Of a stretch of DNA of 64,000 nucleotides, positions 1 to 64,000 are shown one piece after another. How positions within the stretch are numbered: position 1 is the first letter of the stretch; each line of letters opens with the position of its first letter. The notes beneath the pieces were generated by a model. The model ran no database searches. It was not told the DNA's origin and worked only from the letters and a program-made list of their open reading frames with translations. The DNA comes from Pararhodobacter sp. GTDB lineage: Bacteria > Pseudomonadota > Alphaproteobacteria > Rhodobacterales > Rhodobacteraceae. A program made the position numbers and the translations under genes. The stretch lies in NCBI GenBank assembly GCA_020832545.1, contig JAFIEK010000005.1, positions 1 through 64,000 of the forward strand, written 5' to 3'.

Positions 1-126
1 CCCCGCCCGCCCCCCGGGGCAGTGCGGCTATGTGTGGCCCTGTCAACCCTAAGAACTGCCGGGTGCACGCCCCCCCATCCCCCCGGCCCCCCGCCCTTTT
101 GCCCGGGGGCGCACCGGGTTGTGTGT
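1..126. other. Left-edge non-coding stretch downstream of pcaF
   Basis: This is a C-rich and G-rich stretch beyond the pcaF stop codon. I see no credible gene here. The reading frames that cross it are antisense shadows of pcaF. Read on the minus strand, complementary C and G runs around an AAAA could form an imperfect stem, but no clean terminator with a U-run is visible. Confidence 0.5.
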
Positions 127-1326
127 TCAGACCCGCTCCAGCGCGATGGCGATGCCTTGGCCGACGCCAATGCACATGGTCGACAAAGAGCGCCGCCCGC
201 CGTTCTTCTGCATCTCCAGCGCTGCCGTGCCGGTGATGCGCGCGCCCGACATGCCCAAAGGATGCCCCAGCGCAATCGCCCCGCCGTTGGGGTTCACGCG
301 CGGGTCATCATCGGCCACACCCAACTGGCGCAGCGTGGCAAGACCCTGCGCGGCAAAGGCCTCATTCAGCTCGATCACATCAAAATCAGCCTGCGTCAGC
401 CCCAGCCGCGCCATCAGCTTCTGGCTGGCCGGTGCCGGACCGATGCCCATGATCCGGGGCTCCACACCCGCCGTGGCCCCGCCGAGAATGCGCGCGATGG
501 GGGTCAGGCCGTGGGCCTTTGCGGCGGCCTCGGTCGCCAGTATCAACGCCGCTGCCCCGTCATTCACGCCCGAGGCATTGCCCGCCGTGACCGAGCCGTT
601 GGGGAACAAGGGCCGCAGCTTTGCCAGCGCCTCAGTGGTCACAGCGCGGGGGTGTTCATCACGGTCCACCACCACCGGGTCACCCTTGCGCTGGGGAATG
701 CTGACTGGCGCGATCTCTTGTGCCAGCCGCCCATTGGCCTGCGCAGCAGACGCCTTGGCCTGCGAGGCCAGCGCCATGGCATCTTGCGCCTCACGCGAGA
801 TGCCATAGTCATCGGCCACATTCTGCCCGGTTTGCGGCATGGACTCGCTGCCATAGGCCTTGTCCATCGCCGGGTTCACAAAGCGCCAGCCGATGGTGGT
901 ATCGAACACCTCGGCCTTGCGCGAGAATGCGCTGTCGGCCTTGCCCATGACGAAGGGCGCGCGTGACATGCTTTCCACCCCGCCTGCGATCATCAGATCG
1001 GCCTCGCCATTGGCGATCTGGCGCGCGGCGGTCAGCACGGCATCCATGCCCGAGCCACAGAGCCGGTTCACGGTGCTGCCCCCGATCGACAGCGGCAGAC
1101 CGGCCAGCAGCACGGCCATGCGCGCAACATTGCGGTTATCCTCGCCGGCCTGGTTGGCGCAGCCATAGATGGCGTCATCGACGGCCTCCCAGTCCACACC
1201 TTTGTTGCGGGCCATCAGCGCGCGCAGGGGTTCCGCCGCCAGATCGTCGGTGCGCACCATCGACAGGCTGCCGCCGTAGCGGCCAATGGGGGTGCGGATA
1301 TAGTCACAGATGAAAACGTCGATCAT
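127..1326 (-). CDS. pcaF: 3-oxoadipyl-CoA thiolase (beta-ketoadipate pathway)
   Basis: This 399-residue thiolase should cleave 3-oxoadipyl-CoA to succinyl-CoA and acetyl-CoA, the last step of protocatechuate/catechol degradation in the cytoplasm. The nucleophilic Cys90 lies in V-N-R-L-C-G-S-G. Further motifs are N-E-A-F-A-A-Q and G-G-A-I-A-L-G-H-P-L-G, and the C-terminal C-I-G-V-G-Q-G carries the second catalytic Cys. The start at 1326 (M-I-D-V-F-I-C) matches the family N-terminus; an upstream in-frame ATG at 1362 would overlap pcaJ. It is the last gene of pcaI-pcaJ-pcaF, one base from pcaJ. The neighbouring CoA-transferase genes favour PcaF over a general acetoacetyl-CoA thiolase. Confidence 0.93.
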   Translation of the reverse strand: MIDVFICDYIRTPIGRYGGSLSMVRTDDLAAEPLRALMARNKGVDWEAVDDAIYGCANQAGEDNRNVARMAVLLAGLPLSIGGSTVNRLCGSGMDAVLTAARQIANGEADLMIAGGVESMSRAPFVMGKADSAFSRKAEVFDTTIGWRFVNPAMDKAYGSESMPQTGQNVADDYGISREAQDAMALASQAKASAAQANGRLAQEIAPVSIPQRKGDPVVVDRDEHPRAVTTEALAKLRPLFPNGSVTAGNASGVNDGAAALILATEAAAKAHGLTPIARILGGATAGVEPRIMGIGPAPASQKLMARLGLTQADFDVIELNEAFAAQGLATLRQLGVADDDPRVNPNGGAIALGHPLGMSGARITGTAALEMQKNGGRRSLSTMCIGVGQGIAIALERV

Positions 1327-1327
1327 G

Positions 1328-2011
1328 TCATACCTCGGGCGCGTTAAGATCGGCCACCGCACCCATCACGTGCAGCGTGGCCCCGGTCAGCGATTGCAGT
1401 TCATCCATTGACAGCGCGGGCAGTTTCTCACGCAGGACAAAGCGCCCGCCCTCGATATCAACCACCGCAAGGTTGGTATAGACCCGCGTGACACAGGCCA
1501 CGCCGGTCAGCGGCAGGGTGCAGGCCTCAAGCAGCTTTGGCTTGCCGTCCTTGGTGGTGTGATCGGTGATCACCGCCACCTGTTTCGCGCCGTGCACCAG
1601 ATCCATCGCGCCACCCACGGCGGGCACACCCTTTGGCCCGGTGGACCAGTTCGCCAGATCACCACTTTCCGAGACCTGAAACGCCCCCAGTATTGCCACA
1701 TCCAGATGCCCGCCGCGGACCATGGCAAAGCTGTCGGCATGGTGGAAAAACGCGGTGCCAGGCTTGAGGGTGACGGCCTTTTTGCCGGCGTTGATCAGAT
1801 CCCAGTCTTCCTCGCCGGGGGGCGGTGCCTCACCGAAGCCGAGGATGCCGTTTTCCGTATGAAAGATCACCTCACGCCCCGGGGGCTGGAAGCGGGCGAC
1901 CATCTCAGGCAGGCCGATACCGAGGTTGACATAGGCGCCGTCAGCGATGTCCTGCGCCGCGCGCCATGCCATCTGTGCGGGGGTCAGACGCGTTGTCGAA
2001 TGGGCGCTCAT
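1328..2011 (-). CDS. pcaJ: 3-oxoadipate CoA-transferase subunit B
   Basis: This 227-residue beta subunit of a class I CoA-transferase moves CoA from succinyl-CoA to 3-oxoadipate together with PcaI. The catalytic Glu lies in the T-E-N-G-I-L-G-F motif, and G-I-G-L-P near the N-terminus is the expected family signature. The start codon overlaps the pcaI stop by 4 bases (ATGA), suggesting translational coupling and equal subunit amounts. The same fold serves acetoacetate CoA-transferases (ScoB/AtoA). The adjacent pcaF and pca-type IclR regulator support the 3-oxoadipate role. Confidence 0.92.
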   Translation of the reverse strand: MSAHSTTRLTPAQMAWRAAQDIADGAYVNLGIGLPEMVARFQPPGREVIFHTENGILGFGEAPPPGEEDWDLINAGKKAVTLKPGTAFFHHADSFAMVRGGHLDVAILGAFQVSESGDLANWSTGPKGVPAVGGAMDLVHGAKQVAVITDHTTKDGKPKLLEACTLPLTGVACVTRVYTNLAVVDIEGGRFVLREKLPALSMDELQSLTGATLHVMGAVADLNAPEV

Positions 2012-2742
2012 TGTGCCACCTCCGGGTAAACCGCCTTGGCGCGGATGAGGGCTTCTTCCTGCGCGGGGTTCGCAACTTCGACCACGCCTTGCACAAAAAT
2101 GCCGGGCGTGACCACGGCTTCAGGGTCCAGCGCGCCGGGTTCAACGATCTGCGACACCTGCACGATGGTCGTGGCAGCCGCCGTACACATCAGCGGGCCG
2201 AAATTACGCCCGGCCATCCGATAGATCAGGTTGCCCAGCTTGTCGCCCTTATACGCCTTGACCAGCGCATAATCGGCCTTCAGCCAGCGTTCCTGCACAT
2301 ACGAGCGCCCGTCAAATTCTGCCACCGGCTTGCCCTCGGCCAGATCGGTGCCAAAGCTGGAGGGGGTGTAAAATGCCGGAATGCCCGCGCCGCCTGCGCG
2401 GATACGTTCAGCCAGCGTGCCCTGCGGCACCAGCTCCAGTTCGATCTTTCCGGCGCGATACATCTCTGTAAACACCACCGGGTCAGATGAGCGCGGGAAC
2501 GAGCAGATCAGCTTTGCCACCATCCCGGTCTCGATCAGCGCGGCCAGTCCCACATGCCCGTTCCCGGCGTTGTTGTTGACCACTGTCAGCCCCTTGGGGT
2601 GGCCGGTGGCGCGAAAGCGGTCGATCAGCGCGTGGATCAGCTCAACCGGCGCGCCAGAGCCGCCGAACCCGCCGATCATCACGCTCATTCCGTCTTCGAT
2701 CCCGGCCACGGCGGTGGCGAGATCGGGCAATGTCTTGTCCAT
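2008..2742 (-). CDS. pcaI: 3-oxoadipate CoA-transferase subunit A
   Basis: This 244-residue alpha subunit is the partner of PcaJ. The family CoA-binding motif appears as I-G-G-F-G-G-S-G-A-P near residue 22, followed by V-V-N-N-N-A-G-N-G. The start at 2742 (M-D-K-T-L-P-D) has an ideal AGGAGG 7-8 bases upstream on the minus strand. The frame stays open further upstream, but that part runs antisense through the divergent regulator gene and is not coding. It is the first gene of the pcaIJF operon, and its promoter must lie in the 2743-2853 interval with the inverted-repeat operator. Confidence 0.93.
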   Translation of the reverse strand: MDKTLPDLATAVAGIEDGMSVMIGGFGGSGAPVELIHALIDRFRATGHPKGLTVVNNNAGNGHVGLAALIETGMVAKLICSFPRSSDPVVFTEMYRAGKIELELVPQGTLAERIRAGGAGIPAFYTPSSFGTDLAEGKPVAEFDGRSYVQERWLKADYALVKAYKGDKLGNLIYRMAGRNFGPLMCTAAATTIVQVSQIVEPGALDPEAVVTPGIFVQGVVEVANPAQEEALIRAKAVYPEVAQ

Positions 2743-2802
2743 GGGCAAATCCTCCTGACAGCGGGCAAGGGATAGGCGCGCGCGGCGATTGCGTCCAGTC
2801 GC

Positions 2803-2841
2803 TTTGTGCGATATGCGGTATTTGTTGACATATCGCACAAA
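2803..2841. promoter_or_regulatory. Large inverted-repeat operator between pcaI and the IclR gene
   Basis: TTTGTGCGATAT (2803-2814) and ATATCGCACAAA (2830-2841) are perfect 12-base inverted arms separated by 15 bases. TGCGAT-type half-sites are typical of PcaR/PobR-class IclR regulators. The element ends 12 bases before the regulator start at 2854 and lies about 60 bases upstream of pcaI. It could therefore serve both autoregulation and pcaIJF control. Confidence 0.8.
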
Positions 2842-2853
2842 CCGGAACGGCAA

Positions 2854-3612
2854 ATGATCAGCGAACGCGACATCATGGGCGGGCTGGCCAAGGGGCTGGC
2901 GGTGATTGAGACCTTTTCGGCCGAGCGCCCGCGCCAGTCCATCGCCGAGGTGGCGGCGCGCTCTGCGCTGGACCGGGCGACGGCGCGGCGCTGCCTGTTG
3001 ACCCTCGCCCACCACGGCTATGCCGATTATGACGGCAAGTACTTTACCCTCACGCCCCGGGTGCTGCGGCTGGGCACAGCCTGTCTGGCCACCATGCCGC
3101 TGCCGCAGATCGTGCAGCCGCTGCTGGATGAGCTGTCCGAGAGGATCGGGCAAAGCTCTTCGGTGTCGATTCTGGATGGTGATGAGATTGTCTATGTGGC
3201 CCGCGCCGCGCAGCGCAAGGTGATCTCGATCGCGCTGATGCCCGGCTCGCGCCTGCCAGCCTATTGCACCTCGATGGGGCGGGTGCTGCTGGCGGCCTTG
3301 CCCGATGATCAGGCCCGCAACATCCTTGGCCCCGGCCCACTGCCCGCGCGCACCGCGCAGACCCTGACCGACCCGCAGGCCATTCTGCACCAGCTGGCCC
3401 GCGTTCGTATGCAGGGCTTTGCGGTGATCGATCAGGAGGTCGAGAGCGGCCTCTGTTCCATCGCAATTCCGGTGCGCAACGCCCACAAGCAGACGGTGGC
3501 CGCGCTCAATATCGGCGTGTCGGCCTTTGACATGCAGGCCGCCGGGCTGGCCGACGCCTATCTGCCCGCGTTGCAAGTGCTTCAGGACCGGCTGGCGGGG
3601 ATGCTGCGCTGA
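2854..3612 (+). CDS. IclR-family regulator of the beta-ketoadipate genes (PcaR/PcaU type)
   Basis: This is a 252-residue regulator. An N-terminal winged HTH (about residues 5-65, with A-E-V-A-A-R-S-A-L-D-R-A-T-A-R-R as helix-turn-helix) is followed by an IclR effector domain. The C-terminal domain has G-R-V-L-L-A-A and a G-L-C-S-I-A-I-P-V-R segment, both usual for effector binding. It is divergent from pcaIJF and probably senses 3-oxoadipate or protocatechuate. I chose ATG 2854 because the alternative GTG 2806 lies inside the operator and adds a non-homologous leader; the ribosome-binding site is weak. Its stop codon abuts the stop of the convergent pseudouridine synthase gene with no gap. 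Confidence 0.88.
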   Translation: MISERDIMGGLAKGLAVIETFSAERPRQSIAEVAARSALDRATARRCLLTLAHHGYADYDGKYFTLTPRVLRLGTACLATMPLPQIVQPLLDELSERIGQSSSVSILDGDEIVYVARAAQRKVISIALMPGSRLPAYCTSMGRVLLAALPDDQARNILGPGPLPARTAQTLTDPQAILHQLARVRMQGFAVIDQEVESGLCSIAIPVRNAHKQTVAALNIGVSAFDMQAAGLADAYLPALQVLQDRLAGMLR

Positions 3613-4167
3613 TCAGCGGGCGCGCGGCGGTTCGCCGTCGCGCCATTCTCCCGGTGCCAGCCCGTCCAGCGCCCAGGGGCCTATCCGCCAGCGCACCAGC
3701 CGCAGGGTCGGATGGCCCACCGCCGCTGTCATCCGCCGCACCTGTCGGTTGCGGCCCTCGCGCAGGGTCAGTTCCAGCCAGCAATCGGGCACGCTTTTGC
3801 GAAAACGCACCGGCGGATCGCGCGGCCAGATGTCTGGCGGGTCAATGCGCCACACCTCGGCCGGTTGGGTGCGCCCGTCCTTCAGATCGACCCCGCGCTG
3901 CAACCGCGCCAGCGCAGCGGCATCGGGCAGCCCTTCGACCTGCACCAGATAGGTCTTGGCCATCTTGTGCCGGGGGTTGGCGATGCGGGCCTGCAACGCG
4001 CCATCATCGGTCAGAACCAGCAACCCTTCGCTGTCGCGATCCAGCCGCCCCGCCGGATAGACGCCCGGCACATCGATATGATCTGATAGCGTGCGCCGCG
4101 CCACTGTGCCTCGGTCGGTGAACTGCGAGAGCACGTCATAGGGCTTGTTGAACACGAGGATCCGCAT
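3613..4167 (-). CDS. rRNA pseudouridine synthase, RsuA/RluE family
   Basis: This 184-residue enzyme isomerises a uridine to pseudouridine in rRNA. The catalytic Asp lies in the [11 protein letters not shown] motif near residue 46. K-T-Y-L-V-Q-V and [10 protein letters not shown] complete the family pattern. There is no N-terminal S4 domain, and the length fits RluE (23S U2457) better than RsuA or RluB. The start at 4167 (M-R-I-L-V-F-N-K-P) follows an AGAGGGGG ribosome-binding site. It is a housekeeping gene unrelated to its neighbours and converges on the IclR gene. Confidence 0.88.
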
Positions 4168-4284
4168 ACCCCCTCTTAGCAGGACAGCCCGGCGCGTTCG
4201 AGTGCTGACAGATTGCGGGTCAGCGTAGACATGCCCGGCCCTGTTCGCGCTGCAATCGGCATGTCTTTGCCCGGTTCGCAGCTG

Positions 4285-4304
4285 AAACTTGTATATGCAA
4301 GTTT
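4285..4304. promoter_or_regulatory. Inverted repeat upstream of the hydrolase/GST cassette
   Basis: AAACTTG, a 6-base spacer (TATATG) and CAAGTTT form a perfect 7-base-arm palindrome 45-65 bases before the hydrolase start. The position and form suit a dimeric repressor site. No regulator gene is adjacent on this strand, so the binding protein would be encoded elsewhere. Confidence 0.5.
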
Positions 4305-4349
4305 TAGCGGTTACACAAGTTGGCACGCTGATTCCAACGGGAGGAAATG

Positions 4350-5603
4350 ATGTGCAGCACCACGACATTCACGCGCAGGCAGGCACTGGCCGGGGCCGCT
4401 GCGCTGCCTTTGGCGCTCAGCTGGGCTGATCCGTTGCGGGCCTCGGATTTCAGCGCCTTGCAGGGTGAGCTGGATGCGGCCATTTCCTCGGGGCGGATGC
4501 CGGGGCTGGTGGCGCTGATCGCGCGCGGGCCGGATGTCTGGGTGCATGTTGCGGGCCTGCGTGATCTGGACAGCGCCGCGCCGATGACGCGCGACACCGT
4601 GTTCGCGGTGGCCTCCATCGCCAAACCCCTGACAGCGGTTGCAGCCCTGATGCTGGTGCAGGATGGCGTGCTGGGGCTGGATGACCCGGTGGACCCATGG
4701 TTGCCGGAGCTGGCCGGGCGGCAGGTGCTGCGTCAGGCGGATGGGGCGCTGGATGACACCATGCCCGCCACCCGCGCGATCACGCTGCGCGACCTTCTGA
4801 GCATGCGCATGGGGCTGGGCATCGATTTTGCTGACCCTGCTGAAGTGCCGATCGTTGGCCAGATGCAAGCGCTTGGGGTTGCGCCGGGGCCGCGCCTGTT
4901 TGCCGAGGATGCCGACACCTACATGGCGCGTCTGGGCTCTTTGCCGCTGATTCATCAACCCGGCGAAGCGTGGCGGTATCACACGGGCCTGGATGTCGCG
5001 GGCGTGTTGGTGGAACGCGCGAGCGGCATGTCGCAGGGCGAATTTCTGCGCAGGCGGGTCTGCGCACCGTTGGGCATGCACGATACCGCGTTTTTCGGCC
5101 CGGTTGAGCGTCTGGCCACGCAATACTGGCCCAACCCTGAGACCGGCAGGATGGAGCCGTGGAATTCGGCTGCGGGCGACAGCTTCGCCGATGTGCCCGC
5201 GTTTGAGGCGGGCGGCGGGGGGCATGTCTCTACGGTCGATGATTTTCTGGCGTTCGGGCGGTTCTTGATGGCGGGTGGTCTGGTCGATGGCCGCCAGCTT
5301 CTGTCCCGCGATCTGGTGGATGAGATGTTGACCGACCAGATATCACCTGCCCAGAAAGCGGCCTCACCGTGGTTTCCGGCTGATTTCTGGGACACCCATG
5401 GCTGGGGGCTGGGCGTGGCCCTGCGCACTGCGCCGCAGGACGCAGAAGGCCGCTTTGGCTGGTGGGGCGGGTATGGCACCAGTTTCTGGTGCGATCCGGC
5501 GACTGACAGCGTGGCGATCCTGTTTACCCAACGTATGATGACCGGCGCGGATGACACTGCGCTGGCCGAAACCTTCAATGCGGCGGCGTTTGATGCCCGA
5601 TAG
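4350..5603 (+). CDS. Exported serine beta-lactamase-like hydrolase (class C / esterase type)
   Basis: This 417-residue member of the penicillin-binding/class C beta-lactamase fold is probably an esterase or peptidase. The catalytic S-x-x-K motif is S-I-A-K in [14 protein letters not shown] segment takes the place of Y-x-N, and W-G-G-Y-G lies where the third K-T-G/H-x-G motif is expected. The N-terminus has a twin-Arg pair (F-T-R-R-Q) before a hydrophobic stretch ending in an A-x-A-like site, suggesting Tat export. ATG 4350 is favoured over ATG 4347 because GGGAGG at 4339-4344 sits at a better distance. It is the first gene of a four-gene cassette with a GST and two small proteins. Confidence 0.8.
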
Positions 5604-5622
5604 CTCTGACAGGGACATGCCA

Positions 5623-6279
5623 ATGCCTGAGATGACGCTGACAACTTTGAACTGGGTGCCCGACCTGCCGCGCGGCTATGTGCGCGATCTGCGGGTGCGG
5701 TGGGCGCTGGAGGAAGCCGGGTTGCCCTATCGCGTCGCCAGCGTGCCCTTCACGCCAAGCGTGCCCTCCCGCGAGTTGGACGCCGGGCAGTTGGCGCTTC
5801 AGCCCTATGCGCAGGTGCCATGGCTGACGGATGGCGGCCAGACCATCTTTGAATCGGGCGCGATCTTGCTTTATCTGGGCGAGCGCAGCACAGCCCTGAT
5901 GCCAACTGAGCGCCGCGCCCGGCAGGATGTTATCACATGGGTTTTTGCCGCGCTGAATTCGGTAGAAGCGATCAGCCTGCCATGGTCGATCTATCAGTTC
6001 GCGGGCGATACTGAACAGACACCGGGGCGCAAGCACCTTGATGCCATCTTGAAAGCACGGGTGCACTATACCGAGCAGGTTCTGGCCGGGCGCGAATGGC
6101 TGGCCGGGGCGTTTTCAATCGCCGATATCCTGATGGCCGATGTGCTGCGCCTTGTGCACCGCTTTGACGGGCTGGCAGACGCCCCTGCCTGCCGCGGCTA
6201 TGTCGAAGCTGCCACCGGTCGCCCGGCCTTTGCGCAAGCCTATTCAGACCAGATGGCCCATTTCGCAAAAGCAGACTGA
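5623..6279 (+). CDS. Glutathione S-transferase family protein
   Basis: This 218-residue GST has a thioredoxin-like N-terminal domain (to about residue 85) containing the glutathione-binding F-E-S-G-A-I-L-L-Y-L motif. It is followed by a helical domain with the F-S-I-A-D-I-L-M-A-D N-capping motif. An R-D-L-R-V-R-W-A-L-E-E segment fits the first helix. The start at 5623 has AGGGA at 5611-5615 with 7-base spacing; ATG 5617 is possible but too close to it. It follows the hydrolase by 19 bases. Co-transcription with a VOC protein and a hydrolase suggests detoxification or conjugate processing of an unidentified electrophile. Confidence 0.85.
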   Translation: MPEMTLTTLNWVPDLPRGYVRDLRVRWALEEAGLPYRVASVPFTPSVPSRELDAGQLALQPYAQVPWLTDGGQTIFESGAILLYLGERSTALMPTERRARQDVITWVFAALNSVEAISLPWSIYQFAGDTEQTPGRKHLDAILKARVHYTEQVLAGREWLAGAFSIADILMADVLRLVHRFDGLADAPACRGYVEAATGRPAFAQAYSDQMAHFAKAD

Positions 6280-6321
6280 CCCAAAACGGCCCCTTGGCCT
6301 TACATGAGAGGAGAGTTCAGC

Positions 6322-7038
6322 ATGACCTACATCCAGGGCTTTGTCGCCGCCGTCCCAACTGCCAACCGCAAGGTGTTTGTCACCCATGCTCAGAAAGCCA
6401 TGGAGGGGTTTCATGATCATGGCCTGCTGCATGGTGCCGAATGTTGGGGCGATGACGTGCCCGACGGAAAGCTGACCTCTTTTCCCATGTCCGTGAAGGC
6501 GCAGGCGGATGAAACCGTGGTGTTCGCGTGGTATCTGTGGCCATCCAAAGAGGCACATGATGCCGCCATGAAGGATGCGATGAAAGACCCGCGCCTGAAC
6601 ATGGAGACCAACCCAATGCCCTTTGACGGCAAGCGCGTGGTTTATGGCGGGTTCGAGCCGGTGTTTGAACTGGGGTCGCGCCAGCCGGGCGGGTATTTTG
6701 ACGGATTCATCTGTGCCGTGCCCAAAGACGGGCGCGAGGCATTTCGCAGCTTCGCCGCAGAGGTCGATCCGATCTTCATGGAATATGGCGCGACATGGAT
6801 CATGGAGAACTGGAGCGTGGACATTCCAGAAGGCACAGTCACAGATTTCCGCCGCGCGGTGCAGGCCGCGCCGGATGAAGATGTGATGTTTTCATGGACG
6901 CAATGGCCCGACAAGGCTGCGCGCGATGAAGGGTCTCGGCGCATGATGCAGGACACGCGCTTTTCCAGTGACATGCAGATGCCTTTCGACGGCAAACGCA
7001 TGGTTATTGGCGGGTTTGCGCCGCTGGTCGAAGTCTGA
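6322..7038 (+). CDS. Tandem DUF1428 protein
   Basis: This 238-residue protein is made of two copies of a DUF1428-type domain (about residues 1-115 and 120-238). Both halves carry F-x-x-A-V-P near the start, F-x-W-x-x-W-P in the middle and M-P-F-D-G-K-R-x-V-x-G-G-F near the end, showing an internal duplication. DUF1428 proteins are usually single-domain and about 115 residues long, with a dimeric ferredoxin-like fold, so this looks like a fused dimer. The start at 6322 follows GAGGAGAG; the upstream ATG at 6304 would leave no ribosome-binding site. The function of the family is unknown. It lies between the GST and the VOC gene in the same cassette. Confidence 0.82.
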   Translation: MTYIQGFVAAVPTANRKVFVTHAQKAMEGFHDHGLLHGAECWGDDVPDGKLTSFPMSVKAQADETVVFAWYLWPSKEAHDAAMKDAMKDPRLNMETNPMPFDGKRVVYGGFEPVFELGSRQPGGYFDGFICAVPKDGREAFRSFAAEVDPIFMEYGATWIMENWSVDIPEGTVTDFRRAVQAAPDEDVMFSWTQWPDKAARDEGSRRMMQDTRFSSDMQMPFDGKRMVIGGFAPLVEV

Positions 7039-7083
7039 GCCGACTGAAAGATGCCGGATCAGAAACGACGGACTGGAGACGAA

Positions 7084-7485
7084 ATGCTACACCCGATAAC
7101 AATCAGCCTGCCGGTTGCCGACAGGCGGCGCGCGCATGATTTCTATCGCAACGTTCTGGATCTTCAGACGATTGGCGCGTTGCAGGCGGACGGCATGCCC
7201 GAGCCGCTTCAGTTTTTGATCAATTCCGGCGTCCGCCTGATGCTGGTCCCCGATGACGGGTTCGGTTTTGTGGTCGCGCCGAGAGTGCCTGAGCTGGGCG
7301 ATCAGGCCGAAACGCTGCTGTGTATCGACCAGCCCACATCCGCCGATGTTCTGGCGCTCAGGGAAAAATGGATCGCAGCCGATGGACAGATCGTCAGCGA
7401 ACCCGCGCAGAAGGCGTGGGGTTTCACGGGTATATTTGGCGACCCCGATGGCCATCTGTGGATGATCCGCGCCGCAGGAGAATGA
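7084..7485 (+). CDS. VOC (glyoxalase/bleomycin-resistance fold) protein
   Basis: This 133-residue protein has the two beta-alpha-beta-beta-beta repeats of the vicinal-oxygen-chelate fold. Supporting segments are the N-terminal I-S-L-P-V-A-D-x-x-R-A-x-x-F-Y and the C-terminal F-x-D-P-D-G-H-L-W, where the last Glu/His metal ligands usually sit. The start at 7084 follows GGAG; an ATG at 7051 only extends the frame into the intergenic gap. The substrate is not recognisable. It ends the hydrolase-GST-DUF1428-VOC cassette and is followed by a strong stem-loop. Confidence 0.8.
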   Translation: MLHPITISLPVADRRRAHDFYRNVLDLQTIGALQADGMPEPLQFLINSGVRLMLVPDDGFGFVVAPRVPELGDQAETLLCIDQPTSADVLALREKWIAADGQIVSEPAQKAWGFTGIFGDPDGHLWMIRAAGE

Positions 7486-7489
7486 ACCA

Positions 7490-7528
7490 GCGTTTGCCAG
7501 CATGCAGTTGCCGTTTGCTGGCAAACGC
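7490..7528. terminator. Stem-loop between convergent VOC and kinase genes
   Basis: GCGTTTGCCAGC (7490-7501) and GCTGGCAAACGC (7517-7528) are perfect 12-base arms with a 15-base loop. The element starts 5 bases after the VOC stop and lies 40 bases from the kinase stop on the other strand. There is no T-run, so intrinsic termination is uncertain. The position suggests transcript end formation or 3-prime-end protection. Confidence 0.6.
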
Positions 7529-7567
7529 AGGTCCCCTGAAGGGTTTGCGCCGCCACGGATCAGGGCG

Positions 7568-9583
7568 TCAGGTGATGCCCTTTGACAGCCTGATCTGCCT
7601 GAACAGAACCTCCTGCAGCTGCGGCCTTTTGTAAGGCTTCGGCAGAATATCGACAAACCCCTTTGCCATGTAGCTGTCGATCTGGGCTTTCATGACATTC
7701 GCTGTCGCCGCGACGGCACGCGGGGGGGCACGGCCGGTCTCTGCGCTTTTGCGTTTCATGGTGTCCAGCGCTGTCACGCCATCCATCACCGGCATCGAGA
7801 TATCCATCAGCACCAGCGTGAATGGCTGCGCCTGCCAGAGTTCACAGGCCTCAAGGCCATTCCCGGCAAAGACTGCCTCTACCCCAAGATTGTCCAGCAT
7901 CGCCGCCATGATCTTGCGGTTGGTTGCGTTGTCCTCGGCGACCAGCACCCGGCACCCTTTCATCATTTCGCGGAACGCATGATCGTCAAACGCGGGCGCG
8001 GCGGGTGGGGGTGGCAGCACGTCAGCGGTGTCGGCGACCGGCAGCGGCAGGCGGATGCTGACGGTCGTTCCCTGCCCGGGCGTGCTGGTCACCGCGATGC
8101 TGCCATCCATCGTGTCAACCAGCGAGCGCACGATCGACATGCCAAGGCCCGTGCCCCCGAAACGCCGTGTGGTGCCCGCATCGGCCTGCTCGAACGCCTC
8201 AAATATCCGGGCGGTTTGTTCGTCTGTCATGCCGATTCCGGTGTCGGTAACGCGAAACACCAGCGTGTCAGGGGTATCGGTGCTGACATTCAGGGTGACG
8301 CTGCCGGCTTTGGTGAACTTGACCGCGTTACCCATGACATTGTGCAGAATCTGGACCACCCGCATTTCGTCGCCCAGGCGGATACCCGCACAGCCCAGAC
8401 TGCAATGAATGTGCAGGGTGATACCCTTGGCCTGCGCTGCGGCGCTGTGAACGGATTCAAGCTTTGCCAGAACTGACGCAAGCGCAAAGGGCCGTGCCTC
8501 CAGCGTCAGTTTGCCGGATTCCACCCGCGCGAGGTCCAGCACATCATTGACCAGTGACAACAATCCGCCGCCGGATTGCTGGATGGTCTCCAGCAGGTCG
8601 CGCTGTTGCTTTGTCAGCCGGGTTTCAGCCAGCAGATCGGCCATCCCCAGCACACCGGTCAGCGGCGTGCGCAGTTCATGGCTCATCGTTGACAGGAAAT
8701 CCGATTTTGCCCTGCTCGCCGCTTCGGCTGTCGTCAGGGCGCTTTCAAGCTGCATGGCGAACCTGCGCACCACGTATGTGCCCAGCCCGAGCACCACAAT
8801 AACTGCGCTTAACGCACCGCCAATGGGCACGGCCACGGCGAACATGGCTGCGGTGCCGGGGCTGGGCAGCGGCCAGGTCACCCACGCGTCCGGCCCGTCG
8901 ATGACGTCCAGCGGCAAGCTTGCACCCGCCGTGCCCGGTGCGGGCTGGATGTCCAGATCAGACAGCAACAGCGTATGCCCCAGCCGGTCTGCGATCGCGC
9001 CACGCAGGGGAACACCAAAGATCAGCGTGGCGGTTGGCAAGACCGGGTCCACATCCTCGGTATTGGGCACCACCAGATTTGCGGTCATCAGCCACAGGGC
9101 GCCGTCCATCCATCGCACGGTGCTGACAGGATGATCCTCAGGCTGGATACCCTGGTTCTCGGCATATGTGGCAGAAAACGCGATGATCTCCTGATACTCT
9201 GGCTGGCCCATCGTGCTATCGACAGACCACCCCAGGACCGTGTCCAACGGCCCGCCCCCAAGCACGACAATACTTGTGGGACCGCCCGGATACACGGCGG
9301 CACCTACATTTTCCGCAAGCCAGCCATAATCTTGCGATTGCAGCGCAAGGTAATGGGCCGTCCATTCGCTGTAGTCGATATTGCTGGTTTCAAGATCGCG
9401 GATGACACCTTCAATCCCGCGTTCCATACGTTGCGTTGTGTCAATGCGCGCCCGCGTATTGAATTCCGCGGCCAGTTGCGACGCGACAAACAGCAGTGTG
9501 GCCAGAAAAAAGAGCACGGCACCGACCGCCATCAGCGTCAGAAGTATGGACAGTTTTCGCGGTGTTGGGGTCTGAATATCCAT
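7568..9583 (-). CDS. Hybrid sensor histidine kinase (CHASE4-like sensor, HisKA, HATPase, REC)
   Basis: This is a 671-residue membrane kinase. TM1 lies at about residues 12-38, followed by a periplasmic CHASE4-like domain of about 200 residues and TM2 near 248-272. The HisKA domain has the H-box S-H-E-L-R-T-P (phospho-His about 302). The ATPase domain has D-T-G-I-G-M and G-G-T-G-L-G-M-S. A C-terminal receiver has the phospho-acceptor Asp about 594 in L-M-D-I-S-M-P-V-M-D-G. There is no HPt domain and no response regulator nearby, so it must pass phosphate to a distant HPt. ATG 9583 is preferred over GTG 9589. It stands alone between two unrelated operons, and its signal cannot be read from sequence. 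Confidence 0.9.
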   Translation of the reverse strand: MDIQTPTPRKLSILLTLMAVGAVLFFLATLLFVASQLAAEFNTRARIDTTQRMERGIEGVIRDLETSNIDYSEWTAHYLALQSQDYGWLAENVGAAVYPGGPTSIVVLGGGPLDTVLGWSVDSTMGQPEYQEIIAFSATYAENQGIQPEDHPVSTVRWMDGALWLMTANLVVPNTEDVDPVLPTATLIFGVPLRGAIADRLGHTLLLSDLDIQPAPGTAGASLPLDVIDGPDAWVTWPLPSPGTAAMFAVAVPIGGALSAVIVVLGLGTYVVRRFAMQLESALTTAEAASRAKSDFLSTMSHELRTPLTGVLGMADLLAETRLTKQQRDLLETIQQSGGGLLSLVNDVLDLARVESGKLTLEARPFALASVLAKLESVHSAAAQAKGITLHIHCSLGCAGIRLGDEMRVVQILHNVMGNAVKFTKAGSVTLNVSTDTPDTLVFRVTDTGIGMTDEQTARIFEAFEQADAGTTRRFGGTGLGMSIVRSLVDTMDGSIAVTSTPGQGTTVSIRLPLPVADTADVLPPPPAAPAFDDHAFREMMKGCRVLVAEDNATNRKIMAAMLDNLGVEAVFAGNGLEACELWQAQPFTLVLMDISMPVMDGVTALDTMKRKSAETGRAPPRAVAATANVMKAQIDSYMAKGFVDILPKPYKRPQLQEVLFRQIRLSKGIT

Positions 9584-9725
9584 GATCACCCATGGGGGTT
9601 TCGTGTCTCTACATTATGAAACCGGCAACGCGCCGTAAATCGAATACGCATTCTCTGCGCGGCGCTCGAATTTGTCTGCAAGAAAATACGTCTTACGCCG
9701 TGCCGTGCGGGGCTTTCCTGCGCAA

Positions 9726-10442
9726 TCAGGCGCGGTCTACCACATCGACGCCACGCGCCCGCAGCCCGGCACGGCTGCGCTGCGACAGTGCCTCGGCCAG
9801 AATGTCGCGCAGGCCGCGGGCGTGCAGTTTCAGTGCCTCGGCGGCCTCGTCGGCGCGTTTGTCGGCGATCAGGCGCAGGATCTGGCTGTGCTCATCATGC
9901 GCCTCATCGCGGGCCGAGGGCAGGGAACACATGATCCAGCGCGCACGCTCTATCCGGGTCAGGATATCGGTGACGGCGCGCACCAGAAAGCGGTTGCGTG
10001 ACAGCCGGGCGAGCATCAGGTGAAAATCCGATCCGATCTCGAACCACGCGGCGGCATCGGCCCCCTGCCGCCCGGCATCCAGCACCACCTGCAAGCGCGC
10101 CAGCTCATCGGGTGTGGCATGCTGGCAGGCCAGATGGGCCACCGCGCCCTCGATGTATTCGCGGTATTCAAACGCCTCCAGCACCTCGGCCAGTTCCAGC
10201 GAGGTGACGCGCAGGCTGCGGCCCTGCCGCATGATCAGCCCCTCGGCCTCAAGCCGCAGAAGCGCTTCACGGATCGGGGTGCGCGAGGTGCCCAGCATCC
10301 CCTCAAGCGCGCGTTCCGACAACCTTTCGCCGGGCAGCAGGTCCAGCGTCAGGATGGCGGCGCGCAGGCGGGAATAGGCATCAGGGCCGCGCTCAGGGCT
10401 GGCGCGATGAGGGGGCTGGGATGGTGCGGCGTCAGGGGTCAT
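9726..10442 (-). CDS. GntR-family regulator, FCD subfamily
   Basis: This 238-residue regulator has an N-terminal winged HTH (S-E-R-A-L-E-G-M-L-G-T-S-R-T-P-I-R-E-A-L, about residues 40-60) and an all-helical FCD effector domain. The FCD metal/ligand residues are visible as F-H in S-D-F-H-L-M-L-A-R and D-E-H in D-E-A-H-D-E-H. It is divergently transcribed from the lyase/CoA-transferase/TRAP operon with a perfect palindrome between them, so it very probably represses that operon until the imported acid or its CoA ester binds. The upstream extension of the frame to 10688 runs antisense through the lyase gene and was discarded. Confidence 0.9.
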   Translation of the reverse strand: MTPDAAPSQPPHRASPERGPDAYSRLRAAILTLDLLPGERLSERALEGMLGTSRTPIREALLRLEAEGLIMRQGRSLRVTSLELAEVLEAFEYREYIEGAVAHLACQHATPDELARLQVVLDAGRQGADAAAWFEIGSDFHLMLARLSRNRFLVRAVTDILTRIERARWIMCSLPSARDEAHDEHSQILRLIADKRADEAAEALKLHARGLRDILAEALSQRSRAGLRARGVDVVDRA

Positions 10443-10467
10443 GTGTGTCCGGTTGAATGGTCTCTTG

Positions 10468-10481
10468 ATTGGTATACCAAT
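10468..10481. promoter_or_regulatory. Perfect GntR/FCD operator palindrome
   Basis: ATTGGTATACCAAT is a perfect 14-base palindrome of the TTGGTATACCAA type bound by FCD-family GntR regulators. It lies 26 bases before the regulator start and about 49 bases before the lyase start. A degenerate second copy (TGGCGTACCA) follows at 10483-10492. It probably controls both divergent transcripts. Confidence 0.85.
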
Positions 10482-10529
10482 CTGGCGTACCAAATGACAG
10501 CCTTTCGTCGGAGGAGGACGAGACCCCCC

Positions 10530-11495
10530 ATGACTACCACGCCGCGCCCGTATTGTGAGGATTTTCCGCGCCGGGTTCAGATTGTCGAGGTTGGCACCCG
10601 TGACGGCTTTCAGGCGGTTGAGGGCTGGATACCGACGGCCACCAAAGCCGGTATCCTGAAAGGGCTGATCACAGCCGGGCTGCGCCATTTCGAGGCCACC
10701 TCGTTTGTCTCGCCGCGCGCGGTGCCGCAGCTGCGTGACGGGGCGGCGCTGCTGGCAGAGCTGGGCGCGCCTAAGGGTGTGATGCTGAGCGCGCTGGTGC
10801 CCAACCTGCGCGGGGCCGAGGCCGCGATCGCGGCGGGGGTGGGGGCGATGGTGGTGTTTGTGTCGGCCTCAGAAAGCCACAACCTGAAGAACCTGAACCG
10901 CAGCCGCGCGGAATCGCTGGCCGCGCTGGCCGAGGTCCGTACCCGTGCCGCGGGGGCCGGGGTGCCGGTGCAGGGCGCAATCGCCACCGCCTTTGGCTGC
11001 CCGTTCGAGGGGGATGTGCCGGTCGCCGCCGTGCTGGAGATCGCGCGCGCCTATCACGCCATGGGCATCCGCCGTCTGACGCTGGGCGACACCACCGGCA
11101 TGGCCACGCCGCCCCTTGTGCGCGAGCGGGTGCAAGCGCTGGACGCCGCGCTGCCGGATATGGAGATCGCGCTGCATTTCCACAATACGCGCGGCGTGGG
11201 GCTGGCCAACGTCATGGCGGGGCTGGAAGCGGGGGTGTGGATCTATGAATCCTCGGTCGCCGGGCTGGGCGGCTGCCCGTTTGCGCCGGGGGCCACGGGC
11301 AATATCTGCACCGAGGATCTGGTGTATCTGCTGCATGAATGCGGTGTTGAGACCGGTGTCGATCTGGAAGCCCTTTGTGCCGTTGCGCGCGAGGTTGAGC
11401 GGGTGATCGGCCGCCCGCTGCCGGGGCAGGTGATGAAAGCCGGGCCGCGCCTGCAAACCGCCGACATGGACAGCGTCAGGACGGCTTGCGGATGA
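10530..11495 (+). CDS. HMG-CoA-lyase-family enzyme
   Basis: This 321-residue TIM-barrel lyase is of the hydroxymethylglutaryl-CoA lyase class, which splits HMG-CoA to acetoacetate and acetyl-CoA. It shows V-E-V-G-T-R-D-G-F-Q (catalytic Arg-Asp pair), G-D-T-T-G-M-A, the metal-binding H-F-H-N-T-R-G, and the signature G-G-C-P-F-A-P-G-A-T-G-N with the catalytic Cys. The start at 10530 follows GGAGGAGG; the longer upstream frame overlaps the divergent regulator. The next gene is a CoA-transferase whose start overlaps this stop. The pair could act on 3-hydroxy-3-methylglutarate or a related hydroxy-diacid such as citramalate; the exact substrate is inferred. Confidence 0.87.
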   Translation: MTTTPRPYCEDFPRRVQIVEVGTRDGFQAVEGWIPTATKAGILKGLITAGLRHFEATSFVSPRAVPQLRDGAALLAELGAPKGVMLSALVPNLRGAEAAIAAGVGAMVVFVSASESHNLKNLNRSRAESLAALAEVRTRAAGAGVPVQGAIATAFGCPFEGDVPVAAVLEIARAYHAMGIRRLTLGDTTGMATPPLVRERVQALDAALPDMEIALHFHNTRGVGLANVMAGLEAGVWIYESSVAGLGGCPFAPGATGNICTEDLVYLLHECGVETGVDLEALCAVAREVERVIGRPLPGQVMKAGPRLQTADMDSVRTACG

Positions 11496-12661
11496 ACGAG
11501 AGCCTGCGCAAACCCCTTGACGGTATCCGCGTGGTCGATCTGACGCGCGTGCTTTCCGGCCCCTTCTGCTCGATGCTTCTGGGCGATATGGGGGCCGAGG
11601 TGATCAAGGTGGAACCCCCCGGCAAGGGTGACCCGGTGCGCGGGCAAGGTGGCATCCGCGACGGGCTGAGCTGGTATTTCGCCTCATTCAACCGCAACAA
11701 GAAATCGGTCACGCTGGATCTGCGCAACCCTGACGATATGGCGGTGCTGGAGCGGATGATTGCAGGCGCGGATGTGCTGGTTGAAAACTATCGCCCCGGC
11801 GTGCTGGCGGGCATGGGGCTGGACAGTGACACGCTGGCGCGCCTCAACCCCCGGCTGGTGACATGCTCAATCAACGGCTTCGGCAGCACCGGCCCCTATG
11901 CCGACCGCCCCGCCTTTGATTTCATCACGCAGGCGATGAGCGGGTTCATGAGCGTGAACGGTGCCGCCGATCAGCCGCCCCTGCGCTCAGGCCAGCCGAT
12001 CACCGATCTGGTGGCCGGGCTTTATGCCGCTTACGGCGCAGTCAATGCCCTGCGCGCGCGTGATCTGAACGGGCAGGGCCAGCAGGTGGAAAGCTCGATG
12101 ATGAACGGCATTTTGTCGTTCATGGCCTATCTGGCGTCCGAGCATCTGTTGACCGGCGCGATACCGGCGCGCACCGGCAATGACCACCCGCTGGTCGCGC
12201 CCTACGGTCTGTTCCGCGCCAGCGACGGCGAGGTGGCGGTGGCGGCCAGCAATGACATGGTGCTGCGCCGTTTCATGCGCACCGTCGGGCTGGAACATCT
12301 GCTGGATGACCCGCGCTTTGACGACAACCCCAAGCGGTTTGCCCGGCGCAATGAGCTGAATACGCTGATCGACGGGCAGATGGTGCAGGATACGCAGGCA
12401 GCATGGATTGAGCGGTTGAATGGCGCGGGCGTGCCCAGCGGGCGGGTGCAGAACCTTGCCGAGGCGCTGGCCGATCCGCAGGTTCTGGCGCAGGAGATGG
12501 TGATCGACGTGCCACACCCGGGCCATGGCATGGTGCGGATGCTGGGCTTTCCTGTCAAGCTGAGCGCCACACCCTGCGAGGCCCGGCTGCCTGCGCCGGA
12601 ACTGGGCCAGCACAACGAAGAAATACTGGGGCCGTTGCGAAGTATGCGCCCGGGGACATGA
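11492..12661 (+). CDS. Class III (CaiB/BaiF) acyl-CoA transferase
   Basis: This 389-residue family III CoA-transferase is normally an interlocked dimer moving CoA between carboxylic acids. It carries the N-terminal L-D-G-I-R-V-V-D-L-T-R-V-L-S-G-P, the G-A-E-V-I-K-V-E-P-P motif and a probable catalytic Asp172 in P-I-T-D-L-V-A-G. ATG 11492 overlaps the lyase TGA (ATGA), so the two are translationally coupled. It would charge the TRAP-imported acid with CoA, perhaps from succinyl-CoA, for the lyase. Human SUGCT does the same chemistry on glutarate and HMG. The substrate here is an inference from gene order. Confidence 0.88.
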   Translation: MNESLRKPLDGIRVVDLTRVLSGPFCSMLLGDMGAEVIKVEPPGKGDPVRGQGGIRDGLSWYFASFNRNKKSVTLDLRNPDDMAVLERMIAGADVLVENYRPGVLAGMGLDSDTLARLNPRLVTCSINGFGSTGPYADRPAFDFITQAMSGFMSVNGAADQPPLRSGQPITDLVAGLYAAYGAVNALRARDLNGQGQQVESSMMNGILSFMAYLASEHLLTGAIPARTGNDHPLVAPYGLFRASDGEVAVAASNDMVLRRFMRTVGLEHLLDDPRFDDNPKRFARRNELNTLIDGQMVQDTQAAWIERLNGAGVPSGRVQNLAEALADPQVLAQEMVIDVPHPGHGMVRMLGFPVKLSATPCEARLPAPELGQHNEEILGPLRSMRPGT

Positions 12662-12711
12662 CACATTGATCGCTCCCCGGGAGGGGGGGCAAAACAGGGA
12701 GGAGACCCACG

Positions 12712-13710
12712 ATGACCATGACGATTAAAGGTTTCAACACACTGGCCGCGCTGGCCACCGGCCTGTGCCTTGCCACAGCCACGGCGCAGGCGCAGCAGAT
12801 CGAAATTCACAACACCATGAGCGCCGGTGGCTCGGAAGAAGCCGCGATCCAGCGGTTTGCCGAGATCCTGGAAGAGCGCGCGCCGGGCCGGTTTGACATC
12901 GCCCCCTATCTGGGTGGCCAGCTGGGTGATGAGACCAGCATTCTGGAACTGCTCAACCTTGGACAGACGCAGATGGCGCTGACCGGCGGGCTGTTCATGG
13001 GCCAGTATGCCACTGAATATGACGCGGTGTCGGTGCCTTTCGTGTTCCCCAACTGGGCGTCGGTGGAACATTACATCATGGAGACCGATTCAGGCCGCGC
13101 CATGCAGGAGCAATCGCGCGAGCGGGGCAATCTGGTTTATCTGGGGCCGCAGATGCGTGCGTTCCGGCACATGACCTCGAACCGCGAGATCCATACGCCG
13201 GAAGATCTGCACGGCCTGCCGATGCGCCTGCCGCAGATCCCGGTCTGGGTGGATGTCTGGGGTGAACTGGGTGTTCAGCCCATCGTGATCCCGGCGCCGG
13301 ATATCTATTTTGCAATGCGCACCGGGCAGGTGCAGGCGCATGAAAACAGCCTCGCCTCGCCCTATACCCGCCAGATGTGGGAGGTGCAGGACTACATCAT
13401 CACCACCGCGCATCTGTCGTTCCCCTGGCATTGGGTGGCCTCGGCCCGTTGGTGGGACAGCCTGTCAGCCGAGGATCAGGAACTGATCCAGGACGCGGTG
13501 GAAGAGGCACGCCAGCATGGCTATGCGGTTGAGCAGGAAGCGGATGACTACTACCGCACGGGGCTGATTGAAAACGGCATGACCTTTATCGATGTCGATC
13601 AGGCCCCGTTCCGCGAGGCCGCCGCCCCCGCCGTGCAGCGCGCGCTGGCCGATATGGCGCCGGGCGTGACGGATGACATTCAGGCCGCCATCGACGCGAC
13701 GGCTGACTGA
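12712..13710 (+). CDS. TRAP transporter solute-binding protein (DctP family), system 1
   Basis: This 332-residue periplasmic receptor has an N-terminal signal peptide (hydrophobic core about residues 8-22, cleavage after A-Q-A). The DctP fold is indicated by Y-L-G-G-Q-L-G-D-E and by the conserved ligand-binding Arg region M-R-L-P in L-P-M-R-L-P-Q-I-P. The Arg normally binds a carboxylate group of the ligand. GGGAGGAGAC precedes the ATG. It follows the CoA-transferase by 50 bases and is followed by a strong hairpin and the two permease genes. The ligand is likely the same carboxylic acid processed by the lyase and transferase. Confidence 0.92.
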   Translation: MTMTIKGFNTLAALATGLCLATATAQAQQIEIHNTMSAGGSEEAAIQRFAEILEERAPGRFDIAPYLGGQLGDETSILELLNLGQTQMALTGGLFMGQYATEYDAVSVPFVFPNWASVEHYIMETDSGRAMQEQSRERGNLVYLGPQMRAFRHMTSNREIHTPEDLHGLPMRLPQIPVWVDVWGELGVQPIVIPAPDIYFAMRTGQVQAHENSLASPYTRQMWEVQDYIITTAHLSFPWHWVASARWWDSLSAEDQELIQDAVEEARQHGYAVEQEADDYYRTGLIENGMTFIDVDQAPFREAAAPAVQRALADMAPGVTDDIQAAIDATAD

Positions 13711-13717
13711 GCACGCA

Positions 13718-13746
13718 TGGCCGGGCCCGCTTTAAGGGCCCGGCCA
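13718..13746 (+). promoter_or_regulatory. Intercistronic hairpin after TRAP receptor gene 1
   Basis: TGGCCGGGCCC and GGGCCCGGCCA are perfect 11-base arms around a 7-base loop, starting 8 bases after the receptor stop and ending 26 bases before the small permease start. There is no U-run, so it probably protects the receptor mRNA 3-prime end or causes partial termination, lowering permease expression relative to the receptor. Confidence 0.7.
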
Positions 13747-13772
13747 CAGGCTGGCAGGCCGGAGGGCCATGA

Positions 13773-14288
13773 ATGAGATTTTCAAAACTTGAAGCCGGGC
13801 TTGCGCGGGTGCTGGAACTGATTGCCATGGCGATGATGATGGCGCTGGTGGTGGTGATCACCTATGCCGTGCTGGGCCGTCAGGTGTTTCACCTGCCCGT
13901 CGCCTGGTCTGAAGAGGTGGGCGCGGGGCTGATGGCGTGGATGGTGCTGCTGGGCTCGGCCTCGGCATGGTATCACCGGCGGCATCTGGTGATCGACGTG
14001 CTCTTGCGACGGCTGAACCGGGCTTGGCTGCGTGGCTTTTGCATCGTGATCGAGGTTGGCGCGCTGATCCTGCTTTCGGTCGCCTTCTGGGGCTCACAAT
14101 CCATGATGCGGGTCAGCGCGCATAACTCCACCACCGCGCTGGGGGTCAGCTACAGTTATCTGTATCTGGCGCTGGTGATCGGGCTGGGGGCGATGATCCT
14201 GTTCAGTATCGCCCAGATGGTCCGCCTGATCCGTGGCGATGATGCCGCCCTGCCGCGCTATGATGCGGAGGGCGAATGGAATACCTGA
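13773..14288 (+). CDS. TRAP transporter small permease (DctQ family), system 1
   Basis: This 171-residue integral membrane protein has four predicted TM helices (about residues 14-36, 48-68, 88-108 and 130-152). It has the typical Q-V-F-H-L-P-V-A-W-S-E-E motif between TM1 and TM2. It partners the 12-TM large subunit in sodium-driven uptake. Its 3-prime end overlaps the large-permease gene by 13 bases, implying coupled translation. A weak GGAGGG lies upstream of the ATG. Confidence 0.9.
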   Translation: MRFSKLEAGLARVLELIAMAMMMALVVVITYAVLGRQVFHLPVAWSEEVGAGLMAWMVLLGSASAWYHRRHLVIDVLLRRLNRAWLRGFCIVIEVGALILLSVAFWGSQSMMRVSAHNSTTALGVSYSYLYLALVIGLGAMILFSIAQMVRLIRGDDAALPRYDAEGEWNT

Positions 14289-15565
14289 TCATCTTTTTCG
14301 GGCTGATGGTGTTTCTGTTCGCCATCGGCGTGCCCATTGCCATTTCCATCGGCCTGACCTGCCTTGCGGTGCTGGTGATCCGCGATGGTTTCACTGCCAT
14401 TCCGGCAGAGCTGTTCGCATTGCAGATGCTGCGCGGGCTGAATAACTTTCCGATCCTTGCCATCCCGTTTTTCATCTTTGCCGCCGGGCTGATGAATGTG
14501 GGCACCGTTGCGGTGCGGATCTTTGATTTTGCCAACGCGCTGGTGGGGTCCATCCGGGGCGGGCTGGGGCATGTGAATGTGCTGGCTTCGATGATGTTTT
14601 CCGGCATGTCCTCGACCGCGGTGGCCGATGTCGCCGGGCTGGGCCAGCTGGAGCTGAAGGCCATGCGCGAGCGTGGCTATCCGCGCAGCTTTGCGGTGGG
14701 CATCACCGGGGCAAGCGCCGTGATCTCACCGATGATTCCGCCCTCGATCGCGCTGGTGGTGTATGGCTGGCAATCGGGCACCTCGGTCGCGGCGATGTTT
14801 CTGGCCGGGCTGGTGCCGGGGCTGATGGTGGGCCTCAGCTTCATGATCACCAGCTTCATCCTGTCTTTCTGGCTACCGATGCCCCTGTCGCCGCGCCCCG
14901 CCGCACGCGAACTGGCGCGGCTGTTCGGGCGCGCGCTGCCTCCGCTTCTGACGCCGGGCATCATCGTTGGCGGTATCTGGACCGGCATGTTCACCCCCAC
15001 CGAGGCCGGGGCGATTGCCTGTGTCTATGCGATGTTTCTGGGCGCGGTGGTCTATCGTGAACTGAACTGGAAGCTGCTCCTGGGCGTTCTGTCCAACACG
15101 GTGCGCTTTTCCTCCATCATCCTGTTCATCATCGGTATCGCCACCTTCTACGGCTGGCTGCTGGTGCGGCTGCGCATTCCGCAAGAGCTGGCGCTGCTGA
15201 TGACCGGGCTTGAGGTGGGCAACACCACCATCATGCTGGCGATTGTGCTGTTTTTCCTCGCCGTCGGCTGCTTCATGAGCGTGGTCGAGGCCATCCTGAT
15301 CTTTACACCCATCTTCATGCTGACCATTCAGGCGCTGGGGATCGACCCGGTGTATTTTGGTGTGCTGATGGTGCTGACCCTGTCTTGCGGGGTGATCACG
15401 CCGCCGTTTGGCAACGTCTTGTTTGTGCTGACCGAAATAACCGGGCTGCCGTTTGAAAAGGTGGCGCTTGCGGTAGTGCCGTTCCTGCTGCCGATCTTTG
15501 CCGTCATCGTGCTGATGGTCTTTTTCCCGCAGATCGCCACCTTCCTGCCGTCGCTGGCGCGCTGA
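14276..15565 (+). CDS. TRAP transporter large permease (DctM family), system 1
   Basis: This 429-residue transport subunit has about 12 TM helices. Characteristic segments include I-G-V-P-I-A-I-S-I-G at the N-terminus, the G-M-S-S-T-A-V-A-D loop, the G-I-I-V-G-G-I-W-T-G-M-F-T-P-T-E-A-G-A motif and C-G-V-I-T-P-P-F-G near the end. It carries out sodium-coupled import of the ligand delivered by the receptor. It is the last gene of the GntR-controlled operon and is followed by a strong terminator. Confidence 0.93.
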   Translation: MEYLIIFFGLMVFLFAIGVPIAISIGLTCLAVLVIRDGFTAIPAELFALQMLRGLNNFPILAIPFFIFAAGLMNVGTVAVRIFDFANALVGSIRGGLGHVNVLASMMFSGMSSTAVADVAGLGQLELKAMRERGYPRSFAVGITGASAVISPMIPPSIALVVYGWQSGTSVAAMFLAGLVPGLMVGLSFMITSFILSFWLPMPLSPRPAARELARLFGRALPPLLTPGIIVGGIWTGMFTPTEAGAIACVYAMFLGAVVYRELNWKLLLGVLSNTVRFSSIILFIIGIATFYGWLLVRLRIPQELALLMTGLEVGNTTIMLAIVLFFLAVGCFMSVVEAILIFTPIFMLTIQALGIDPVYFGVLMVLTLSCGVITPPFGNVLFVLTEITGLPFEKVALAVVPFLLPIFAVIVLMVFFPQIATFLPSLAR

Positions 15566-15617
15566 CCGTTCGCGCGTGACGCTTTGCGCCGGGCCGCAGG
15601 GGCAGCTCTGGCGCATG

Positions 15618-15651
15618 AAACAGGGCCGACAGTTTCCTGTCGGCCCTGTTT
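15618..15651. terminator. Bidirectional terminator between TRAP operon 1 and the DUF892 gene
   Basis: AAACAGGGCCGACAG (15618-15632) and CTGTCGGCCCTGTTT (15637-15651) are perfect 15-base arms around a TTTC tetraloop. A/T-rich flanks give short T-runs on both strands. It lies 52 bases after the permease stop and 49 bases beyond the DUF892 stop, so it can end both convergent transcripts. Confidence 0.9.
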
Positions 15652-15700
15652 GCGTTTTGCGCGCGTATCCCGCATCCGGGGCACGCTTAGCAAAGCCCGG

Positions 15701-16189
15701 TCACGCCGCAGCTTCGTTGATGCCGCTTTCGGCCAGTTCCGTCATTGTCTTGTCACCGGAATAGGCGGCTTTCAGCATCTCTGCCAGGGTCGCGGCCTCT
15801 TCCTTCAGGCCCAGTTGCTTGGCAAAGGCCGCAGCGCAGCCGTAACCTGCGATCGCGTAATGCGCCATGCGCTGATACTGGGTCACGATCACCGCATCGC
15901 GCGCTGAATCATGGCTGAAGTCTTCTTTCAGCGCATGGGCGCGGGCCTCGCGGACAAGGCCCTCCATCCCTTTGCAATGCTCGCCCCCGGCGTCCTTGCC
16001 GTGCTTGGCGAGCAGCTTTTCCAGCTTGCCGCTGCCGTCCTCGATACCGGCGACACCCGCTTCAAGCGCGTGGCGCAGGGCGGTGTTGCTGGCGGCCTCG
16101 GCCAGCTTCTGGGTAGCGTCGCGGGCTTGTTTGTTGGCGCTGTGAAGGTCTTTGAGCTGGTCAAGATATACGTCTTTGAGATTGTCCAT
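15701..16189 (-). CDS. DUF892 / YciF-type ferritin-like protein
   Basis: This 162-residue helical protein of the YciE/YciF (DUF892) group has a four-helix ferritin-like fold, usually stress-induced. The N-terminus M-D-N-L-K-D-V-Y-L-D-Q-L-K-D-L-H-S-A is diagnostic. Acidic and His residues that could bind a di-metal centre recur, for example D-L-H-S, E-A-G-V-A-G-I-E and Y-Q-R-M-A-H-Y. ATG 16189 is preceded by AAGGAG; the longer frame to 16285 has no such site. It stands alone between convergent and unrelated genes. The molecular role of this family is not established. Confidence 0.88.
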   Translation of the reverse strand: MDNLKDVYLDQLKDLHSANKQARDATQKLAEAASNTALRHALEAGVAGIEDGSGKLEKLLAKHGKDAGGEHCKGMEGLVREARAHALKEDFSHDSARDAVIVTQYQRMAHYAIAGYGCAAAFAKQLGLKEEAATLAEMLKAAYSGDKTMTELAESGINEAAA

Positions 16190-16306
16190 TGCAGGCTCCT
16201 TGCGTTTGCAGGTTGCGTTGGTTGTGCTGCAACAAAACGTCCGCGGTGGCAGCGTGGTTCCAGCCACGGCCATCGCACCCTTCACAGTGGCGCCGAAAGG
16301 CCTGAT

Positions 16307-17491
16307 TTACCGGGCTATCGCGCCTCTGCGTTGCAGGGCGGCCCAGCCGATCAGCGTGGCCGCGCCGCAGCAGGCGGTGAACAGACCGAAACCGGGCACG
16401 GAACCGGCGGCGACGGCGCTGTAGAGCGTGATCGCCAGCGCGCCGCTGGCGGTGGTGATCAGCATCGCCAGCCCGGCGGCGGTACCGGCAAAGGCCGGGA
16501 AGGGCTCCAGCATCAGGATATGCGCATTGGGCACCATCAGCCCCATACAGCCGATCAGCAGCAACAGACCCAGCGCGATCAGCGCAGGCGCGGGCGTGCC
16601 CAGAGTCGCCACCACCAGAAGCGCCGCACCGGCCAGAAGGGGCGCGATGGCCCAGGTGATGGGCCGCGCCGCGCCCAGCCGCGCGGCAAAGCGGCCCGAC
16701 ACCAGAGCCAGAGCGGCAAATGCGGCGAGAATGCTGGCAATCAGCGCCGCGAAGGCGCCGGGGCTGTAACCAAAGGTATCAACAAACACAAACGGCGTGG
16801 CGGCCATCATCACCATGAACGAGGCATTCGCGGCCATGCCGATCATCAGCGCCCCGCGAAACTGCGGGTTGCGCAGGATCGTGGCCTCGGCCTGCACCGG
16901 GCGGTCTTGTGCCAGCACCGGCACATGGCGCGGCAGCACCAGCCGCCCGCCAAGAATACCCGCCAGCCCCAGCGCGGCGGCGACGATGAAGGTGGCGCGC
17001 CAGTCGGCCAATTGCAACACGCCCGCGCCAATCAGCGGGCTGGCGGCGGGCGAGAGCGAGACAACGGCGGTCAGCATCGCCATGGCCTGCATCGCGCGCT
17101 CAGGCGGCAGGGTGATGCGGATTGTGGCGCGCGCGGTGACGATTCCGGCGACCGAGCCCGCGCCCTGCACCAGCCGCGCCGCCACCAGTTGGGTGATGTC
17201 TGCGGTCAGGGCGGCGGCAAGGCTGGCGGATACAAAGACCACCCCTGCCACCGTGAACGCGCGCCGGTGCCCAAAGTGATCTGCCGCACGGCCATAGAGC
17301 GCAAAACCCACGCAAGAGCCCAGCAGAAACGCCGTCAGCGTGGCCTGCGCAGCGGGCTCAGTGGCGTTCAGGCTTTCGGCCATCATCGGCAATGCGGGCA
17401 GATACAGGAATGACCCAGCCAGCCCGACCGTGGCGATCAGGCACAGAATGGCAAGCGTCGCACCCGGCGGCAGGGGGGTTGTGTCACGCAT
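16307..17491 (-). CDS. Bcr/CflA-type MFS efflux transporter 1
   Basis: This 394-residue transporter has 12 predicted TM helices and belongs to the drug:proton antiporter (Bcr/CflA, DHA1) group. Motif A-like G-R-A-A-D-H-F-G-H-R-R follows TM2 at about residue 67. The second helix group carries R-L-V-Q-G-A-G-S-V-A-G, the antiporter motif region. It probably exports a toxic metabolite. It lies downstream of the esterase/dioxygenase pair on the same strand, separated by 159 bases that contain a large inverted repeat, so co-regulation is possible but unproven. The ribosome-binding site is weak. Confidence 0.86.
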   Translation of the reverse strand: MRDTTPLPPGATLAILCLIATVGLAGSFLYLPALPMMAESLNATEPAAQATLTAFLLGSCVGFALYGRAADHFGHRRAFTVAGVVFVSASLAAALTADITQLVAARLVQGAGSVAGIVTARATIRITLPPERAMQAMAMLTAVVSLSPAASPLIGAGVLQLADWRATFIVAAALGLAGILGGRLVLPRHVPVLAQDRPVQAEATILRNPQFRGALMIGMAANASFMVMMAATPFVFVDTFGYSPGAFAALIASILAAFAALALVSGRFAARLGAARPITWAIAPLLAGAALLVVATLGTPAPALIALGLLLLIGCMGLMVPNAHILMLEPFPAFAGTAAGLAMLITTASGALAITLYSAVAAGSVPGFGLFTACCGAATLIGWAALQRRGAIAR

Positions 17492-17576
17492 GTGGCGGGG
17501 ACTTTGGCAGGGGCATGGTTGAGGTTACAAACGGGCAGGCGCAGGCCAAGGGGTATTCCTTTTGAGATTGAAGGAT

Positions 17577-17639
17577 CGTTGATCAAAACCTCCCGGACTG
17601 CAATGCGAGAAACGCATCGCGCTCAGGTTTTGATCAACG
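17577..17639. repeat. Long inverted repeat enclosing a small hairpin
   Basis: CGTTGATCAAAACCT (17577-17591) and AGGTTTTGATCAACG (17625-17639) are perfect 15-base arms separated by 33 bases. The interval contains a further stem (ATGCG-AGAAA-CGCAT), so the transcript could form a branched hairpin. The element sits 11 bases after the esterase stop and 85 bases before the MFS start on the minus strand. It could be a terminator, a processing site or a small mobile palindromic element. Confidence 0.75.
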
Positions 17640-17650
17640 TGATGCCGGTG

Positions 17651-18262
17651 TCAGGTGGGCTGGGTCAGAAATTCACGCACGGCCTCAACCTCGGTCTGGC
17701 GCAGTTCATGCCCGCCGTCATGCATCGCCACCGTGACCGGCGCGCCCTGTGCCTTCAGATAGCGCACAAGGGCATCGGTCTGCGCCAGCGGGCAGATCGG
17801 ATCACGCTGGCCCGCCGTGACCAGCACCCGCACCGCCGCCAGCCCGGGCTGCGGGGTGGGTTGCCAGGGGATCAGGGGGTGCATCAGGACCGCCCGGTCA
17901 AACAATTCCGGCGCATTGAGCAGCACCGAGGCCAGAATATTTGCCCCGTTGGAATACCCCAGCCCATAGACCGGCAGCCCGGGATTGGCCGCGCGATGCG
18001 CCTTGATGAACCCGGTCATCTGCTCGCTGCGGGCTGCAAGATCGGCCATGTCATAGACCCCTTCGCCGGTCCGGCGGAAAAAGCGGTTCGCACCGTTTTC
18101 CGAGACATCGCCACGCGGCGCAACAATCCCGGCCTGCGGCAGGATCTGTTGTATCAGCCCGGTGAACTGGTGCTCATCCCCGCCGGTGCCGTGAAAGGCA
18201 AAGACAAGGGGCGCACCGGCACCCGGGGGTTTGTGCGCGTGGGTATAGGCATCAAGTGTCAT
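17651..18262 (-). CDS. MhqD-like carboxylesterase/phospholipase
   Basis: This 203-residue cytoplasmic alpha/beta hydrolase is of the carboxylesterase/phospholipase class. The oxyanion region is F-H-G-T-G-G-D-E, the nucleophile elbow is G-Y-S-N-G, the acid lies in G-Q-R-D-P-I-C-P and the catalytic His in D-G-G-H-E-L. It is paired, 21 bases downstream, with a VOC ring-cleaving dioxygenase. This matches the MhqO/MhqD pairing known from Bacillus, where the two proteins protect against hydroquinones and electrophiles. No signal peptide is present. Confidence 0.84.
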   Translation of the reverse strand: MTLDAYTHAHKPPGAGAPLVFAFHGTGGDEHQFTGLIQQILPQAGIVAPRGDVSENGANRFFRRTGEGVYDMADLAARSEQMTGFIKAHRAANPGLPVYGLGYSNGANILASVLLNAPELFDRAVLMHPLIPWQPTPQPGLAAVRVLVTAGQRDPICPLAQTDALVRYLKAQGAPVTVAMHDGGHELRQTEVEAVREFLTQPT

Positions 18263-18283
18263 GGTGGGGGCCTTTGGCGGGGT

Positions 18284-19216
18284 TCAGTCAGTAAGCGGCG
18301 GCAGAATCGCCTCTATCCGGTCACGCAGATGGGCATGCTGGGCCGGGATTTTCAGCGCCTCGCCCAGATGCGCGCTGTCCTCGTCGCGCGCAAAGCCGGG
18401 GTCATTGGTGGCCACCTCGAACAGCACACCGCCGGGCGTGCGGAAGTAGATGGCCGAAAAGTAATCGCGATCGATCACAGGGGTGATCTGATACCCGGCG
18501 TCCATCAGCGCCTCGCGCGCCTTGAGCTGCGCGGTGTGGTCCGTCACGGCAAAGGCCACATGATGCACCGACCCGGCCCCCAGTCGCGCGGTTTCGGCCC
18601 CGTGGCGGACTTCAAGGTCAACCACATCGGCCCCGTTTCCGCCCGCGATGGCAAAGCGGGTCACGGCACCCTTGCGTGCGACCTCGCGGTAGCCCAGAAA
18701 TCTCAGCACCTCGGCCGTCGCCACGGTGTCGCGCAACCGGAGGGTGACGCTGTGAAACCCGTGGATACCTTCAGCGGCGGGGACCGGCCCGTCGGCAAAG
18801 GGCGCGCGTGCGTCGCCCGCGACCTCGATCAGGCCAAGGCCCTCGCCATCCGGACCGGTGAAATGCAGCCGTTTGTCGCCAAAGCGGGTGCTGTCTTCCA
18901 GCCCGGCCACGTCATGGCTTGCCAGCCGGTCCTTCCAGTAGCCAAGCGCGCCTTCGGGTACGGCGAACACAGTCTGCGAGACCTCGCCCACGCCGGGACG
19001 CCCGCGCGCGATGTTGGGGAAGGGAAAACAGGTCATCACGCTGCCCGGCGTGCCCTGCCCGTCGCCGTAATACAGGTGATACACACTCGGCTCATCAAAA
19101 TTGACGGTTTTCTTGACGCGGCGCAGGCCCAGAATCTGGGTAAAGAACGCGTTGTTTTGCCGGGCATCGGCGGCCATCGAGGTGACGTGATGGAGGCCTT
19201 GGATATGGGTCAGCAT
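18284..19216 (-). CDS. MhqO-like ring-cleaving dioxygenase (VOC fold)
   Basis: This 310-residue type I extradiol-like dioxygenase has two VOC modules. It begins with G-L-H-H-V-T, the first His being a metal ligand. The second module opens with G-F-H-S-V-T-L and also contains G-S-V-H-H-V-A-F. The late Glu ligand is in G-G-V-L-F-E-V-A-T. Relatives degrade hydroquinone-type compounds using Fe(II). ATG 19216 is preceded by a G-rich ribosome-binding site; an ATG at 19261 adds an unrelated leader. It forms a two-gene unit with the downstream esterase. Confidence 0.86.
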   Translation of the reverse strand: MLTHIQGLHHVTSMAADARQNNAFFTQILGLRRVKKTVNFDEPSVYHLYYGDGQGTPGSVMTCFPFPNIARGRPGVGEVSQTVFAVPEGALGYWKDRLASHDVAGLEDSTRFGDKRLHFTGPDGEGLGLIEVAGDARAPFADGPVPAAEGIHGFHSVTLRLRDTVATAEVLRFLGYREVARKGAVTRFAIAGGNGADVVDLEVRHGAETARLGAGSVHHVAFAVTDHTAQLKAREALMDAGYQITPVIDRDYFSAIYFRTPGGVLFEVATNDPGFARDEDSAHLGEALKIPAQHAHLRDRIEAILPPLTD

Positions 19217-19318
19217 TGGTGCCCCCCTGGCGCTGTTAAAGTGAGTGTCTGGCGCAAACATAGGTCACGAGGGGTATTGCGTCCAATGCGCGGGGTGCGT
19301 GCAGGCCTTGATCGGGGC

Positions 19319-20608
19319 CTAGTCATCGTCAGGCAGCAGGCTGCGCCCGGGTGGATCGGCGGGCAGGATATCGCGCCGGGGCTGGGGGTCGGCAAGGCGG
19401 GGCAGGCGGCGGTGGGCCAGATAACACAGCGACGACAGCACCCCCAGCGCGGGAATGAACAACGCCATGCCCAGCAGCGCATTCCCCAGCAGGGCCGCAG
19501 CAATCCCGGCGGCCAGCCCCGCCCCCATCTGCAGAAACCCCATCAGCGCCGAGGCACTGCCTGCGATCTTCGGAAACGGGATCATCGCCGCCGTGGTCAT
19601 CGCCGGCATGACAAAGGCAATGGCTGGCGCATAGATCGCTACGGGCAGCATCACGCTCAGAAAATCCGGCTCGGCCCACAAAAGCCGCAGCGTGCCCAGA
19701 CTGCCCAGCAGCATCAGCCCCACCCCCATACCGGCCAGCCGATAGGCGCTGACGTAGCGCAGCAGCACACGCATCACCAAAGCACCCGCCAGAAAACTGC
19801 CCGACTGCATCAGCATCGCCAGCCCGAACTGCACAGGGTTCAGCCCGACGCGGTCCATCAGGATGAATGGCAACAAAACGGCCAGTGTATAAAAAGCCCC
19901 GATAGCGCCGGTCACCACGCCCGTGGCCAACATGAAATGGGCATTGCCCGCCAGCAAGCGGTAGTTGCGCCACATGCTCAGCGGGGCCAGCAGGCGAAGA
20001 TCGCGCGCTACCGTCTCGCGCATGCTCAGCCAGACCACCAGCACCAGCGCGCTCGCGTAAAGCACCATCAGCACGAAGATCCAGCGCCAGCCCCCGGCCA
20101 TCAGCAACACCCCGCCCAAAGTGGGCGAGATGACCGGTGCCACCGCCAGAATGATGCCGATCATGTTCATGATCCGCGCTGCCTGCTGGCCCCGGAACAG
20201 ATCTCGCACCAGCGCGCGGGCAGTGGTGACGCCGACCGCCGCACCCACGCCTTGCAACAGGCGGCCAAGGATCAGCACATCGATACTGGTTGCCAGCATC
20301 GATATCAGGCTACCCACCAGAAACAGCAGCATGAAGCCCAGCACCACGGGCCTGCGCCCCAGCGCATCTGACAGCGGCCCCGCCACCAGCTGCGCAAAGG
20401 CGAAGCCTGCGTAAAAAACCACCAGTGTGATCTGCACCATGCCTTCGGTGGTGGCCAGTTCAGTGACGATGGAGGGCATAGAGGGGGTATAAAGCGCCAT
20501 GGCCACGGGGCCGGTGGCCACCAGAAGTGCACCCAGAAGGCTCACGCGGCGCTCGCTCATCAAAGGGGTGGGCATCAGGGGGGCGGGTGTTTGCGGGGGC
20601 AGGGTCAT
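19319..20608 (-). CDS. Bcr/CflA-type MFS efflux transporter 2
   Basis: This 429-residue transporter has 12 predicted TM helices. The motif A region reads G-P-L-S-D-A-L-G-R-R-P, and G-R-L-L-Q-G-V-G-A-A-V-G is the antiporter motif. It is very likely a proton-driven drug/metabolite exporter. Its start (ATG 20608) overlaps the stop of the upstream MarR gene, giving a MarR-pump operon of the classic substrate-inducible kind. It is a distant paralogue of the pump at 16307-17491. The frame upstream of 20608 is antisense-like overlap with MarR and was dropped. Confidence 0.88.
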   Translation of the reverse strand: MTLPPQTPAPLMPTPLMSERRVSLLGALLVATGPVAMALYTPSMPSIVTELATTEGMVQITLVVFYAGFAFAQLVAGPLSDALGRRPVVLGFMLLFLVGSLISMLATSIDVLILGRLLQGVGAAVGVTTARALVRDLFRGQQAARIMNMIGIILAVAPVISPTLGGVLLMAGGWRWIFVLMVLYASALVLVVWLSMRETVARDLRLLAPLSMWRNYRLLAGNAHFMLATGVVTGAIGAFYTLAVLLPFILMDRVGLNPVQFGLAMLMQSGSFLAGALVMRVLLRYVSAYRLAGMGVGLMLLGSLGTLRLLWAEPDFLSVMLPVAIYAPAIAFVMPAMTTAAMIPFPKIAGSASALMGFLQMGAGLAAGIAAALLGNALLGMALFIPALGVLSSLCYLAHRRLPRLADPQPRRDILPADPPGRSLLPDDD

Positions 20609-21099
20609 GACTGCCCCCCGTGCACGGATTGCGCCAGCAGGTTCTGCCGTGCCTGCCTCGCCAGCGCCAGAAAGCCGTCCCATGCGGGTTCATCGATAGC
20701 GCCGCGCGCCAGCGTGCGCACTTCGCGGCCAATAGCGCGGATGCGCGGTACCAGCGCCTGTGCCTGCGGTGTCAGCGTGACGATCCGCGCGCGGCCGTCC
20801 CCGGGGTCATCGCAGCGTGTGACCAGCCCCGCCCCCTCAAGCCGGGCGAGGACGCCAGTCAGGGTCATGCGGGCGACGGCCAGACGTTCGGCCAGATGGT
20901 TCTGGCGCAGCGGCCCGGCAAGGGCCAGCGTGATCAGTATCCGCCCCTCGACCGGGGTGATCCCCAGCCCTGACCCGGTGATCCGGCGCTCGAACTCGGC
21001 GCGCAGCAGGCGGGCAAGGTCTTGCATCAGGTATGCCGGGCTGTCGGCCGCGGGGTCTGTGAGGGCGGTGTCAGCTATGGAGGGGTCTGGGCTGGTCAT
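20605..21099 (-). CDS. MarR-family regulator
   Basis: This is a 164-residue winged-helix dimer. The HTH is visible as L-R-Q-N-H-L-A-E-R-L-A-V-A-R-M-T-L, followed by the wing D-D-P-G-D-G-R-A-R-I-V-T-L-T. An N-terminal helix region with I-T-P-V-E-G-R-I-L precedes it. ATG 21099 was chosen; the TTG at 21126 lies within the palindrome. No ribosome-binding site is obvious, so the mRNA may be leaderless. It probably represses itself and the downstream efflux pump, and could also sense the quinone-like substrates suggested by the MhqO/MhqD pair 1.4 kb away. Confidence 0.87.
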   Translation of the reverse strand: MTSPDPSIADTALTDPAADSPAYLMQDLARLLRAEFERRITGSGLGITPVEGRILITLALAGPLRQNHLAERLAVARMTLTGVLARLEGAGLVTRCDDPGDGRARIVTLTPQAQALVPRIRAIGREVRTLARGAIDEPAWDGFLALARQARQNLLAQSVHGGQS

Positions 21100-21108
21100 G
21101 CGAAATTT

Positions 21109-21130
21109 AGTATTGTTACCATACAATACT
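21109..21130. promoter_or_regulatory. MarR operator candidate
   Basis: AGTATTGT, a 6-base spacer (TACCAT) and ACAATACT form a perfect inverted repeat 10-31 bases upstream of the MarR start. Its AT-richness and position over the expected promoter match autoregulatory MarR sites. Confidence 0.75.
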
Positions 21131-21207
21131 GTCAGCTAAACCCGCCTTGCAGGGCTGTCAAGCCCGCGCCCCGCCAACCCGTGTACCCAGCCCGAGCCGC
21201 CCCGCCG

Positions 21208-22035
<828 letters not shown>

Positions 22036-22047
22036 GGTTTCGTGCCC

Positions 22048-23814
22048 TCAGAACTGGCCGTCAGCGTATTTGCGCTTCAGCCGATTGCGGATGATGATGG
22101 CGGTGGCGTTCATGGTCACAATCAGGGCCAGAAGCAGCAGGGTGGTGACAAACACCATCGGCTTGCCGGCCTCGGAGTTGCGTGACTGAAAGCCCACGTC
22201 AAAAATGTGAAAGCCCAGATGCATGAAGCTGCGATCCAGATGGACGAAGGGGTAGAACCCGTCAATCGGCAGCGCCGGGGCCAGCTTGACCACGCCCACC
22301 AGCATCAGGGGCGCCACCTCACCGGCACCGCGCGCCATGGCGAGGATCATGCCGGTCATGATGCCGGGCATCGCCTTGGGCAGCACGATGTAGCGGATGG
22401 TCTGCCATTTCGATGCCCCGCAAGCCAGCGAGCCTTCGCGCATCGACCGCGGTACGGCAGAAAGCGCCTCTTCGGTGGCGACAATCACAACCGGCACCGT
22501 CAACAGCGCCAGCGTCAACGAGGCCCACAGGATACCGCCCTTGCCAAAGGTCGGGTTGGGCAGGTTCTCGGCATAGAACAACTGGTCGATGCTGCCGCCC
22601 ATCGTATAGGCGAAAAACCCCAGACCGAACACGCCGTAGACGATGGAGGGCACCCCGGCGAGGTTGTTCACCGAAATCCGCACCAGCGAGGTGATGCGCC
22701 CCTGTTTGGCGTATTCGCGCAGGTATAGCGCGGTGATCACGCCGAAGGGGGCCACAAAGACAACCATCAGAAGCGTCATCGCCACAGTGCCAAAGATCGC
22801 GGGCAGAACGCCGCCCTGGGTATTGGCCTCGCGCGGTTCGGTTGAGATGAATTCCCACCAGCGGCTGAAATAGATGCCGATCTTCTGGCCAAGGCTCAGA
22901 TCATTGGACGGGAACAGCCGCACGATCTGGCTGAGTTCGATATCGACAACCCGTCCGCCGACCTCTTCCATCTGGATCCGGTATTGGCGGTCAGTCGCGC
23001 GGATTTCGTTGACCTGCGCCTGAAGGGTCTGAAACTCGGCCTGCAACTCTGCAATGCTGGCCTGCGCGGCCTCGATGGCGGCCTGAGACTGGGGGCTGCC
23101 CTCGCCGTGGCGCAGCACGGCGCGGCGCTGCGCAAGGCGCTCGCGCTCGATCCGGTGGTTGATGGCGCCGATTTCGCGCTGTTCCAGCCGCCGCATCTGG
23201 GCAAAACGTTCGCGTGCGGCGGTATGTTCGCGCGCCAGTAGTGCGCGGTCCATCTCGCGCGGCTCGCCACCCACGGTCAGCCCGGCAATCCGGCCGATGA
23301 ACACGCCCCAGACCTGACGCTCGAAATACCAGAAGTCATCTGGCTGGCTGAGCGAGGCCACCTCAAAATCCGATACCCAGCGGAAGTCATCGCCGTAAAG
23401 GTCAAAGTTCGCGGTCTTGTAAAGCGTGCGGCTGGCGATGCCCAACTCGCCCTCGATCTCGGCGCGCTGCGCATCATCGAGCGTCAGCAGAACATCCTCG
23501 CCCACCCGGTAAGGCCCGCCGCGCGTGGCGACGCCTGCCAGAACCGTGCCGTCGCGCAGTTCCACCTGTTCGATCGGCTTGGGCCAGAAGGTGGTCATGC
23601 CGTTCCATGCGATCATGAACAGGAACCCGGAAATCAGGATGATCCCAAGCGCCAGCGCGCCACCAAAGGCCCAGAGAGCGGGCTCACCCACTGCCGACAG
23701 GTCCGCCGAGAACCGGCGCACCCGCCGCCCGCCGCCCGTGGCCTCACGCGCGGCGACGCCTGCCAGACCGGCTGCCCCCGAGGCGGGGATATCTTGGTCG
23801 TTTGAAACGCTCAT
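22048..23814 (-). CDS. pstA: Phosphate ABC transporter permease with enlarged periplasmic domain
   Basis: At 588 residues this is about twice the length of E. coli PstA. TM1 lies near residues 47-70, followed by a large non-membrane region (about 75-330). That region includes an Arg/Glu/Gln-rich stretch (about 185-290) that looks coiled-coil. The C-terminal half is the ordinary permease, with A-C-G-A-S-K-W-Q-T as the EAA-type loop and M-A-R-G-A-G-E-V-A-P-L. Long PstA variants with an extra N-terminal domain are common in alphaproteobacteria. The role of the added domain is unknown. Confidence 0.93.
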   Translation of the reverse strand: MSVSNDQDIPASGAAGLAGVAAREATGGGRRVRRFSADLSAVGEPALWAFGGALALGIILISGFLFMIAWNGMTTFWPKPIEQVELRDGTVLAGVATRGGPYRVGEDVLLTLDDAQRAEIEGELGIASRTLYKTANFDLYGDDFRWVSDFEVASLSQPDDFWYFERQVWGVFIGRIAGLTVGGEPREMDRALLAREHTAARERFAQMRRLEQREIGAINHRIERERLAQRRAVLRHGEGSPQSQAAIEAAQASIAELQAEFQTLQAQVNEIRATDRQYRIQMEEVGGRVVDIELSQIVRLFPSNDLSLGQKIGIYFSRWWEFISTEPREANTQGGVLPAIFGTVAMTLLMVVFVAPFGVITALYLREYAKQGRITSLVRISVNNLAGVPSIVYGVFGLGFFAYTMGGSIDQLFYAENLPNPTFGKGGILWASLTLALLTVPVVIVATEEALSAVPRSMREGSLACGASKWQTIRYIVLPKAMPGIMTGMILAMARGAGEVAPLMLVGVVKLAPALPIDGFYPFVHLDRSFMHLGFHIFDVGFQSRNSEAGKPMVFVTTLLLLALIVTMNATAIIIRNRLKRKYADGQF

Positions 23815-23827
23815 TGCGATCTCCGGT

Positions 23828-26467
23828 TCACAGCTGGAAGGCGCGCTTGCGGAAGCGCTGGCGGATCAGCTCTGCAAGGGTGTTGATGACGAAGGTCATG
23901 ATGAACAGCGTCAGCGCGGCGAGGAACAAAACCCGGTAGTTGGTGCCGTCCTTCACCGCCTCAGGCAGTTCGATGGCGATGTTGGCGCTGAGCGTGCGCA
24001 GGCCGGAAAAGATGTTCCACTCCATGATCGGCGTGTTGCCTGCGGCCATGACTACGATCATGGTTTCCCCCACTGCGCGGCCAAACCCCATCATCACCGC
24101 CGAGAACACCCCCGACATGGCGGTGGGCAGCACGACAAGGATCGCCGTCTGCCAGGGCGTGGCCCCGCAGGCCAGCGATGCGGCGCGCAGGTGGCCCGGC
24201 ACGGCGTTCAGCGCGTCTTCGGCGAGGGTGTAGATATTGGGGATCACCGCAAAGGCCATCACAAAGCCCACCACCAGCGCGTTGCGTTGCTGATAGCTGT
24301 CGATGAAGCCACCACGAGGGTCATAGCCGATCAGCGTCAGCATTGACGCCAGCGCGAAGGACAGCAGCATCGCTGCCGCCAGCATTGCCAGCCAGCGCAG
24401 CACATCCAGCCGCCCGGCCTGCGCGCGGTCGCGGTCACCGATCAGCGCGCGCCAGTGGTGGCCCAGCGTGCGGCGGAAGGTCCAGCCCAAGGCCAGATAG
24501 CTGACAGGCAGCAGGATCAGGAACATGAAGGGCGTTCCGGTGCCGATGCGGCCGGTGGTCCATGCCTTGAAGTCACCGTAGAACAACAACCACTCAAAGG
24601 GCGTGCCCAGATTGTACGCCACCCATGCGGTGACAATGATTGTCACAGCCATCAGCACGAACTTGGGGAACCCGTCAAACCGCAGTGCCTGCTGAACCGG
24701 AAGCATCTGCCAAAGGAAAGCGCCCAGCATCAGCCCGGTGGGTAGCGCAAAGAACCCCAGCAAGACCGCGCCGATCCATTCCTCGACCAGGGGTGCCAGC
24801 ACCAGCGCGGCAACAAAACCCAGAACCACGGTAGGCAGGCTTTCCATCATTTCCATCATCGGCTTGACGGTGGCGCGCACCCGGCGATCAACGAATTCCG
24901 AGGTATAGATCGCCGCCATCAGCGCGATGGGCGCGGCAAAGAGCATGGCATAGAAGGCTGCCTTGAACGTGCCGAAGACCAGCGGAACCAGCGAATACTT
25001 GGGTTCGGCAAGGTCGGTCCCGGCGGTGGATTGCCAGATGTATTCCGGCCCGCCATAGCCCTCATACCAGATCTGACCAAAGAGCACGCGCAGGGTCACT
25101 TCGGCGTGGTTGGCGCGGAACTGCCAGGCCTCGACCGCGCCGGTTTCGGACATCAACAGGATGCCATCGCCGCGCGGAAAGATCATCGACTGGGCTGGGC
25201 TGGGCTGGCCCTCGGCGGTGCTGCGCGCGAACTCGAACAGCACCTGATCCGAGGTCGAATGCACCAGCCAGACATTGCCATCCATGTCGGTCGCGGCAAA
25301 TGACTTGTCGCGCTGCGCCTCGGTCAGGTCGATCACGGCGGCGGGCATGGCCTGATGGCTGCGCGACTGGACCAGTTCAAACCCGTCGGTGCCACGCGCA
25401 CCCGCGCGCTGAATGCGGAACCAGATGCCTAACGAGCCATCGGACCCGCCCACCACCAGCGATTGCTCGCCGCCAAGAAAGGTCAGCGCGGAAATTGCGA
25501 CCCCGTCGGGCGTGGCGCGCAGGCTTTCGGCCAGTATCGGCGCGTCGATGTTGCGCAGATCATAGCGGTGCAGGCGACCGTCCGAGGTGCCGACGATTGC
25601 CCGGTCGGCCGAACCTGACAGCAGCAGATCGGTGACCTGCACATCCCCCTCAAGCGGCAGCGCCGGCAGTTCAACCGTTGAGGTGCGCACCGTCTCTTCG
25701 CCAGTCATCATGTTGCGCTGTATGCGCGAGCGGCTGACGCGCACGATATTGTCGGCATCGACTGTGGCAAAAGAGATCGTTGGCCGTTCCGCTGTGCCGC
25801 CAGTCCGGTAGTCAACAGCGACGATGGGCCGCTCGGAGATCTGCTCTGGCTCGCCCACCGTAATTTCGGCGGACAGCGTGCGGAAGTCTCCGGTCTGCAC
25901 CTGCGTGAACACCCGCCCGCCCGAGGTGCGGTCACGGTCACTCAGGCGCTGAAGGTCGGACGGCAGTTGCGCGGGCCGGGTGGCGGTTGCGCTGACAGCG
26001 AGCGACGCGAAACGCACGCTGCCATCCTCAAAGCCAACAGCGATCTGGTCGCGCCCGATGGTTCCGGAAACGGCGGTGGCGGTGGCGTCGAACCCCATGT
26101 CCTGCCGGGCGATCTCGGTTCCGGTGGGAATGTGGAAGACCAGCGCCTCCCCGCCATCATCGACACTGATCCCCATGGTCTGGAATTCGTCGCCGTTGAC
26201 CCACAACACCTGCCCTGACACCGGCGCGCGATAAGTTGTCTCGCCGAGCACTTCGCCCGAGGACAGGAGCGGTGACACGACGCGGAACAGAAAGATCATG
26301 ATCCCGAACACGGCAACTATGACCATCAGGCCACCAACGGTGATCACCCCTCGGGCAATCTTTTCGCCCCAGACGACGCTGCGCCGCGTGTCCAGGCTGC
26401 GCAATCGCCTGCGTTCAGAGCGCGCCTCGTTGCTGTCACCGGCGGAAACTTGGGCGGTATCGGTCAT
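23828..26467 (-). CDS. pstC: Phosphate ABC transporter permease with propeller-like insert
   Basis: This 879-residue fusion has TM1 near residues 40-62. A periplasmic region of roughly 400 residues (about 70-470) follows, rich in short repeating beta-strand units such as L-V-V-G-G-S-D-G-S-L-G-I-W, which resemble WD/beta-propeller blades. The C-terminal permease (about 500-870) has the P-T-V-V-L-G-F segment and A-C-G-A-T-P-W-Q-T loop typical of PstC. The canonical protein is about 320 residues. It lies between pstS and pstA, with a terminator-like stem before it. The long form is known in alphaproteobacteria; what the insert binds is not known to me. Confidence 0.92.
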   Translation of the reverse strand: MTDTAQVSAGDSNEARSERRRLRSLDTRRSVVWGEKIARGVITVGGLMVIVAVFGIMIFLFRVVSPLLSSGEVLGETTYRAPVSGQVLWVNGDEFQTMGISVDDGGEALVFHIPTGTEIARQDMGFDATATAVSGTIGRDQIAVGFEDGSVRFASLAVSATATRPAQLPSDLQRLSDRDRTSGGRVFTQVQTGDFRTLSAEITVGEPEQISERPIVAVDYRTGGTAERPTISFATVDADNIVRVSRSRIQRNMMTGEETVRTSTVELPALPLEGDVQVTDLLLSGSADRAIVGTSDGRLHRYDLRNIDAPILAESLRATPDGVAISALTFLGGEQSLVVGGSDGSLGIWFRIQRAGARGTDGFELVQSRSHQAMPAAVIDLTEAQRDKSFAATDMDGNVWLVHSTSDQVLFEFARSTAEGQPSPAQSMIFPRGDGILLMSETGAVEAWQFRANHAEVTLRVLFGQIWYEGYGGPEYIWQSTAGTDLAEPKYSLVPLVFGTFKAAFYAMLFAAPIALMAAIYTSEFVDRRVRATVKPMMEMMESLPTVVLGFVAALVLAPLVEEWIGAVLLGFFALPTGLMLGAFLWQMLPVQQALRFDGFPKFVLMAVTIIVTAWVAYNLGTPFEWLLFYGDFKAWTTGRIGTGTPFMFLILLPVSYLALGWTFRRTLGHHWRALIGDRDRAQAGRLDVLRWLAMLAAAMLLSFALASMLTLIGYDPRGGFIDSYQQRNALVVGFVMAFAVIPNIYTLAEDALNAVPGHLRAASLACGATPWQTAILVVLPTAMSGVFSAVMMGFGRAVGETMIVVMAAGNTPIMEWNIFSGLRTLSANIAIELPEAVKDGTNYRVLFLAALTLFIMTFVINTLAELIRQRFRKRAFQL

Positions 26468-26504
26468 GACGGGCTCGGATTACTGGGGACGTTGAATTCT
26501 GGGC

Positions 26505-26542
26505 AAAAAACCTGCGGGGGCCGGCAACGCCAGCCCCCGCAG
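26505..26542 (-). terminator. Intrinsic terminator/attenuator between pstS and pstC
   Basis: On the minus strand, CTGCGGGGGC pairs with GCCCCCGCAG (plus positions 26533-26542 and 26512-26521) and is followed, after one G, by six Ts (26505-26510). It starts 11 bases after the pstS stop and precedes the pstC start by 38 bases. This is a classic Rho-independent signal. Partial read-through would give more PstS than permease. Confidence 0.9.
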
Positions 26543-26552
26543 TCTGTCCGGA

Positions 26553-27518
26553 TCAGTTCAGGCCGAACTCGGCAAGGTCCTGCTCGGCGATGACGTTGAC
26601 CAGCGGGAAGAAGCCCGCGCGCACCACGTCAGACTGACCTTGCTGGCTGTAGACGTAGCGCACGAATTCGGCGCGCAGCGGCTCCAGCGGCTCGTTCGGG
26701 TTGACGTTCATGTAGATGTAGAGGAACCGCGCGATCGGATAGTTGCCGGTCGCGGCGGCTTCGGCAGTCGGGCCATAGCATTCGCCGTCAGCGCCGCGCA
26801 GCTGCAGCAGGCGCACATCGGCGGTGGCATAGCCGACGCCCGAGTAGCCGATGCCGTTGATGTCAGCGGCAACACCCTGCACCACGGTTGACGAGCCGGG
26901 CTGCTCGCGCACTTCGGGGCTGTAGTCGCCGCCGAACAGCGCGACATCCTTGAAGTAGCCATAGGTGCCCGAGGCCGAGTTGCGGCCATACATGGCGATC
27001 GGGCGGTTGGCCCATTCGCCGGTCAGACCAACCTGGCCCCACGTGGTGATGGCTTCATCGGCGCCGCCAGAGCGGGTGGACGAGAAGATCGCATCAACCT
27101 CTTGCAGCGACAGGCATTCCAGCGGGTTGTCGCGGTGCACAAAGACACCCAGTGCGTCGATGGCACCGCGCATCGCCAGCGGCGGGTATCCGTAGCGGGC
27201 TTCGAACTGCTCGATCTCCGAGCCGCGCATCGGGCGCGACATGGGGCCGAACTGGGCGGTGCCTTCGACCATAGCGGGCGGGGCAGTGCCCGAACCGGCA
27301 CCCTGGATCTGCACGGCGACATTGGGATAGAAGGTGCGGAAACCCTCGGACCAGTAGGTCATCAGGTTGTTCAGCGTGTCCGAGCCGATCGACACCAGGT
27401 TGCCCGACACGCCCGAAGCGGCCTCGTAGGTGGGCAAGTTGGAGTCGATGGCCTGCGCATTCGCAGCGCTCGTCATGGCGACGAAAGCAACCGACATCAG
27501 GGCAGCAGAGCGTTTCAT
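26553..27518 (-). CDS. pstS: Phosphate-binding periplasmic protein
   Basis: This 321-residue high-affinity phosphate receptor has a signal peptide (about residues 1-20, ending A-N-A-Q-A). Phosphate-contact motifs include G-S-D-T-L in S-I-G-S-D-T-L, Q-G-A-G-S-G-T-A-P-P, and R-N-S-A-S-G-T-Y-G. ATG 27518 has AAGGA upstream, and the longer frame to 27560 lacks one. It leads the pstSCAB operon and is preceded by a candidate Pho box at about -98. Confidence 0.95.
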   Translation of the reverse strand: MKRSAALMSVAFVAMTSAANAQAIDSNLPTYEAASGVSGNLVSIGSDTLNNLMTYWSEGFRTFYPNVAVQIQGAGSGTAPPAMVEGTAQFGPMSRPMRGSEIEQFEARYGYPPLAMRGAIDALGVFVHRDNPLECLSLQEVDAIFSSTRSGGADEAITTWGQVGLTGEWANRPIAMYGRNSASGTYGYFKDVALFGGDYSPEVREQPGSSTVVQGVAADINGIGYSGVGYATADVRLLQLRGADGECYGPTAEAAATGNYPIARFLYIYMNVNPNEPLEPLRAEFVRYVYSQQGQSDVVRAGFFPLVNVIAEQDLAEFGLN

Positions 27519-27806
27519 GTCACATCCTTGGTTCTGTTGATCCAGACTCGCCGGCATCATTTCCGGGCGATGTCTGCTGGCTAACCGATTCCAATGACGG
27601 GAATGCCACGGTTTTGTAACAGCCTTGCGACAGTGGCGGGCCCGCCCGGCAGCGACTGTCAGCGCGGTGTCATATGTGCAGCTGGCACGGTGGCCGGACT
27701 TGCCGGTGTGATTTTGCTAGTCGAAATGCCGTTTCGTAATTGTTGACGGGCCCATTGCCCTCGTCTATGCGCAAGTCACCAAGAACTGCCGGGAGGGGGA
27801 GGCGGT
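27519..27806. other. Divergent promoter region of pstS and the acyl-CoA ligase
   Basis: This 288-base interval contains the candidate Pho box for pstS and, at the right, GGGAGGGGGAGG before the ligase start. I see no small gene in it. The remaining sequence shows no clear palindrome. Confidence 0.5.
27616..27633 (-). promoter_or_regulatory. Candidate Pho box upstream of pstS
   Basis: On the minus strand the site reads CTGTCGC, four bases (AAGG), then CTGTTAC. These are two seven-base direct repeats with 11-base periodicity, as PhoB requires. It ends about 97 bases before the pstS start. The match to the CTGTCAT consensus is imperfect. Confidence 0.6.
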
Positions 27807-29291
27807 ATGTGGATCGACCAGATAGCAACCGGGCATGACCCGGAACGCTGCGCCATCATTGACCATGACGGCGCGCAGCTGAGCTTTGGCGCGCTGGAAC
27901 ACACGGTGCAGGAAACCGCTGACCGGCTGCACGCGCAAGGCGTGGGGCCGGGTGACCGAGTGCTGGTGGTGGCCGAGAACTGCGCGCTCTTTGTCACGCT
28001 GTTGCTGGCCACGGCCCGGCTGCGCGCCTGGGCCGTCCCGGTCAATGCCCGCGTCAGTGCGGATGAGCTGGCGCAGATCGCCGCGCATGCCGACCCGCGC
28101 GCCTGCGTGTTCACCACCCACGCCTCTGAGGCCGCGCAGACCCATGCCGGCGCGATGGGCGCCACAGTGCAAGGGGCGGTCGCGGGCGGGCCGCTGGTGA
28201 TGACGAGCCACGCCACAGCCCGCGCTGAACCCGCCGACCGGACCCCTGAAACCCAGGTGGCGGCGATGCTCTATACCTCGGGCACGACGGGCCAGCCCAA
28301 GGGCGTAATGCTGACCCATGCCAATCTTGATTTCAACGCGATGATGGCCGCGAGGATGCGGGCCATGACCCCGAGTGACGAAATGCTGGTGGTGCTGCCG
28401 GGCACGCATGTCATGGCGCTGTCCACCGCGATTCTGGCGGCGCTGCGTGCCGGGGCGAGACTGCGCCTTGTGCCGCGCTTCACCCCGCAGGCGGTGCTTG
28501 AGGCGCTGGCCGGGGGTGTCAGCATCATGCCCGCCGTGCCCGCGATGTATGACCAGATTCTGCGCCACCTTGACCAGACAGGTGCTGCGCTGAACGCCCC
28601 CCGCCTGCGCCTGATCGGCACCGGCGGCGCGCCGCTGGATCCGGGGTGGAAGGCGCGGATCGAGGGGCGGTTCGGGTTGGTGCTCAACAACGGTTACGGA
28701 CTGACCGAGGCCGGGCCGGGCATTTCATCAACCTCGCTGGGGCCGCCGCGCCGCGACAGCTCGGTCGGGCATGTCTATCCCGATTGCACCATCCGTATCG
28801 ACATGCCCGCTGCTGACGGGGTCGGTGAACTGCTGGTGCGCGGGCCGAATGTAATGAAGGGCTATTACCGCAACCCGGAGGCCACTGCGCAGGCCATCGA
28901 TGCCGAGGGGTTTCTGCGCACCGGTGATCTGGCGCGGCTGGACGGCGATGGCGCGCTGCATATCGTCGGGCGCAACAAGGAGCTGATCATCCGCTCAGGC
29001 TTCAACATCTATCCGCCTGAGGTGGAGGCCGCGCTGTCTGGTTGCCCGGGCGTGGTGCAGGTGGCCGTTGTCGGACGGGCAGTGCCGGGCAATGAGGAGG
29101 TGATCGCTTTTGCCATCACTGACGGCACCGTGACGCCCGAGGCGCTGCGCGAGCGAGCGCGCGCAAGGCTGGCGGGCTACAAGGTGCCGCAGCATGTGCT
29201 GATCGTCGCCGATATGCCGATGACCGCGGCCGGAAAGGTGCGCAAGAACGCCTTGCTGGCCCGCCACGCCGCCGAACTGCCCGCCCCCTGA
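27807..29291 (+). CDS. Acyl-CoA synthetase (AMP-forming)
   Basis: This 494-residue ANL-superfamily ligase makes acyl-CoA from an acid, ATP and CoA. The P-loop is Y-T-S-G-T-T-G-Q-P-K-G, followed by N-N-G-Y-G-L-T-E-A-G-P-G, the hinge/adenylate R-T-G-D-L and G-R-N-K-E-L-I-I-R-S-G-F-N-I-Y-P, and the C-terminal catalytic Lys in A-G-K-V-R-K-N. The length is that of short/medium-chain or aromatic-acid ligases. It stands alone on the plus strand and converges on the thioesterase/IclR unit. A strong ribosome-binding site is present. The acid used cannot be deduced. Confidence 0.9.
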   Translation: MWIDQIATGHDPERCAIIDHDGAQLSFGALEHTVQETADRLHAQGVGPGDRVLVVAENCALFVTLLLATARLRAWAVPVNARVSADELAQIAAHADPRACVFTTHASEAAQTHAGAMGATVQGAVAGGPLVMTSHATARAEPADRTPETQVAAMLYTSGTTGQPKGVMLTHANLDFNAMMAARMRAMTPSDEMLVVLPGTHVMALSTAILAALRAGARLRLVPRFTPQAVLEALAGGVSIMPAVPAMYDQILRHLDQTGAALNAPRLRLIGTGGAPLDPGWKARIEGRFGLVLNNGYGLTEAGPGISSTSLGPPRRDSSVGHVYPDCTIRIDMPAADGVGELLVRGPNVMKGYYRNPEATAQAIDAEGFLRTGDLARLDGDGALHIVGRNKELIIRSGFNIYPPEVEAALSGCPGVVQVAVVGRAVPGNEEVIAFAITDGTVTPEALRERARARLAGYKVPQHVLIVADMPMTAAGKVRKNALLARHAAELPAP

Positions 29292-29307
29292 GGAGGCCCC
29301 GCGCAGA

Positions 29308-29326
29308 AAGGGGGCGTTGCCCCCTT
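29308..29326 (+). terminator. Hairpin after the acyl-CoA ligase gene
   Basis: AAGGGGGC and GCCCCCTT pair around a GTT loop 17 bases after the ligase stop, followed by CTTGG rather than a clean T-run. It is a likely terminator for the plus-strand ligase transcript. Confidence 0.65.
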
Positions 29327-29404
29327 CTTGGCCTTTGGGCAATTCACCCCCCAGGATATTTTTGAGTAGATGAAGGGCGCAAAAAGCGGTCTGACACCCG
29401 ATAG

Positions 29405-29842
29405 TCAGTCAATGTAGCGGAAGGTGCCCGAGGCGCGGGCAAGGTCCAGCCCGGTGTCATCGCGCACCATGCCCTCGGCGAAATAGATCTTGCGCCCGCC
29501 GCCGACCCGCCGCCCTTCGGCAAGCAGAACCTTGCCCTTGGGCACGGCAAGAAAGTTGACGGTCAGCGACAGTGTCACCGAACGCCGTGGCGGAACATCC
29601 GGGCCCGCATAGCAGCCCGATGCCCCCAGCGCATTGTCCAGAAGCAGCGCATGCACCCCGCCATGTAAGATACCCACCGCATTTGTCAGATCATCGCCGA
29701 TATCCAGCGCGAAGAGCGCGTGCCCGGTGCTCATTTCCAGTTTGCGAAAGCCGATCAGTTGCTGGAATGGGTAATGCGGTGGCAGGTTCTGGCTGAGGTC
29801 AGGGGATGTTGCGGGTGTGTGGGGCGCGGTGGGGTCAGTCAT
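29405..29842 (-). CDS. Hotdog-fold thioesterase (PaaI/YbgC-like)
   Basis: This 145-residue single hotdog domain probably hydrolyses an acyl-CoA. The helix with G-I-L-H-G-G-V-H-A-L-L-L-D carries the expected H-G-G and Asp catalytic residues, and S-V-T-L-S-L-T-V-N-F-L is the typical central strand. Its start (29842) overlaps the end of the upstream IclR gene by 8 bases, so the two are coupled. It is convergent with the CoA ligase at 27807, hinting that both act in one pathway, with the thioesterase releasing stalled CoA esters. Confidence 0.85.
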   Translation of the reverse strand: MTDPTAPHTPATSPDLSQNLPPHYPFQQLIGFRKLEMSTGHALFALDIGDDLTNAVGILHGGVHALLLDNALGASGCYAGPDVPPRRSVTLSLTVNFLAVPKGKVLLAEGRRVGGGRKIYFAEGMVRDDTGLDLARASGTFRYID

Positions 29843-30650
29843 CGGCTTCGGGCCGCAGGGCGAGGCTTTGCGCGGCGCGCAACAGCCGGGGGGCGTAGGT
29901 ATCCATGAGTTGGTCCTGTGGGTTGAGAAAGGCAAAACCGCCGACATTGACGGCATAGACCCGCCCGCCCTGAACCGGGACGACCGGCGCGGCGATGCCG
30001 TTGATCTCTTTGCGCCAGTCGCCGAATGACGTGCAGTAACCATGCGCGGCGAAGTCACTGCGCGCGCGCTCCAGCCCCAGAGCGAGGCGGGCGCGGGCGG
30101 CGTGGTCGGTGGTGGCGCGGCAGGCCTCATCCAGCAGGCTGTCCTGTTCGGTTTTCGGCAGGCCCATCAGGAGCGCCCGCCCGATCGAGGAATGAAACAA
30201 CGGCACCCGCGCGCCAAGGTGAAAGGTCATGGCCACCGAATCCGGCGAGCGATGGGTTACCAGATAGACCATCGACTGCCCGTAGCGTTCGCCCAGGGCG
30301 GCGGCGACATTGGCATTGTCGCCCTCACAGATCGCCGCCAGCTCGATCTCGACGCGCTCGCGCAGCGGCATGGCCGCCAGCACACCATATCCCAGCGTCA
30401 TGACCCCCGCGCCCAGCCGGTAATCGCCGCCCGGCTGGTCCTGCACCAGATAGCCCAGCTTGCACAGGGTATAGGTCAGCCGGGTGACGGTGGGTTTGGG
30501 CAGGCCGGTGCGGGCCGCGAAGATCTGGTTGGTGAGATAGACCTCGTTGCGGCGAAAGCTGCGCAGCAGGCTGAGCCCGCGCGACAGCGCAGTGACGAAC
30601 TTGGGGTCGCTTTCGTCCCCGTCATATTCAGGCAAGACCGGGTCAGTCAT
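29835..30650 (-). CDS. IclR-family regulator
   Basis: This 271-residue protein has an N-terminal winged HTH (L-T-N-Q-I-F-A-A-R-T-G-L-P-K-P-T-V-T-R as the HTH, about residues 38-57) and an IclR effector domain. The effector domain has G-R-A-L-L-M-G-L and I-N-G-I-A-A-P-V-V segments. It is the first gene of a unit with the hotdog thioesterase. A perfect palindrome, GTTTCGAAAC, lies about 50 bases upstream and may be its own operator. The ligand is unknown; an acyl or aromatic acid fits the company it keeps. Confidence 0.88.
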   Translation of the reverse strand: MTDPVLPEYDGDESDPKFVTALSRGLSLLRSFRRNEVYLTNQIFAARTGLPKPTVTRLTYTLCKLGYLVQDQPGGDYRLGAGVMTLGYGVLAAMPLRERVEIELAAICEGDNANVAAALGERYGQSMVYLVTHRSPDSVAMTFHLGARVPLFHSSIGRALLMGLPKTEQDSLLDEACRATTDHAARARLALGLERARSDFAAHGYCTSFGDWRKEINGIAAPVVPVQGGRVYAVNVGGFAFLNPQDQLMDTYAPRLLRAAQSLALRPEADD

Positions 30651-30698
30651 GCCGGGCAGGGTGAGAGGGAAGGTAACAGGTCAAGGCGCAGCTCCTTG

Positions 30699-30717
30699 GT
30701 TTCGAAACAGCATTTCG
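30699..30717. promoter_or_regulatory. Palindromes upstream of the IclR gene
   Basis: GTTTCGAAAC (30699-30708) is a perfect 10-base palindrome, and it overlaps a second small inverted repeat, CGAAA-CAGCA-TTTCG (30703-30717). The elements lie 48-67 bases before the IclR start, where a promoter is expected. Confidence 0.5.
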
Positions 30718-30775
30718 CGTGCCAGAATAGTCGCGGGGCCGGGTGGCTGCAACCGCCCTTCGCCCGCGACCCGGT

Positions 30776-31783
30776 TCAGCCATGCGGCGCACGCGGGCGG
30801 ATGGTGACATTGTCGCGCCCCACCCAGCCGCCGCAATGGTTGCAGGCAAAGCGCCCGCGCACCAGATGGCCGCAATCATGAACCAGCATCTCAGGCGGGG
30901 GTTGGCCCGCGTTGCACCAGCGATCACCCCAGGTGCTGATGCTGACGAGTAGCGGATAAAACGGCTCTGCACGCGGCAGGGTGGCATAGACCAGCCGCCG
31001 CCCTTGCTGTTCTTCCTGCACCAGCCCCAGCTGGCGCAGCTTTTCCAGCCGCCCGCGCACCACCGACACCCCCAGCGCCAGATCCTGCGCCAGCGCCTGA
31101 ATATGCGACGGGCCCTGAAACAGCCGCCACAGGATTTCGTTGCACGCGATATCCCCGACCAGCGAGGCCGCCACCAGCCCCTCGCCATCCCCGGACGCGG
31201 TGATCGCCGCATCATTGCGCCGCGACAATCGCCCGCGCGGCTCAAGGTCAAACTGTGGGGGATCGGCGGGGACCACCTGCACGCTGTCGCTGGTGATCAA
31301 ACCCTTGCAATGGGTGCAGCGAAAGCTGGCCGACAGCACCTTGCCGCAGGTGGTGTGCACAATATCGAATGGCAGGACATCGGCATCGCCGGGGTTCGCC
31401 TGATGCCACAGCCAGACCGAATACATGGCCTCCTGCAGGTCAAAGGCCTTGGCGGTGGGCACATATTCCAGCGTTGCATGGCCGGGGCTGACGGGGCGGC
31501 GATACATCATTGCCTCACGGCACAGATGCGTCAGGCGCAGCGACAGAGTTTGCCGGGGGATGTTCAGTTCGCGCTGGAAGTGGCTGAACCGGCGCGTGCC
31601 ATTGAACGCCTCTTTCAGGATCAGCATGGTCCATGGATCGCCCAGCACATTGAGCGCGCGCCTGAGCGCGGTTGCGGGGGCCTGTTTGGGCTGTGGTTCC
31701 GGGTTCTGGAGCACGGGCGCATTCCTTTGCCCCGGCACAATGCATGCGGCGCGGCGAAAATCAACCGCCGCGCGCGCCCGCAT
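30776..31783 (-). CDS. Tandem HxlR-like winged-helix regulator with two Cys clusters
   Basis: This 335-residue protein is built from two similar halves. Each half has an HxlR-type winged helix (about residues 38-130 and 205-290; the first contains V-L-G-D-P-W-T-M-L-I-L). Each winged helix is followed by a Cys cluster with identical C-x9-C-x2-C spacing (Cys146/156/159 and Cys304/314/317). HxlR proteins are usually about 110-150 residues and act as dimers, so this is a covalent pseudo-dimer with a possible zinc or redox site. Its ATG overlaps the stop of the oxygenase gene (TGATG), so it is co-translated with it and probably regulates it. Confidence 0.78.
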   Translation of the reverse strand: MRARAAVDFRRAACIVPGQRNAPVLQNPEPQPKQAPATALRRALNVLGDPWTMLILKEAFNGTRRFSHFQRELNIPRQTLSLRLTHLCREAMMYRRPVSPGHATLEYVPTAKAFDLQEAMYSVWLWHQANPGDADVLPFDIVHTTCGKVLSASFRCTHCKGLITSDSVQVVPADPPQFDLEPRGRLSRRNDAAITASGDGEGLVAASLVGDIACNEILWRLFQGPSHIQALAQDLALGVSVVRGRLEKLRQLGLVQEEQQGRRLVYATLPRAEPFYPLLVSISTWGDRWCNAGQPPPEMLVHDCGHLVRGRFACNHCGGWVGRDNVTIRPRAPHG

Positions 31784-33315
31784 CAGGATGGCCAGATCTG
31801 CTTGCCGTCGACCCAGGTGGTGTGAAACCCGATCGAGATGCGGCGCGGGATCTTTACCTTGGCGAGGGGTTTGGTGATGTCTTCGGCGTCAAAGATCAGG
31901 CAGGCCGAGGACCAGTCGTTGCTGTCAGTAACAAACATCACCGGATAGGCCTTGCCCTCGCCGGTCGCCGCATCGGCATTGGCTGACGGCGCAACCGGCG
32001 CCTCTGATCCATAGACCCCTTCGCCATAATCGTAGCGCTGGGTGGTGCCGGTCTCCAGGTCATAGCGCATCAGCCCGTTGAAGGTCTGGCAGCGCCCCTC
32101 AAGCGAGCCTTCCTGCGCAACCGGGATGATCTGGTTGAACGAATAGCGTGATTTGCGGCCCATGTAGTTGGCGTTGACGGTGGGGAACTCGGTGTTGGCG
32201 TCATCCAGCATCCCCTCGCTGACAGCACCCGTGCGGGTGTTGAAAGACCAGCGATACATCACATGGCTGCGGCGGCGATAAGCCATCATCGACGCCAGAT
32301 GCTGGTCGCGTGCGTCCTTCACCGGCATCGGGTCTTCCTGACGGCAGCCATGCATATGCACCCACTCACCCTCTTCCCAGGCGTTCGAGATATGCAGGAC
32401 GTAGCAGGGTTCGCATTCAAACCACTGCACCTTGTCCGAGCGCCCGAACCGGTCGATCAGGCCAAAGCGTGCGGGCTGATCGCGGTGAAAGCCCATCACC
32501 CGGCGGCCGTGTTTCTTCAGGATGTCCACGTCATGGTAGAAGGGCAGGTCATGCAGGATGGCGTAATTCTCGGTCAGGCCCATGTCATGGGGCGAGCGTG
32601 GGCCTTGCAGATCAATCTCGATATCGAACTTGAGCGCACCATCAGGTCCGGCCATGCCATAGCTCATGTAGGGCGGTTCGTCCTGATAATTGAAAAAGAA
32701 CAGATCGCCGGTCCAGGGGTCGGTCTTGGAATGGGCGGAAACCGAATGGTGCAGCTTGCCGCCCAGCGTTTCGCGGCCCGTGGTTTCCAGCGTCAGCGGG
32801 TCCACCTTGTAGGGGTCGCCCGACATATACCACAGCGACAAAAGGCTGCCGTTGTGAAAGATGATATCGGTGTTGGACACATCCTTGATCGGCGAGCCGG
32901 GCAGGCGGAAATCATAGGGACCGGCCAGCCCCGGCCAGATCGCCTTGCCTGCCTTGTCCTCGACAATGAAGGCGCCGTTGCGCAGCCATTTCTGCTTGAA
33001 CCATGCCTTGCCGCCGCGAAAGTAGATCGCCCGCAGCATCGCATCGCCGTCATAGTAGTGATACTTGCTGTTCACCGGCTCAAAGCGCTGCGACGGCCCG
33101 TTCATCACATAGGCGCCGCACAGATCGGCCGGGATCTCGCCCTCAACCTCAAGGTCCTCGGCCTCGTATTCCACATTTGTGGGGGCAAAGGCGCCGTGCA
33201 GATAGGGGTGATCATACCCCCATATCCAGTCCGGGGCGTCAGGTGGCGGCGTGCCGTCGGGCGCGAACTGGCGCACGTTGGCGGCGGTAACGGCAAGCGG
33301 CGTGTCATGGGACAT
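31783..33315 (-). CDS. Carotenoid-oxygenase-family (lignostilbene dioxygenase-like) enzyme
   Basis: This 510-residue member of the RPE65/carotenoid cleavage family is a seven-blade propeller with Fe(II) held by four His. Candidate ligands are in S-V-S-A-H-S-K, R-S-P-H-D-M-G, Y-V-L-H-I-S-N-A-W and the C-terminal I-G-F-H-T-T-W. These enzymes cleave alkene double bonds to two aldehydes. Bacterial relatives outside carotenoid pathways act on lignostilbene, isoeugenol or resveratrol. There are no carotenoid genes nearby. The CoA ligase, thiolase and TRAP genes across the divergent promoter favour catabolism of a phenylpropanoid- or stilbene-like compound. No signal peptide is seen. Confidence 0.88.
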   Translation of the reverse strand: MSHDTPLAVTAANVRQFAPDGTPPPDAPDWIWGYDHPYLHGAFAPTNVEYEAEDLEVEGEIPADLCGAYVMNGPSQRFEPVNSKYHYYDGDAMLRAIYFRGGKAWFKQKWLRNGAFIVEDKAGKAIWPGLAGPYDFRLPGSPIKDVSNTDIIFHNGSLLSLWYMSGDPYKVDPLTLETTGRETLGGKLHHSVSAHSKTDPWTGDLFFFNYQDEPPYMSYGMAGPDGALKFDIEIDLQGPRSPHDMGLTENYAILHDLPFYHDVDILKKHGRRVMGFHRDQPARFGLIDRFGRSDKVQWFECEPCYVLHISNAWEEGEWVHMHGCRQEDPMPVKDARDQHLASMMAYRRRSHVMYRWSFNTRTGAVSEGMLDDANTEFPTVNANYMGRKSRYSFNQIIPVAQEGSLEGRCQTFNGLMRYDLETGTTQRYDYGEGVYGSEAPVAPSANADAATGEGKAYPVMFVTDSNDWSSACLIFDAEDITKPLAKVKIPRRISIGFHTTWVDGKQIWPS

Positions 33316-33343
33316 TGGGACCCTCCGGCGGAAACGTTCTTTA

Positions 33344-33352
33344 ACTAGACCA
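33344..33352. promoter_or_regulatory. Operator half of a divergent pair, oxygenase side
   Basis: ACTAGACCA lies just downstream of a good minus-strand promoter (-35 TTGACA at 33382-33377, -10 GATATT at 33358-33353, 18-base spacing) and 29 bases before the oxygenase start. Its exact reverse complement is at 33534-33542, next to the divergent gene. Confidence 0.55.
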
Positions 33353-33533
33353 AATATCGACTCTTTGACCGGGCCATGTCAAGCGAATACTCCGGTCAGG
33401 GCCGGATTCCCGCCACCCCAGGACAGAGAAGCAGCGTTTTTCACAAGAAAATCAAGTATTCCGCAAAAAAGCAGTTCCGATAGACAAAACTTGGTTTTGA
33501 AAAGCATCATTCTGCTTGATTGAGGTCGCAATC

Positions 33534-33542
33534 TGGTCTAGT
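33534..33542. promoter_or_regulatory. Operator half of a divergent pair, hydrolase side
   Basis: TGGTCTAGT is the exact reverse complement of 33344-33352. It abuts or overlaps a plausible -10 (TAGAAT, 33542-33547, with TTGAGG at 33520-33525) and ends 24 bases before the hydrolase start. The two copies sit symmetrically at the two divergent genes. Confidence 0.55.
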
Positions 33543-33566
33543 AGAATACTTAAAGAGGGAGGACCC

Positions 33567-34286
33567 ATGCAACCTATCGTCTGCATACCCGGCTTGCTGT
33601 GTACCGGCGCGGTCTTTGACGGCTTTGCCAGCGCCCTGCCGAACGGCACGGCGGCGCAGGTTGTGGAGCTGCCTGATTCGGACGATTTCGCTGCCCTCGC
33701 CGCACAGATCGCCCGCCAGCTGCCGGATGAATGCGTGCTGGTCGGCATGTCGATGGGCAGCTATCTGGCGCTTGCTGTGCAGCAGCTGCGGCCACAGGCG
33801 GTGGCGGGGATGGTGCTGATTGGTGCCACGGCCCGCGCCGATACGCCCGAGGCCGCCGAAAACCGGTTCAAAACCGTAAAGTGGGCGCGCAAGGTCGGGA
33901 TGCCGGCGCTGGCGGCCAGTCTGGCTGATTTCCTGTTGGGTGCGGAATCGCGCGACATTGTGGCGTTGCGCAACCAGATCACCGACATGGCGGTGGCCAC
34001 GGGGGGCGATGTATCCGCTCGCCACCAGACCGCGCTGGCCACCCGGCCAGACCAAAGCGCTGCGCTGCCCGGTATCTCTTGCCCGGTGCTGGTGATCACC
34101 GGCAGCGAAGACCGCGTAACTCCGCCTGCTTCGGGCGAAGAGCTGGCGCTTTGCGTTCAGAACGGCCGGCACGTCGTGCTTCAGGGAGCGGGCCATCTGC
34201 CGCTGCTGGAAGCGCCGCGACAGGTGGCCAGCCTTGTGACACGTTTCCTTGCCGAACTGCCCAGAAATGAAAGCCTGCCCGCATGA
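33567..34286 (+). CDS. Alpha/beta hydrolase
   Basis: This 239-residue alpha/beta-fold hydrolase is probably an esterase or a C-C bond hydrolase. The nucleophile elbow is G-M-S-M-G-S-Y, the acid is in I-T-G-S-E-D-R-V-T, and the catalytic His is in Q-G-A-G-H-L-P-L-L-E. The N-terminal C-I-P-G-L-L-C-T-G stretch supplies the oxyanion loop. ATG 33567 follows GAGGGAGGA. It opens a plus-strand operon running through the monooxygenase-like, ligase and thiolase genes and probably the TRAP genes. Its ATGA overlaps with the next gene show tight coupling. Confidence 0.86.
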   Translation: MQPIVCIPGLLCTGAVFDGFASALPNGTAAQVVELPDSDDFAALAAQIARQLPDECVLVGMSMGSYLALAVQQLRPQAVAGMVLIGATARADTPEAAENRFKTVKWARKVGMPALAASLADFLLGAESRDIVALRNQITDMAVATGGDVSARHQTALATRPDQSAALPGISCPVLVITGSEDRVTPPASGEELALCVQNGRHVVLQGAGHLPLLEAPRQVASLVTRFLAELPRNESLPA

Positions 34287-35242
34287 CCCCCGCCGACCGC
34301 CTTCGCCAGCTTCGACTGCCTGCCTTTGCCGCGCCGATGTTCCTTGTCTCATCGCCGGAACTGGTGATCGCCAGCAGCCGCGCCGGGATTGTCGGCAGCT
34401 TTCCCGCCCCCAACCTGCGCACCAGCGCCGAACTGGGCGAATGGATGCGCCAGATCCGCGCGGGGCTGGCCGAACCCGCCACCACCCCCTGGCCCACAGC
34501 CCCCTGGGCGCTGAACCTTGTCACCCATTCCACCAGCCTGCGCCTGCCCACCGATCTGGAGCAGGTGGCCGAGCATCAGCCGCCCATCGTCATCACTGCC
34601 CTTGGCAGCCCCAAGCCGGTCATTCCCACAGTGCATGGCTATGGCGGGCTGGTCTTTGCCGATGTCATCTCTGAGGATCTGGCACGCAAGGCCGCCGATG
34701 CGGGCGTTGACGGGCTGGTGCTGGTCTGCTCTGGCGCGGGTGGCCATACGGGCGAGTTGAGCCCCTTGGTGTTTGTCGAACGGGTGCGGCGCTTCTTTGA
34801 CGGCTATATCGCGCTGGCAGGCGCCATCAACACCGGCGAGGCGATGCTTGCGGCACAGGTGCTGGGCGCGGATTTTGCCTATCTGGGCACGGCTTTCATT
34901 CCCGCGCTGGAAAGCCACGCCAGCGCTGATTACCGCCAGATGCTGATCGACTGCACCGCGCGCGATCTGATGGTGACACGCGCTTTCACCGGGGCGCGTG
35001 CCAGCATGCTGGTGCCCTCGATGCAGCGGATGGGGCTGGACCCCGCCGAGATCGAATTCAAGGTGGCGAAGTTCAATTTCACCGGACGGCAGAATGAAAA
35101 GGTGAAGCCCTGGACCGGGATCTGGGGCGCCGGGCAGGGGGTGGGCCGTGTCGAACAGGCTGAACCCGCCGCCGATATCATTGACCGTCTGGCGCGTGAA
35201 TACGACGCTGCGCGCCGCCGTACTGCGGAGTTGTGCGCATGA
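34283..35242 (+). CDS. Nitronate monooxygenase-like FMN protein (2-nitropropane dioxygenase family)
   Basis: This 319-residue FMN-binding TIM barrel shows the N-terminal L-P-A-F-A-A-P-M-F-L-V-S substrate/flavin segment. It also shows the conserved G-A-G-G-H-T-G with the catalytic His, and G-A-D-F-A-Y-L-G-T-A-F near the phosphate site. The family includes nitronate oxidases, FabK-type enoyl reductases and many proteins of unknown use. Inside a CoA-ligase/thiolase operon, a role on an unsaturated acyl-CoA is as plausible as nitronate oxidation. It overlaps the hydrolase and the ligase genes by ATGA. Confidence 0.85.
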   Translation: MTPADRLRQLRLPAFAAPMFLVSSPELVIASSRAGIVGSFPAPNLRTSAELGEWMRQIRAGLAEPATTPWPTAPWALNLVTHSTSLRLPTDLEQVAEHQPPIVITALGSPKPVIPTVHGYGGLVFADVISEDLARKAADAGVDGLVLVCSGAGGHTGELSPLVFVERVRRFFDGYIALAGAINTGEAMLAAQVLGADFAYLGTAFIPALESHASADYRQMLIDCTARDLMVTRAFTGARASMLVPSMQRMGLDPAEIEFKVAKFNFTGRQNEKVKPWTGIWGAGQGVGRVEQAEPAADIIDRLAREYDAARRRTAELCA

Positions 35243-36942
35243 TCCCCTTTCCCGCCGATCAGGCTGCGCGCTACCGGGCCGAGGGGCATTGGGGCGACCT
35301 GTCACTGCCGCAGATGTTCGCGCAGACCTGCGCCCGAGTGCCTGAGCGTCCGGGACTGATCGACGCGCCCAACCGCACCGAGGTGTTCGAGGGGCCGCCC
35401 CGCCGCCTGACCTATGCGCAGATGGATGCCGAGGTCGCGCGCTACGCCGCGATCTTGCAGGCGCAGGGGTTGGGCAAGGGATCGCTGATTGCCACGCAAC
35501 TGCCCAATATCGCCGAGATGATCCTGATCTATCTGGCGGTTTCCCGGATCGGTGCGGTGCTCAGTCCCATTTCCATGGCCTACCGCGCGGCAGAGTTGCG
35601 CGGGCTGGCGCAGGTGGCAAAGTTCGATGCCTATCTGTCTGTCGGATCATTGCGCGGTCAGCCCTTTTATGCCGAGCGGCTTGCGGCGCTGCCTGCGCAG
35701 GTGTTGCGGCTGGGGCTGGGCAGCGGCCTGCCTGAAGGTGTCACGCGGATTGACACGCTGGTGCCCGACCGCGCCGCCACGCCGGTGACGATTGATGCGG
35801 ATGACCTGTTCGCCGTGTTCTGGACCTCTGGCACCGAGGGCGTGCCCAAGGCCGTGCCCAAGACGCATAACAACATGATGGCCAGTTCGCTGGGGGCTTG
35901 GCGGATTCTGGGCCTGCCGGACGGGGCAAACATTCTGGCGCCGTTTCCCTTTGTGAATGCCGCTGCCATGGGCGGGCTGATGATGTGCTGGATGCGCACG
36001 GCCGGTGCGCTGATTCTGCATCACCCGTTTGAGATTGGCACCTTTCTGCGCCAGCTTGTCGACGAGGATATCGCCTATACGATGGTCGCGCCCACGGTGC
36101 TGGTCTATCTGCGCGACAAGGCCAGTGACCCCGCACTGCAACCCGCGCTGCACAGGCTGCGGGCCATCGGCACCGGCTCAGCCCCGCCTGACCCAGAGGT
36201 GTTTGCCTATTTTCAGGACCAGTTCGCCATTCCGGTGCTCAATTTCTTTGGCTCGAACGAGGGCGCGCAGCTTTGCTCCGGCCCTGACCGCGTGGCTGAC
36301 CCGCGCCGCCGCGCGCGGTTCTTTCCGCGCGACGGCGATGAACATTGGCCGGATGGTGACGGCCTGCGCACCGCCAATGGCGGCACGTTCAAGCTGGTTG
36401 ATCCGGCCTCGGGCGCGGTGGTCAGCGCGGCGGGCGCACTGGGAGAGATGTATATCCGGGGCCCGTCCCTGCTTCCCGGCTATTACTCGACCGCGGGCTA
36501 TGACCGGTCCAAATTCGACCCGGATGGCTTTTTCGCCACGGCCGATCTGTTCCAGATCTCCGATTGCGGGCAGTTCATCTGCTTCCACGCCCGCGCGCGC
36601 GAGTTGATCGTGCGCGGCGGCATGAAAATATCGCCGGTTGAGCTGGATGGCTTTCTGGCCCCCCTGCCCGGCGTGCGTGAACTGGCAGTCGCCCCCTACG
36701 CCGATCCGCAGATGGGTGAAAAGGTCTGTCTGTTTGCGGTGATGGCGCCGGGCGAAAGCCTGACACTGGCCGATGTGCTGGCCTTTTGCGACCATCACGG
36801 GCTGGCCAAGTTCAAATGGCCGGAACGGCTGATCCTGTGTGATACCCTGCCCCGCACCCCCTTGGCCAAGCTGGACCGCAAGGCGCTGGCGCGCCGTCTG
36901 GCCGATGAGGCCGCCTTTCAACAAGGAGCCGAACATGCCTGA
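35239..36942 (+). CDS. Acyl-CoA synthetase (AMP-forming), cyclohexanecarboxylate/aryl type
   Basis: This is a 567-residue ANL ligase. The P-loop is F-W-T-S-G-T-E-G-V-P-K-A; the usual T-T is T-E. The adenylate motif is unusual, with F-G-S-N-E-G in place of Y-G-x-T-E. F-A-T-A-D-L replaces the standard T-G-D, and R-E-L-I-V-R-G-G-M-K-I-S-P and the Lys in P-L-A-K-L-D-R-K follow. These variants resemble cyclohexanecarboxylate- or dihydroxybenzoate-activating ligases more than fatty-acid ligases. It probably activates the acid imported by the TRAP system or released by the hydrolase. It overlaps the upstream gene by ATGA and the thiolase by 8 bases. Confidence 0.87.
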   Translation: MIPFPADQAARYRAEGHWGDLSLPQMFAQTCARVPERPGLIDAPNRTEVFEGPPRRLTYAQMDAEVARYAAILQAQGLGKGSLIATQLPNIAEMILIYLAVSRIGAVLSPISMAYRAAELRGLAQVAKFDAYLSVGSLRGQPFYAERLAALPAQVLRLGLGSGLPEGVTRIDTLVPDRAATPVTIDADDLFAVFWTSGTEGVPKAVPKTHNNMMASSLGAWRILGLPDGANILAPFPFVNAAAMGGLMMCWMRTAGALILHHPFEIGTFLRQLVDEDIAYTMVAPTVLVYLRDKASDPALQPALHRLRAIGTGSAPPDPEVFAYFQDQFAIPVLNFFGSNEGAQLCSGPDRVADPRRRARFFPRDGDEHWPDGDGLRTANGGTFKLVDPASGAVVSAAGALGEMYIRGPSLLPGYYSTAGYDRSKFDPDGFFATADLFQISDCGQFICFHARARELIVRGGMKISPVELDGFLAPLPGVRELAVAPYADPQMGEKVCLFAVMAPGESLTLADVLAFCDHHGLAKFKWPERLILCDTLPRTPLAKLDRKALARRLADEAAFQQGAEHA

Positions 36943-38173
36943 ACCCGTTTATATTCTTGGCGGCGCCCAGACCGATTTCGCCCGCAACTGGCACCGCGAG
37001 GGGCTGGGAATTGACGCGATGATGGCTGAGGCGCTTGAGGCCGGGTTGCAATCCACCAGCCTCGAACACCGCGACATTCAAAGCGTCCATGTCGGCAATT
37101 TCACGGCAGAGCTGTTTTGCGGGCAGGGGCAGTTGGGCGGTATGGTCGCCTCGATGCACCCGGATCTGTCTGGCGTGGCCACGTCGCGGCATGAGGCCGC
37201 CTGTGCCTCGGGTTCAATGGCGATCCTTGCCGCCAGTGCCGAGATCGAGGCCGGGCGCTATGATCTGGTCTGCGCGCTGGGTGTGGAATATATGCGCAAC
37301 GTGCCGGGCCAGCGGGCCGCCGAATATCTGGGTGCCGCCGCCTGGGCCGGGCGTGAGTGGCAGGATGCCACCTATCTCTGGCCCGCCGCGTTCAATGACC
37401 TGATCAGCGCCTATTCCGAGAAGTACGGAACCGTTGATTATTCCCATCTGGGCGAAATCGCGCGCATCAACTATGAAAACGCGCGGCGCAACCCCAACGC
37501 CCAGTCGCGCAAATGGCAGTTCAACGAGCGCTCTTTCACCGAAGATGATGAGGCCAACCCGGTGATCGAGGGCCGGGTGCGGCGCAATGATTGCGGGCAG
37601 GTGACGGATGGCGCTGCGGTCGTCTTTCTGGCCTCGCGCCGCTTTGCCGAGGCCTATGTCAAAAAGCGCGGGCTGAAACTGTCAGACCTTGCCCGGATCG
37701 AAGGCTGGGGCCACCGTACCGCGCCGATGATGCTGCGCGAAAAGCTGAACGAGAGCCGCAATTCGCGCTACGTGTTGCCGCAGGTGCATCAGACGATCCG
37801 CGAGAGCTTTGCGCGGGCAGGTATCGACAGCCCGTTCCAGTTGGACGCTATCGAAACGCATGACTGCTTCGCCATGACTGAATACGCCGCGATTGACAGC
37901 TACGGCATCACCGAACCGGGCGAAAGCTGGAAGGCGGTGGAAGATGGCACAATCGCTGCAAACGGGCGGCTGCCGGTCAACCCCTCGGGCGGGCTGATCG
38001 GGCTGGGCCATCCGGTGGGCGCCACTGGCGTGCGGATGATGCTGGATGGCTACCGTCAGGTCACTGGGCAGGCGCAGGATTGTCAGGTTGAAGGCGCGCG
38101 GCGCCTGGGCCTTTTGAACATCGGCGGATCGACGACCACCATTGCCAGCTTTGTCGTCGGACAGGCGGCATGA
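36935..38173 (+). CDS. Thiolase-family protein (SCP2/acetyl-CoA acetyltransferase type)
   Basis: This 412-residue thiolase-fold protein has the nucleophilic Cys in H-E-A-A-C-A-S-G-S, a His in E-T-H-D-C-F (the N-E-A-F equivalent of SCP2-type thiolases), and N-P-S-G-G-L-I-G-L-G-H-P-V-G-A-T-G. It lacks the second C-x-G catalytic Cys of classic thiolases near the C-terminus, which instead reads L-N-I-G-G-S. This is usual in the SCP2 group. It would split a beta-ketoacyl-CoA formed from the ligase product. AAGGAG precedes ATG 36935, and the ligase overlaps by 8 bases. No acyl-CoA dehydrogenase or hydratase is in the operon, so a complete beta-oxidation route is not encoded here. Confidence 0.88.
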   Translation: MPEPVYILGGAQTDFARNWHREGLGIDAMMAEALEAGLQSTSLEHRDIQSVHVGNFTAELFCGQGQLGGMVASMHPDLSGVATSRHEAACASGSMAILAASAEIEAGRYDLVCALGVEYMRNVPGQRAAEYLGAAAWAGREWQDATYLWPAAFNDLISAYSEKYGTVDYSHLGEIARINYENARRNPNAQSRKWQFNERSFTEDDEANPVIEGRVRRNDCGQVTDGAAVVFLASRRFAEAYVKKRGLKLSDLARIEGWGHRTAPMMLREKLNESRNSRYVLPQVHQTIRESFARAGIDSPFQLDAIETHDCFAMTEYAAIDSYGITEPGESWKAVEDGTIAANGRLPVNPSGGLIGLGHPVGATGVRMMLDGYRQVTGQAQDCQVEGARRLGLLNIGGSTTTIASFVVGQAA

Positions 38174-38205
38174 CGAAAACCGCGTCTTGAGGAGGGCGCG
38201 GGCAC

Positions 38206-38217
38206 TTGGAATACCAA
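38206..38217. promoter_or_regulatory. GntR/FCD-type operator upstream of TRAP system 2
   Basis: TTGGAATACCAA matches 11 of 12 bases of the TTGGTATACCAA core at 10469-10480. It sits in the 60-base gap between the thiolase stop and the TRAP receptor start, about 17 bases before that start, where it could act as a repressor site. Confidence 0.55.
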
Positions 38218-38233
38218 CATCAGGGAGGACACC

Positions 38234-39232
38234 ATGTTGAATCGGACCCTTACCGGCGTCATTGCCGGCCTTGCGCTTGGAGCGACCGCCGGGGCGGCGC
38301 AGGCGCGCGAACTGGCCTTCGCGGTTTTCATCCCCGCCGCGTCACCCACCGTGCAGGCGATCTATGAACCATGGGTAGAATGGTTCAACGAAGAGGCCGC
38401 CGAGGATGGCGTCTCTATCCGGCTTTTTGCCGGTGGCACGCTGGGCCGCAACCCGCTGGCGCAGGCTGAAATGGTGCGTGACGGCGTGGCCGATATCACG
38501 CTGACCGTGCCTTCCTATACGCCCGGCGTTTACCCCGATTATGACATCTTCGAGCTGCCGGGCTTTGCCAATGACACGCGCGAAGGTTCATTGGCGGCGC
38601 TGGAGATGCAGCGCGAAGGGCTGTTGCGCGGATATGAAGATTTTCATGTCGTGGCGATGTATTCCTCAGGTAGTTACATGATCCATTCTCGTAATCCCGT
38701 GGCGTCGGTCGATGACATCTCTGGTCAGCGGTTGCGTGTGGCGGGCCAGATCCAGACCGCTGTCGTTGAGGCGCTTGGCGGCGTGCCGCAAAACCTGGGC
38801 GCGGGCGAGATGGCTGAAAGCATCGACCGGGGGCTGATCGACGGGGCGATGACCGATGCCTCGGTCGCGCGCACCTTCCGTGTGACCGATGTCGCCAACC
38901 ACCATTATGACGCCAATCTGGGTGTGCTGGTCTTTGCCATCGTGATGAACCGCGCCACCTATGAGGGACTGCCGGAAGGGGTGAAAGACCTGCTGGCGCA
39001 GAGCGGCGATTTCATTGTCGCGCGCCAGATCGAAAGCTATGGCCCGGCCATCGCGCGCAATCTGGCGGAATGGGAGGCTGACGCCGACCGCACTGTCACC
39101 TATCCCGATGACGCCGACCGCGCCCGCATCATGGAAGCGGTGCAACCGGTGATCGATCAGGTATCCGCTGCCGCCTCGGATGGTCTGATCGAGGCCTATC
39201 AGGCCAAGCTGGAAGACATCCGCAACCGCTGA
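38234..39232 (+). CDS. TRAP transporter solute-binding protein (DctP family), system 2
   Basis: This 332-residue periplasmic receptor has a signal peptide (hydrophobic core about residues 8-22, cleavage after A-Q-A). DctP-type features are R-L-F-A-G-G-T-L-G and the carboxylate-binding region G-Q-R-L-R-V-A-G. The sequence differs clearly from the system 1 receptor, so the ligand is different. GGGAGGACACC precedes the ATG. It is 60 bases after the thiolase and followed by a UACG-loop hairpin. It may bring in the acid activated by the ligase at 35239. Confidence 0.91.
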   Translation: MLNRTLTGVIAGLALGATAGAAQARELAFAVFIPAASPTVQAIYEPWVEWFNEEAAEDGVSIRLFAGGTLGRNPLAQAEMVRDGVADITLTVPSYTPGVYPDYDIFELPGFANDTREGSLAALEMQREGLLRGYEDFHVVAMYSSGSYMIHSRNPVASVDDISGQRLRVAGQIQTAVVEALGGVPQNLGAGEMAESIDRGLIDGAMTDASVARTFRVTDVANHHYDANLGVLVFAIVMNRATYEGLPEGVKDLLAQSGDFIVARQIESYGPAIARNLAEWEADADRTVTYPDDADRARIMEAVQPVIDQVSAAASDGLIEAYQAKLEDIRNR

Positions 39233-39238
39233 TGCTTC

Positions 39239-39260
39239 GGGGCCGGATACGTCCGGCCCC
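39239..39260 (+). promoter_or_regulatory. Intercistronic hairpin after TRAP receptor gene 2
   Basis: GGGGCCGGA and TCCGGCCCC are perfect 9-base arms closed by a TACG tetraloop, 6 bases after the receptor stop and 29 bases before the small-permease start. Such a compact stem is very stable. It probably protects the receptor mRNA 3-prime end; there is no T-run. Confidence 0.7.
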
Positions 39261-39289
39261 ACCAGACCCTAACCGAGGAGCGCAGCACC

Positions 39290-39790
39290 GTGGCACGCCT
39301 TGAACACTACATGCTTCTCGTCACCCGCGCGGCGGCTGTTCTGGGGGTTTTCTTTCTGTTGATGGTCGCGCTTTTGTCGGTGGCCGATATCATCGTGCGC
39401 GAAATTCAGGGCCGTCCGATCCGGGGCGCCAATGACATCGCGCGGCTGCTGACCATCATCGTTATCGCCGCCTGTTTTCCCGCCGGTCTGCTGGAGCGCC
39501 GCCAGATCAAGGTGGCACTTCTGGGCAGTATCCTGCCGCCGCTGGTCACCCGCGCATTGGAAGCGATGGGTGCGGCACTGACGCTCCTGATGTTCAGCTT
39601 CATCGCCTATTACGTCACGCTTTACGCCCAGCGGGTCACCCTGAGCGCCGAGTATACGATGGTTCTGAACATTCCCATCGCGCCGTGGTGGTGGGCCGCG
39701 AGCGTCTGTTTCTGGGCCTGCATTCCCGCACAGGCCTTCGTGATCGTTGCCGAGGCCCTCGGCCAGCCCCCCAGCCAGATCGAGGACTGA
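39290..39790 (+). CDS. TRAP transporter small permease (DctQ family), system 2
   Basis: This 166-residue protein has four predicted TM helices (about residues 12-34, 44-62, 84-106 and 126-150). The conserved segment after TM1 reads V-A-D-I-I-V-R-E, followed by G-A-N-D-I-A-R-L. The start is GTG 39290 with GAGGAG upstream. It ends 3 bases before the large permease gene. Confidence 0.88.
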   Translation: MARLEHYMLLVTRAAAVLGVFFLLMVALLSVADIIVREIQGRPIRGANDIARLLTIIVIAACFPAGLLERRQIKVALLGSILPPLVTRALEAMGAALTLLMFSFIAYYVTLYAQRVTLSAEYTMVLNIPIAPWWWAASVCFWACIPAQAFVIVAEALGQPPSQIED

Positions 39791-39793
39791 ACC

Positions 39794-41107
39794 ATGGATC
39801 CGCATATCATCGGGCTGATCGGCATGCTGCTGATGCTGGCCATGATCTTTCTGCATGTGCCGATTGGCGTGGCGATGGGGCTGGCGGGGGTATTCACCTT
39901 TGGCATGATCCGGGGCAATTTCGGCCCGGCGCTGACGCTTTTCGGCACCGAAACCGTGGGCAAGGTGGCCTCGATGGAACTGGCGGTGGTGCCGCTGTTC
40001 CTGCTGATGGGGGCATTCGCCACGGTTGGCGGGTTATCGTCTGACCTCTATCGCATCGCCTATGCTCTGGTCGGGCATATGCGCGGCGGGCTGGCGGTGG
40101 CGACGATCGGCGGTTGCGCAGGGTTTGGCGCGGTCTGTGGCTCGTCCATCGCCACCGCCACCACCATGACCCGTGTCGCCATGCCCGAGATGAACAAGCG
40201 CAACTATGCCCCGCGTCTGTCCACCGGCTCTATCGCCGCCGGCGGCACGCTGGGCATGCTGATCCCGCCGTCGATCATTCTGGTGCTCTACGGTGTGCTG
40301 ACCGAGCAGTTTGTGAAAACCCTCTTTGTTGCCGCACTGATCCCGGCGGTGCTGGCGGTGGTGCTGTATGTCGTCACCATCTGGGTTCTGGTGCGCCGCA
40401 ACCCTGAACTGGGCCCGCCGGGCGAGGAACTGCCATGGGTTGAGGTGGGGCGCGCGCTGATGAATGGCTGGGCGGCCATCGTCTTGATGATCACGGTCAC
40501 CGGCGGCATTTATGCGGGCATCTTCTCGGTCAACGAATCTGCGGCGGTGGGGGCGGTGCTGGCCTTTGTGATCGCGCTTCTGCGCGGGCGGCTGACGATG
40601 AAAAGCTTCTGGCTGGCGTTGCGCGACACGGCCGCCACCACCTCGATGATCTATCTGATGATCATCGGCGCCTCGATCTTCACCTATGCCGTCACCCTGT
40701 CGGGTCTGCCAGAGATGATCGTCAACGGTATCCGCGACACCGGCCTGCCGGGCATCTGGGTCGTGGTGTTGTTGATGCTGATGTATATCGTGCTGGGGTC
40801 GATCTTTGACACCATTTCATCCATGGTCATCACCATCCCCTTCGTCTTTCCGCTGATCATCGGCTACGGGTTTGACCCCATCTGGTGGGGCATTCTGACG
40901 GTTATGGTGATCGAGATCGGCATGGTCACGCCGCCGGTGGGGATGAATGTCTTTGTCATGAAAGCCATGCTGCCAAAGACAACGCTACGCACCATCTATG
41001 CGGGTGTCATGCCGTTTCTGCTGGCTGATGTGGTGCGGCTGGCGCTGGTGATCGCCTTTCCGGCGCTGACCCTTGCGCTGGTTGATTTCTTCGCCCTGCC
41101 CAGGTAG
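39794..41107 (+). CDS. TRAP transporter large permease (DctM family), system 2
   Basis: This 437-residue protein has about 12 TM helices. It shows V-P-I-G-V-A-M-G-L-A-G at the N-terminus, G-F-G-A-V-C-G-S-S-I-A-T-A-T-T-M, G-G-T-L-G-M-L-I-P-P-S, G-I-F-S-V-N-E-S-A-A-V-G-A, and G-M-V-T-P-P-V-G-M-N near the end. These are the DctM sodium-coupled transport motifs. It ends the plus-strand catabolic operon and converges with the peptide ABC transporter after a 19-base gap that has no recognisable terminator. Confidence 0.93.
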   Translation: MDPHIIGLIGMLLMLAMIFLHVPIGVAMGLAGVFTFGMIRGNFGPALTLFGTETVGKVASMELAVVPLFLLMGAFATVGGLSSDLYRIAYALVGHMRGGLAVATIGGCAGFGAVCGSSIATATTMTRVAMPEMNKRNYAPRLSTGSIAAGGTLGMLIPPSIILVLYGVLTEQFVKTLFVAALIPAVLAVVLYVVTIWVLVRRNPELGPPGEELPWVEVGRALMNGWAAIVLMITVTGGIYAGIFSVNESAAVGAVLAFVIALLRGRLTMKSFWLALRDTAATTSMIYLMIIGASIFTYAVTLSGLPEMIVNGIRDTGLPGIWVVVLLMLMYIVLGSIFDTISSMVITIPFVFPLIIGYGFDPIWWGILTVMVIEIGMVTPPVGMNVFVMKAMLPKTTLRTIYAGVMPFLLADVVRLALVIAFPALTLALVDFFALPR

Positions 41108-41126
41108 CCGCGCGGCTATGCAAGGG

Positions 41127-42101
41127 TCAGAGCGGGAAGTGACACGCCACCTTGCCCGCGCCGGTGTCCTGCAACAGCGGCTTCTCGGCGCGGCAACGCT
41201 CCTGCGCCTGCGGGCAACGGCTGGCAAAAGCGCAGCCCGGCGGCAGGTTCAGGGGTGAGGGCGGGTCACCGGTGACAATACCTTGCCGCTTGTAGCCGCG
41301 TGACTTGCGCCGCGCGAGCGAGGGCGCGGCCTCCAGCAGAACCGCCGTATAGGGGTGGCGGGGCTTTGAGAACAGGGTGGGCCTGTCAGTGTATTCGACG
41401 ATCTCGCCCAGATACATCACCGCGATATCGTCACAGATGAACTGCACCACGCCCAGATCATGGCTGATGAACAGGTAAGACAGGCCGAATTCCCCTTGCA
41501 ACCGGCGCAGCAGGTTCAGGATCTGCGCCTGTATCGCCACATCCAGCGCCGAGACCGGCTCATCGCAGACGATAAGCTGCGGATTGGTGGCCAGCGCACG
41601 GGCGATGGAGATGCGCTGGCGTTGCCCACCTGAGAACTGGTGCGGGAAAAGTGCCATCTGGTCCGGTCGTAGCCCCACCAGCGCAAAGAGGTCGCGCACC
41701 CGGTCGGCGCGCGCCGCCGGGTCGCCCACATCCATCAGATCCAGCGGTTCGCGCACGATCGCGCCCACCCGTTCGCGCGGGTTGAGCGATGAATACGGGT
41801 CCTGAAAGATCACCTGCAGATGCTTGCGGTAGCGGCGCATCTGGGTCTGCGACAGCGTCATCAGGTCGGTGCCGTCAAAATGCACCTGCCCGCCTGAAGA
41901 TTCCGTCAGCCGGATTGCGGCCATGGCGGTGGTGGTCTTGCCTGAGCCGGATTCGCCCACCAGCCCCAGCGTGCGCCCCGGTGTGAGGTCAAAATCAACC
42001 CCGCGCACCGCACGCAGCACCTGCGGCGGGCTGAACAGCCCGCCCCGGCCCATCTGAAAATCGACCGTCAGGCCACGGACACTCAGCAGCGGGTCACTCA
42101 T
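41127..42101 (-). CDS. Dipeptide/oligopeptide ABC transporter ATPase (DppF/OppF type)
   Basis: This 324-residue ATPase has Walker A G-E-S-G-S-G-K-T-T, signature F-S-G-G-Q-R-Q-R, Walker B L-I-V-C-D-E-P-V-S-A-L-D and the C-terminal oligopeptide-type extension. That extension has a Cys cluster (C-A-F-A-S-R-C-P-Q-A-Q-E-R-C) that binds an iron-sulfur cluster in some homologues. ATG 42101 overlaps the upstream ATPase stop; the longer frame to 42206 is antisense overlap. It is the last gene of the seven-gene operon starting at 49488. Confidence 0.93.
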   Translation of the reverse strand: MSDPLLSVRGLTVDFQMGRGGLFSPPQVLRAVRGVDFDLTPGRTLGLVGESGSGKTTTAMAAIRLTESSGGQVHFDGTDLMTLSQTQMRRYRKHLQVIFQDPYSSLNPRERVGAIVREPLDLMDVGDPAARADRVRDLFALVGLRPDQMALFPHQFSGGQRQRISIARALATNPQLIVCDEPVSALDVAIQAQILNLLRRLQGEFGLSYLFISHDLGVVQFICDDIAVMYLGEIVEYTDRPTLFSKPRHPYTAVLLEAAPSLARRKSRGYKRQGIVTGDPPSPLNLPPGCAFASRCPQAQERCRAEKPLLQDTGAGKVACHFPL

Positions 42102-43132
42102 GCCGGAAGCTCCGCTCTTGTTGTGATGCCCGCGTGGTGGCAGGCGACCGGGTGGCCCCCGTTCTGCAGTGCCGGGATTTCCAGCGCCGGGCGTTGGGCG
42201 CGGCAATGGTCATCGGCCAGCTGACAACGTTCGGCAAAGGCGCAACCTTCACCCAGAAGGTGCAGGGGCGGAACAATGCCGGGGATCTCGGCCAGCGGCG
42301 GCAGGGCCTCGGCCCCCGCAGCCTCGCGCCCCAGAACCGGGATGCAGCCGATCAGCCCGCGGGTGTAGGGATGCAGCGGGTTGTCCAGTATCTGATCCGA
42401 TGTGCCCTGCTCGATGATCCGCCCGGCATACATGACTGCCACCCGGTCCGTCATCTCGGCAATCGCGCCCATGTCATGGGTGATCAGCACGATGGCCACA
42501 CCGAATTCACGCTGGATATCGCGCATCAGATCAAAGATCTGCGCCTGCACGGTCACATCCAGCGCCGTGGTTGGCTCATCCGCGATCAGCAGCTTGGGCC
42601 GGCAGGATATCGCCATGGCGATCATCACCCGCTGGCGCATGCCGCCCGAAAGCTGGTGCGGGTAGGATTGCGCGCGTTTGGCAGGTTCAGGGATGCCCAC
42701 GGTTGCCAGCAGCTCTACCACCTGCTTTTCGGCCTGCGTGCGGCTGACATCCTGATGCAGCAGAATGGCCTCGGTGATCTGGTCGCCGACGGTGAACACC
42801 GGGTTGAGGCTGGTCATCGGCTCCTGAAAGATCATGGCGATCTCGCCGCCGCGCAGCTTGCGCATGCGCCGGGCGCGGGCACGGGTGATATCCTCGCCCT
42901 GAAAATGGATACTGCCACCGGTCACATGGCCCGGCGGGTTGGGCACCAGACCCATCATCGCCAGCGCCGTGATCGACTTGCCGCAGCCGGATTCGCCCAC
43001 GATCCCCAGCGTCTCGCCCGGCTTTACATCAAGGCTGATCCCTGACAGCGCGGTCACGCGCCCGTGGCGGGTGTCGAATTCGACCTTGAGGTCGCGCAGG
43101 CTCATCAGCGCATCGGTCTTTTCAAGGGGCAT
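42098..43132 (-). CDS. Dipeptide/oligopeptide ABC transporter ATPase (DppD/OppD type)
   Basis: This is a 344-residue ATPase. Walker A is G-E-S-G-C-G-K-S, the signature is L-S-G-G-M-R-Q-R and Walker B is [11 protein letters not shown]. An OppD-type C-terminal domain has the Cys cluster C-A-F-A-E-R-C and a later Cys. It pairs with the DppF-type ATPase as a heterodimer. It shares one base with the upstream permease stop and 4 bases with the downstream gene, so the operon is tightly coupled. Confidence 0.93.
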
Positions 43133-44004
43133 CAGCGCGACCTCAGCTTTGGATTGAAGGCGTCATTCAGCCCGTCGCCCACCAGCGACACGGCAAAGAC
43201 GGTCAGGAAGATGGCCAGCCCGGGCAGGGTGACGGGCCACCACGCATCAAGGATGTAATTGCGGTTCTGTCCGATCATCAGGCCCCATGACATGGTGTTG
43301 GGGTCGCCCAGCCCCAGAAATGACAAACCGGCCTCGAACAGGATCGCCACGCCGATGGTCAGCGTGGCCGACACGATCAGGGGCGGCAGCGCGTTGGGCA
43401 GGATCACCCGTGCGATGATCCGCCCGTTGCCAGCCCCGATGGAGCGCGCGGCGGTGACATATTCCAGCTCACGGATGCGCAGAAACTCGGCCCGCGTCAG
43501 GCGGGCGGTCTGCGGCCATGAAACGATGCCGATGGCGAATGCGACGGTCCAGAGCGAGGGCGAGAACAGCGTGACCAGCACCATGGCGAACAGCAGCGCG
43601 GGCAGCACCTGAAAGAACTCGGTCAGGCGCATCAGCAGGTCATCGACCCAGCCGCCGAAATAGCCAGCCAGCGCGCCCATCAGAATGCCGATCACAACGG
43701 TAATCAGCGCCGCCGACAGCCCCACCAGCAACGTAGGGCCGCCGCCTTTCAAGAGGCCGGTCATCATGTCACGGCCCAGAAAATCGGTGCCAAACCAGAT
43801 CCCGGCCTCGTCGCCGGGCGGGGTCAGCGGCATCCAGACAATATCATAGGGGTCAGCGTCATGCAGGAAATGGCCATAAAGCACCAGCCCCACGATGACC
43901 GACAAAAGCGCCAGTCCGAACACGGCAGGCCGGTTTTTCAGAAACTGGCCCCAGGCCTCGCGCAGCGGGCTGACGGCTTCAGGTATGGTATCGGTTTTCG
44001 CCAT
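43132..44004 (-). CDS. Dipeptide/oligopeptide ABC transporter permease (DppC type)
   Basis: This 290-residue inner-membrane permease has six predicted TM helices. The N-terminal F-G-T-D-F-L-G-R-D motif and the EAA loop (A-A-R-S-I-G-A-G-N-G-R-I-I-A-R-V-I-L-P-N-A) are characteristic of DppC/OppC. ATG 44004 was chosen over 44040, which would overlap the DppB-type gene more deeply. It forms the membrane channel together with the preceding permease. Confidence 0.92.
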   Translation of the reverse strand: MAKTDTIPEAVSPLREAWGQFLKNRPAVFGLALLSVIVGLVLYGHFLHDADPYDIVWMPLTPPGDEAGIWFGTDFLGRDMMTGLLKGGGPTLLVGLSAALITVVIGILMGALAGYFGGWVDDLLMRLTEFFQVLPALLFAMVLVTLFSPSLWTVAFAIGIVSWPQTARLTRAEFLRIRELEYVTAARSIGAGNGRIIARVILPNALPPLIVSATLTIGVAILFEAGLSFLGLGDPNTMSWGLMIGQNRNYILDAWWPVTLPGLAIFLTVFAVSLVGDGLNDAFNPKLRSR

Positions 44005-44005
44005 G

Positions 44006-44986
44006 TCAGCGCCCTCCGGTGCGGATGCGGGGATCAGCAAGGCGATAGCTCAGATCGGTGACCAGATTGGCCAGCACCACCACGCCTGAGGCGCAGAACA
44101 GCACCCCCAGAAGCGTGGGGTAATCACGCCTGAGCACCGAATCGAACGCCAGCCGCCCCATGCCGGGCCAGTTGAAAACGGTCTCTACCAAGAGCGCGCC
44201 AGAGATCAGGTTGCCAAACTGGATGCCCGCCACCGTCAGGATCGGCAGCACCGCATTGCGCAGCGCGTGGCGAAAAATCACCGGGCCCTCGCCCAGCCCC
44301 TTGGCGCGCGCGGTGCGCACATAGTCGGCGCCCAGCACCTCGATCATCGAGGCGCGAGAGAGGCGCGCGTATTGCGCCAGAAAGATGATTGCGAGTGTGG
44401 TGGCGGGCAGCACCAGATGATGCGCGACATTGAGCGCATAGGCGAAACCGCCGCCACGAAAGCGCGCGCTCGACATCCCCTCGACCGGGAACATCGGTAC
44501 GATGACCGAAAAGAGGATGATCAGCATCAGCCCGGTCCAGAAAACCGGCGCGGCATAGCCCACGGTGGAAAACACCGACACAAAGCCGGAAAACGGCCCG
44601 TTCGGCCTGCGTGAGGCCAGAACCCCCATCACCACGCCGAGAAAGATGGCGATGACCTGCGCGGTCAGCACCAACAGAACCGTGGGCCAGATGCGCTGGC
44701 CGATCAGTTGCGACACCGGGCGGTCAAAGTAATATGACATCCCAAGATCGAAACGCGCAATATTGGCCAGATAAATGCCCAGCTGCACCGGCAGCGGGCG
44801 GTCCAGCCCGTAGCGGGCACGGATATCGGCCATCATCTGCTCGGTGATGCCCCCCATCTCGCCCGCGATCACCTCGGCCGGGTCACCGGGGGCTGCGTGG
44901 ATCAGAAGGAAATTCAGCACCACGACGCCGACCATCAGGATCAGCCCGTAGCCCAGTCGCCGGAAGATGTAGCGGATCGTGCCCAT
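44006..44986 (-). CDS. Dipeptide/oligopeptide ABC transporter permease (DppB type)
   Basis: This is a 326-residue permease. TM1 (R-L-G-Y-G-L-I-L-M-V-G-V-V-V-L-N-F) is followed by H-A-A-P-G-D-P-A. The EAA-type loop T-A-R-A-K-G-L-G-E-G-P-V-I-F-R-H-A-L-R-N-A is typical of DppB/OppB. Its C-terminal V-L-A-N-L-V-T-D-L-S-Y segment matches family ends. It lies 76 bases after the receptor gene, with a strong hairpin in the gap. Confidence 0.93.
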   Translation of the reverse strand: MGTIRYIFRRLGYGLILMVGVVVLNFLLIHAAPGDPAEVIAGEMGGITEQMMADIRARYGLDRPLPVQLGIYLANIARFDLGMSYYFDRPVSQLIGQRIWPTVLLVLTAQVIAIFLGVVMGVLASRRPNGPFSGFVSVFSTVGYAAPVFWTGLMLIILFSVIVPMFPVEGMSSARFRGGGFAYALNVAHHLVLPATTLAIIFLAQYARLSRASMIEVLGADYVRTARAKGLGEGPVIFRHALRNAVLPILTVAGIQFGNLISGALLVETVFNWPGMGRLAFDSVLRRDYPTLLGVLFCASGVVVLANLVTDLSYRLADPRIRTGGR

Positions 44987-45023
44987 GGCCGGATCGCCCC
45001 TTTTACCTGCCCGTCAGCGATGT

Positions 45024-45050
45024 GCGCGCCGGGAACACAGCCCGGCGCGC
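45024..45050 (-). promoter_or_regulatory. Intercistronic hairpin after the peptide-binding protein gene
   Basis: GCGCGCCGGG (45024-45033) and CCCGGCGCGC (45041-45050) are perfect 10-base arms with a 7-base loop. The stem starts 13 bases after the receptor stop on the minus strand and ends 38 bases before the permease start. There is no T-run. It is probably an mRNA-protecting or attenuating element. Confidence 0.7.
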
Positions 45051-45062
45051 GCGTGGTTTGGC

Positions 45063-46652
45063 TTAGCGGTCCTCAGACCAGTAGACCTCGTCCATCGACT
45101 GCATCGCACCCCAGATAGACACCGGGATGTTGGACAGCCGGTCATCATGGAAGGTGTGGTAGGGCAGCACGTTGAGGAAGTAGATCGGCACCTCGTCGGC
45201 GATGATCTCCTGGAACTCGGCGTAAAGGGCGGTGCGGCGCTCAGCGTCCACCTCCTGTGCGGCTTCGTCCAGCAACGCGTCCACCCGTTCGTTGGCATAG
45301 CCCTGCGTGTTCGACCAGATGACGGGGCGGATGTTCGACGACAGATAGGTGCGATGAACGCCGATGACCGGATCGCCCCAGTTGAACACCAGATCCATGG
45401 TCAGGTCGAAATCACCCGACGACACGCGCCCCGCCCATGTGGGAAAGTCAGGGGCGGCGCGCACATCCACATCAATACCGACGCGGCGCAGTTGCGAGCG
45501 GATGTATTCGGCCACGTTCTGCTGCTGCTCTGCCGTTCCGGGAATGTAATCAATGGTCAGCGTGAAGCGGTTGCCGTCGCTGCCACGTTCATGCCCGGCT
45601 TCGTCCAGAAGTGCGTTGGCGCGGTCCACATCCAGATCGTAAGCCTCGATTTCGGGGTTGAAGAAGGGCGAGGATTCGATGATCGGCCCGCGCTGCGGCT
45701 CGGACGTGCCGCGATGCAGCGCGTTGATAATGAAATCACGGTCCACGGCATAGGCGATCGCCTGACGCACGCGAACATCATCGAGCGGTTCGCGGCGGGT
45801 GTTGAAGGCCAGCCAGTTGAGCGCGCCGATCCCCTCATAGCCGCGGGTGGTGAAATCCAGCCCCGAAACACCTTCCAGACGGCGGATTCCCTGGCTTTCC
45901 GAGAAATAGGGCAGCATATCGGCCTCGCCCGCTTCCATCGCCAGCACCAGTGTGGAAGGGTCGCGCACGATGCGGATGATCATGCGGTCAAGATAGGGGC
46001 GGCCCTCGATGAAGAAATCATCGAACCGCTCCAGCGTGATCTGCTCACCCGGCCGGAACTCTACCAGACGGAAGGGGCCAGAGCCCACAGGCTCGTTATT
46101 GGCCGGGTGGTTGGCGACATCTTGGCCGTCACCATAGACATGCTCAGGAATGATGGGCGACAGCGCCGAGCTGAGCGCCAGCAAAAGCGCCGGATGCGGA
46201 TGGCTGAGGCGGAAGATAGCGGTGTGGTCATCGGGCGTTTCCACCTCTTCGACCGGGGCGAACATGGTCTGGAACGGGTGGTTGGCCTTGATCGTCATGA
46301 TCGAGAACGCCACATCGGATGAGGTGATGGGCTCGCCGTCATGGAACACCGCGTTCTGCACCAGATTGACGGTCAGGCTGAGCCCGTCATCGGCCCATTC
46401 CCAGCTTTCGGCCAGATAGGGCTGCGGGTTCCATTCATCATCATAGCGCAGGAGCGAGGCAAAGATCTGCGTGCCGGGAACGCCGGTGGCGATGCCCGAT
46501 TGCACGGCAGGGTTAAGGTGGCGGGGTGCCTGGGTCGAGATGATCACCAGTTCGCCCCCCTGGCGCGGCTCGGCGGCAAGCATGCCCGGCGCCAGACCCA
46601 GCGCCATTGCTGATGCCACAGCACCGAACAGTATGCGTCTTGTCAGTTTCAT
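45063..46652 (-). CDS. ABC transporter solute-binding protein, family 5 (peptide-type)
   Basis: This 529-residue periplasmic receptor of the DppA/OppA class has a signal peptide (hydrophobic stretch about residues 8-26, ending M-L-A-A-E). Typical elements are L-A-E-S-W-E-W-A-D-D-G-L-S-L-T near the start, V-A-F-S-I, N-E-P-V-G-S-G-P-F-R-L, and D-D-V-R-V-R-Q-A-I-A-Y-A-V-D-R. The ligand could be a peptide or another amide-containing compound, given the M20 peptidase and amidohydrolase upstream in the operon. Confidence 0.92.
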   Translation of the reverse strand: MKLTRRILFGAVASAMALGLAPGMLAAEPRQGGELVIISTQAPRHLNPAVQSGIATGVPGTQIFASLLRYDDEWNPQPYLAESWEWADDGLSLTVNLVQNAVFHDGEPITSSDVAFSIMTIKANHPFQTMFAPVEEVETPDDHTAIFRLSHPHPALLLALSSALSPIIPEHVYGDGQDVANHPANNEPVGSGPFRLVEFRPGEQITLERFDDFFIEGRPYLDRMIIRIVRDPSTLVLAMEAGEADMLPYFSESQGIRRLEGVSGLDFTTRGYEGIGALNWLAFNTRREPLDDVRVRQAIAYAVDRDFIINALHRGTSEPQRGPIIESSPFFNPEIEAYDLDVDRANALLDEAGHERGSDGNRFTLTIDYIPGTAEQQQNVAEYIRSQLRRVGIDVDVRAAPDFPTWAGRVSSGDFDLTMDLVFNWGDPVIGVHRTYLSSNIRPVIWSNTQGYANERVDALLDEAAQEVDAERRTALYAEFQEIIADEVPIYFLNVLPYHTFHDDRLSNIPVSIWGAMQSMDEVYWSEDR

Positions 46653-46717
46653 GGTCGTCTCCCTGTTTCTTGTGTCGTTACAGTATCCGTGCGCCCGGTT
46701 TGCCGGGCATCACCCAT

Positions 46718-47860
46718 TCAGCTTGTGCCTATTCTTTCCAAAAGCGCGGTCAGAAGCCGCGCACGCGGTTCCAGTGATGAGATCAACGCGTATTCCTGAT
46801 GCGTATGCGGACCGCCACCGATCACGCCCAGCCCGTCCAGCGTGGGCAGGCCTACAGCGGCGGTAAAGTTCCCGTCCGAGCCGCCACCGGCCACGCGCTC
46901 ACCATTGAGCGGTATGCCCAGATCATCCGCACAAGCGCAGGCCAGATCAAAGAGCGCCTGAATTTCCGGGGTTTTCTCATAGGGTGGGCGATACAGGCCG
47001 GGCTCCAGCGTAAGCCGGGCCTTGGGGTGGCGTGGCTTCAAAGCCGTCAGCGCGGCGCGCAGTTCCTCGGCCTCTGTCGGGCCGGGAACGCGGGCGTAGA
47101 TTGTGGCCTCGCACCTGTCAGGCACGCTGTTTTCAAACTCACCGCCCTGGATCAGGCCGATATTGACCGCGAAATCGCGGGCATGATCGGTCAGCGCCTC
47201 GATCGCCAGCACCTGATGGGCCATTTCGCGGATCGCGCTTACCCCCTTTTCATGCTCGGCCCCGGCATGCGCCGAAAGCCCGTCAACGCGCAGATGATAG
47301 CGCACCATGCCGTGCCGCGCGACGGTCAATGCACCGCCCCCGCCCGAGGGTTCCAGCACCAGCGCGCAAGCCGCGCGCGCGGCCTCTGCCTGAATGGCAT
47401 CGCGCGAGGTGGGGCTGCCCAGCTCTTCATCGGGGATCATCATCACCGTGACCGGCAGATGGGGCCGCCGCCCCTGCGCCAGCAGATGCGCCAGCGCGGC
47501 AAAACCCAGCACGTTGCCGCCCTTCATGTCATAGGCGCCGGGGCCATAAAGGCGATCCCCCTCACGCCGCAGGGGCAAGGGGCCGTCCAGCGTGCCCAGC
47601 GGGTGCACGGTATCCATATGGCCCAGCATTAGAATGCCCGGCCCCTCTGTCTGCCCGGCAATCCGTCCGATCAGAATGTCCCCGCAGCCGCCCTGCCCCG
47701 CCTGTCGCTCGATACGCGCGCCCATGGCGCGCAGCCGGTCCTCGGCCAGATCGGCCATCCGGTTGACCGCCGCCGCATCGGACGAGGGGCTTTCAACTAA
47801 GACCCAGCGCCCGATTTCTTCGGCCAGAGCGGTGGCTTCAAGGGCGGCCACCTTGGTCAT
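46718..47860 (-). CDS. M20-family metallopeptidase (glutamate carboxypeptidase-like)
   Basis: This is a 380-residue di-zinc hydrolase. The first zinc His and catalytic Asp are in L-G-H-M-D-T-V-H, the bridging Asp in A-Y-D-M-K-G-G, the catalytic Glu/zinc Glu pair in D-E-E-L-G-S and the late ligand region in G-G-G-S-D-G-N-F-T-A. It resembles carboxypeptidase G2/ArgE-type enzymes that remove a C-terminal Glu or deacylate amino acids. No signal peptide is evident. It overlaps the amidohydrolase gene by 4 bases and precedes the receptor gene by 65 bases, so it probably hydrolyses what the transporter imports. Confidence 0.9.
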   Translation of the reverse strand: MTKVAALEATALAEEIGRWVLVESPSSDAAAVNRMADLAEDRLRAMGARIERQAGQGGCGDILIGRIAGQTEGPGILMLGHMDTVHPLGTLDGPLPLRREGDRLYGPGAYDMKGGNVLGFAALAHLLAQGRRPHLPVTVMMIPDEELGSPTSRDAIQAEAARAACALVLEPSGGGGALTVARHGMVRYHLRVDGLSAHAGAEHEKGVSAIREMAHQVLAIEALTDHARDFAVNIGLIQGGEFENSVPDRCEATIYARVPGPTEAEELRAALTALKPRHPKARLTLEPGLYRPPYEKTPEIQALFDLACACADDLGIPLNGERVAGGGSDGNFTAAVGLPTLDGLGVIGGGPHTHQEYALISSLEPRARLLTALLERIGTS

Positions 47861-49488
47861 CCGTCCAGCGGGAAATGGACACCGCCCAGAACGGTTCCGG
47901 CTATCCGCAGCTCGCGCAGGTTTGCCGGGTCAGTGTCCAGCGGGTCATCGTGGAGAACGCAGAAATCAGCACGCTTGCCGCAACTGATCGAGCCGATCTC
48001 ATGATCCAGCTTCAGCACATGCGCGGCCCCCATGGTGATGCAGTAAAGCCCCTGAGCCAGGCTGATCTGCTGTGTATTGCCCAGTACACGGTCGCTTTCT
48101 GTACGCCGGTTGATCGCGCACCAGGCGGTGAACAAGGGCCCCATCGGCGTGACCGGCGCATCGGAATGAATGGCAAAGTTGCCGCCCCAGACCTCGGCGG
48201 CGTCAAAGCAGGCGTTCATCCGCGCAGCGCGGTCAGGCCCCAAGGTCTTTTCCCAATGGGTATCACCGAAATAATAGAGATGGTTGCCGAACAGGTTGAC
48301 CGTGAGGCCCAGTTTGCGCATGCGCTCGAACTGGGCACGGTCGGCCATTTGAACATGCTCCAGCGTGTGGCGCAGATCGGCATCACCGGCCCCCAGCAGG
48401 GCCGCCGCCATCGCCTCACAGGCCAGTTCCGAGGCCGCGTCGCCATTGGTGTGAATGTTCATCTTTACCCCGGAGCGGTGCAACACCTTGACGGTATTCA
48501 TGAAATCTTCAACCGGCATGTTCCAGATGCCCTGATCGGTGCCGGTATAGTAGCCCGGCGCCTTCAGCTTTGCGGTCCAGCCCTGAATGGAGCCGTCGGT
48601 GAACAGCTTGGCGCGTCCCAGATGCAGCTTGTCCGTCGACATGGCTCGCAGGTCCAGCGCGCGCTCGACCTCAAGCGCGGGGTCTTTGCGCATGGCATTC
48701 ATGATCGGCACATAGCGGATTGGAAAGCTCTCTTCGCCGGTAATGCGCAACTGGCGCGTGACCTCTTCATCCTCCAGCTCGGCGAAATGGTCGGTCACGG
48801 TGGTCACACCCACCCGGCGCGACAGTTCGGCGTAAGCACGCAACCCGGCCTCATCCCCCAGCGCACGGAAGGTGATGTTGGCGTGGGCCATTAGGGGGCC
48901 CATCGCGGCGAATTCCTGCAATTCGCCGGTGGTGCGGCCGTCTTCATCGGTGACAACGCCCGGCACATTGGCGCCCTGCTCCATCCCCACCGCGCTCAGC
49001 CCGGCGGTGTTGGTGTTGAGGACATGCAGGCTGGAATGCATCAGCATCACGGGGTGATCGGTTGACACCCGGTCCAGAACATCGCGGTCAATCCGTCCGG
49101 ATATGCGCGACGGGTCAAAGCCGAAGCCCACCACCGGCTTGCCCTTCTCAGTCCGCTCGGCCACCGCGCGCAGCCGCGCAACAATGGCCTCGGCGCTGGT
49201 CACACCGGGCCAGTTGCGGCCCTCGGGGTCAAGGCGGGCGTAATGGCCGCAATAGCTGAACCGGAATATCCCGCCGGCGCTGACATGGGCATGCGCCTCA
49301 ACAAGGCCGGGCATCAACACCTTGTCGGCATAGCGATCATCGACTGTGGCACCGCCCCACAGGGCCGCCACACCGGCATCCCCGACCGCCAGAATCTGGC
49401 CGTCACGAACCATGACATGGGTGGCAAGTGGGCGGTTGTGATCCATGGTGATGATCTTGCGTGCCCGGTAGACGATAGCCTGCCCCAT
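47857..49488 (-). CDS. Amidohydrolase family 3 protein (YtcJ-like)
   Basis: This 543-residue metal-dependent amidohydrolase has the N-terminal ligands in V-E-A-H-A-H-V. Further metal or substrate residues are I-H-T-N-G-D, L-E-H-V-Q-M, and I-H-S-D-A-P-V-T-P with the late Asp. The family hydrolyses N-substituted formamides and related amides. ATG 49488 is preceded by AAAGGGA. It is the first gene of an operon with an M20 peptidase and a peptide-type ABC importer, so it may open or trim an imported amide. Confidence 0.88.
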   Translation of the reverse strand: MGQAIVYRARKIITMDHNRPLATHVMVRDGQILAVGDAGVAALWGGATVDDRYADKVLMPGLVEAHAHVSAGGIFRFSYCGHYARLDPEGRNWPGVTSAEAIVARLRAVAERTEKGKPVVGFGFDPSRISGRIDRDVLDRVSTDHPVMLMHSSLHVLNTNTAGLSAVGMEQGANVPGVVTDEDGRTTGELQEFAAMGPLMAHANITFRALGDEAGLRAYAELSRRVGVTTVTDHFAELEDEEVTRQLRITGEESFPIRYVPIMNAMRKDPALEVERALDLRAMSTDKLHLGRAKLFTDGSIQGWTAKLKAPGYYTGTDQGIWNMPVEDFMNTVKVLHRSGVKMNIHTNGDAASELACEAMAAALLGAGDADLRHTLEHVQMADRAQFERMRKLGLTVNLFGNHLYYFGDTHWEKTLGPDRAARMNACFDAAEVWGGNFAIHSDAPVTPMGPLFTAWCAINRRTESDRVLGNTQQISLAQGLYCITMGAAHVLKLDHEIGSISCGKRADFCVLHDDPLDTDPANLRELRIAGTVLGGVHFPLDG

Positions 49489-49818
49489 TCTCAAGTCCCT
49501 TTCGGTTTCAAACGCCTATATGGATTGGGAGCAGTATTTGGAGCAATGTTTCGCATATCAAGCGCCATTCCCTTCTGGCCTTATAGTTTGGCACTCACTG
49601 GCCTTATTTTGGTGTTCTGGCAGCCTGTTTTCCCGGCATCCCGGCGAGAAAACATGCGCATGCTCAGCAGTTGCGATGCAAACGCCTGTTCATTGAAACC
49701 GCAGGTGCATTACTGCTCCCCATCGGCACCATTCGGGAGGCGGGTCAGGGCAGCAATCTAACTACTGTTCGATAGATGGATTCTTTACTTGCGGGCCTTC
49801 ATCCTGCAAGTGTCTTAC
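49489..49818. promoter_or_regulatory. Divergent promoter region, amidohydrolase operon and TetR
   Basis: This 330-base gap is more AT-rich than its surroundings. It holds two direct copies of CTGGCCTTAT (49575-49584 and 49598-49607, 23 bases apart). In the TetR leader there is an inverted repeat, ACTTGCGGG/CCTGCAAGT (49787-49795 and 49803-49811, one mismatch). No small gene is visible; the frames crossing it are extensions of antisense frames. Confidence 0.5.
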
Positions 49819-50472
49819 ATGGCATCACACAAAACATCACCCGTATCTGACGTCACAACCCAGCCGTCAGCGACGCGCAGCCCGCAGGCCCGCATGCCAG
49901 CGGCTGACCGCCGTGCGCTGATCCTGACCGCCGCCGCGCAGCTGCTCTGGACCCATGGCGAGGCTGGGGCCACGATGCGCGAGATCGGGCAGGAAAGCGG
50001 TGTGTTGATGAGCACGCTCTACTATTACTTTCCGTCCAAGGAACATCTGATCCGTGCAGTGCATGAAACCGGCGTGCAGCGTATCCGCGAGCGGGTAGAA
50101 CTGGCTGTGGCCCGCAAAAGCGCACCCTGGGACCGCGTGACCGCCGCTGCTGTGGCGCATCTGGAGGCCATATTAGACCCGGACCCTTTCTTTCGCGTGG
50201 TGCAGATGCCGCTGCCGCGCATCTCGGGCGAGCAGCGCAAGACGGTGATTGCCCTGCGTGACAGCTATGAAGATATCCAGCGCGGACTGATCGCCGAACT
50301 TCCGCTGCGCGATGGCATCGACCGCAGCTTGCTCAGGCTGGGGCTGATCGGCATGCTGAACGCGGTGCCGAACTGGTACCGCCCCGGCGGGCCCTATACC
50401 CCGGCGGAGATTGCGGTGGGGTTTGTAACGCTCTTGCGCCAGGGCACCGATCAGGGCGCGCCCAACGTCTGA
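49819..50472 (+). CDS. TetR-family regulator
   Basis: This 217-residue protein has an N-terminal TetR HTH (A-T-M-R-E-I-G-Q-E-S-G-V-L-M-S-T-L-Y-Y-Y-F-P-S-K-E in about residues 51-75, read in parts). A helical ligand domain follows, ending in G-G-P-Y-T-P-A-E-I-A. ATG 49819 is the first ATG in frame; a TTG start at 49789 would overlap the leader inverted repeat. It lies between the amidohydrolase operon (divergent) and the mutase genes (same strand, 78 bases downstream), so it could control either. Its co-direction with the mutase cassette makes that the better guess. Confidence 0.86.
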   Translation: MASHKTSPVSDVTTQPSATRSPQARMPAADRRALILTAAAQLLWTHGEAGATMREIGQESGVLMSTLYYYFPSKEHLIRAVHETGVQRIRERVELAVARKSAPWDRVTAAAVAHLEAILDPDPFFRVVQMPLPRISGEQRKTVIALRDSYEDIQRGLIAELPLRDGIDRSLLRLGLIGMLNAVPNWYRPGGPYTPAEIAVGFVTLLRQGTDQGAPNV

Positions 50473-50550
50473 CTTTGCTTGCATAGATGTTGCTGGACGT
50501 GATCTCGCGTGCTAATCTATCAAGCGTTAGACAGATACAAAGGTGGGGCC

Positions 50551-50976
50551 ATGTCGCGACCTGAGCGTGTTCTCGTGACCAAGATCGGCTTTGACGGCCA
50601 TGATCGCGGCAGCCGGATTGTCGCCGCCATCCTGCGCGATGCGGGGATGGAGGTGATCTACACCCCGCCGTGGCAAGAAATCCCTGCCGTGCTGCAACTG
50701 GCCATGCAGGAAGATGTCGATGTGATCGGCGTCAGCTCGCTGGCCACCGACCACCTGATCGTCCCTGATCTGATGTCCGCGCTGGCCGAGGCCGGGCTGG
50801 GCCATATTCAGGTGATCGTCGGCGGTATCATCCCCGAAGGGGATCACCCGATGCTGCATGACAGTGGTGTGCGCGGCATCTTCGGGCCCGGCGCCGCCAG
50901 CACCGAGATTGTCGAGAGCGTGCGCGCGCTGGCCAACAAGGCCCGCGCTGCCCGAGATGCCATGGAGATGTTGTGA
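50551..50976 (+). CDS. B12-binding small subunit of an acyl-CoA mutase
   Basis: This 141-residue cobalamin-binding domain is the separate small subunit found in isobutyryl- and 2-hydroxyisobutyryl-CoA mutases. The cobalt-ligating motif D-x-H-x-x-G is seen in G-F-D-G-H-D-R-G. The S-x-L motif appears as V-S-S-L-A and the V-G-G as V-I-V-G-G-I-I. ATG 50551 follows AGGTGGGG. Its stop overlaps the large-subunit start (TGATG), indicating 1:1 production. Confidence 0.93.
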
Positions 50977-52679
50977 TGAACGAACGCCCTGCCCCACCGA
51001 ACGGCAAAGCCATTGCCCCGCAATCCTCTAAAGCAGATCTGGCGCAAAGCCATGCCGACTGGGAGCAGCGCTTTGACGCGCAGATCGGCGAGGGCCGCAC
51101 CGTCACCAACCGTTCGCGCATTCCGGTCAAGCCGCTCTATTCCCCGCTGGACTGGTCGGGCGAGAACTACGCCGAATCGCTGGGCATGCCCGGTGAGCCG
51201 CCATACACGCGCGGCATCTATGACACGATGCACCGTGGCCGCACCTGGACCCAGCGCCAGCTGATCGGCCTTGGCACCCCGCAAGATTATAACCGCCGGG
51301 TGCGCATGTTGCTGGAGCAAGGCGCCAGCGCGATCAGTCTGATCCCCTGCAACTCAGGCTTTCGCGGCATTGATTGCGACGAAAGCCCGCTGGCGCTTCT
51401 GGGCACCTGCGGCACGGTGATCAACACCACAGAACATATGGAAGCCGCGCTTGACGGCGTGCCGGTTGACAAGATCTCGACGGCCATGAATGACCCTTCG
51501 CCGTTCACGCTCTTTGCCTTCGTTCTGGGGGTGGCCAAGCGGCGCGGCATCAGCTGGGACAAGGTGACAGGCACCGCCAACCAGTCTGACTACATCTCGC
51601 ATTTCGTGGCCAATCACATGTTCTACCGCCTGTCGTTGCCCGGTGCGCGGCGGGTGTTTGTGGACCATGTGGCCTTCTGCCGTGAGCAGGTGCCCAACTG
51701 GAACCCGGTTTCGGTGGTCGGCCAGCACATGCAGCAGGCCGGGGCCACACCCGCCGAGGCGATGGGCTTCACACTGGCCACCGCCATCCAGTACGCCGAA
51801 GATTGTGTGGCCGCCGGGCAGGATATCGACCATGTGCTGCGCCGCTTCACCTTCTTCTTCGATATCTCCATCAGCTTTTTTGAGGAGGTCGCGAAGTTCC
51901 GCGCCGGGCGCAGGGTATGGGCGAGGATCGCGCGTGAGCGGCTGGGGGCAAAAGACCCAGCCTCGTGGCGGTTCAAGTTTCATGGCCAGACCTCGGGCGT
52001 GGACCTGACGCGCCAGCAGCCCCTGAACAACATCGCCCGCGTGACGGCACAGGCGATGGCGGGCATCTTCTCGGGCCTGCAATCGATGCACACAGACAGC
52101 TATGACGAGGCGATCGCCGTTCCTAACGAGGGGCCCGCCCGTATCGCCATTGCCACCCAGAACATCCTGCGTGAAGAGGCGCATCTTTGCGATGTGATCG
52201 ATCCGCTGGGGGGCTCATGGTATGTCGAATCGCTGACAGACGAGATGGAGGCGAAGATTCAGGACGTGCTTGATACCGTCGAGCGTGCAGGCGGTATGTA
52301 CAAGGCGGTGGAAAGCGGGCTGGTGCAGCGGATGATCGGCACCTCGGCGCTGGAGCATCAGCGCAAGATCGAATCGGGGGCCGAGAAGGTGGTGGGCGTG
52401 AACTGCTACACCGACGGCTCCACCGCGCCCGAGCCTGAAAGCTACCGCCCCGACCGCGCCGCGATGGAGGCCCATGTGCGCGCCTTCCGCGCCTTCAAGG
52501 ACGGGCGCGACCAGCGCGCCGTCCTGCAAGCGCTGGATGCGCTGGCGCGGGCGGCGGTGGGCAGCGACAATGTCTATGCCCGCGTCGTCGCGGCCGCCGA
52601 GGTTGGGGTGACGCATGGTGAGATCATCGCCTGCCTGCGGCGCGAACTGGGCTTTGGCCAGCCGCTCATGGTGGCGTGA
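50976..52679 (+). CDS. Large (catalytic) subunit of a divergent B12-dependent acyl-CoA mutase
   Basis: This 567-residue TIM-barrel subunit of the methylmalonyl-CoA mutase superfamily has the size of IcmA/HcmA. The catalytic His251 lies in [11 protein letters not shown], and the CoA/barrel motifs [12 protein letters not shown] and [12 protein letters not shown] are intact. The substrate pocket is odd. The residue equivalent to Tyr89 of methylmalonyl-CoA mutase is Leu96. The normally invariant F-D-L/M-P-T segment reads I-P-C-N-S-G (123-128). The Arg207 region reads V-A-N-H-M-F-Y, without Arg. The Asp117 of 2-hydroxyisobutyryl-CoA mutase aligns with Ile123. It is therefore neither a standard MCM, ICM nor HCM, and the substrate is unknown. 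Confidence 0.9.
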
Positions 52680-53644
52680 TGGCGGATGATCCGGCGCAGG
52701 CCCGCGCAGCAGCGCTGGCCGCGCGGGTGCGCGCGGGCGATCCGGCAGCGCTGGCCCGCGCCCTGACCCTTGCCGAAAACGGCTGCGAACCCTTGATGCG
52801 CCTTCTGCGCCCGGCTGCGGGGAAGGCCGATGTGGTGGGTGTGACCGGCCCACCTGGGGCGGGCAAGTCAACCCTGGTCAGCGCGCTGGTGTCGGCCTGG
52901 CGGGCAGCGGGCCGCCGGGTGGCGGTTCTGGCGGTTGACCCGGCCAGCCCGTTTTCAGGCGGCGCGGTTCTGGGCGATCGCACCCGCATGGGCGCGCACA
53001 GCATGGACAAGGGCGTCTTCGTGCGTTCGGTCTCGGCGCGCGGGCATCTGGGCGGTTTGGCAGCGGGCGCGCGCGACATGATCGATGCGATGGATGCCGC
53101 AGGGTGGGATCTGATCCTTGTTGAAACCGTCGGTGCCGGACAATCCGAGGTTGAGGTGGCGCGCGCCGCCGATGTGCGGCTGGTGGTTCTGGCCCCCGGG
53201 CTGGGCGATGACCTTCAGGCGATCAAGGCGGGCATTCTGGAGATTGCCGATATTCTGGTGGTCAACAAGGCCGACCGCCCGGAAGCCGATGTCACAGCCC
53301 GCCAGCTCGACGCGATGCTGGCGCTGCGCAGCGCGACCCCGGTGCGCCCTGTGCCTGTGCTGCGCTGCGCCGCGACCACAGGTGACGGCATCGAACCGCT
53401 GCGCGCCGCGATCGACGGTGCCGCCCTTGCGGCCCGCCCTGACCGCCCGGCGCGCCGCCACGATCAGTTGCGCCATCTGCTGGCCGAAATCATGGCCCGC
53501 CAGATGCGCGCCGCGGTGCTGGACTGCCCGGCGCTGGACAGTGTGCTGGCCCGGCTGTCTGCGGGTGAGGGAGATCTGGATGGCGCGCTGGCTGACGTGC
53601 GCAGCGCGCTGGATGCCAGCGCGGCCCGCAGAGATCAAACCTGA
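52679..53644 (+). CDS. MeaB/ArgK-type GTPase chaperone of the B12 mutase
   Basis: This 321-residue G3E GTPase loads and protects adenosylcobalamin mutases. Walker A is G-P-P-G-A-G-K-S-T (about residue 56). The D-P-A-S-P-F-S-G-G and D-R-T-R-M segments, the catalytic E-T-V-G-A-G-Q-S-E and the N-K-A-D base-recognition motif are all present. ATG 52679 overlaps the mutase stop (TGATG), so the three genes form one coupled cassette and this chaperone is dedicated to the adjacent mutase. Confidence 0.94.
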   Translation: MADDPAQARAAALAARVRAGDPAALARALTLAENGCEPLMRLLRPAAGKADVVGVTGPPGAGKSTLVSALVSAWRAAGRRVAVLAVDPASPFSGGAVLGDRTRMGAHSMDKGVFVRSVSARGHLGGLAAGARDMIDAMDAAGWDLILVETVGAGQSEVEVARAADVRLVVLAPGLGDDLQAIKAGILEIADILVVNKADRPEADVTARQLDAMLALRSATPVRPVPVLRCAATTGDGIEPLRAAIDGAALAARPDRPARRHDQLRHLLAEIMARQMRAAVLDCPALDSVLARLSAGEGDLDGALADVRSALDASAARRDQT

Positions 53645-53698
53645 AACAAGGTCATGTGTGCGGCTTCAGCGTTTGCGATTGACGAAGTCCAGCGCTGA

Positions 53699-54439
53699 TC
53701 ACGACGCCCCATCCCAGAGGTCCGGGGGTGTCTGGCCCTCACGTGCGATGACGGCCAGCCAGATTTCCGAGATGTGATGCGCCAGCGCGAAGGGCTGATC
53801 ACGCCATTGCGCCAGTGTCGGGGATTGCTGGCCATAGATGTCGCGCAACAGGTCATCCACCATCCCGGCCAGCGCGCGTGCGCGCAGCGCCCGCGACGGA
53901 GCGTCCAGCGAAAGCGGCAAGATCCGCGCAATGACCTGCGACCAGCGATGGTTGACCATGTCGCGCACCTGCGCAAAATCCGGGCGCTCGCTGGCCAGTG
54001 CGATCTGGCCGCTCAACAGCCGGTTGTTGCAGGCATAGGTGGCCACATAAAAGGCATTGGTCACCCGCACCCGTTCTGCCAGATCAATCGAAAAATGGCG
54101 CGGACGCCAGCGCCGCATGGTGGCCCAGAACAGCCGGTAAACCGCGATCGCGGCATCAGAGCGGTGTGAGAAATACAGATAGAATGTGCCGCGCGCGATC
54201 CCTGCCCGCTCGCAGATCCGCTCAACTGTCAGCATGGGATAGCCGGTGGCGCCGATCTCTTCGGCGGTGGCGGCAAGGATACGCGCGCGGGTGCGTGCCC
54301 GCTTGGGCCTGCCCCGCACCCGCAAGAGCCGTGCTTTCAGAACCTCGACCATATCGAGCGGGGTGCCGATAGCGGGCGGGCTGTCCGCAGGGACAGCAAG
54401 GGCTGCGCCGGGCCGGGGGGGAGCATGGTCTTGAGACAT
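53699..54439 (-). CDS. TetR-family regulator of the polyamine-type ABC operon
   Basis: This is a 246-residue protein. A disordered, Pro/Ala-rich N-terminus (about 45 residues) precedes a TetR HTH with T-V-E-R-I-C-E-R-A-G-I-A-R-G-T-F-Y-L-Y-F. The C-terminal helical domain contains N-R-L-L-S-G-Q-I-A. ATG 54439 is used; the longer frame to 54526 crosses the operator and the divergent gene. It is divergent from the ABC transporter operon, with palindromic sequence between them, so it probably represses it. Confidence 0.86.
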   Translation of the reverse strand: MSQDHAPPRPGAALAVPADSPPAIGTPLDMVEVLKARLLRVRGRPKRARTRARILAATAEEIGATGYPMLTVERICERAGIARGTFYLYFSHRSDAAIAVYRLFWATMRRWRPRHFSIDLAERVRVTNAFYVATYACNNRLLSGQIALASERPDFAQVRDMVNHRWSQVIARILPLSLDAPSRALRARALAGMVDDLLRDIYGQQSPTLAQWRDQPFALAHHISEIWLAVIAREGQTPPDLWDGAS

Positions 54440-54465
54440 GGAAAAAGGTTGACGCAAAAACAAAA

Positions 54466-54479
54466 TGACATCAATGTCA
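54466..54479. promoter_or_regulatory. TetR operator candidate upstream of the ABC operon
   Basis: TGACAT-CA-ATGTCA is a perfect inverted repeat with 6-base arms, 27 bases before the TetR start. A second, shorter one (GACA-TCG-TGTC) follows at 54487-54497. A TTGACG -35-like element lies at 54449-54454. The palindrome overlaps the first possible ATG of the ATPase, arguing for a later ATPase start. Confidence 0.6.
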
Positions 54480-54512
54480 GAAATAGACATCGTGTCAGAA
54501 ACCGGGAAAGTG

Positions 54513-55544
54513 ATGCTGCAACACAACGCTCCACTGTCATTTCAGGCCGTCACCAAGCGTTACGGCGATGCGTCGGCGCTGGAGGGGCTTACGCTGGATG
54601 TAAAGGCGGGCGAGTTTCTGACGCTGCTTGGCCCCAGCGGGTCAGGCAAGACCACGGCGCTGAACATCCTCGCCGGGTTCACGCAGGCCAGCGAAGGCGA
54701 GGTTTATATCGATGATCGCCCGGTTGGCGCGCTGCCGCCAGAGCGGCGCAATGTCGGCATGGTGTTTCAGAACTTCGCCCTCTTCCCGCATATGAGTGTG
54801 TTTGACAACGTGGCTTTCCCGCTGCGGATGCGAAAGGCCACACGCGCGCTCACCCGCGAAAAGGTGGGCGCGGCACTGGAAACCGTGCATCTGTCAGGGA
54901 TGGCTGACCGCAAGCCGGCGGCGCTGTCTGGTGGTCAGCGCCAGCGTGTGGCCCTTGCCCGCGCCATCGTTGCAGCACCCCCGGTCCTCTTGATGGATGA
55001 ATGCCTTTCAGCCCTTGATCTGAAGCTGCGCGAAGAGATGCGCGATGAGATCCGGCGCATTCATGGCACGCTGGGCACCACCGTGATCTTTGTCACGCAT
55101 GACCAGTCCGAGGCGCTGTCGCTTTCTGACCGGGTGGCGCTGCTCAACGACGGGCGCTTGTGTCAGGTCGATCACCCGCAAGCCATCTATGACCGCCCCG
55201 CCACCCGCTTTGTCGCTGATTTCATCGGACGCACCAATATCATTGCGCGCGAGGCGTTCGAGCATCTGAGCGGGCAGCCGTTGGGCGGCCCATATGCCTC
55301 AATCCGCCCGGAACGGCTGCATTTTACCCCGCAGCCCGGGGATATAAGACTGACCGGCACCATCGAGGATCTGACGTTTCTGGGTGCCAGCATCGAGGGC
55401 CGGTTGCGGCTGAGCGGGGGGCAGACGGGCGGGCAGGTTCTGCGCTTTGCCGTGCCGCGCAGCATCAATGCCGCCTGCCCTGACCCGGGGCAAGAGGCCG
55501 TGATGGGCTGCGCCCCCGCCGATATCGTGACGCTGAACGACTGA
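54513..55544 (+). CDS. ABC transporter ATPase, spermidine/putrescine (PotA) type
   Basis: This is a 343-residue ATPase. Walker A is G-P-S-G-S-G-K-T-T, the Q-loop V-F-Q-N-F-A-L-F-P-H, the signature L-S-G-G-Q-R-Q-R, Walker B V-L-L-M-D-E-C-L-S-A-L-D and the H-loop V-T-H-D-Q. Walker B has C-L in place of the usual P-L. A C-terminal TOBE domain (about 260-343) is present. ATG 54513 is chosen because the earlier in-frame ATGs (54465, 54474) lie in the operator and would add a non-homologous leader. It is the first gene of an operon with receptor, two permeases, a hydratase-like enzyme and a CoA ligase. Confidence 0.9.
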   Translation: MLQHNAPLSFQAVTKRYGDASALEGLTLDVKAGEFLTLLGPSGSGKTTALNILAGFTQASEGEVYIDDRPVGALPPERRNVGMVFQNFALFPHMSVFDNVAFPLRMRKATRALTREKVGAALETVHLSGMADRKPAALSGGQRQRVALARAIVAAPPVLLMDECLSALDLKLREEMRDEIRRIHGTLGTTVIFVTHDQSEALSLSDRVALLNDGRLCQVDHPQAIYDRPATRFVADFIGRTNIIAREAFEHLSGQPLGGPYASIRPERLHFTPQPGDIRLTGTIEDLTFLGASIEGRLRLSGGQTGGQVLRFAVPRSINAACPDPGQEAVMGCAPADIVTLND

Positions 55545-55567
55545 GTATTCTTCAAAGGGAGGAAGAT

Positions 55568-56632
55568 ATGACCAATTCAACCAGAAGACAGATCATTGCC
55601 GCCGCACTGGCCTTGCCGCTGGCGGGCCTGACCGCGCAGGCAACCACGGCAGAGACGCTGAATGTAGCGGGCTCGGGCGGCGGCCTCGCGCAGGTGATGG
55701 ACATGCTCTATGATCAGCCGTTCACCGCCGCCACCGGCATACAAGTCAACGCGCTGGCCACCACCGACCGCGCCTCTGCCATTCAGGCGATGATGCGGGC
55801 GGGCAATACCGTATGGGATGTTGCTGAACTGGCCCCCGTCGATTACGCCATCGCCTCATCCAATGGTTGGCTGGAACCGATCGACTGGGCGCGCGCCGAT
55901 CCTGACAACATGCTGCCTGATGCTGCCCGGCTGGAAGATGCCGCTGTGGTCGCCACCTATTCCACCATTCTGGCCGTGCGCACCGACCGGCTGCCAGAGG
56001 GGCAAAGCATGTCCTCATGGGCTGACTTCTGGGATACTGACACCTTCCCCGGCCCGCGCGCGCTGCAAAACTCGGTCATGGATAATCTGGAGTTCGCGCT
56101 TCTGGCCGATGGTGCGGCAATTGATGAGCTTTATGACCTGCTCGCCACCGATGAAGGTGTAGACCGGGCATTCGCCAAGCTTGATGAGATCAAGCCGCAT
56201 GTCACCGCCTGGTGGACGGCGGGCGCACAGCCGGTGCAGATGCTGGCCGATGGCGAGGTGGCCTATACCTCGGCGTGGAACGGGCGGATCACGCAGTTGC
56301 AGGCCGATGGTGTGCCGGTCGAACTGGTCTGGCAGGGCGGCGGGCTGAAGCCGTCTTATATGGCGATCATCAGCGGCACGCAGATGGATGAGGCGGCGCA
56401 TGAATACCTGCGCATGATGCTGACTGACGCTGAGCGCGCCGCGCAATTTGCCGAGATGGTCGCCTATCCCGCGATGCTGCCGCAGCTTTATGACCACCTG
56501 TCGGAAGAGGTTGGCGCCAGCCTGCCCACCTATCCGGCCAATATGGAGGTGCAGTTCGTCACCGATGCGCTGTTCTGGGCCGGGCGGCTGGATGAGCTGC
56601 GCGAGCGCTGGGATGAATGGCTGCTTGAGTAA
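55568..56632 (+). CDS. ABC transporter solute-binding protein, PotD/PotF type
   Basis: This 354-residue periplasmic receptor has a signal peptide carrying a twin-Arg (T-R-R-Q-I-I-A-A-A-L), cleaved after about residue 27 (T-T-A-E). The fold is supported by L-N-V-A-G-S-G-G-G, the W-D-V-A-E-L segment, and D-G-E-V-A-Y-T-S-A-W-N-G-R near residue 230. The family binds polyamines, gamma-aminobutyrate-like or other cationic small molecules. The ligand here is not resolved. AGGGAGG precedes the ATG. A strong hairpin follows. Confidence 0.9.
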   Translation: MTNSTRRQIIAAALALPLAGLTAQATTAETLNVAGSGGGLAQVMDMLYDQPFTAATGIQVNALATTDRASAIQAMMRAGNTVWDVAELAPVDYAIASSNGWLEPIDWARADPDNMLPDAARLEDAAVVATYSTILAVRTDRLPEGQSMSSWADFWDTDTFPGPRALQNSVMDNLEFALLADGAAIDELYDLLATDEGVDRAFAKLDEIKPHVTAWWTAGAQPVQMLADGEVAYTSAWNGRITQLQADGVPVELVWQGGGLKPSYMAIISGTQMDEAAHEYLRMMLTDAERAAQFAEMVAYPAMLPQLYDHLSEEVGASLPTYPANMEVQFVTDALFWAGRLDELRERWDEWLLE

Positions 56633-56639
56633 CCCTGTC

Positions 56640-56662
56640 GCGCCGGGGCATGCCCCCGGCGC
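56640..56662 (+). promoter_or_regulatory. Intercistronic hairpin after the PotD-type gene
   Basis: GCGCCGGGG and CCCCGGCGC are perfect 9-base arms with a 5-base loop, 7 bases after the receptor stop and 28 bases before the first permease start. There is no T-run. It is likely an mRNA-stabilising or attenuating stem. Confidence 0.7.
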
Positions 56663-56690
56663 ACCCTCCTTCCCAACCGGATAACCCCCC

Positions 56691-57521
56691 ATGACCCTCA
56701 GCCAGAAATGGACCGTGTTGCCTGCGCTCGCGCTGGCGCTGGTAATGTTCGCGGTGCCGGTCGCGCTGGTGTTGCGCGAGGCGCTGTTTGATCCCGGCTG
56801 GACGCTGGTGCATTTCGAGCGGTTCTTTGGCCGCCCGGTGTTTCAGAATGTGTTTCGCAACACGCTGATGGTCGCTGGCATCGTCGCCACCGCCTGCCTG
56901 CTGATCGGCTATCCGATGGCGCTTTACATTGTCACCCGCCCGGCGCGCTGGCGGCCGCTTCTGCTGTTTCTGGTGCTGGTGCCGATGTGGATGTCGATCC
57001 TGGTGCGCACCTATGCGTGGATGGTGGTGCTGGGCCGCGAAGGGGTGATCAACCACGCGCTTCTGGCGCTGGGGCTGATCGAAGCACCGTTGCAGATGCT
57101 CTATACTTCGGGTGCGGTTTATGTGGCGATGGTGCAGATCCTGCTGCCGATCATGGTGGTCACCTGCTATTCGGCGATGACCGAGATCGACATGGGCCTG
57201 ATCCGTGCCGCGCGGGTTTGCGGTGCGGGTCCGGTGCGCGCCTTTCGCCAGGTGTTCTTGCCGCTCAGCCTTGAGGGCGTGCTGACAGGCTGGTCAGTGA
57301 TCTTCATTCTGTCGCTTGGCTTTTTCATCGTGCCCGCTCTGCTGGGTGGGCGGCGTGACGCGCTTTTGGGCAACATGATCGTAACTCAGGTCGCCCAGAC
57401 CAACTGGGGTTTTGCGGCGGCGATGGCGATAGTGCTCCTGGCCGCGACCATCGTGCTTCTGGCGCTTGTGCGCCTGCTGGCCGCGCGGTTCATCCATTCC
57501 CCGCGCGAAGGGGGTGTGTGA
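56691..57521 (+). CDS. ABC transporter permease, PotB type
   Basis: This 276-residue permease has six predicted TM helices. It has the periplasmic-facing N-terminal segment R-E-A-L-F-D-P-G-W-T and the EAA loop R-A-A-R-V-C-G-A-G-P-V-R-A-F-R-Q-V-F-L-P-L typical of the PotB family. The start lacks an obvious ribosome-binding site after the hairpin. It overlaps the next permease gene by 4 bases. Confidence 0.92.
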   Translation: MTLSQKWTVLPALALALVMFAVPVALVLREALFDPGWTLVHFERFFGRPVFQNVFRNTLMVAGIVATACLLIGYPMALYIVTRPARWRPLLLFLVLVPMWMSILVRTYAWMVVLGREGVINHALLALGLIEAPLQMLYTSGAVYVAMVQILLPIMVVTCYSAMTEIDMGLIRAARVCGAGPVRAFRQVFLPLSLEGVLTGWSVIFILSLGFFIVPALLGGRRDALLGNMIVTQVAQTNWGFAAAMAIVLLAATIVLLALVRLLAARFIHSPREGGV

Positions 57522-58294
57522 TGCGGCTGTCCACAATCCTCTTTGCCATGGGCGTGCTGCTTCTCTTCTTCCCCATACTTGTGGTGGTGCCGATGTCGTT
57601 CAGCGCCGACCGCTTTCTGGGTTTTCCGCCGCGCACATGGGGGCTAACGTGGTATCGCGCCTATTTCAGCGATCCGGTCTGGATGGCCGCCACCTTCCGC
57701 TCGCTCAGGATTGCGCTCTTTGCCAGCACCATCGCCACACTCGCGGGCCTTCTCAGTGTGATCGGGCTGGGCCGGATGGGGCCGCGATGGCGCGCGGGTT
57801 TGACCGGCCTGTTCATCGCGCCCGCCATCGTGCCCAATGTGATCATCGCGCTGGGGGTGTTCATTCTGGCGCTGACCTTTGGCGCGACGGACAGTGTGGT
57901 CACTCTCACGCTGGCCCATGCCGCGCTTGCACTGCCCTTTGTGGTGATGATCGTCGGCGCGGCCTACCGGCAGGTTGACCCCAATTTAGAGCGCGCGGCG
58001 CGGGTTTGCGGTGCGGGGCCGGTGCGGGCGTTCATGGCCGCTACCCTGCCGCCGATCCTGCCTGCCGTGGTGGCCGCCGCGATCTTCGCCTTCTTCATCT
58101 CGTTTGATGAACTGGTGGTTGCGCTGTTCCTGATGGGCGGGGCTGAAACGCTGCCGGTACGGATATGGAACGACCTGCGCTTTGAGATCAATCCGACGAT
58201 CGCCGCCATTTCCGCCTTCTTTGTCGTCATCACCACCATCGCCATGGCAATCGCCGAGCTGCTGCGCCTGCGTACACAGAAAAGACTGAGGTAA
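57518..58294 (+). CDS. ABC transporter permease, PotC type
   Basis: This is a 258-residue six-TM permease. The N-terminus (V-V-V-P-M-S-F-S-A-D) and the EAA loop E-R-A-A-R-V-C-G-A-G-P-V-R-A-F are PotC-like, followed by F-I-S-F-D-E-L-V-V-A-L-F. With the PotB-type subunit it forms the membrane channel. It ends 2 bases before the crotonase-family gene, tying transport to CoA metabolism. Confidence 0.92.
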   Translation: MMRLSTILFAMGVLLLFFPILVVVPMSFSADRFLGFPPRTWGLTWYRAYFSDPVWMAATFRSLRIALFASTIATLAGLLSVIGLGRMGPRWRAGLTGLFIAPAIVPNVIIALGVFILALTFGATDSVVTLTLAHAALALPFVVMIVGAAYRQVDPNLERAARVCGAGPVRAFMAATLPPILPAVVAAAIFAFFISFDELVVALFLMGGAETLPVRIWNDLRFEINPTIAAISAFFVVITTIAMAIAELLRLRTQKRLR

Positions 58295-58296
58295 AC

Positions 58297-59085
58297 ATGA
58301 AGTTTCATTACGAAAAAGCCGATGGTATCGCCACCATCACGCTGGACAACCCGCCGGTCAACGTGCTGACGCCAGAGCTGCACAAGGACCTGCTGGAGAT
58401 CCTGCGCGATTTCAACACCGACCCGGATGTGCGTTGCGGCATCTGGACGGCGGCGGGTGATCGCGCCTTTTGTGCGGGCGATGATGTGAAAACCCCCCGG
58501 CCCGAGCGCAGCTTTGCCGAGGTCGCCGAGCGCCACCTCAGCCCCCGGCGCGAGGGCGATGGGTTTGAATACCCCGGCTGGGAGGGCGAGGTGCTGGCGC
58601 TGCCCCGCCTCAAACCGATGATCGCGGCGGTGAACGGGGTTTGTCTGGGGCAAGGCATGATCTATCTGCTGCTGCTGACCGATCTGCGCATAGCCACCCC
58701 CAACGCCCGCTTTGGCTTGCCGGAAATCGCCTATGGCATGCCCGGTGCCAGCGCCGCCACCCGGCTGGGGCGGCAGATCCCGCATGTGCTGGCGATGCAG
58801 ATGGCGCTGACCGGCATGATGATCGATGCAGAGACCGCCGCGCGCGGCTTTCTGATCAACGAGGTGGTGGAACCTGAGGCCCTGATGCCCCGCGCGCGGC
58901 TGGTTGCGGGGCATATTGCCAGCCATCCGCCGGTGGCCGTGCGCGCCGAGATGGACGCCTACTACCGTGCGCAGGATATGAGCCGCGCCGATGCGCTGGC
59001 CTATTCGGGCAACCTTTACCAGTTGGTGCGCGCCACGCAGGACCGCACCACCCCGCCGCTGGCCGCACGAAAGGACAAAGCATGA
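58297..59085 (+). CDS. Enoyl-CoA hydratase/isomerase (crotonase) family protein
   Basis: This 262-residue crotonase fold has the oxyanion hole in F-C-A-G-D-D and N-G-V-C-L-G-Q-G. The first catalytic Glu is kept in F-G-L-P-E-I. The second, usually in an A-M-E-M-x-L-T-G stretch, appears as Gln in L-A-M-Q-M-A-L-T-G, and G-A-G-G-T-Q-R-L is replaced by G-A-S-A-A-T-R-L. Ordinary hydration may thus be impaired, and an isomerase, decarboxylase or other crotonase activity is possible. It sits between the transporter and the CoA ligase (4-base overlap with the latter), an arrangement like CaiD-CaiC. Confidence 0.87.
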   Translation: MKFHYEKADGIATITLDNPPVNVLTPELHKDLLEILRDFNTDPDVRCGIWTAAGDRAFCAGDDVKTPRPERSFAEVAERHLSPRREGDGFEYPGWEGEVLALPRLKPMIAAVNGVCLGQGMIYLLLLTDLRIATPNARFGLPEIAYGMPGASAATRLGRQIPHVLAMQMALTGMMIDAETAARGFLINEVVEPEALMPRARLVAGHIASHPPVAVRAEMDAYYRAQDMSRADALAYSGNLYQLVRATQDRTTPPLAARKDKA

Positions 59086-60734
59086 GCAGTGATCCCGGCG
59101 CGCAGGAAATGGCGCGGTTTGCCCGGCAGTTGACTGACACCGCCCTGCCCCCCTCCATCGGTGATTTTGTGCGCGAACGCGCGCGCACGCTGGGCGATCA
59201 GACCGCCGCCATATGGTTTGAAAAGGACATCTCGGTGTCTTATGCCGAGCTTGACCGCCGCTCGGATGCCGTCGCCGCAGGCCTTATGACGCGGGGCCTG
59301 CGCAAGGGCGCGCATGTGGCGGTGATGCTGCCCAATGTGCCCGAGTTTCTGTTCACATGGTTCGCAATCGCCAAGCTGGGCTGCGTGATGGTGCCGGTCA
59401 ATGTGGGCTATACCGGGGCTGAGCTGGATTACCTGCTTAACCAGTCCGACGCGCAGGCGCTGGTGCTGGATGAAGCATTTTTGCCCGCACTGCGCGCCAT
59501 GCAAAAGCGCCCCGCCGTGCTGGATGATGCGCGCGTCTTCGTCCATGGCACGCCGCAGCCGGGGCAGGTGGCGCTGGCTGATCTGATGACTGACGCCCCC
59601 TTTACGCCCCCCTGGCCCGTTGCCGCCACCGATCTGGCCAGCCTGCAATACACCTCGGGCACCACGGGTTTCCCCAAGGGCTGCATGTTACCGCAGGATT
59701 ACTGGGTGCTGCTGTCGCATTCCGCCGCCCTTGGCGCGGCTGAACTGAAGGTTGAGCGTACGCTTCTCTGGGCACCGTTCTTCTACATGGACCCGCAATG
59801 GCAGTTTCTGATGTCGATGAAGCTGGGCGCAGTGGCCTATATTGCCGAACGCCTCAGCCTTAGCCGGTTCTTTGACTGGGTGCGCAGGCACCGCATCCAC
59901 TACACCTATTTCCCCGAAGCCGTGCTCAAGGCCCTGCCCCGCAGCGATGCCGACAGCGAGATAGAACTGCGCTACATCAACGCCTTCGGCTGGAGCCCCG
60001 AGGCCATTACGGAGGCCGAAGAGCGCTTTGGTCTGATCGCGCGCGACAGTTTCGGCATGACAGAAATCGGTGCCGGGATGATGATGCCCCATGCTGCCAC
60101 CCACAAGCTGCAAAGCCGCTCCTGCGGGCTGCCCGCCCCGTTCCGTGAGGTGCGGATTGTCGATGCAACTGGCCAGCCCTGCCCCCCGGATACGCCGGGT
60201 GAATTGCAGGTGCGCGGGCGCGCCATCCTCTGGGGCTATTACAAGAACCCTGCCGCCAATGCCGCCGCGTTTGACGGCGACTGGTTCCGCACCGGCGATC
60301 TGTTCACGCAGGATGCCGAGGGCTACCTGCGTATTGTCGGCCGCATCAAGGACATGATCCGCCGCTCGGGCGAGAACATCTCGGCGCGCGAGGTTGAGGC
60401 AGTGGTCAACGCCTACCCCGATATTGAAGAGTCCGCCGCCCTGCCGGTGCCGGACCCGCTGCGCAAGGAAGAGGTGAAGATCTGCCTGAAACTGCGCGAG
60501 GGCATCGCGCCTGCTGATTTCGACATCGACGCCTTTCTGGCGCATTGCGCGCAGCATCTGGCCGCGTTCAAGGTGCCGCGCTACGTGGGGTTTGTTGACA
60601 GCTTCCCGCGGACGGCCTCGCACAAGATCTCAAAGCCTGCGCTGGTTGCTGCGGCTGATGATCTGCGAGGCGGTGCCTATGATCGGGTTGAAGGGGGCTG
60701 GCACGCGGACAGGCAAGGCGAAAGACGGGTATGA
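59082..60734 (+). CDS. Acyl-CoA synthetase (AMP-forming), CaiC-like context
   Basis: This is a 550-residue ANL ligase. The P-loop is Y-T-S-G-T-T-G-F-P-K-G, with S-F-G-M-T-E-I-G-A-G, F-R-T-G-D-L-F and G-R-I-K-D-M-I-R-R-S-G-E-N-I-S, and the C-terminal Lys in T-A-S-H-K-I-S-K. It activates a carboxylic acid, presumably the compound brought in by the upstream ABC system. The length and pairing with a crotonase homologue recall crotonobetaine/carnitine-CoA ligase, but no residue proves that. It is the last gene of the operon; no clear terminator follows. Confidence 0.9.
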   Translation: MSSDPGAQEMARFARQLTDTALPPSIGDFVRERARTLGDQTAAIWFEKDISVSYAELDRRSDAVAAGLMTRGLRKGAHVAVMLPNVPEFLFTWFAIAKLGCVMVPVNVGYTGAELDYLLNQSDAQALVLDEAFLPALRAMQKRPAVLDDARVFVHGTPQPGQVALADLMTDAPFTPPWPVAATDLASLQYTSGTTGFPKGCMLPQDYWVLLSHSAALGAAELKVERTLLWAPFFYMDPQWQFLMSMKLGAVAYIAERLSLSRFFDWVRRHRIHYTYFPEAVLKALPRSDADSEIELRYINAFGWSPEAITEAEERFGLIARDSFGMTEIGAGMMMPHAATHKLQSRSCGLPAPFREVRIVDATGQPCPPDTPGELQVRGRAILWGYYKNPAANAAAFDGDWFRTGDLFTQDAEGYLRIVGRIKDMIRRSGENISAREVEAVVNAYPDIEESAALPVPDPLRKEEVKICLKLREGIAPADFDIDAFLAHCAQHLAAFKVPRYVGFVDSFPRTASHKISKPALVAAADDLRGGAYDRVEGGWHADRQGERRV

Positions 60735-60819
60735 GGCCTTGTTTTCACGCAAGGTATTGCAAAGCAAAGTGAGGCTTGCCAGCAGGCACCCCGTCAGAAA
60801 GCACTGCGGCGCGCGCGCA

Positions 60820-62385
60820 TCACAGCGCGGCGCACAGCAGTGGCCCATCGCCGGGGGGAACATCTTCAGCCGGTGCGCCCGGGGCCCAGGTGACATTGCG
60901 GTCCAGCGGGAAAACGGGCCGGATCAGTTTGTTGAAGCGCAGCGTTGAAAGGTCAGACCGGCATACGCCCGGTCCTTCAGCCAGCAGGATATGCGCCGCG
61001 ATCTGCTCAAAGCCCGCGCGAAAATGCTGCCGTGAGGCCAGCGCGATGTAGCGTGCCGCGCGCGGGTCCAGCCCGCAATGGGTGAAGACACCCTGATCAA
61101 GCGGTTCGATCCGGTTGGAGCTGACCACAACCTGCCCCTGTGGCAGTTCCAGCACCGCCGTCGGCCCCATGCAGACCCGCATGCCCGTCAGCATCGGCCC
61201 GGTTATGGTGAACCAGCCATCGGACATCGCTATCACACGGCCTTTGAGCGGCAGGGGGCGGGCCGGGTGACCGGCTACCCCCAGATCGACCTTGCTGCCA
61301 AGCACAATCTCGACCTCGGCACCCAGACCTGCTGCGATCATCACCTGCACGCTTTCCGGGTCCCAGACGGGGCCGGCCAGAATGCCGTCTACCCCGGCAT
61401 TCAGCAGCGCTTCCAGCACCGCCGGTGTATCTGCCGTGCCGCCTGAGCCTGCGTTGTTGCCCGGATCGGCCACAACAACCGGGTGCTGTTGCAGTTCGAC
61501 GGCCCTAGCGATCACCGTTTCAAAGGGCTCGGGCGTCTGAACAAACGCCTCGCGCGCGTCCCACAGCGATTTTGCCAGTTCCCGCGCCAGTGCCTGCGCC
61601 GCCCCCGCGTCCTGGTCCACGATGATCACGCAGGCCCCGGCATGCGCCACGTCGGACAGTGGAAACCCCCCGAAGATCGAGGCATTCATAACCTCGCCTG
61701 ATTTCTCGGCAGTGATTGCGCGGTCCATGATTGAACGCAGCGGTTCGCGCGCGGGGGTGCAGGTGGTGGTTGCGGGCAGCATTGGCAGCCACTCAACGGC
61801 GATCACCGGCTGCGCCTGCCCACGCAATCTGGCCAACAGGCTGCGCGCGGCACGCTGGCCGGTTTCATACATGTCCACATGCGGCACGGTCCAGTAGCCG
61901 GTGATGATATCGGCATTCGCAACCGTCTGGCGGCTGATTGTGGCGTGAAAGTCCAGCGCCACGGCGATGGGAATGCCGGGGCGCTTTTGGCGGATCATCG
62001 CCAGCAGCGTGCCTTCGGCATCATCGGCACCTTCCGCCACCATGGCTCCGTGCATGTCCAGCATGACCCCGTCAACGCTGTCATCGAGATCTGCCAGAAT
62101 ACGGGCGCACATTGCCTGAAACGAGGCCGCGTCGCATGGGCCCGAGGGCAGGGCGGTGCCGCAGAATGGCAACACGATATCTGCCTCCGCCGCCTCGCAT
62201 GCGGCAATGAAGGCCGATAGGGCCGTGTTGGTTCCGCGCATCCGTTCTATGACCGTCGCACCGTTTTGCCCATTGACCGAACCTGAGCCATCGAGCGTGA
62301 AGCCGATGGTGAAATCGCGGATGTCACATCGGATCGGCGAGAAGGTATTTGTCTCATGAAAGATCGAAGCGATGAGGATCTTCAT
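60820..62385 (-). CDS. M81-family metallopeptidase (MlrC/microcystinase C-like)
   Basis: This 521-residue protein has two domains. The N-terminal metallo-domain has I-A-S-I-F-H-E-T-N-T-F-S, D-M-H-G-A-M-V, the zinc-type D-F-H-A-T motif and Y-E-T-G. The C-terminal MlrC domain begins near P-V-V-V-A-D-P-G-N-N-A-G-S-G-G. MlrC cleaves linearised microcystin in Sphingomonas, but most relatives are in bacteria with no microcystin link and have unknown peptide or amide substrates. ACAGGAGACC precedes the start. It lies 44 bases downstream of a TetR gene on the same strand and probably forms an operon with it. Confidence 0.88.
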   Translation of the reverse strand: MKILIASIFHETNTFSPIRCDIRDFTIGFTLDGSGSVNGQNGATVIERMRGTNTALSAFIAACEAAEADIVLPFCGTALPSGPCDAASFQAMCARILADLDDSVDGVMLDMHGAMVAEGADDAEGTLLAMIRQKRPGIPIAVALDFHATISRQTVANADIITGYWTVPHVDMYETGQRAARSLLARLRGQAQPVIAVEWLPMLPATTTCTPAREPLRSIMDRAITAEKSGEVMNASIFGGFPLSDVAHAGACVIIVDQDAGAAQALARELAKSLWDAREAFVQTPEPFETVIARAVELQQHPVVVADPGNNAGSGGTADTPAVLEALLNAGVDGILAGPVWDPESVQVMIAAGLGAEVEIVLGSKVDLGVAGHPARPLPLKGRVIAMSDGWFTITGPMLTGMRVCMGPTAVLELPQGQVVVSSNRIEPLDQGVFTHCGLDPRAARYIALASRQHFRAGFEQIAAHILLAEGPGVCRSDLSTLRFNKLIRPVFPLDRNVTWAPGAPAEDVPPGDGPLLCAAL

Positions 62386-62429
62386 GAGGTCTCCTGTTGC
62401 GGGGCAATGCTGTACAATCGTGAACGGGA

Positions 62430-63083
62430 TCAGTCAGGTCGGTAGCAGGCGACGCCGCAGGCGGCGCGGGTAGCAATGTCCAGAAGCGGCGCGCGCTCAC
62501 GCGGGAAAGCGGGGCCGGTGCCCAGGCGCACCTGCACCATGATCATCACCGCCACCTGTGCTGCGGCACGCAATGCACCAACCGGATCAGGGGCGGTGAT
62601 CTGGGTGCTGTATTCGCTATAATGCACGGCGAGCCGGTCGCAGATACGCAGGGTCAGCCCGCTGAGAGCGCGCCGGATTTCTGGCAATTCGGTCTCAAGC
62701 TCTTGCGCAGCGCGGTAGAAACCCAGGTTCTTTTGCACCACGTCATAGGTTTGCTCAGCGATCTGGCGAAGCAGGCCGGGCAGGTCGCCATTGGTCTGGC
62801 GGCTCATGTCGAGCCGGTCAATCCGCGCGGTCGTTTCCTGCACATACTGCTGATGGATAGCGCAAAACACCGCGGCCTTGTCCGAAAAGCGATGATAGAA
62901 AGACCCGTTCGACACACCGGAGCGTTCGATAATGTCGCTCACCCGGGTCTGCGCATAGCCGCGTTCACCAAACAGTACCTTTGCCGCTTCAAGCAATTTG
63001 CGTTCAGTGCGGATGCCGCGCCGCTGCTGTGCCGGAGCATAGAGGGTCTGAGGGGCGTCGATGGTATCGCTGGTTTCAGACAT
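62430..63083 (-). CDS. TetR-family regulator, upstream of the M81 gene
   Basis: This 217-residue protein has a TetR HTH at about residues 20-66, with V-S-D-I-I-E-R-S-G-V-S-N-G-S-F-Y-H-R-F. A helical ligand domain follows. The start at 63083 is fixed by GAGGAGG 7 bases upstream. Unusually, this ribosome-binding site and the ATG lie inside a perfect inverted repeat, so the protein or the RNA structure may control its own translation or transcription. The M81 peptidase gene follows directly. Confidence 0.88.
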   Translation of the reverse strand: MSETSDTIDAPQTLYAPAQQRRGIRTERKLLEAAKVLFGERGYAQTRVSDIIERSGVSNGSFYHRFSDKAAVFCAIHQQYVQETTARIDRLDMSRQTNGDLPGLLRQIAEQTYDVVQKNLGFYRAAQELETELPEIRRALSGLTLRICDRLAVHYSEYSTQITAPDPVGALRAAAQVAVMIMVQVRLGTGPAFPRERAPLLDIATRAACGVACYRPD

Positions 63084-63109
63084 GAAGCCTCCTCACTTCA
63101 TGTCTGAAA
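63074..63109. promoter_or_regulatory. Inverted repeat covering the TetR start codon
   Basis: TTTCAGACATGAAG (63074-63087) and CTTCATGTCTGAAA (63096-63109) are perfect 14-base arms around an 8-base spacer. On the minus strand the spacer is the GAGGAGG ribosome-binding site and the downstream arm carries the ATG. A TTGACA -35 lies at 63136-63131 and a weak -10 (TACTTT) at 63112-63107, so the repeat also overlaps the promoter end. Confidence 0.8.
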
Positions 63110-63189
63110 GTAGAATATAAAGTCTAGAACTGTCAATCCAAAGCTGGCCTGACGGCGGGCCAGGACGCGGGAAGGCTTTGGCTTATCCC

Positions 63190-63218
63190 TTGCGTCACGG
63201 TGATTATAACTCTATATT
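63190..63218 (+). promoter_or_regulatory. Promoter of the antitoxin-toxin operon
   Basis: TTGCGT (63190-63195) and TATATT (63213-63218) are separated by 17 bases and lie 28 bases upstream of the antitoxin start. The surrounding AT-richness stands out in this GC-rich window. This fits a strong sigma-70-type promoter, as toxin-antitoxin operons need. Confidence 0.65.
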
Positions 63219-63245
63219 GCGTTAAATTAGCTGATGGAGGGCCGC

Positions 63246-63596
63246 ATGGCACTTGCTCATTATGCCGAAGGCGGGGTGTTCGAGCCCCGCAAGATTGCTG
63301 CCGTCCTGCGCACCACAAGCGAAGAGGTCGCCGCAAGCGTCGGCCTTGCCAAGGACGCGCTGCAACGGCGCACGCGTATACACTCTGACAAGACCCAGCG
63401 CAGGCTGCGTGAACTGGTGGAGATACTGAACAAGGTCGAACCGCGTTTCGGATCAGAGCTGATGGCCTATGCGTGGTTTCGCTCTGAACCCCTGCCCGGG
63501 TTTGACGGCCGCACGGCAATGCAGCTTGTACAGGAGGGCAAGGCGCAACAGGTGCTGGAGTATATCGACGCGGTTGATGCGGGCGTCTACGCCTGA
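63246..63596 (+). CDS. MbcA/ParS/Xre-type antitoxin
   Basis: This 116-residue antitoxin has an N-terminal Xre-like HTH (about residues 10-55) and the C-terminal MbcA/ParS (DUF2384) domain. In that domain A-W-F-R-S-E-P-L-P-G-F-D-G-R-T-A-M-Q-L-V-Q-E-G matches the family pattern. It neutralises the RES-domain toxin encoded next and should autoregulate the operon. ATG 63246 has GGAGGG upstream; ATG 63234 lacks one. Its stop overlaps the toxin start (TGATG). Confidence 0.88.
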   Translation: MALAHYAEGGVFEPRKIAAVLRTTSEEVAASVGLAKDALQRRTRIHSDKTQRRLRELVEILNKVEPRFGSELMAYAWFRSEPLPGFDGRTAMQLVQEGKAQQVLEYIDAVDAGVYA

Positions 63597-64000
63597 TGCC
63601 GCTTGTGGATGGGCGATACAAGGGGCGGCTCTACCGCGCCCTGAACCCGGTTTATGCCCGCACGCCGCTGTCCGGGCAGGGCGCGGCGCTCTATGGCGGG
63701 CGCTTCAATCGCAAGGGGGATGCAGCGCTTTATACCGCGCTGGACCCGGCCACCGCGCTGCGTGAGGCCAATCAGGTGGGTGATCTGCAACCCACAACCC
63801 TTGTCGCCTATCGCGCTGATCTGGGCCCGGTCTTTGACACCCGCGATGTGCAGGCGCTGGCCGCCCATGGCATGACCGCTGCGGGCCTTGCCGATGCCGG
63901 GTGGCGCGCAGACATGCTGGCGGGGCAGCCGGTGCCGACGCAAGCGTTCGCGCAGGTGCTGATCAAGGCGGGGTTCGCCGGGCTTTTGGTGCGCAGTTTT
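63596..64000 (+). CDS. RES-domain toxin (MbcT/ParT type), partial at window end
   Basis: The first 135 codons are in the window and the gene runs off the right edge. The RES family is named for conserved Arg, Glu and Ser. Here the Arg is in Y-G-G-R-F-N, the Glu in A-L-R-E-A-N and the Ser in L-V-R-S-F just before the edge. Characterised relatives degrade or phosphorolyse NAD+, or ADP-ribosylate a metabolic enzyme, arresting growth when free of antitoxin. The start overlaps the antitoxin stop (TGATG). Confidence 0.88.
   Translation, partial: MPLVDGRYKGRLYRALNPVYARTPLSGQGAALYGGRFNRKGDAALYTALDPATALREANQVGDLQPTTLVAYRADLGPVFDTRDVQALAAHGMTAAGLADAGWRADMLAGQPVPTQAFAQVLIKAGFAGLLVRSF

Follow-up and report, generated by a model that had tools for sequence, protein, structure and literature searches.

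In this study, we identified a regulator in which two complete HxlR units are joined in one chain, encoded next to an RPE65/carotenoid-oxygenase family enzyme in a window of 64,000 nucleotides (the whole stretch of DNA that was analysed). Its domain make-up, conservation and genomic partnership, as well as the occurrence of cluster-specific sites at repressor-like positions, were established by computation. From these features we infer, with a probability of roughly 0.55, that the tandem HxlR is a covalent pseudo-dimer that would carry structural zinc and repress both the oxygenase operon and a divergent operon at GGTCTAG sites. The interest of the finding lies in the occurrence of a double HxlR in nature, in its link to RPE65-type clusters and in the asymmetric, cluster-specific sites.

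Two HxlR units in one chain

The tandem HxlR gene lies at 30776..31783 on the minus strand, which gives 335 residues when counted from an ATG that overlaps the stop codon of the oxygenase gene. The Pfam HxlR model (PF01638) matched the protein in two stretches with 62.5 bits (gathering cut-off 20.8), and a profile built from 38 single-domain units only (singles-only profile) found the halves separately, at residues 42-169 (N-half, i-E 2.6e-33) and 207-326 (C-half, i-E 4.1e-17). The winged helix of the N-half (residues 39-129; 31397..31669, minus strand) is placed by Pfam, AlphaFold2 and the singles-only profile, and that of the C-half (residues 201-289; 30917..31183, minus strand) by AlphaFold2, Foldseek and the same profile. 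In the AlphaFold2 model, which was computed from six sequences, each half is made of a winged helix followed by a three-strand beta tail. The preliminary description of this frame as a double HxlR protein with a winged helix in each half was confirmed by Pfam, the singles-only profile and AlphaFold2, and this includes the second half, for which both the predicted fold and the profile match point to a winged helix.

The tandem model is only moderate overall (mean pLDDT 67, pTM 0.64). Block means of pLDDT were 49-78 in the winged helix and 85-90 in the tail of the N-half; for the C-half they were mostly 80-92 in the winged helix (45 and 68 in the first and last blocks) and 73-88 in the tail. When modelled alone, the N-half reached a mean pLDDT of 47.6, worse than within the tandem, which is a weak hint that the two halves may pack together or support each other, although the shallow six-sequence alignment may by itself explain the poor N-half model.

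The C-half is more diverged from single HxlR proteins than the N-half (48 versus 101 bits with the singles-only profile), and the Trp of the GDxW motif is missing from it. These features would suit a protein in which only the N-half reads DNA and the C-half serves as a dimerisation or ligand domain. We consider this unlikely, as the predicted recognition helix of the C-half is still fairly conserved in eight sequences of clade A (mean top-residue share 0.71, versus 0.82 in the N-half) and both the fold and the ribbon are kept. Clade A comprises the orthologues found in the genus, in Hoeflea, in Pseudooceanicola and in two Rhizobiaceae metagenome-assembled genomes.

With regard to the start codon, the overlapping ATG was present in none of the nine other clade A loci that show both genes; in two of them (L115 and L117) an in-frame GTG overlaps the oxygenase stop codon by four bases. 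A GTG at 31714 (minus strand, 312 residues), which is preceded by AAAGGA and lies 68 nt past the oxygenase stop codon, fits the orthologues better and looks like the better start. Co-transcription of the oxygenase and the tandem HxlR is likely. Overlap-coupled translation of the two genes was rejected because the overlapping ATG is absent from the other nine loci, so that, of the earlier statement that the regulator is co-translated with the oxygenase, the same-strand arrangement holds and the exact co-translation is doubtful.

Several known systems resemble the tandem HxlR in part. The winged-helix fold of both halves is shared with HxlR/DUF24 regulators (PF01638), such as HxlR (7bze), YodB (5hs7), HypR (4a5m) and QsrR (4hqe), from which the tandem differs by its two units per chain, by the absence of the sensing Cys from both halves and by an extra ribbon tail. 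The best Foldseek and sequence matches were PA1607 (2f2e) and PA1374 (4gcv) of Pseudomonas aeruginosa; PA1607 aligns over 135 residues with model residues 37-173, tail region included, but both proteins are single units and, where the profile alignment extends into the tail, have Ser at the position of the first tail Cys. Single HxlR proteins with a His-Cys-Cys-Cys tail, which are widespread in Alphaproteobacteria, contain the same unit and tail as the tandem halves, but with one unit per chain. An engineered sensor, HxlR-cpYFP-HxlR, also holds two HxlR units in one chain and is still responsive, but, according to the available text of its report, it is man-made and consists of two identical HxlR copies joined by a fluorescent protein (PMC7835342). 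No natural fused HxlR was found among the papers listed by keyword searches of the literature (HxlR/DUF24, carotenoid oxygenase and lignostilbene regulators). If our reading is true, nature already provides, in the tandem HxlR, an HxlR dimer in a single chain whose operator is asymmetric.

Cysteine tails and the sensing cysteine

The two C-x9-C-x2-C clusters noted previously, with Cys at 146/156/159 and 304/314/317, were found exactly at these positions. An invariant His that had been overlooked (H143 and H302) precedes each cluster, which extends the pattern to H-x(1-2)-C-x9-C-x2-C. Alignment and the AlphaFold2 model place these residues in two zinc-ribbon-like tails, one in the N-half (residues 139-172 with H143, C146, C156 and C159; 31268..31369, minus strand) and one in the C-half (residues 298-330 with H302, C304, C314 and C317; 30794..30892, minus strand). 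By sequence and prediction, both halves have the two putative metal knuckles on a beta-hairpin that are typical of a zinc ribbon, with H-x(1-2)-C and C-x2-C at predicted strand ends. It is most likely that each tail holds a structural zinc, as judged from this pattern. No Pfam zinc-finger profile scored above its cut-off on the tandem HxlR (the best, zf-C2HC_3, had an E-value of 0.048 and 14 bits versus 24), and the search for a solved structure with the Cys tail returned none, as the best stretches of 21 chains (E <=0.001) reach no further than position 112 of the 132-position profile and stop short of C-x2-C. If true, our reading would also name a common zinc-ribbon-like HxlR tail that is matched here by no Pfam model above cut-off.

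The Cys residues are retained by nearly all tandem homologs. Both clusters were in frame in 17 of the 18 tandem proteins compared, with L013 as the exception; in this locus (L013/L120, genome G017) the gene loses its frame near the 3' end and the second cluster lies in another frame, so that it is either a broken gene or a sequencing error. Among deduplicated units, N-halves carried the full H-x(1-2)-C-x9-C-x2-C pattern in 52 of 57 cases and C-halves in 54 of 57. The full tail was also found in 54 of 89 single HxlR units, the others having no Cys (15), some Cys (10) or too short a tail (10); in a small number of halves and singles, C-x2-C is all that is left. Because many single HxlR proteins have it too, the tail is a common feature of one HxlR branch, and the clusters are not special to the fusion. 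For the most part the tail is either complete or missing altogether, as expected of a metal site. The proposal that the clusters mark a new metal or redox sensor is not supported, given the identical tail of the singles, and the tail looks structural. As a separate case, the tandem HxlR of L108 (genome G222, 1638-2792, minus strand) lacks the full His-Cys-Cys-Cys pattern in both halves and adjoins a thiolase and a TRAP transporter gene.

Enzymes of the RPE65/carotenoid-oxygenase family make aldehydes or ketones, and a regulator that senses redox state, metals or aldehydes through its Cys clusters, as had been suggested for this protein, would suit such a neighbor. In addition, HxlR of Bacillus subtilis detects formaldehyde through a link formed between Cys11 and Lys13; the same study (PMC7835342) describes Cys11 as a conserved residue that is reported to react with electrophiles or oxidants in other proteins of the family. 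However, the equivalent of Cys11 in helix 1, which was found in 86 of 89 singles (all tail types), is kept in only 15 of 57 tandem N-halves and 7 of 57 C-halves; it is absent from both halves of the tandem HxlR studied here and from every readable half of clades A, B and C (the N-half of L009 is cut). Moreover, the tail Cys residues and a conserved His together form a ribbon pattern that is identical in many single HxlR proteins. Aldehyde or redox sensing by the Cys clusters was set back on both counts and is very unlikely. Outside these clades, some tandems (e.g., L101, L104 and L106) retain the sensing Cys in both halves, and RPE65-linked tandems of other families (L142, L143, L144, L146, L148, L149 and L150) have it in the N-half only. 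Loss of the sensing Cys in tandems was stepwise and not universal, because some of them keep it in one or both halves.

Gene clusters and the partnership with RPE65 oxygenases

The oxygenase gene (31783..33315, minus strand; PF03055, 372.6 bits) is the first gene of a same-strand group. Its nearest solved relatives are carotenoid and lignostilbene dioxygenases, and it fits no NCBIfam equivalog (best 232.9 bits versus a cut-off of 675). The tandem HxlR is followed by the second regulator of the group, an IclR-type protein (29835..30650, minus strand; Pfam and profile search), and by a 4HBT thioesterase-like frame (29405..30130, minus strand; Pfam). The latter open frame overlaps the IclR gene, and its real start is probably near 29835. 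On the plus strand, the divergent genes encode an alpha/beta hydrolase (33567..34286; Pfam), whose ATG at 33567 behind GAGGGAGGA was read from the sequence, a nitronate-monooxygenase-like (NMO) flavoprotein (34283..35242; PF03060), an AMP-dependent acyl-CoA ligase (35233..36942; PF00501), a thiolase (36839..38173; PF22691) whose real start is probably inside the frame, and the TRAP transporter components DctP, DctQ and DctM (38234..41104; Pfam). It is most likely that the putatively regulated genes form a CoA-linked oxygenase catabolic cluster. Elsewhere in the window, a frame at 20608-21135 (minus strand) matched the HxlR unit profile weakly, as a winged helix (E 2e-4), and large permease and phosphate-binding-like frames at 23828-27560 (minus strand), assigned by eye, probably make up a pst operon for phosphate uptake.

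In the 10 clade A loci in which both sides are visible, the oxygenase gene is followed by the tandem HxlR gene and then by the IclR gene; in L112 a thiolase-like gene is inserted between the tandem HxlR and IclR. The divergent hydrolase and NMO, with the ligase nearby, were found in 10 of 10 loci, and IclR belongs to the same group in all 11, including the cut-off L129. The small gene after IclR has a 4HBT match in the window, and its counterpart in L112 had no Pfam match at 1e-5.

Two more tandem clades (B and C) are present in the genus, and the genome that contains the window has one clade C member, so that its two tandem HxlRs and two RPE65 genes form two clustered pairs. The second tandem and its own RPE65 oxygenase are located on contig C58 (L005:1302-3005 and 7158-8186) together with genes for an aldehyde dehydrogenase, an NMO, a thiolase and a branched-chain-type ABC transporter; the start of the contig, next to this tandem, contains a transposase-like frame that was recognized by eye. 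In general, clade C clusters contain one or two RPE65 genes (one in this genome), aldehyde dehydrogenase, NMO, thiolases, a branched-chain-type ABC transporter and a ligase. In seven of them (L225, L226, L227, L228, L229, L230 and L231) two RPE65 genes are placed directly in tandem.

Beyond the genus, tandem HxlRs recur in the genomes drawn from the family, the class and the phylum (Pseudomonadota) and on plasmids. Among 337 matching plasmid records, 22 had a place that covered at least 80% of the protein, with identity below 30% among the best matches. Six of these plasmid tandems were opened (Sinorhizobium, Agrobacterium, Bradyrhizobium, Aminobacter and two Cupriavidus), and all six are annotated merely as helix-turn-helix or winged helix-turn-helix proteins. 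The two Cupriavidus plasmids carry a carotenoid oxygenase, a hydrolase, an adenylate-forming enzyme, a nitronate monooxygenase, the tandem HxlR and a thiolase together. A second catabolic setting was observed on Rhizobiales plasmids (L130, L132, L133 and L134), in which tandem HxlRs have xanthine-dehydrogenase-type and CoxG genes as neighbors, joined by branched-chain ABC genes on three of these four plasmids.

Among the matches listed, RPE65 was found in the fetched stretch (3.4 to 18 kb; short for L020 and at contig ends) of 14 of 24 tandem genomes from the random draws, a count that leaves out same-genus and plasmid tandems, versus none of 43 single-HxlR loci (Fisher p 2e-8, with relatedness ignored and several loci being close relatives). 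The oxygenase profile behind this contrast was made from hits in the same data, tandem loci included, and tandems and singles were both chosen among the matches listed, the singles being the best-scoring full-length units; the 43 contain four loci originally fetched as tandem candidates (L109, L110, L140 and L154), of which L140, whose protein sequence is masked in part, might encode a tandem, and L111 was dropped as it had no usable unit. RPE65 was likewise found in none of seven more single loci (G248, G320, G525, G526, G788, G816 and G888), which are long frames with one listed match that each proved to be one HxlR unit. The association is not a background effect, because RPE65 occurs in just 35 of 193 class genomes. 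Within the genus, RPE65 and tandem HxlR are present in the same 9 of 18 genomes and the other nine have neither, five of these nine being less than 90% complete. Six further family genomes contained no RPE65 and only partial HxlR matches. In the reverse direction, only 1 of 30 RPE65 loci had an HxlR unit, with flanks of about 1.5 kb that are too short for most neighbors. On the other hand, the partnership is not universal, since RPE65 was missing from the fetched stretch in 10 of the 24 tandem genomes and the four tandems opened on Rhizobiales plasmids adjoin xanthine-dehydrogenase-type genes.

Neighboring paralogs fuse easily, and the protein might be viewed as an otherwise ordinary HxlR in which a fusion arose by chance and is neutral. 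This is highly improbable, as the two halves, together with both ribbons in nearly every case, have been preserved in different families and classes, and the tandems are strongly tied to one enzyme family. Of the suggestion that the protein represents a distinct regulator family, the part that survives is a real, recurrent and oxygenase-linked double HxlR, and the part that does not is the Cys-cluster sensor. We tentatively propose a natural single-chain pseudo-heterodimer family, with two diverged HxlR units held by zinc-ribbon tails and with an asymmetric operator, which may have lost the Cys sensor in this branch and spread together with RPE65-type clusters across Pseudomonadota. If true, the tandem HxlR would provide a handle on the control of bacterial carotenoid/stilbene-type oxygenase clusters and a marker for finding them. 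A single duplication origin was considered and set aside, as the tree of half-units (90 rows, 130 columns) has low resolution, with 41 of its 86 inner branches open. Inside clades A, B and C the halves cluster according to their position in the chain, and a single fusion is indistinguishable from several in this tree.

Promoter sites in the divergent region

The region between the oxygenase and hydrolase genes contains two GGTCTAG sites, whose promoters were assigned by consensus only. The site GGTCTAGTTAA (33341..33351, minus strand) lies just past the -10 element of the oxygenase promoter (TTGACA from 33382, GATATT ending at 33353), and GGTCTAGTAGA (33535..33545, plus strand) overlaps the -10 element of the divergent hydrolase promoter (TTGAGG from 33520, TAGAAT ending at 33547). 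Relative to the -10 elements, these are repressor-like positions. The divergent region is mostly unalignable between orthologs, yet GGTCTAG was found in 10 of 10 orthologous loci, whereas in 200 shuffled sets no 7-mer was common to more than six of ten. The exact motif is present in nine of ten loci on the oxygenase side (AGTCTAG in L039) and in nine of ten on the hydrolase side (GGTCTTG in L040), and L120 has a third copy. The 21 sites share an A/T-rich flank, GGTCTAG and then mostly [T/A]-W-A-W, with no two-fold symmetry outside the CTAG core. In the 4.37-Mb genome, GGTCTAGTWRA has two copies, both in the divergent region, versus 16 for the reversed control.

It might be argued that these sites belong to the neighboring IclR, with the tandem HxlR working at other places or playing a minor part; as IclR is present in all 11 clade A loci, conservation does not tell which of the two owns the sites. 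IclR dimers usually read symmetric sites, and the divergent region offers one in the palindrome CAAAACTTGGTTTTG (CAAAAC-N3-GTTTTG; 33485..33499, no strand assigned), about 62 bases before the estimated hydrolase start. This second site suits IclR dimers and is a candidate IclR site, although L040, a locus with IclR, has not retained it. In addition, none of nine clade C loci has an IclR above 90 bits (the only other type of regulator searched), yet a conserved motif occupies the same promoter position there. We therefore regard ownership by IclR as somewhat unlikely.

In the reading that we prefer, the two complete HxlR units of the chain, each a winged helix with a four-ligand His-Cys-Cys-Cys zinc-ribbon tail, would act as a built-in, diverged dimer. 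This dimer may sit on the asymmetric GGTCTAG-A/T-rich sites at the transcription start and the -10 region, and would thereby repress its own RPE65-type oxygenase operon and the divergent hydrolase/NMO/CoA-ligase/thiolase operon, with IclR possibly acting at the palindrome. Release from DNA would follow the binding of a pathway metabolite, the ligand being a guess.

For clades B and C and other clusters, GTCTAG was tried as a common site and rejected, as the matches were scattered and lacked the paired promoter arrangement. Seven clade C oxygenase promoters have a conserved TTGACA and, with some variation, a GTTCAATAACGTAAGT-like sequence after the -10 element; judged by sequence, this is not clearly the same motif as that of clade A. 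The clade C pattern, which was designed from those clade C sequences, matches once in the genome that contains the window, at the clade C oxygenase.
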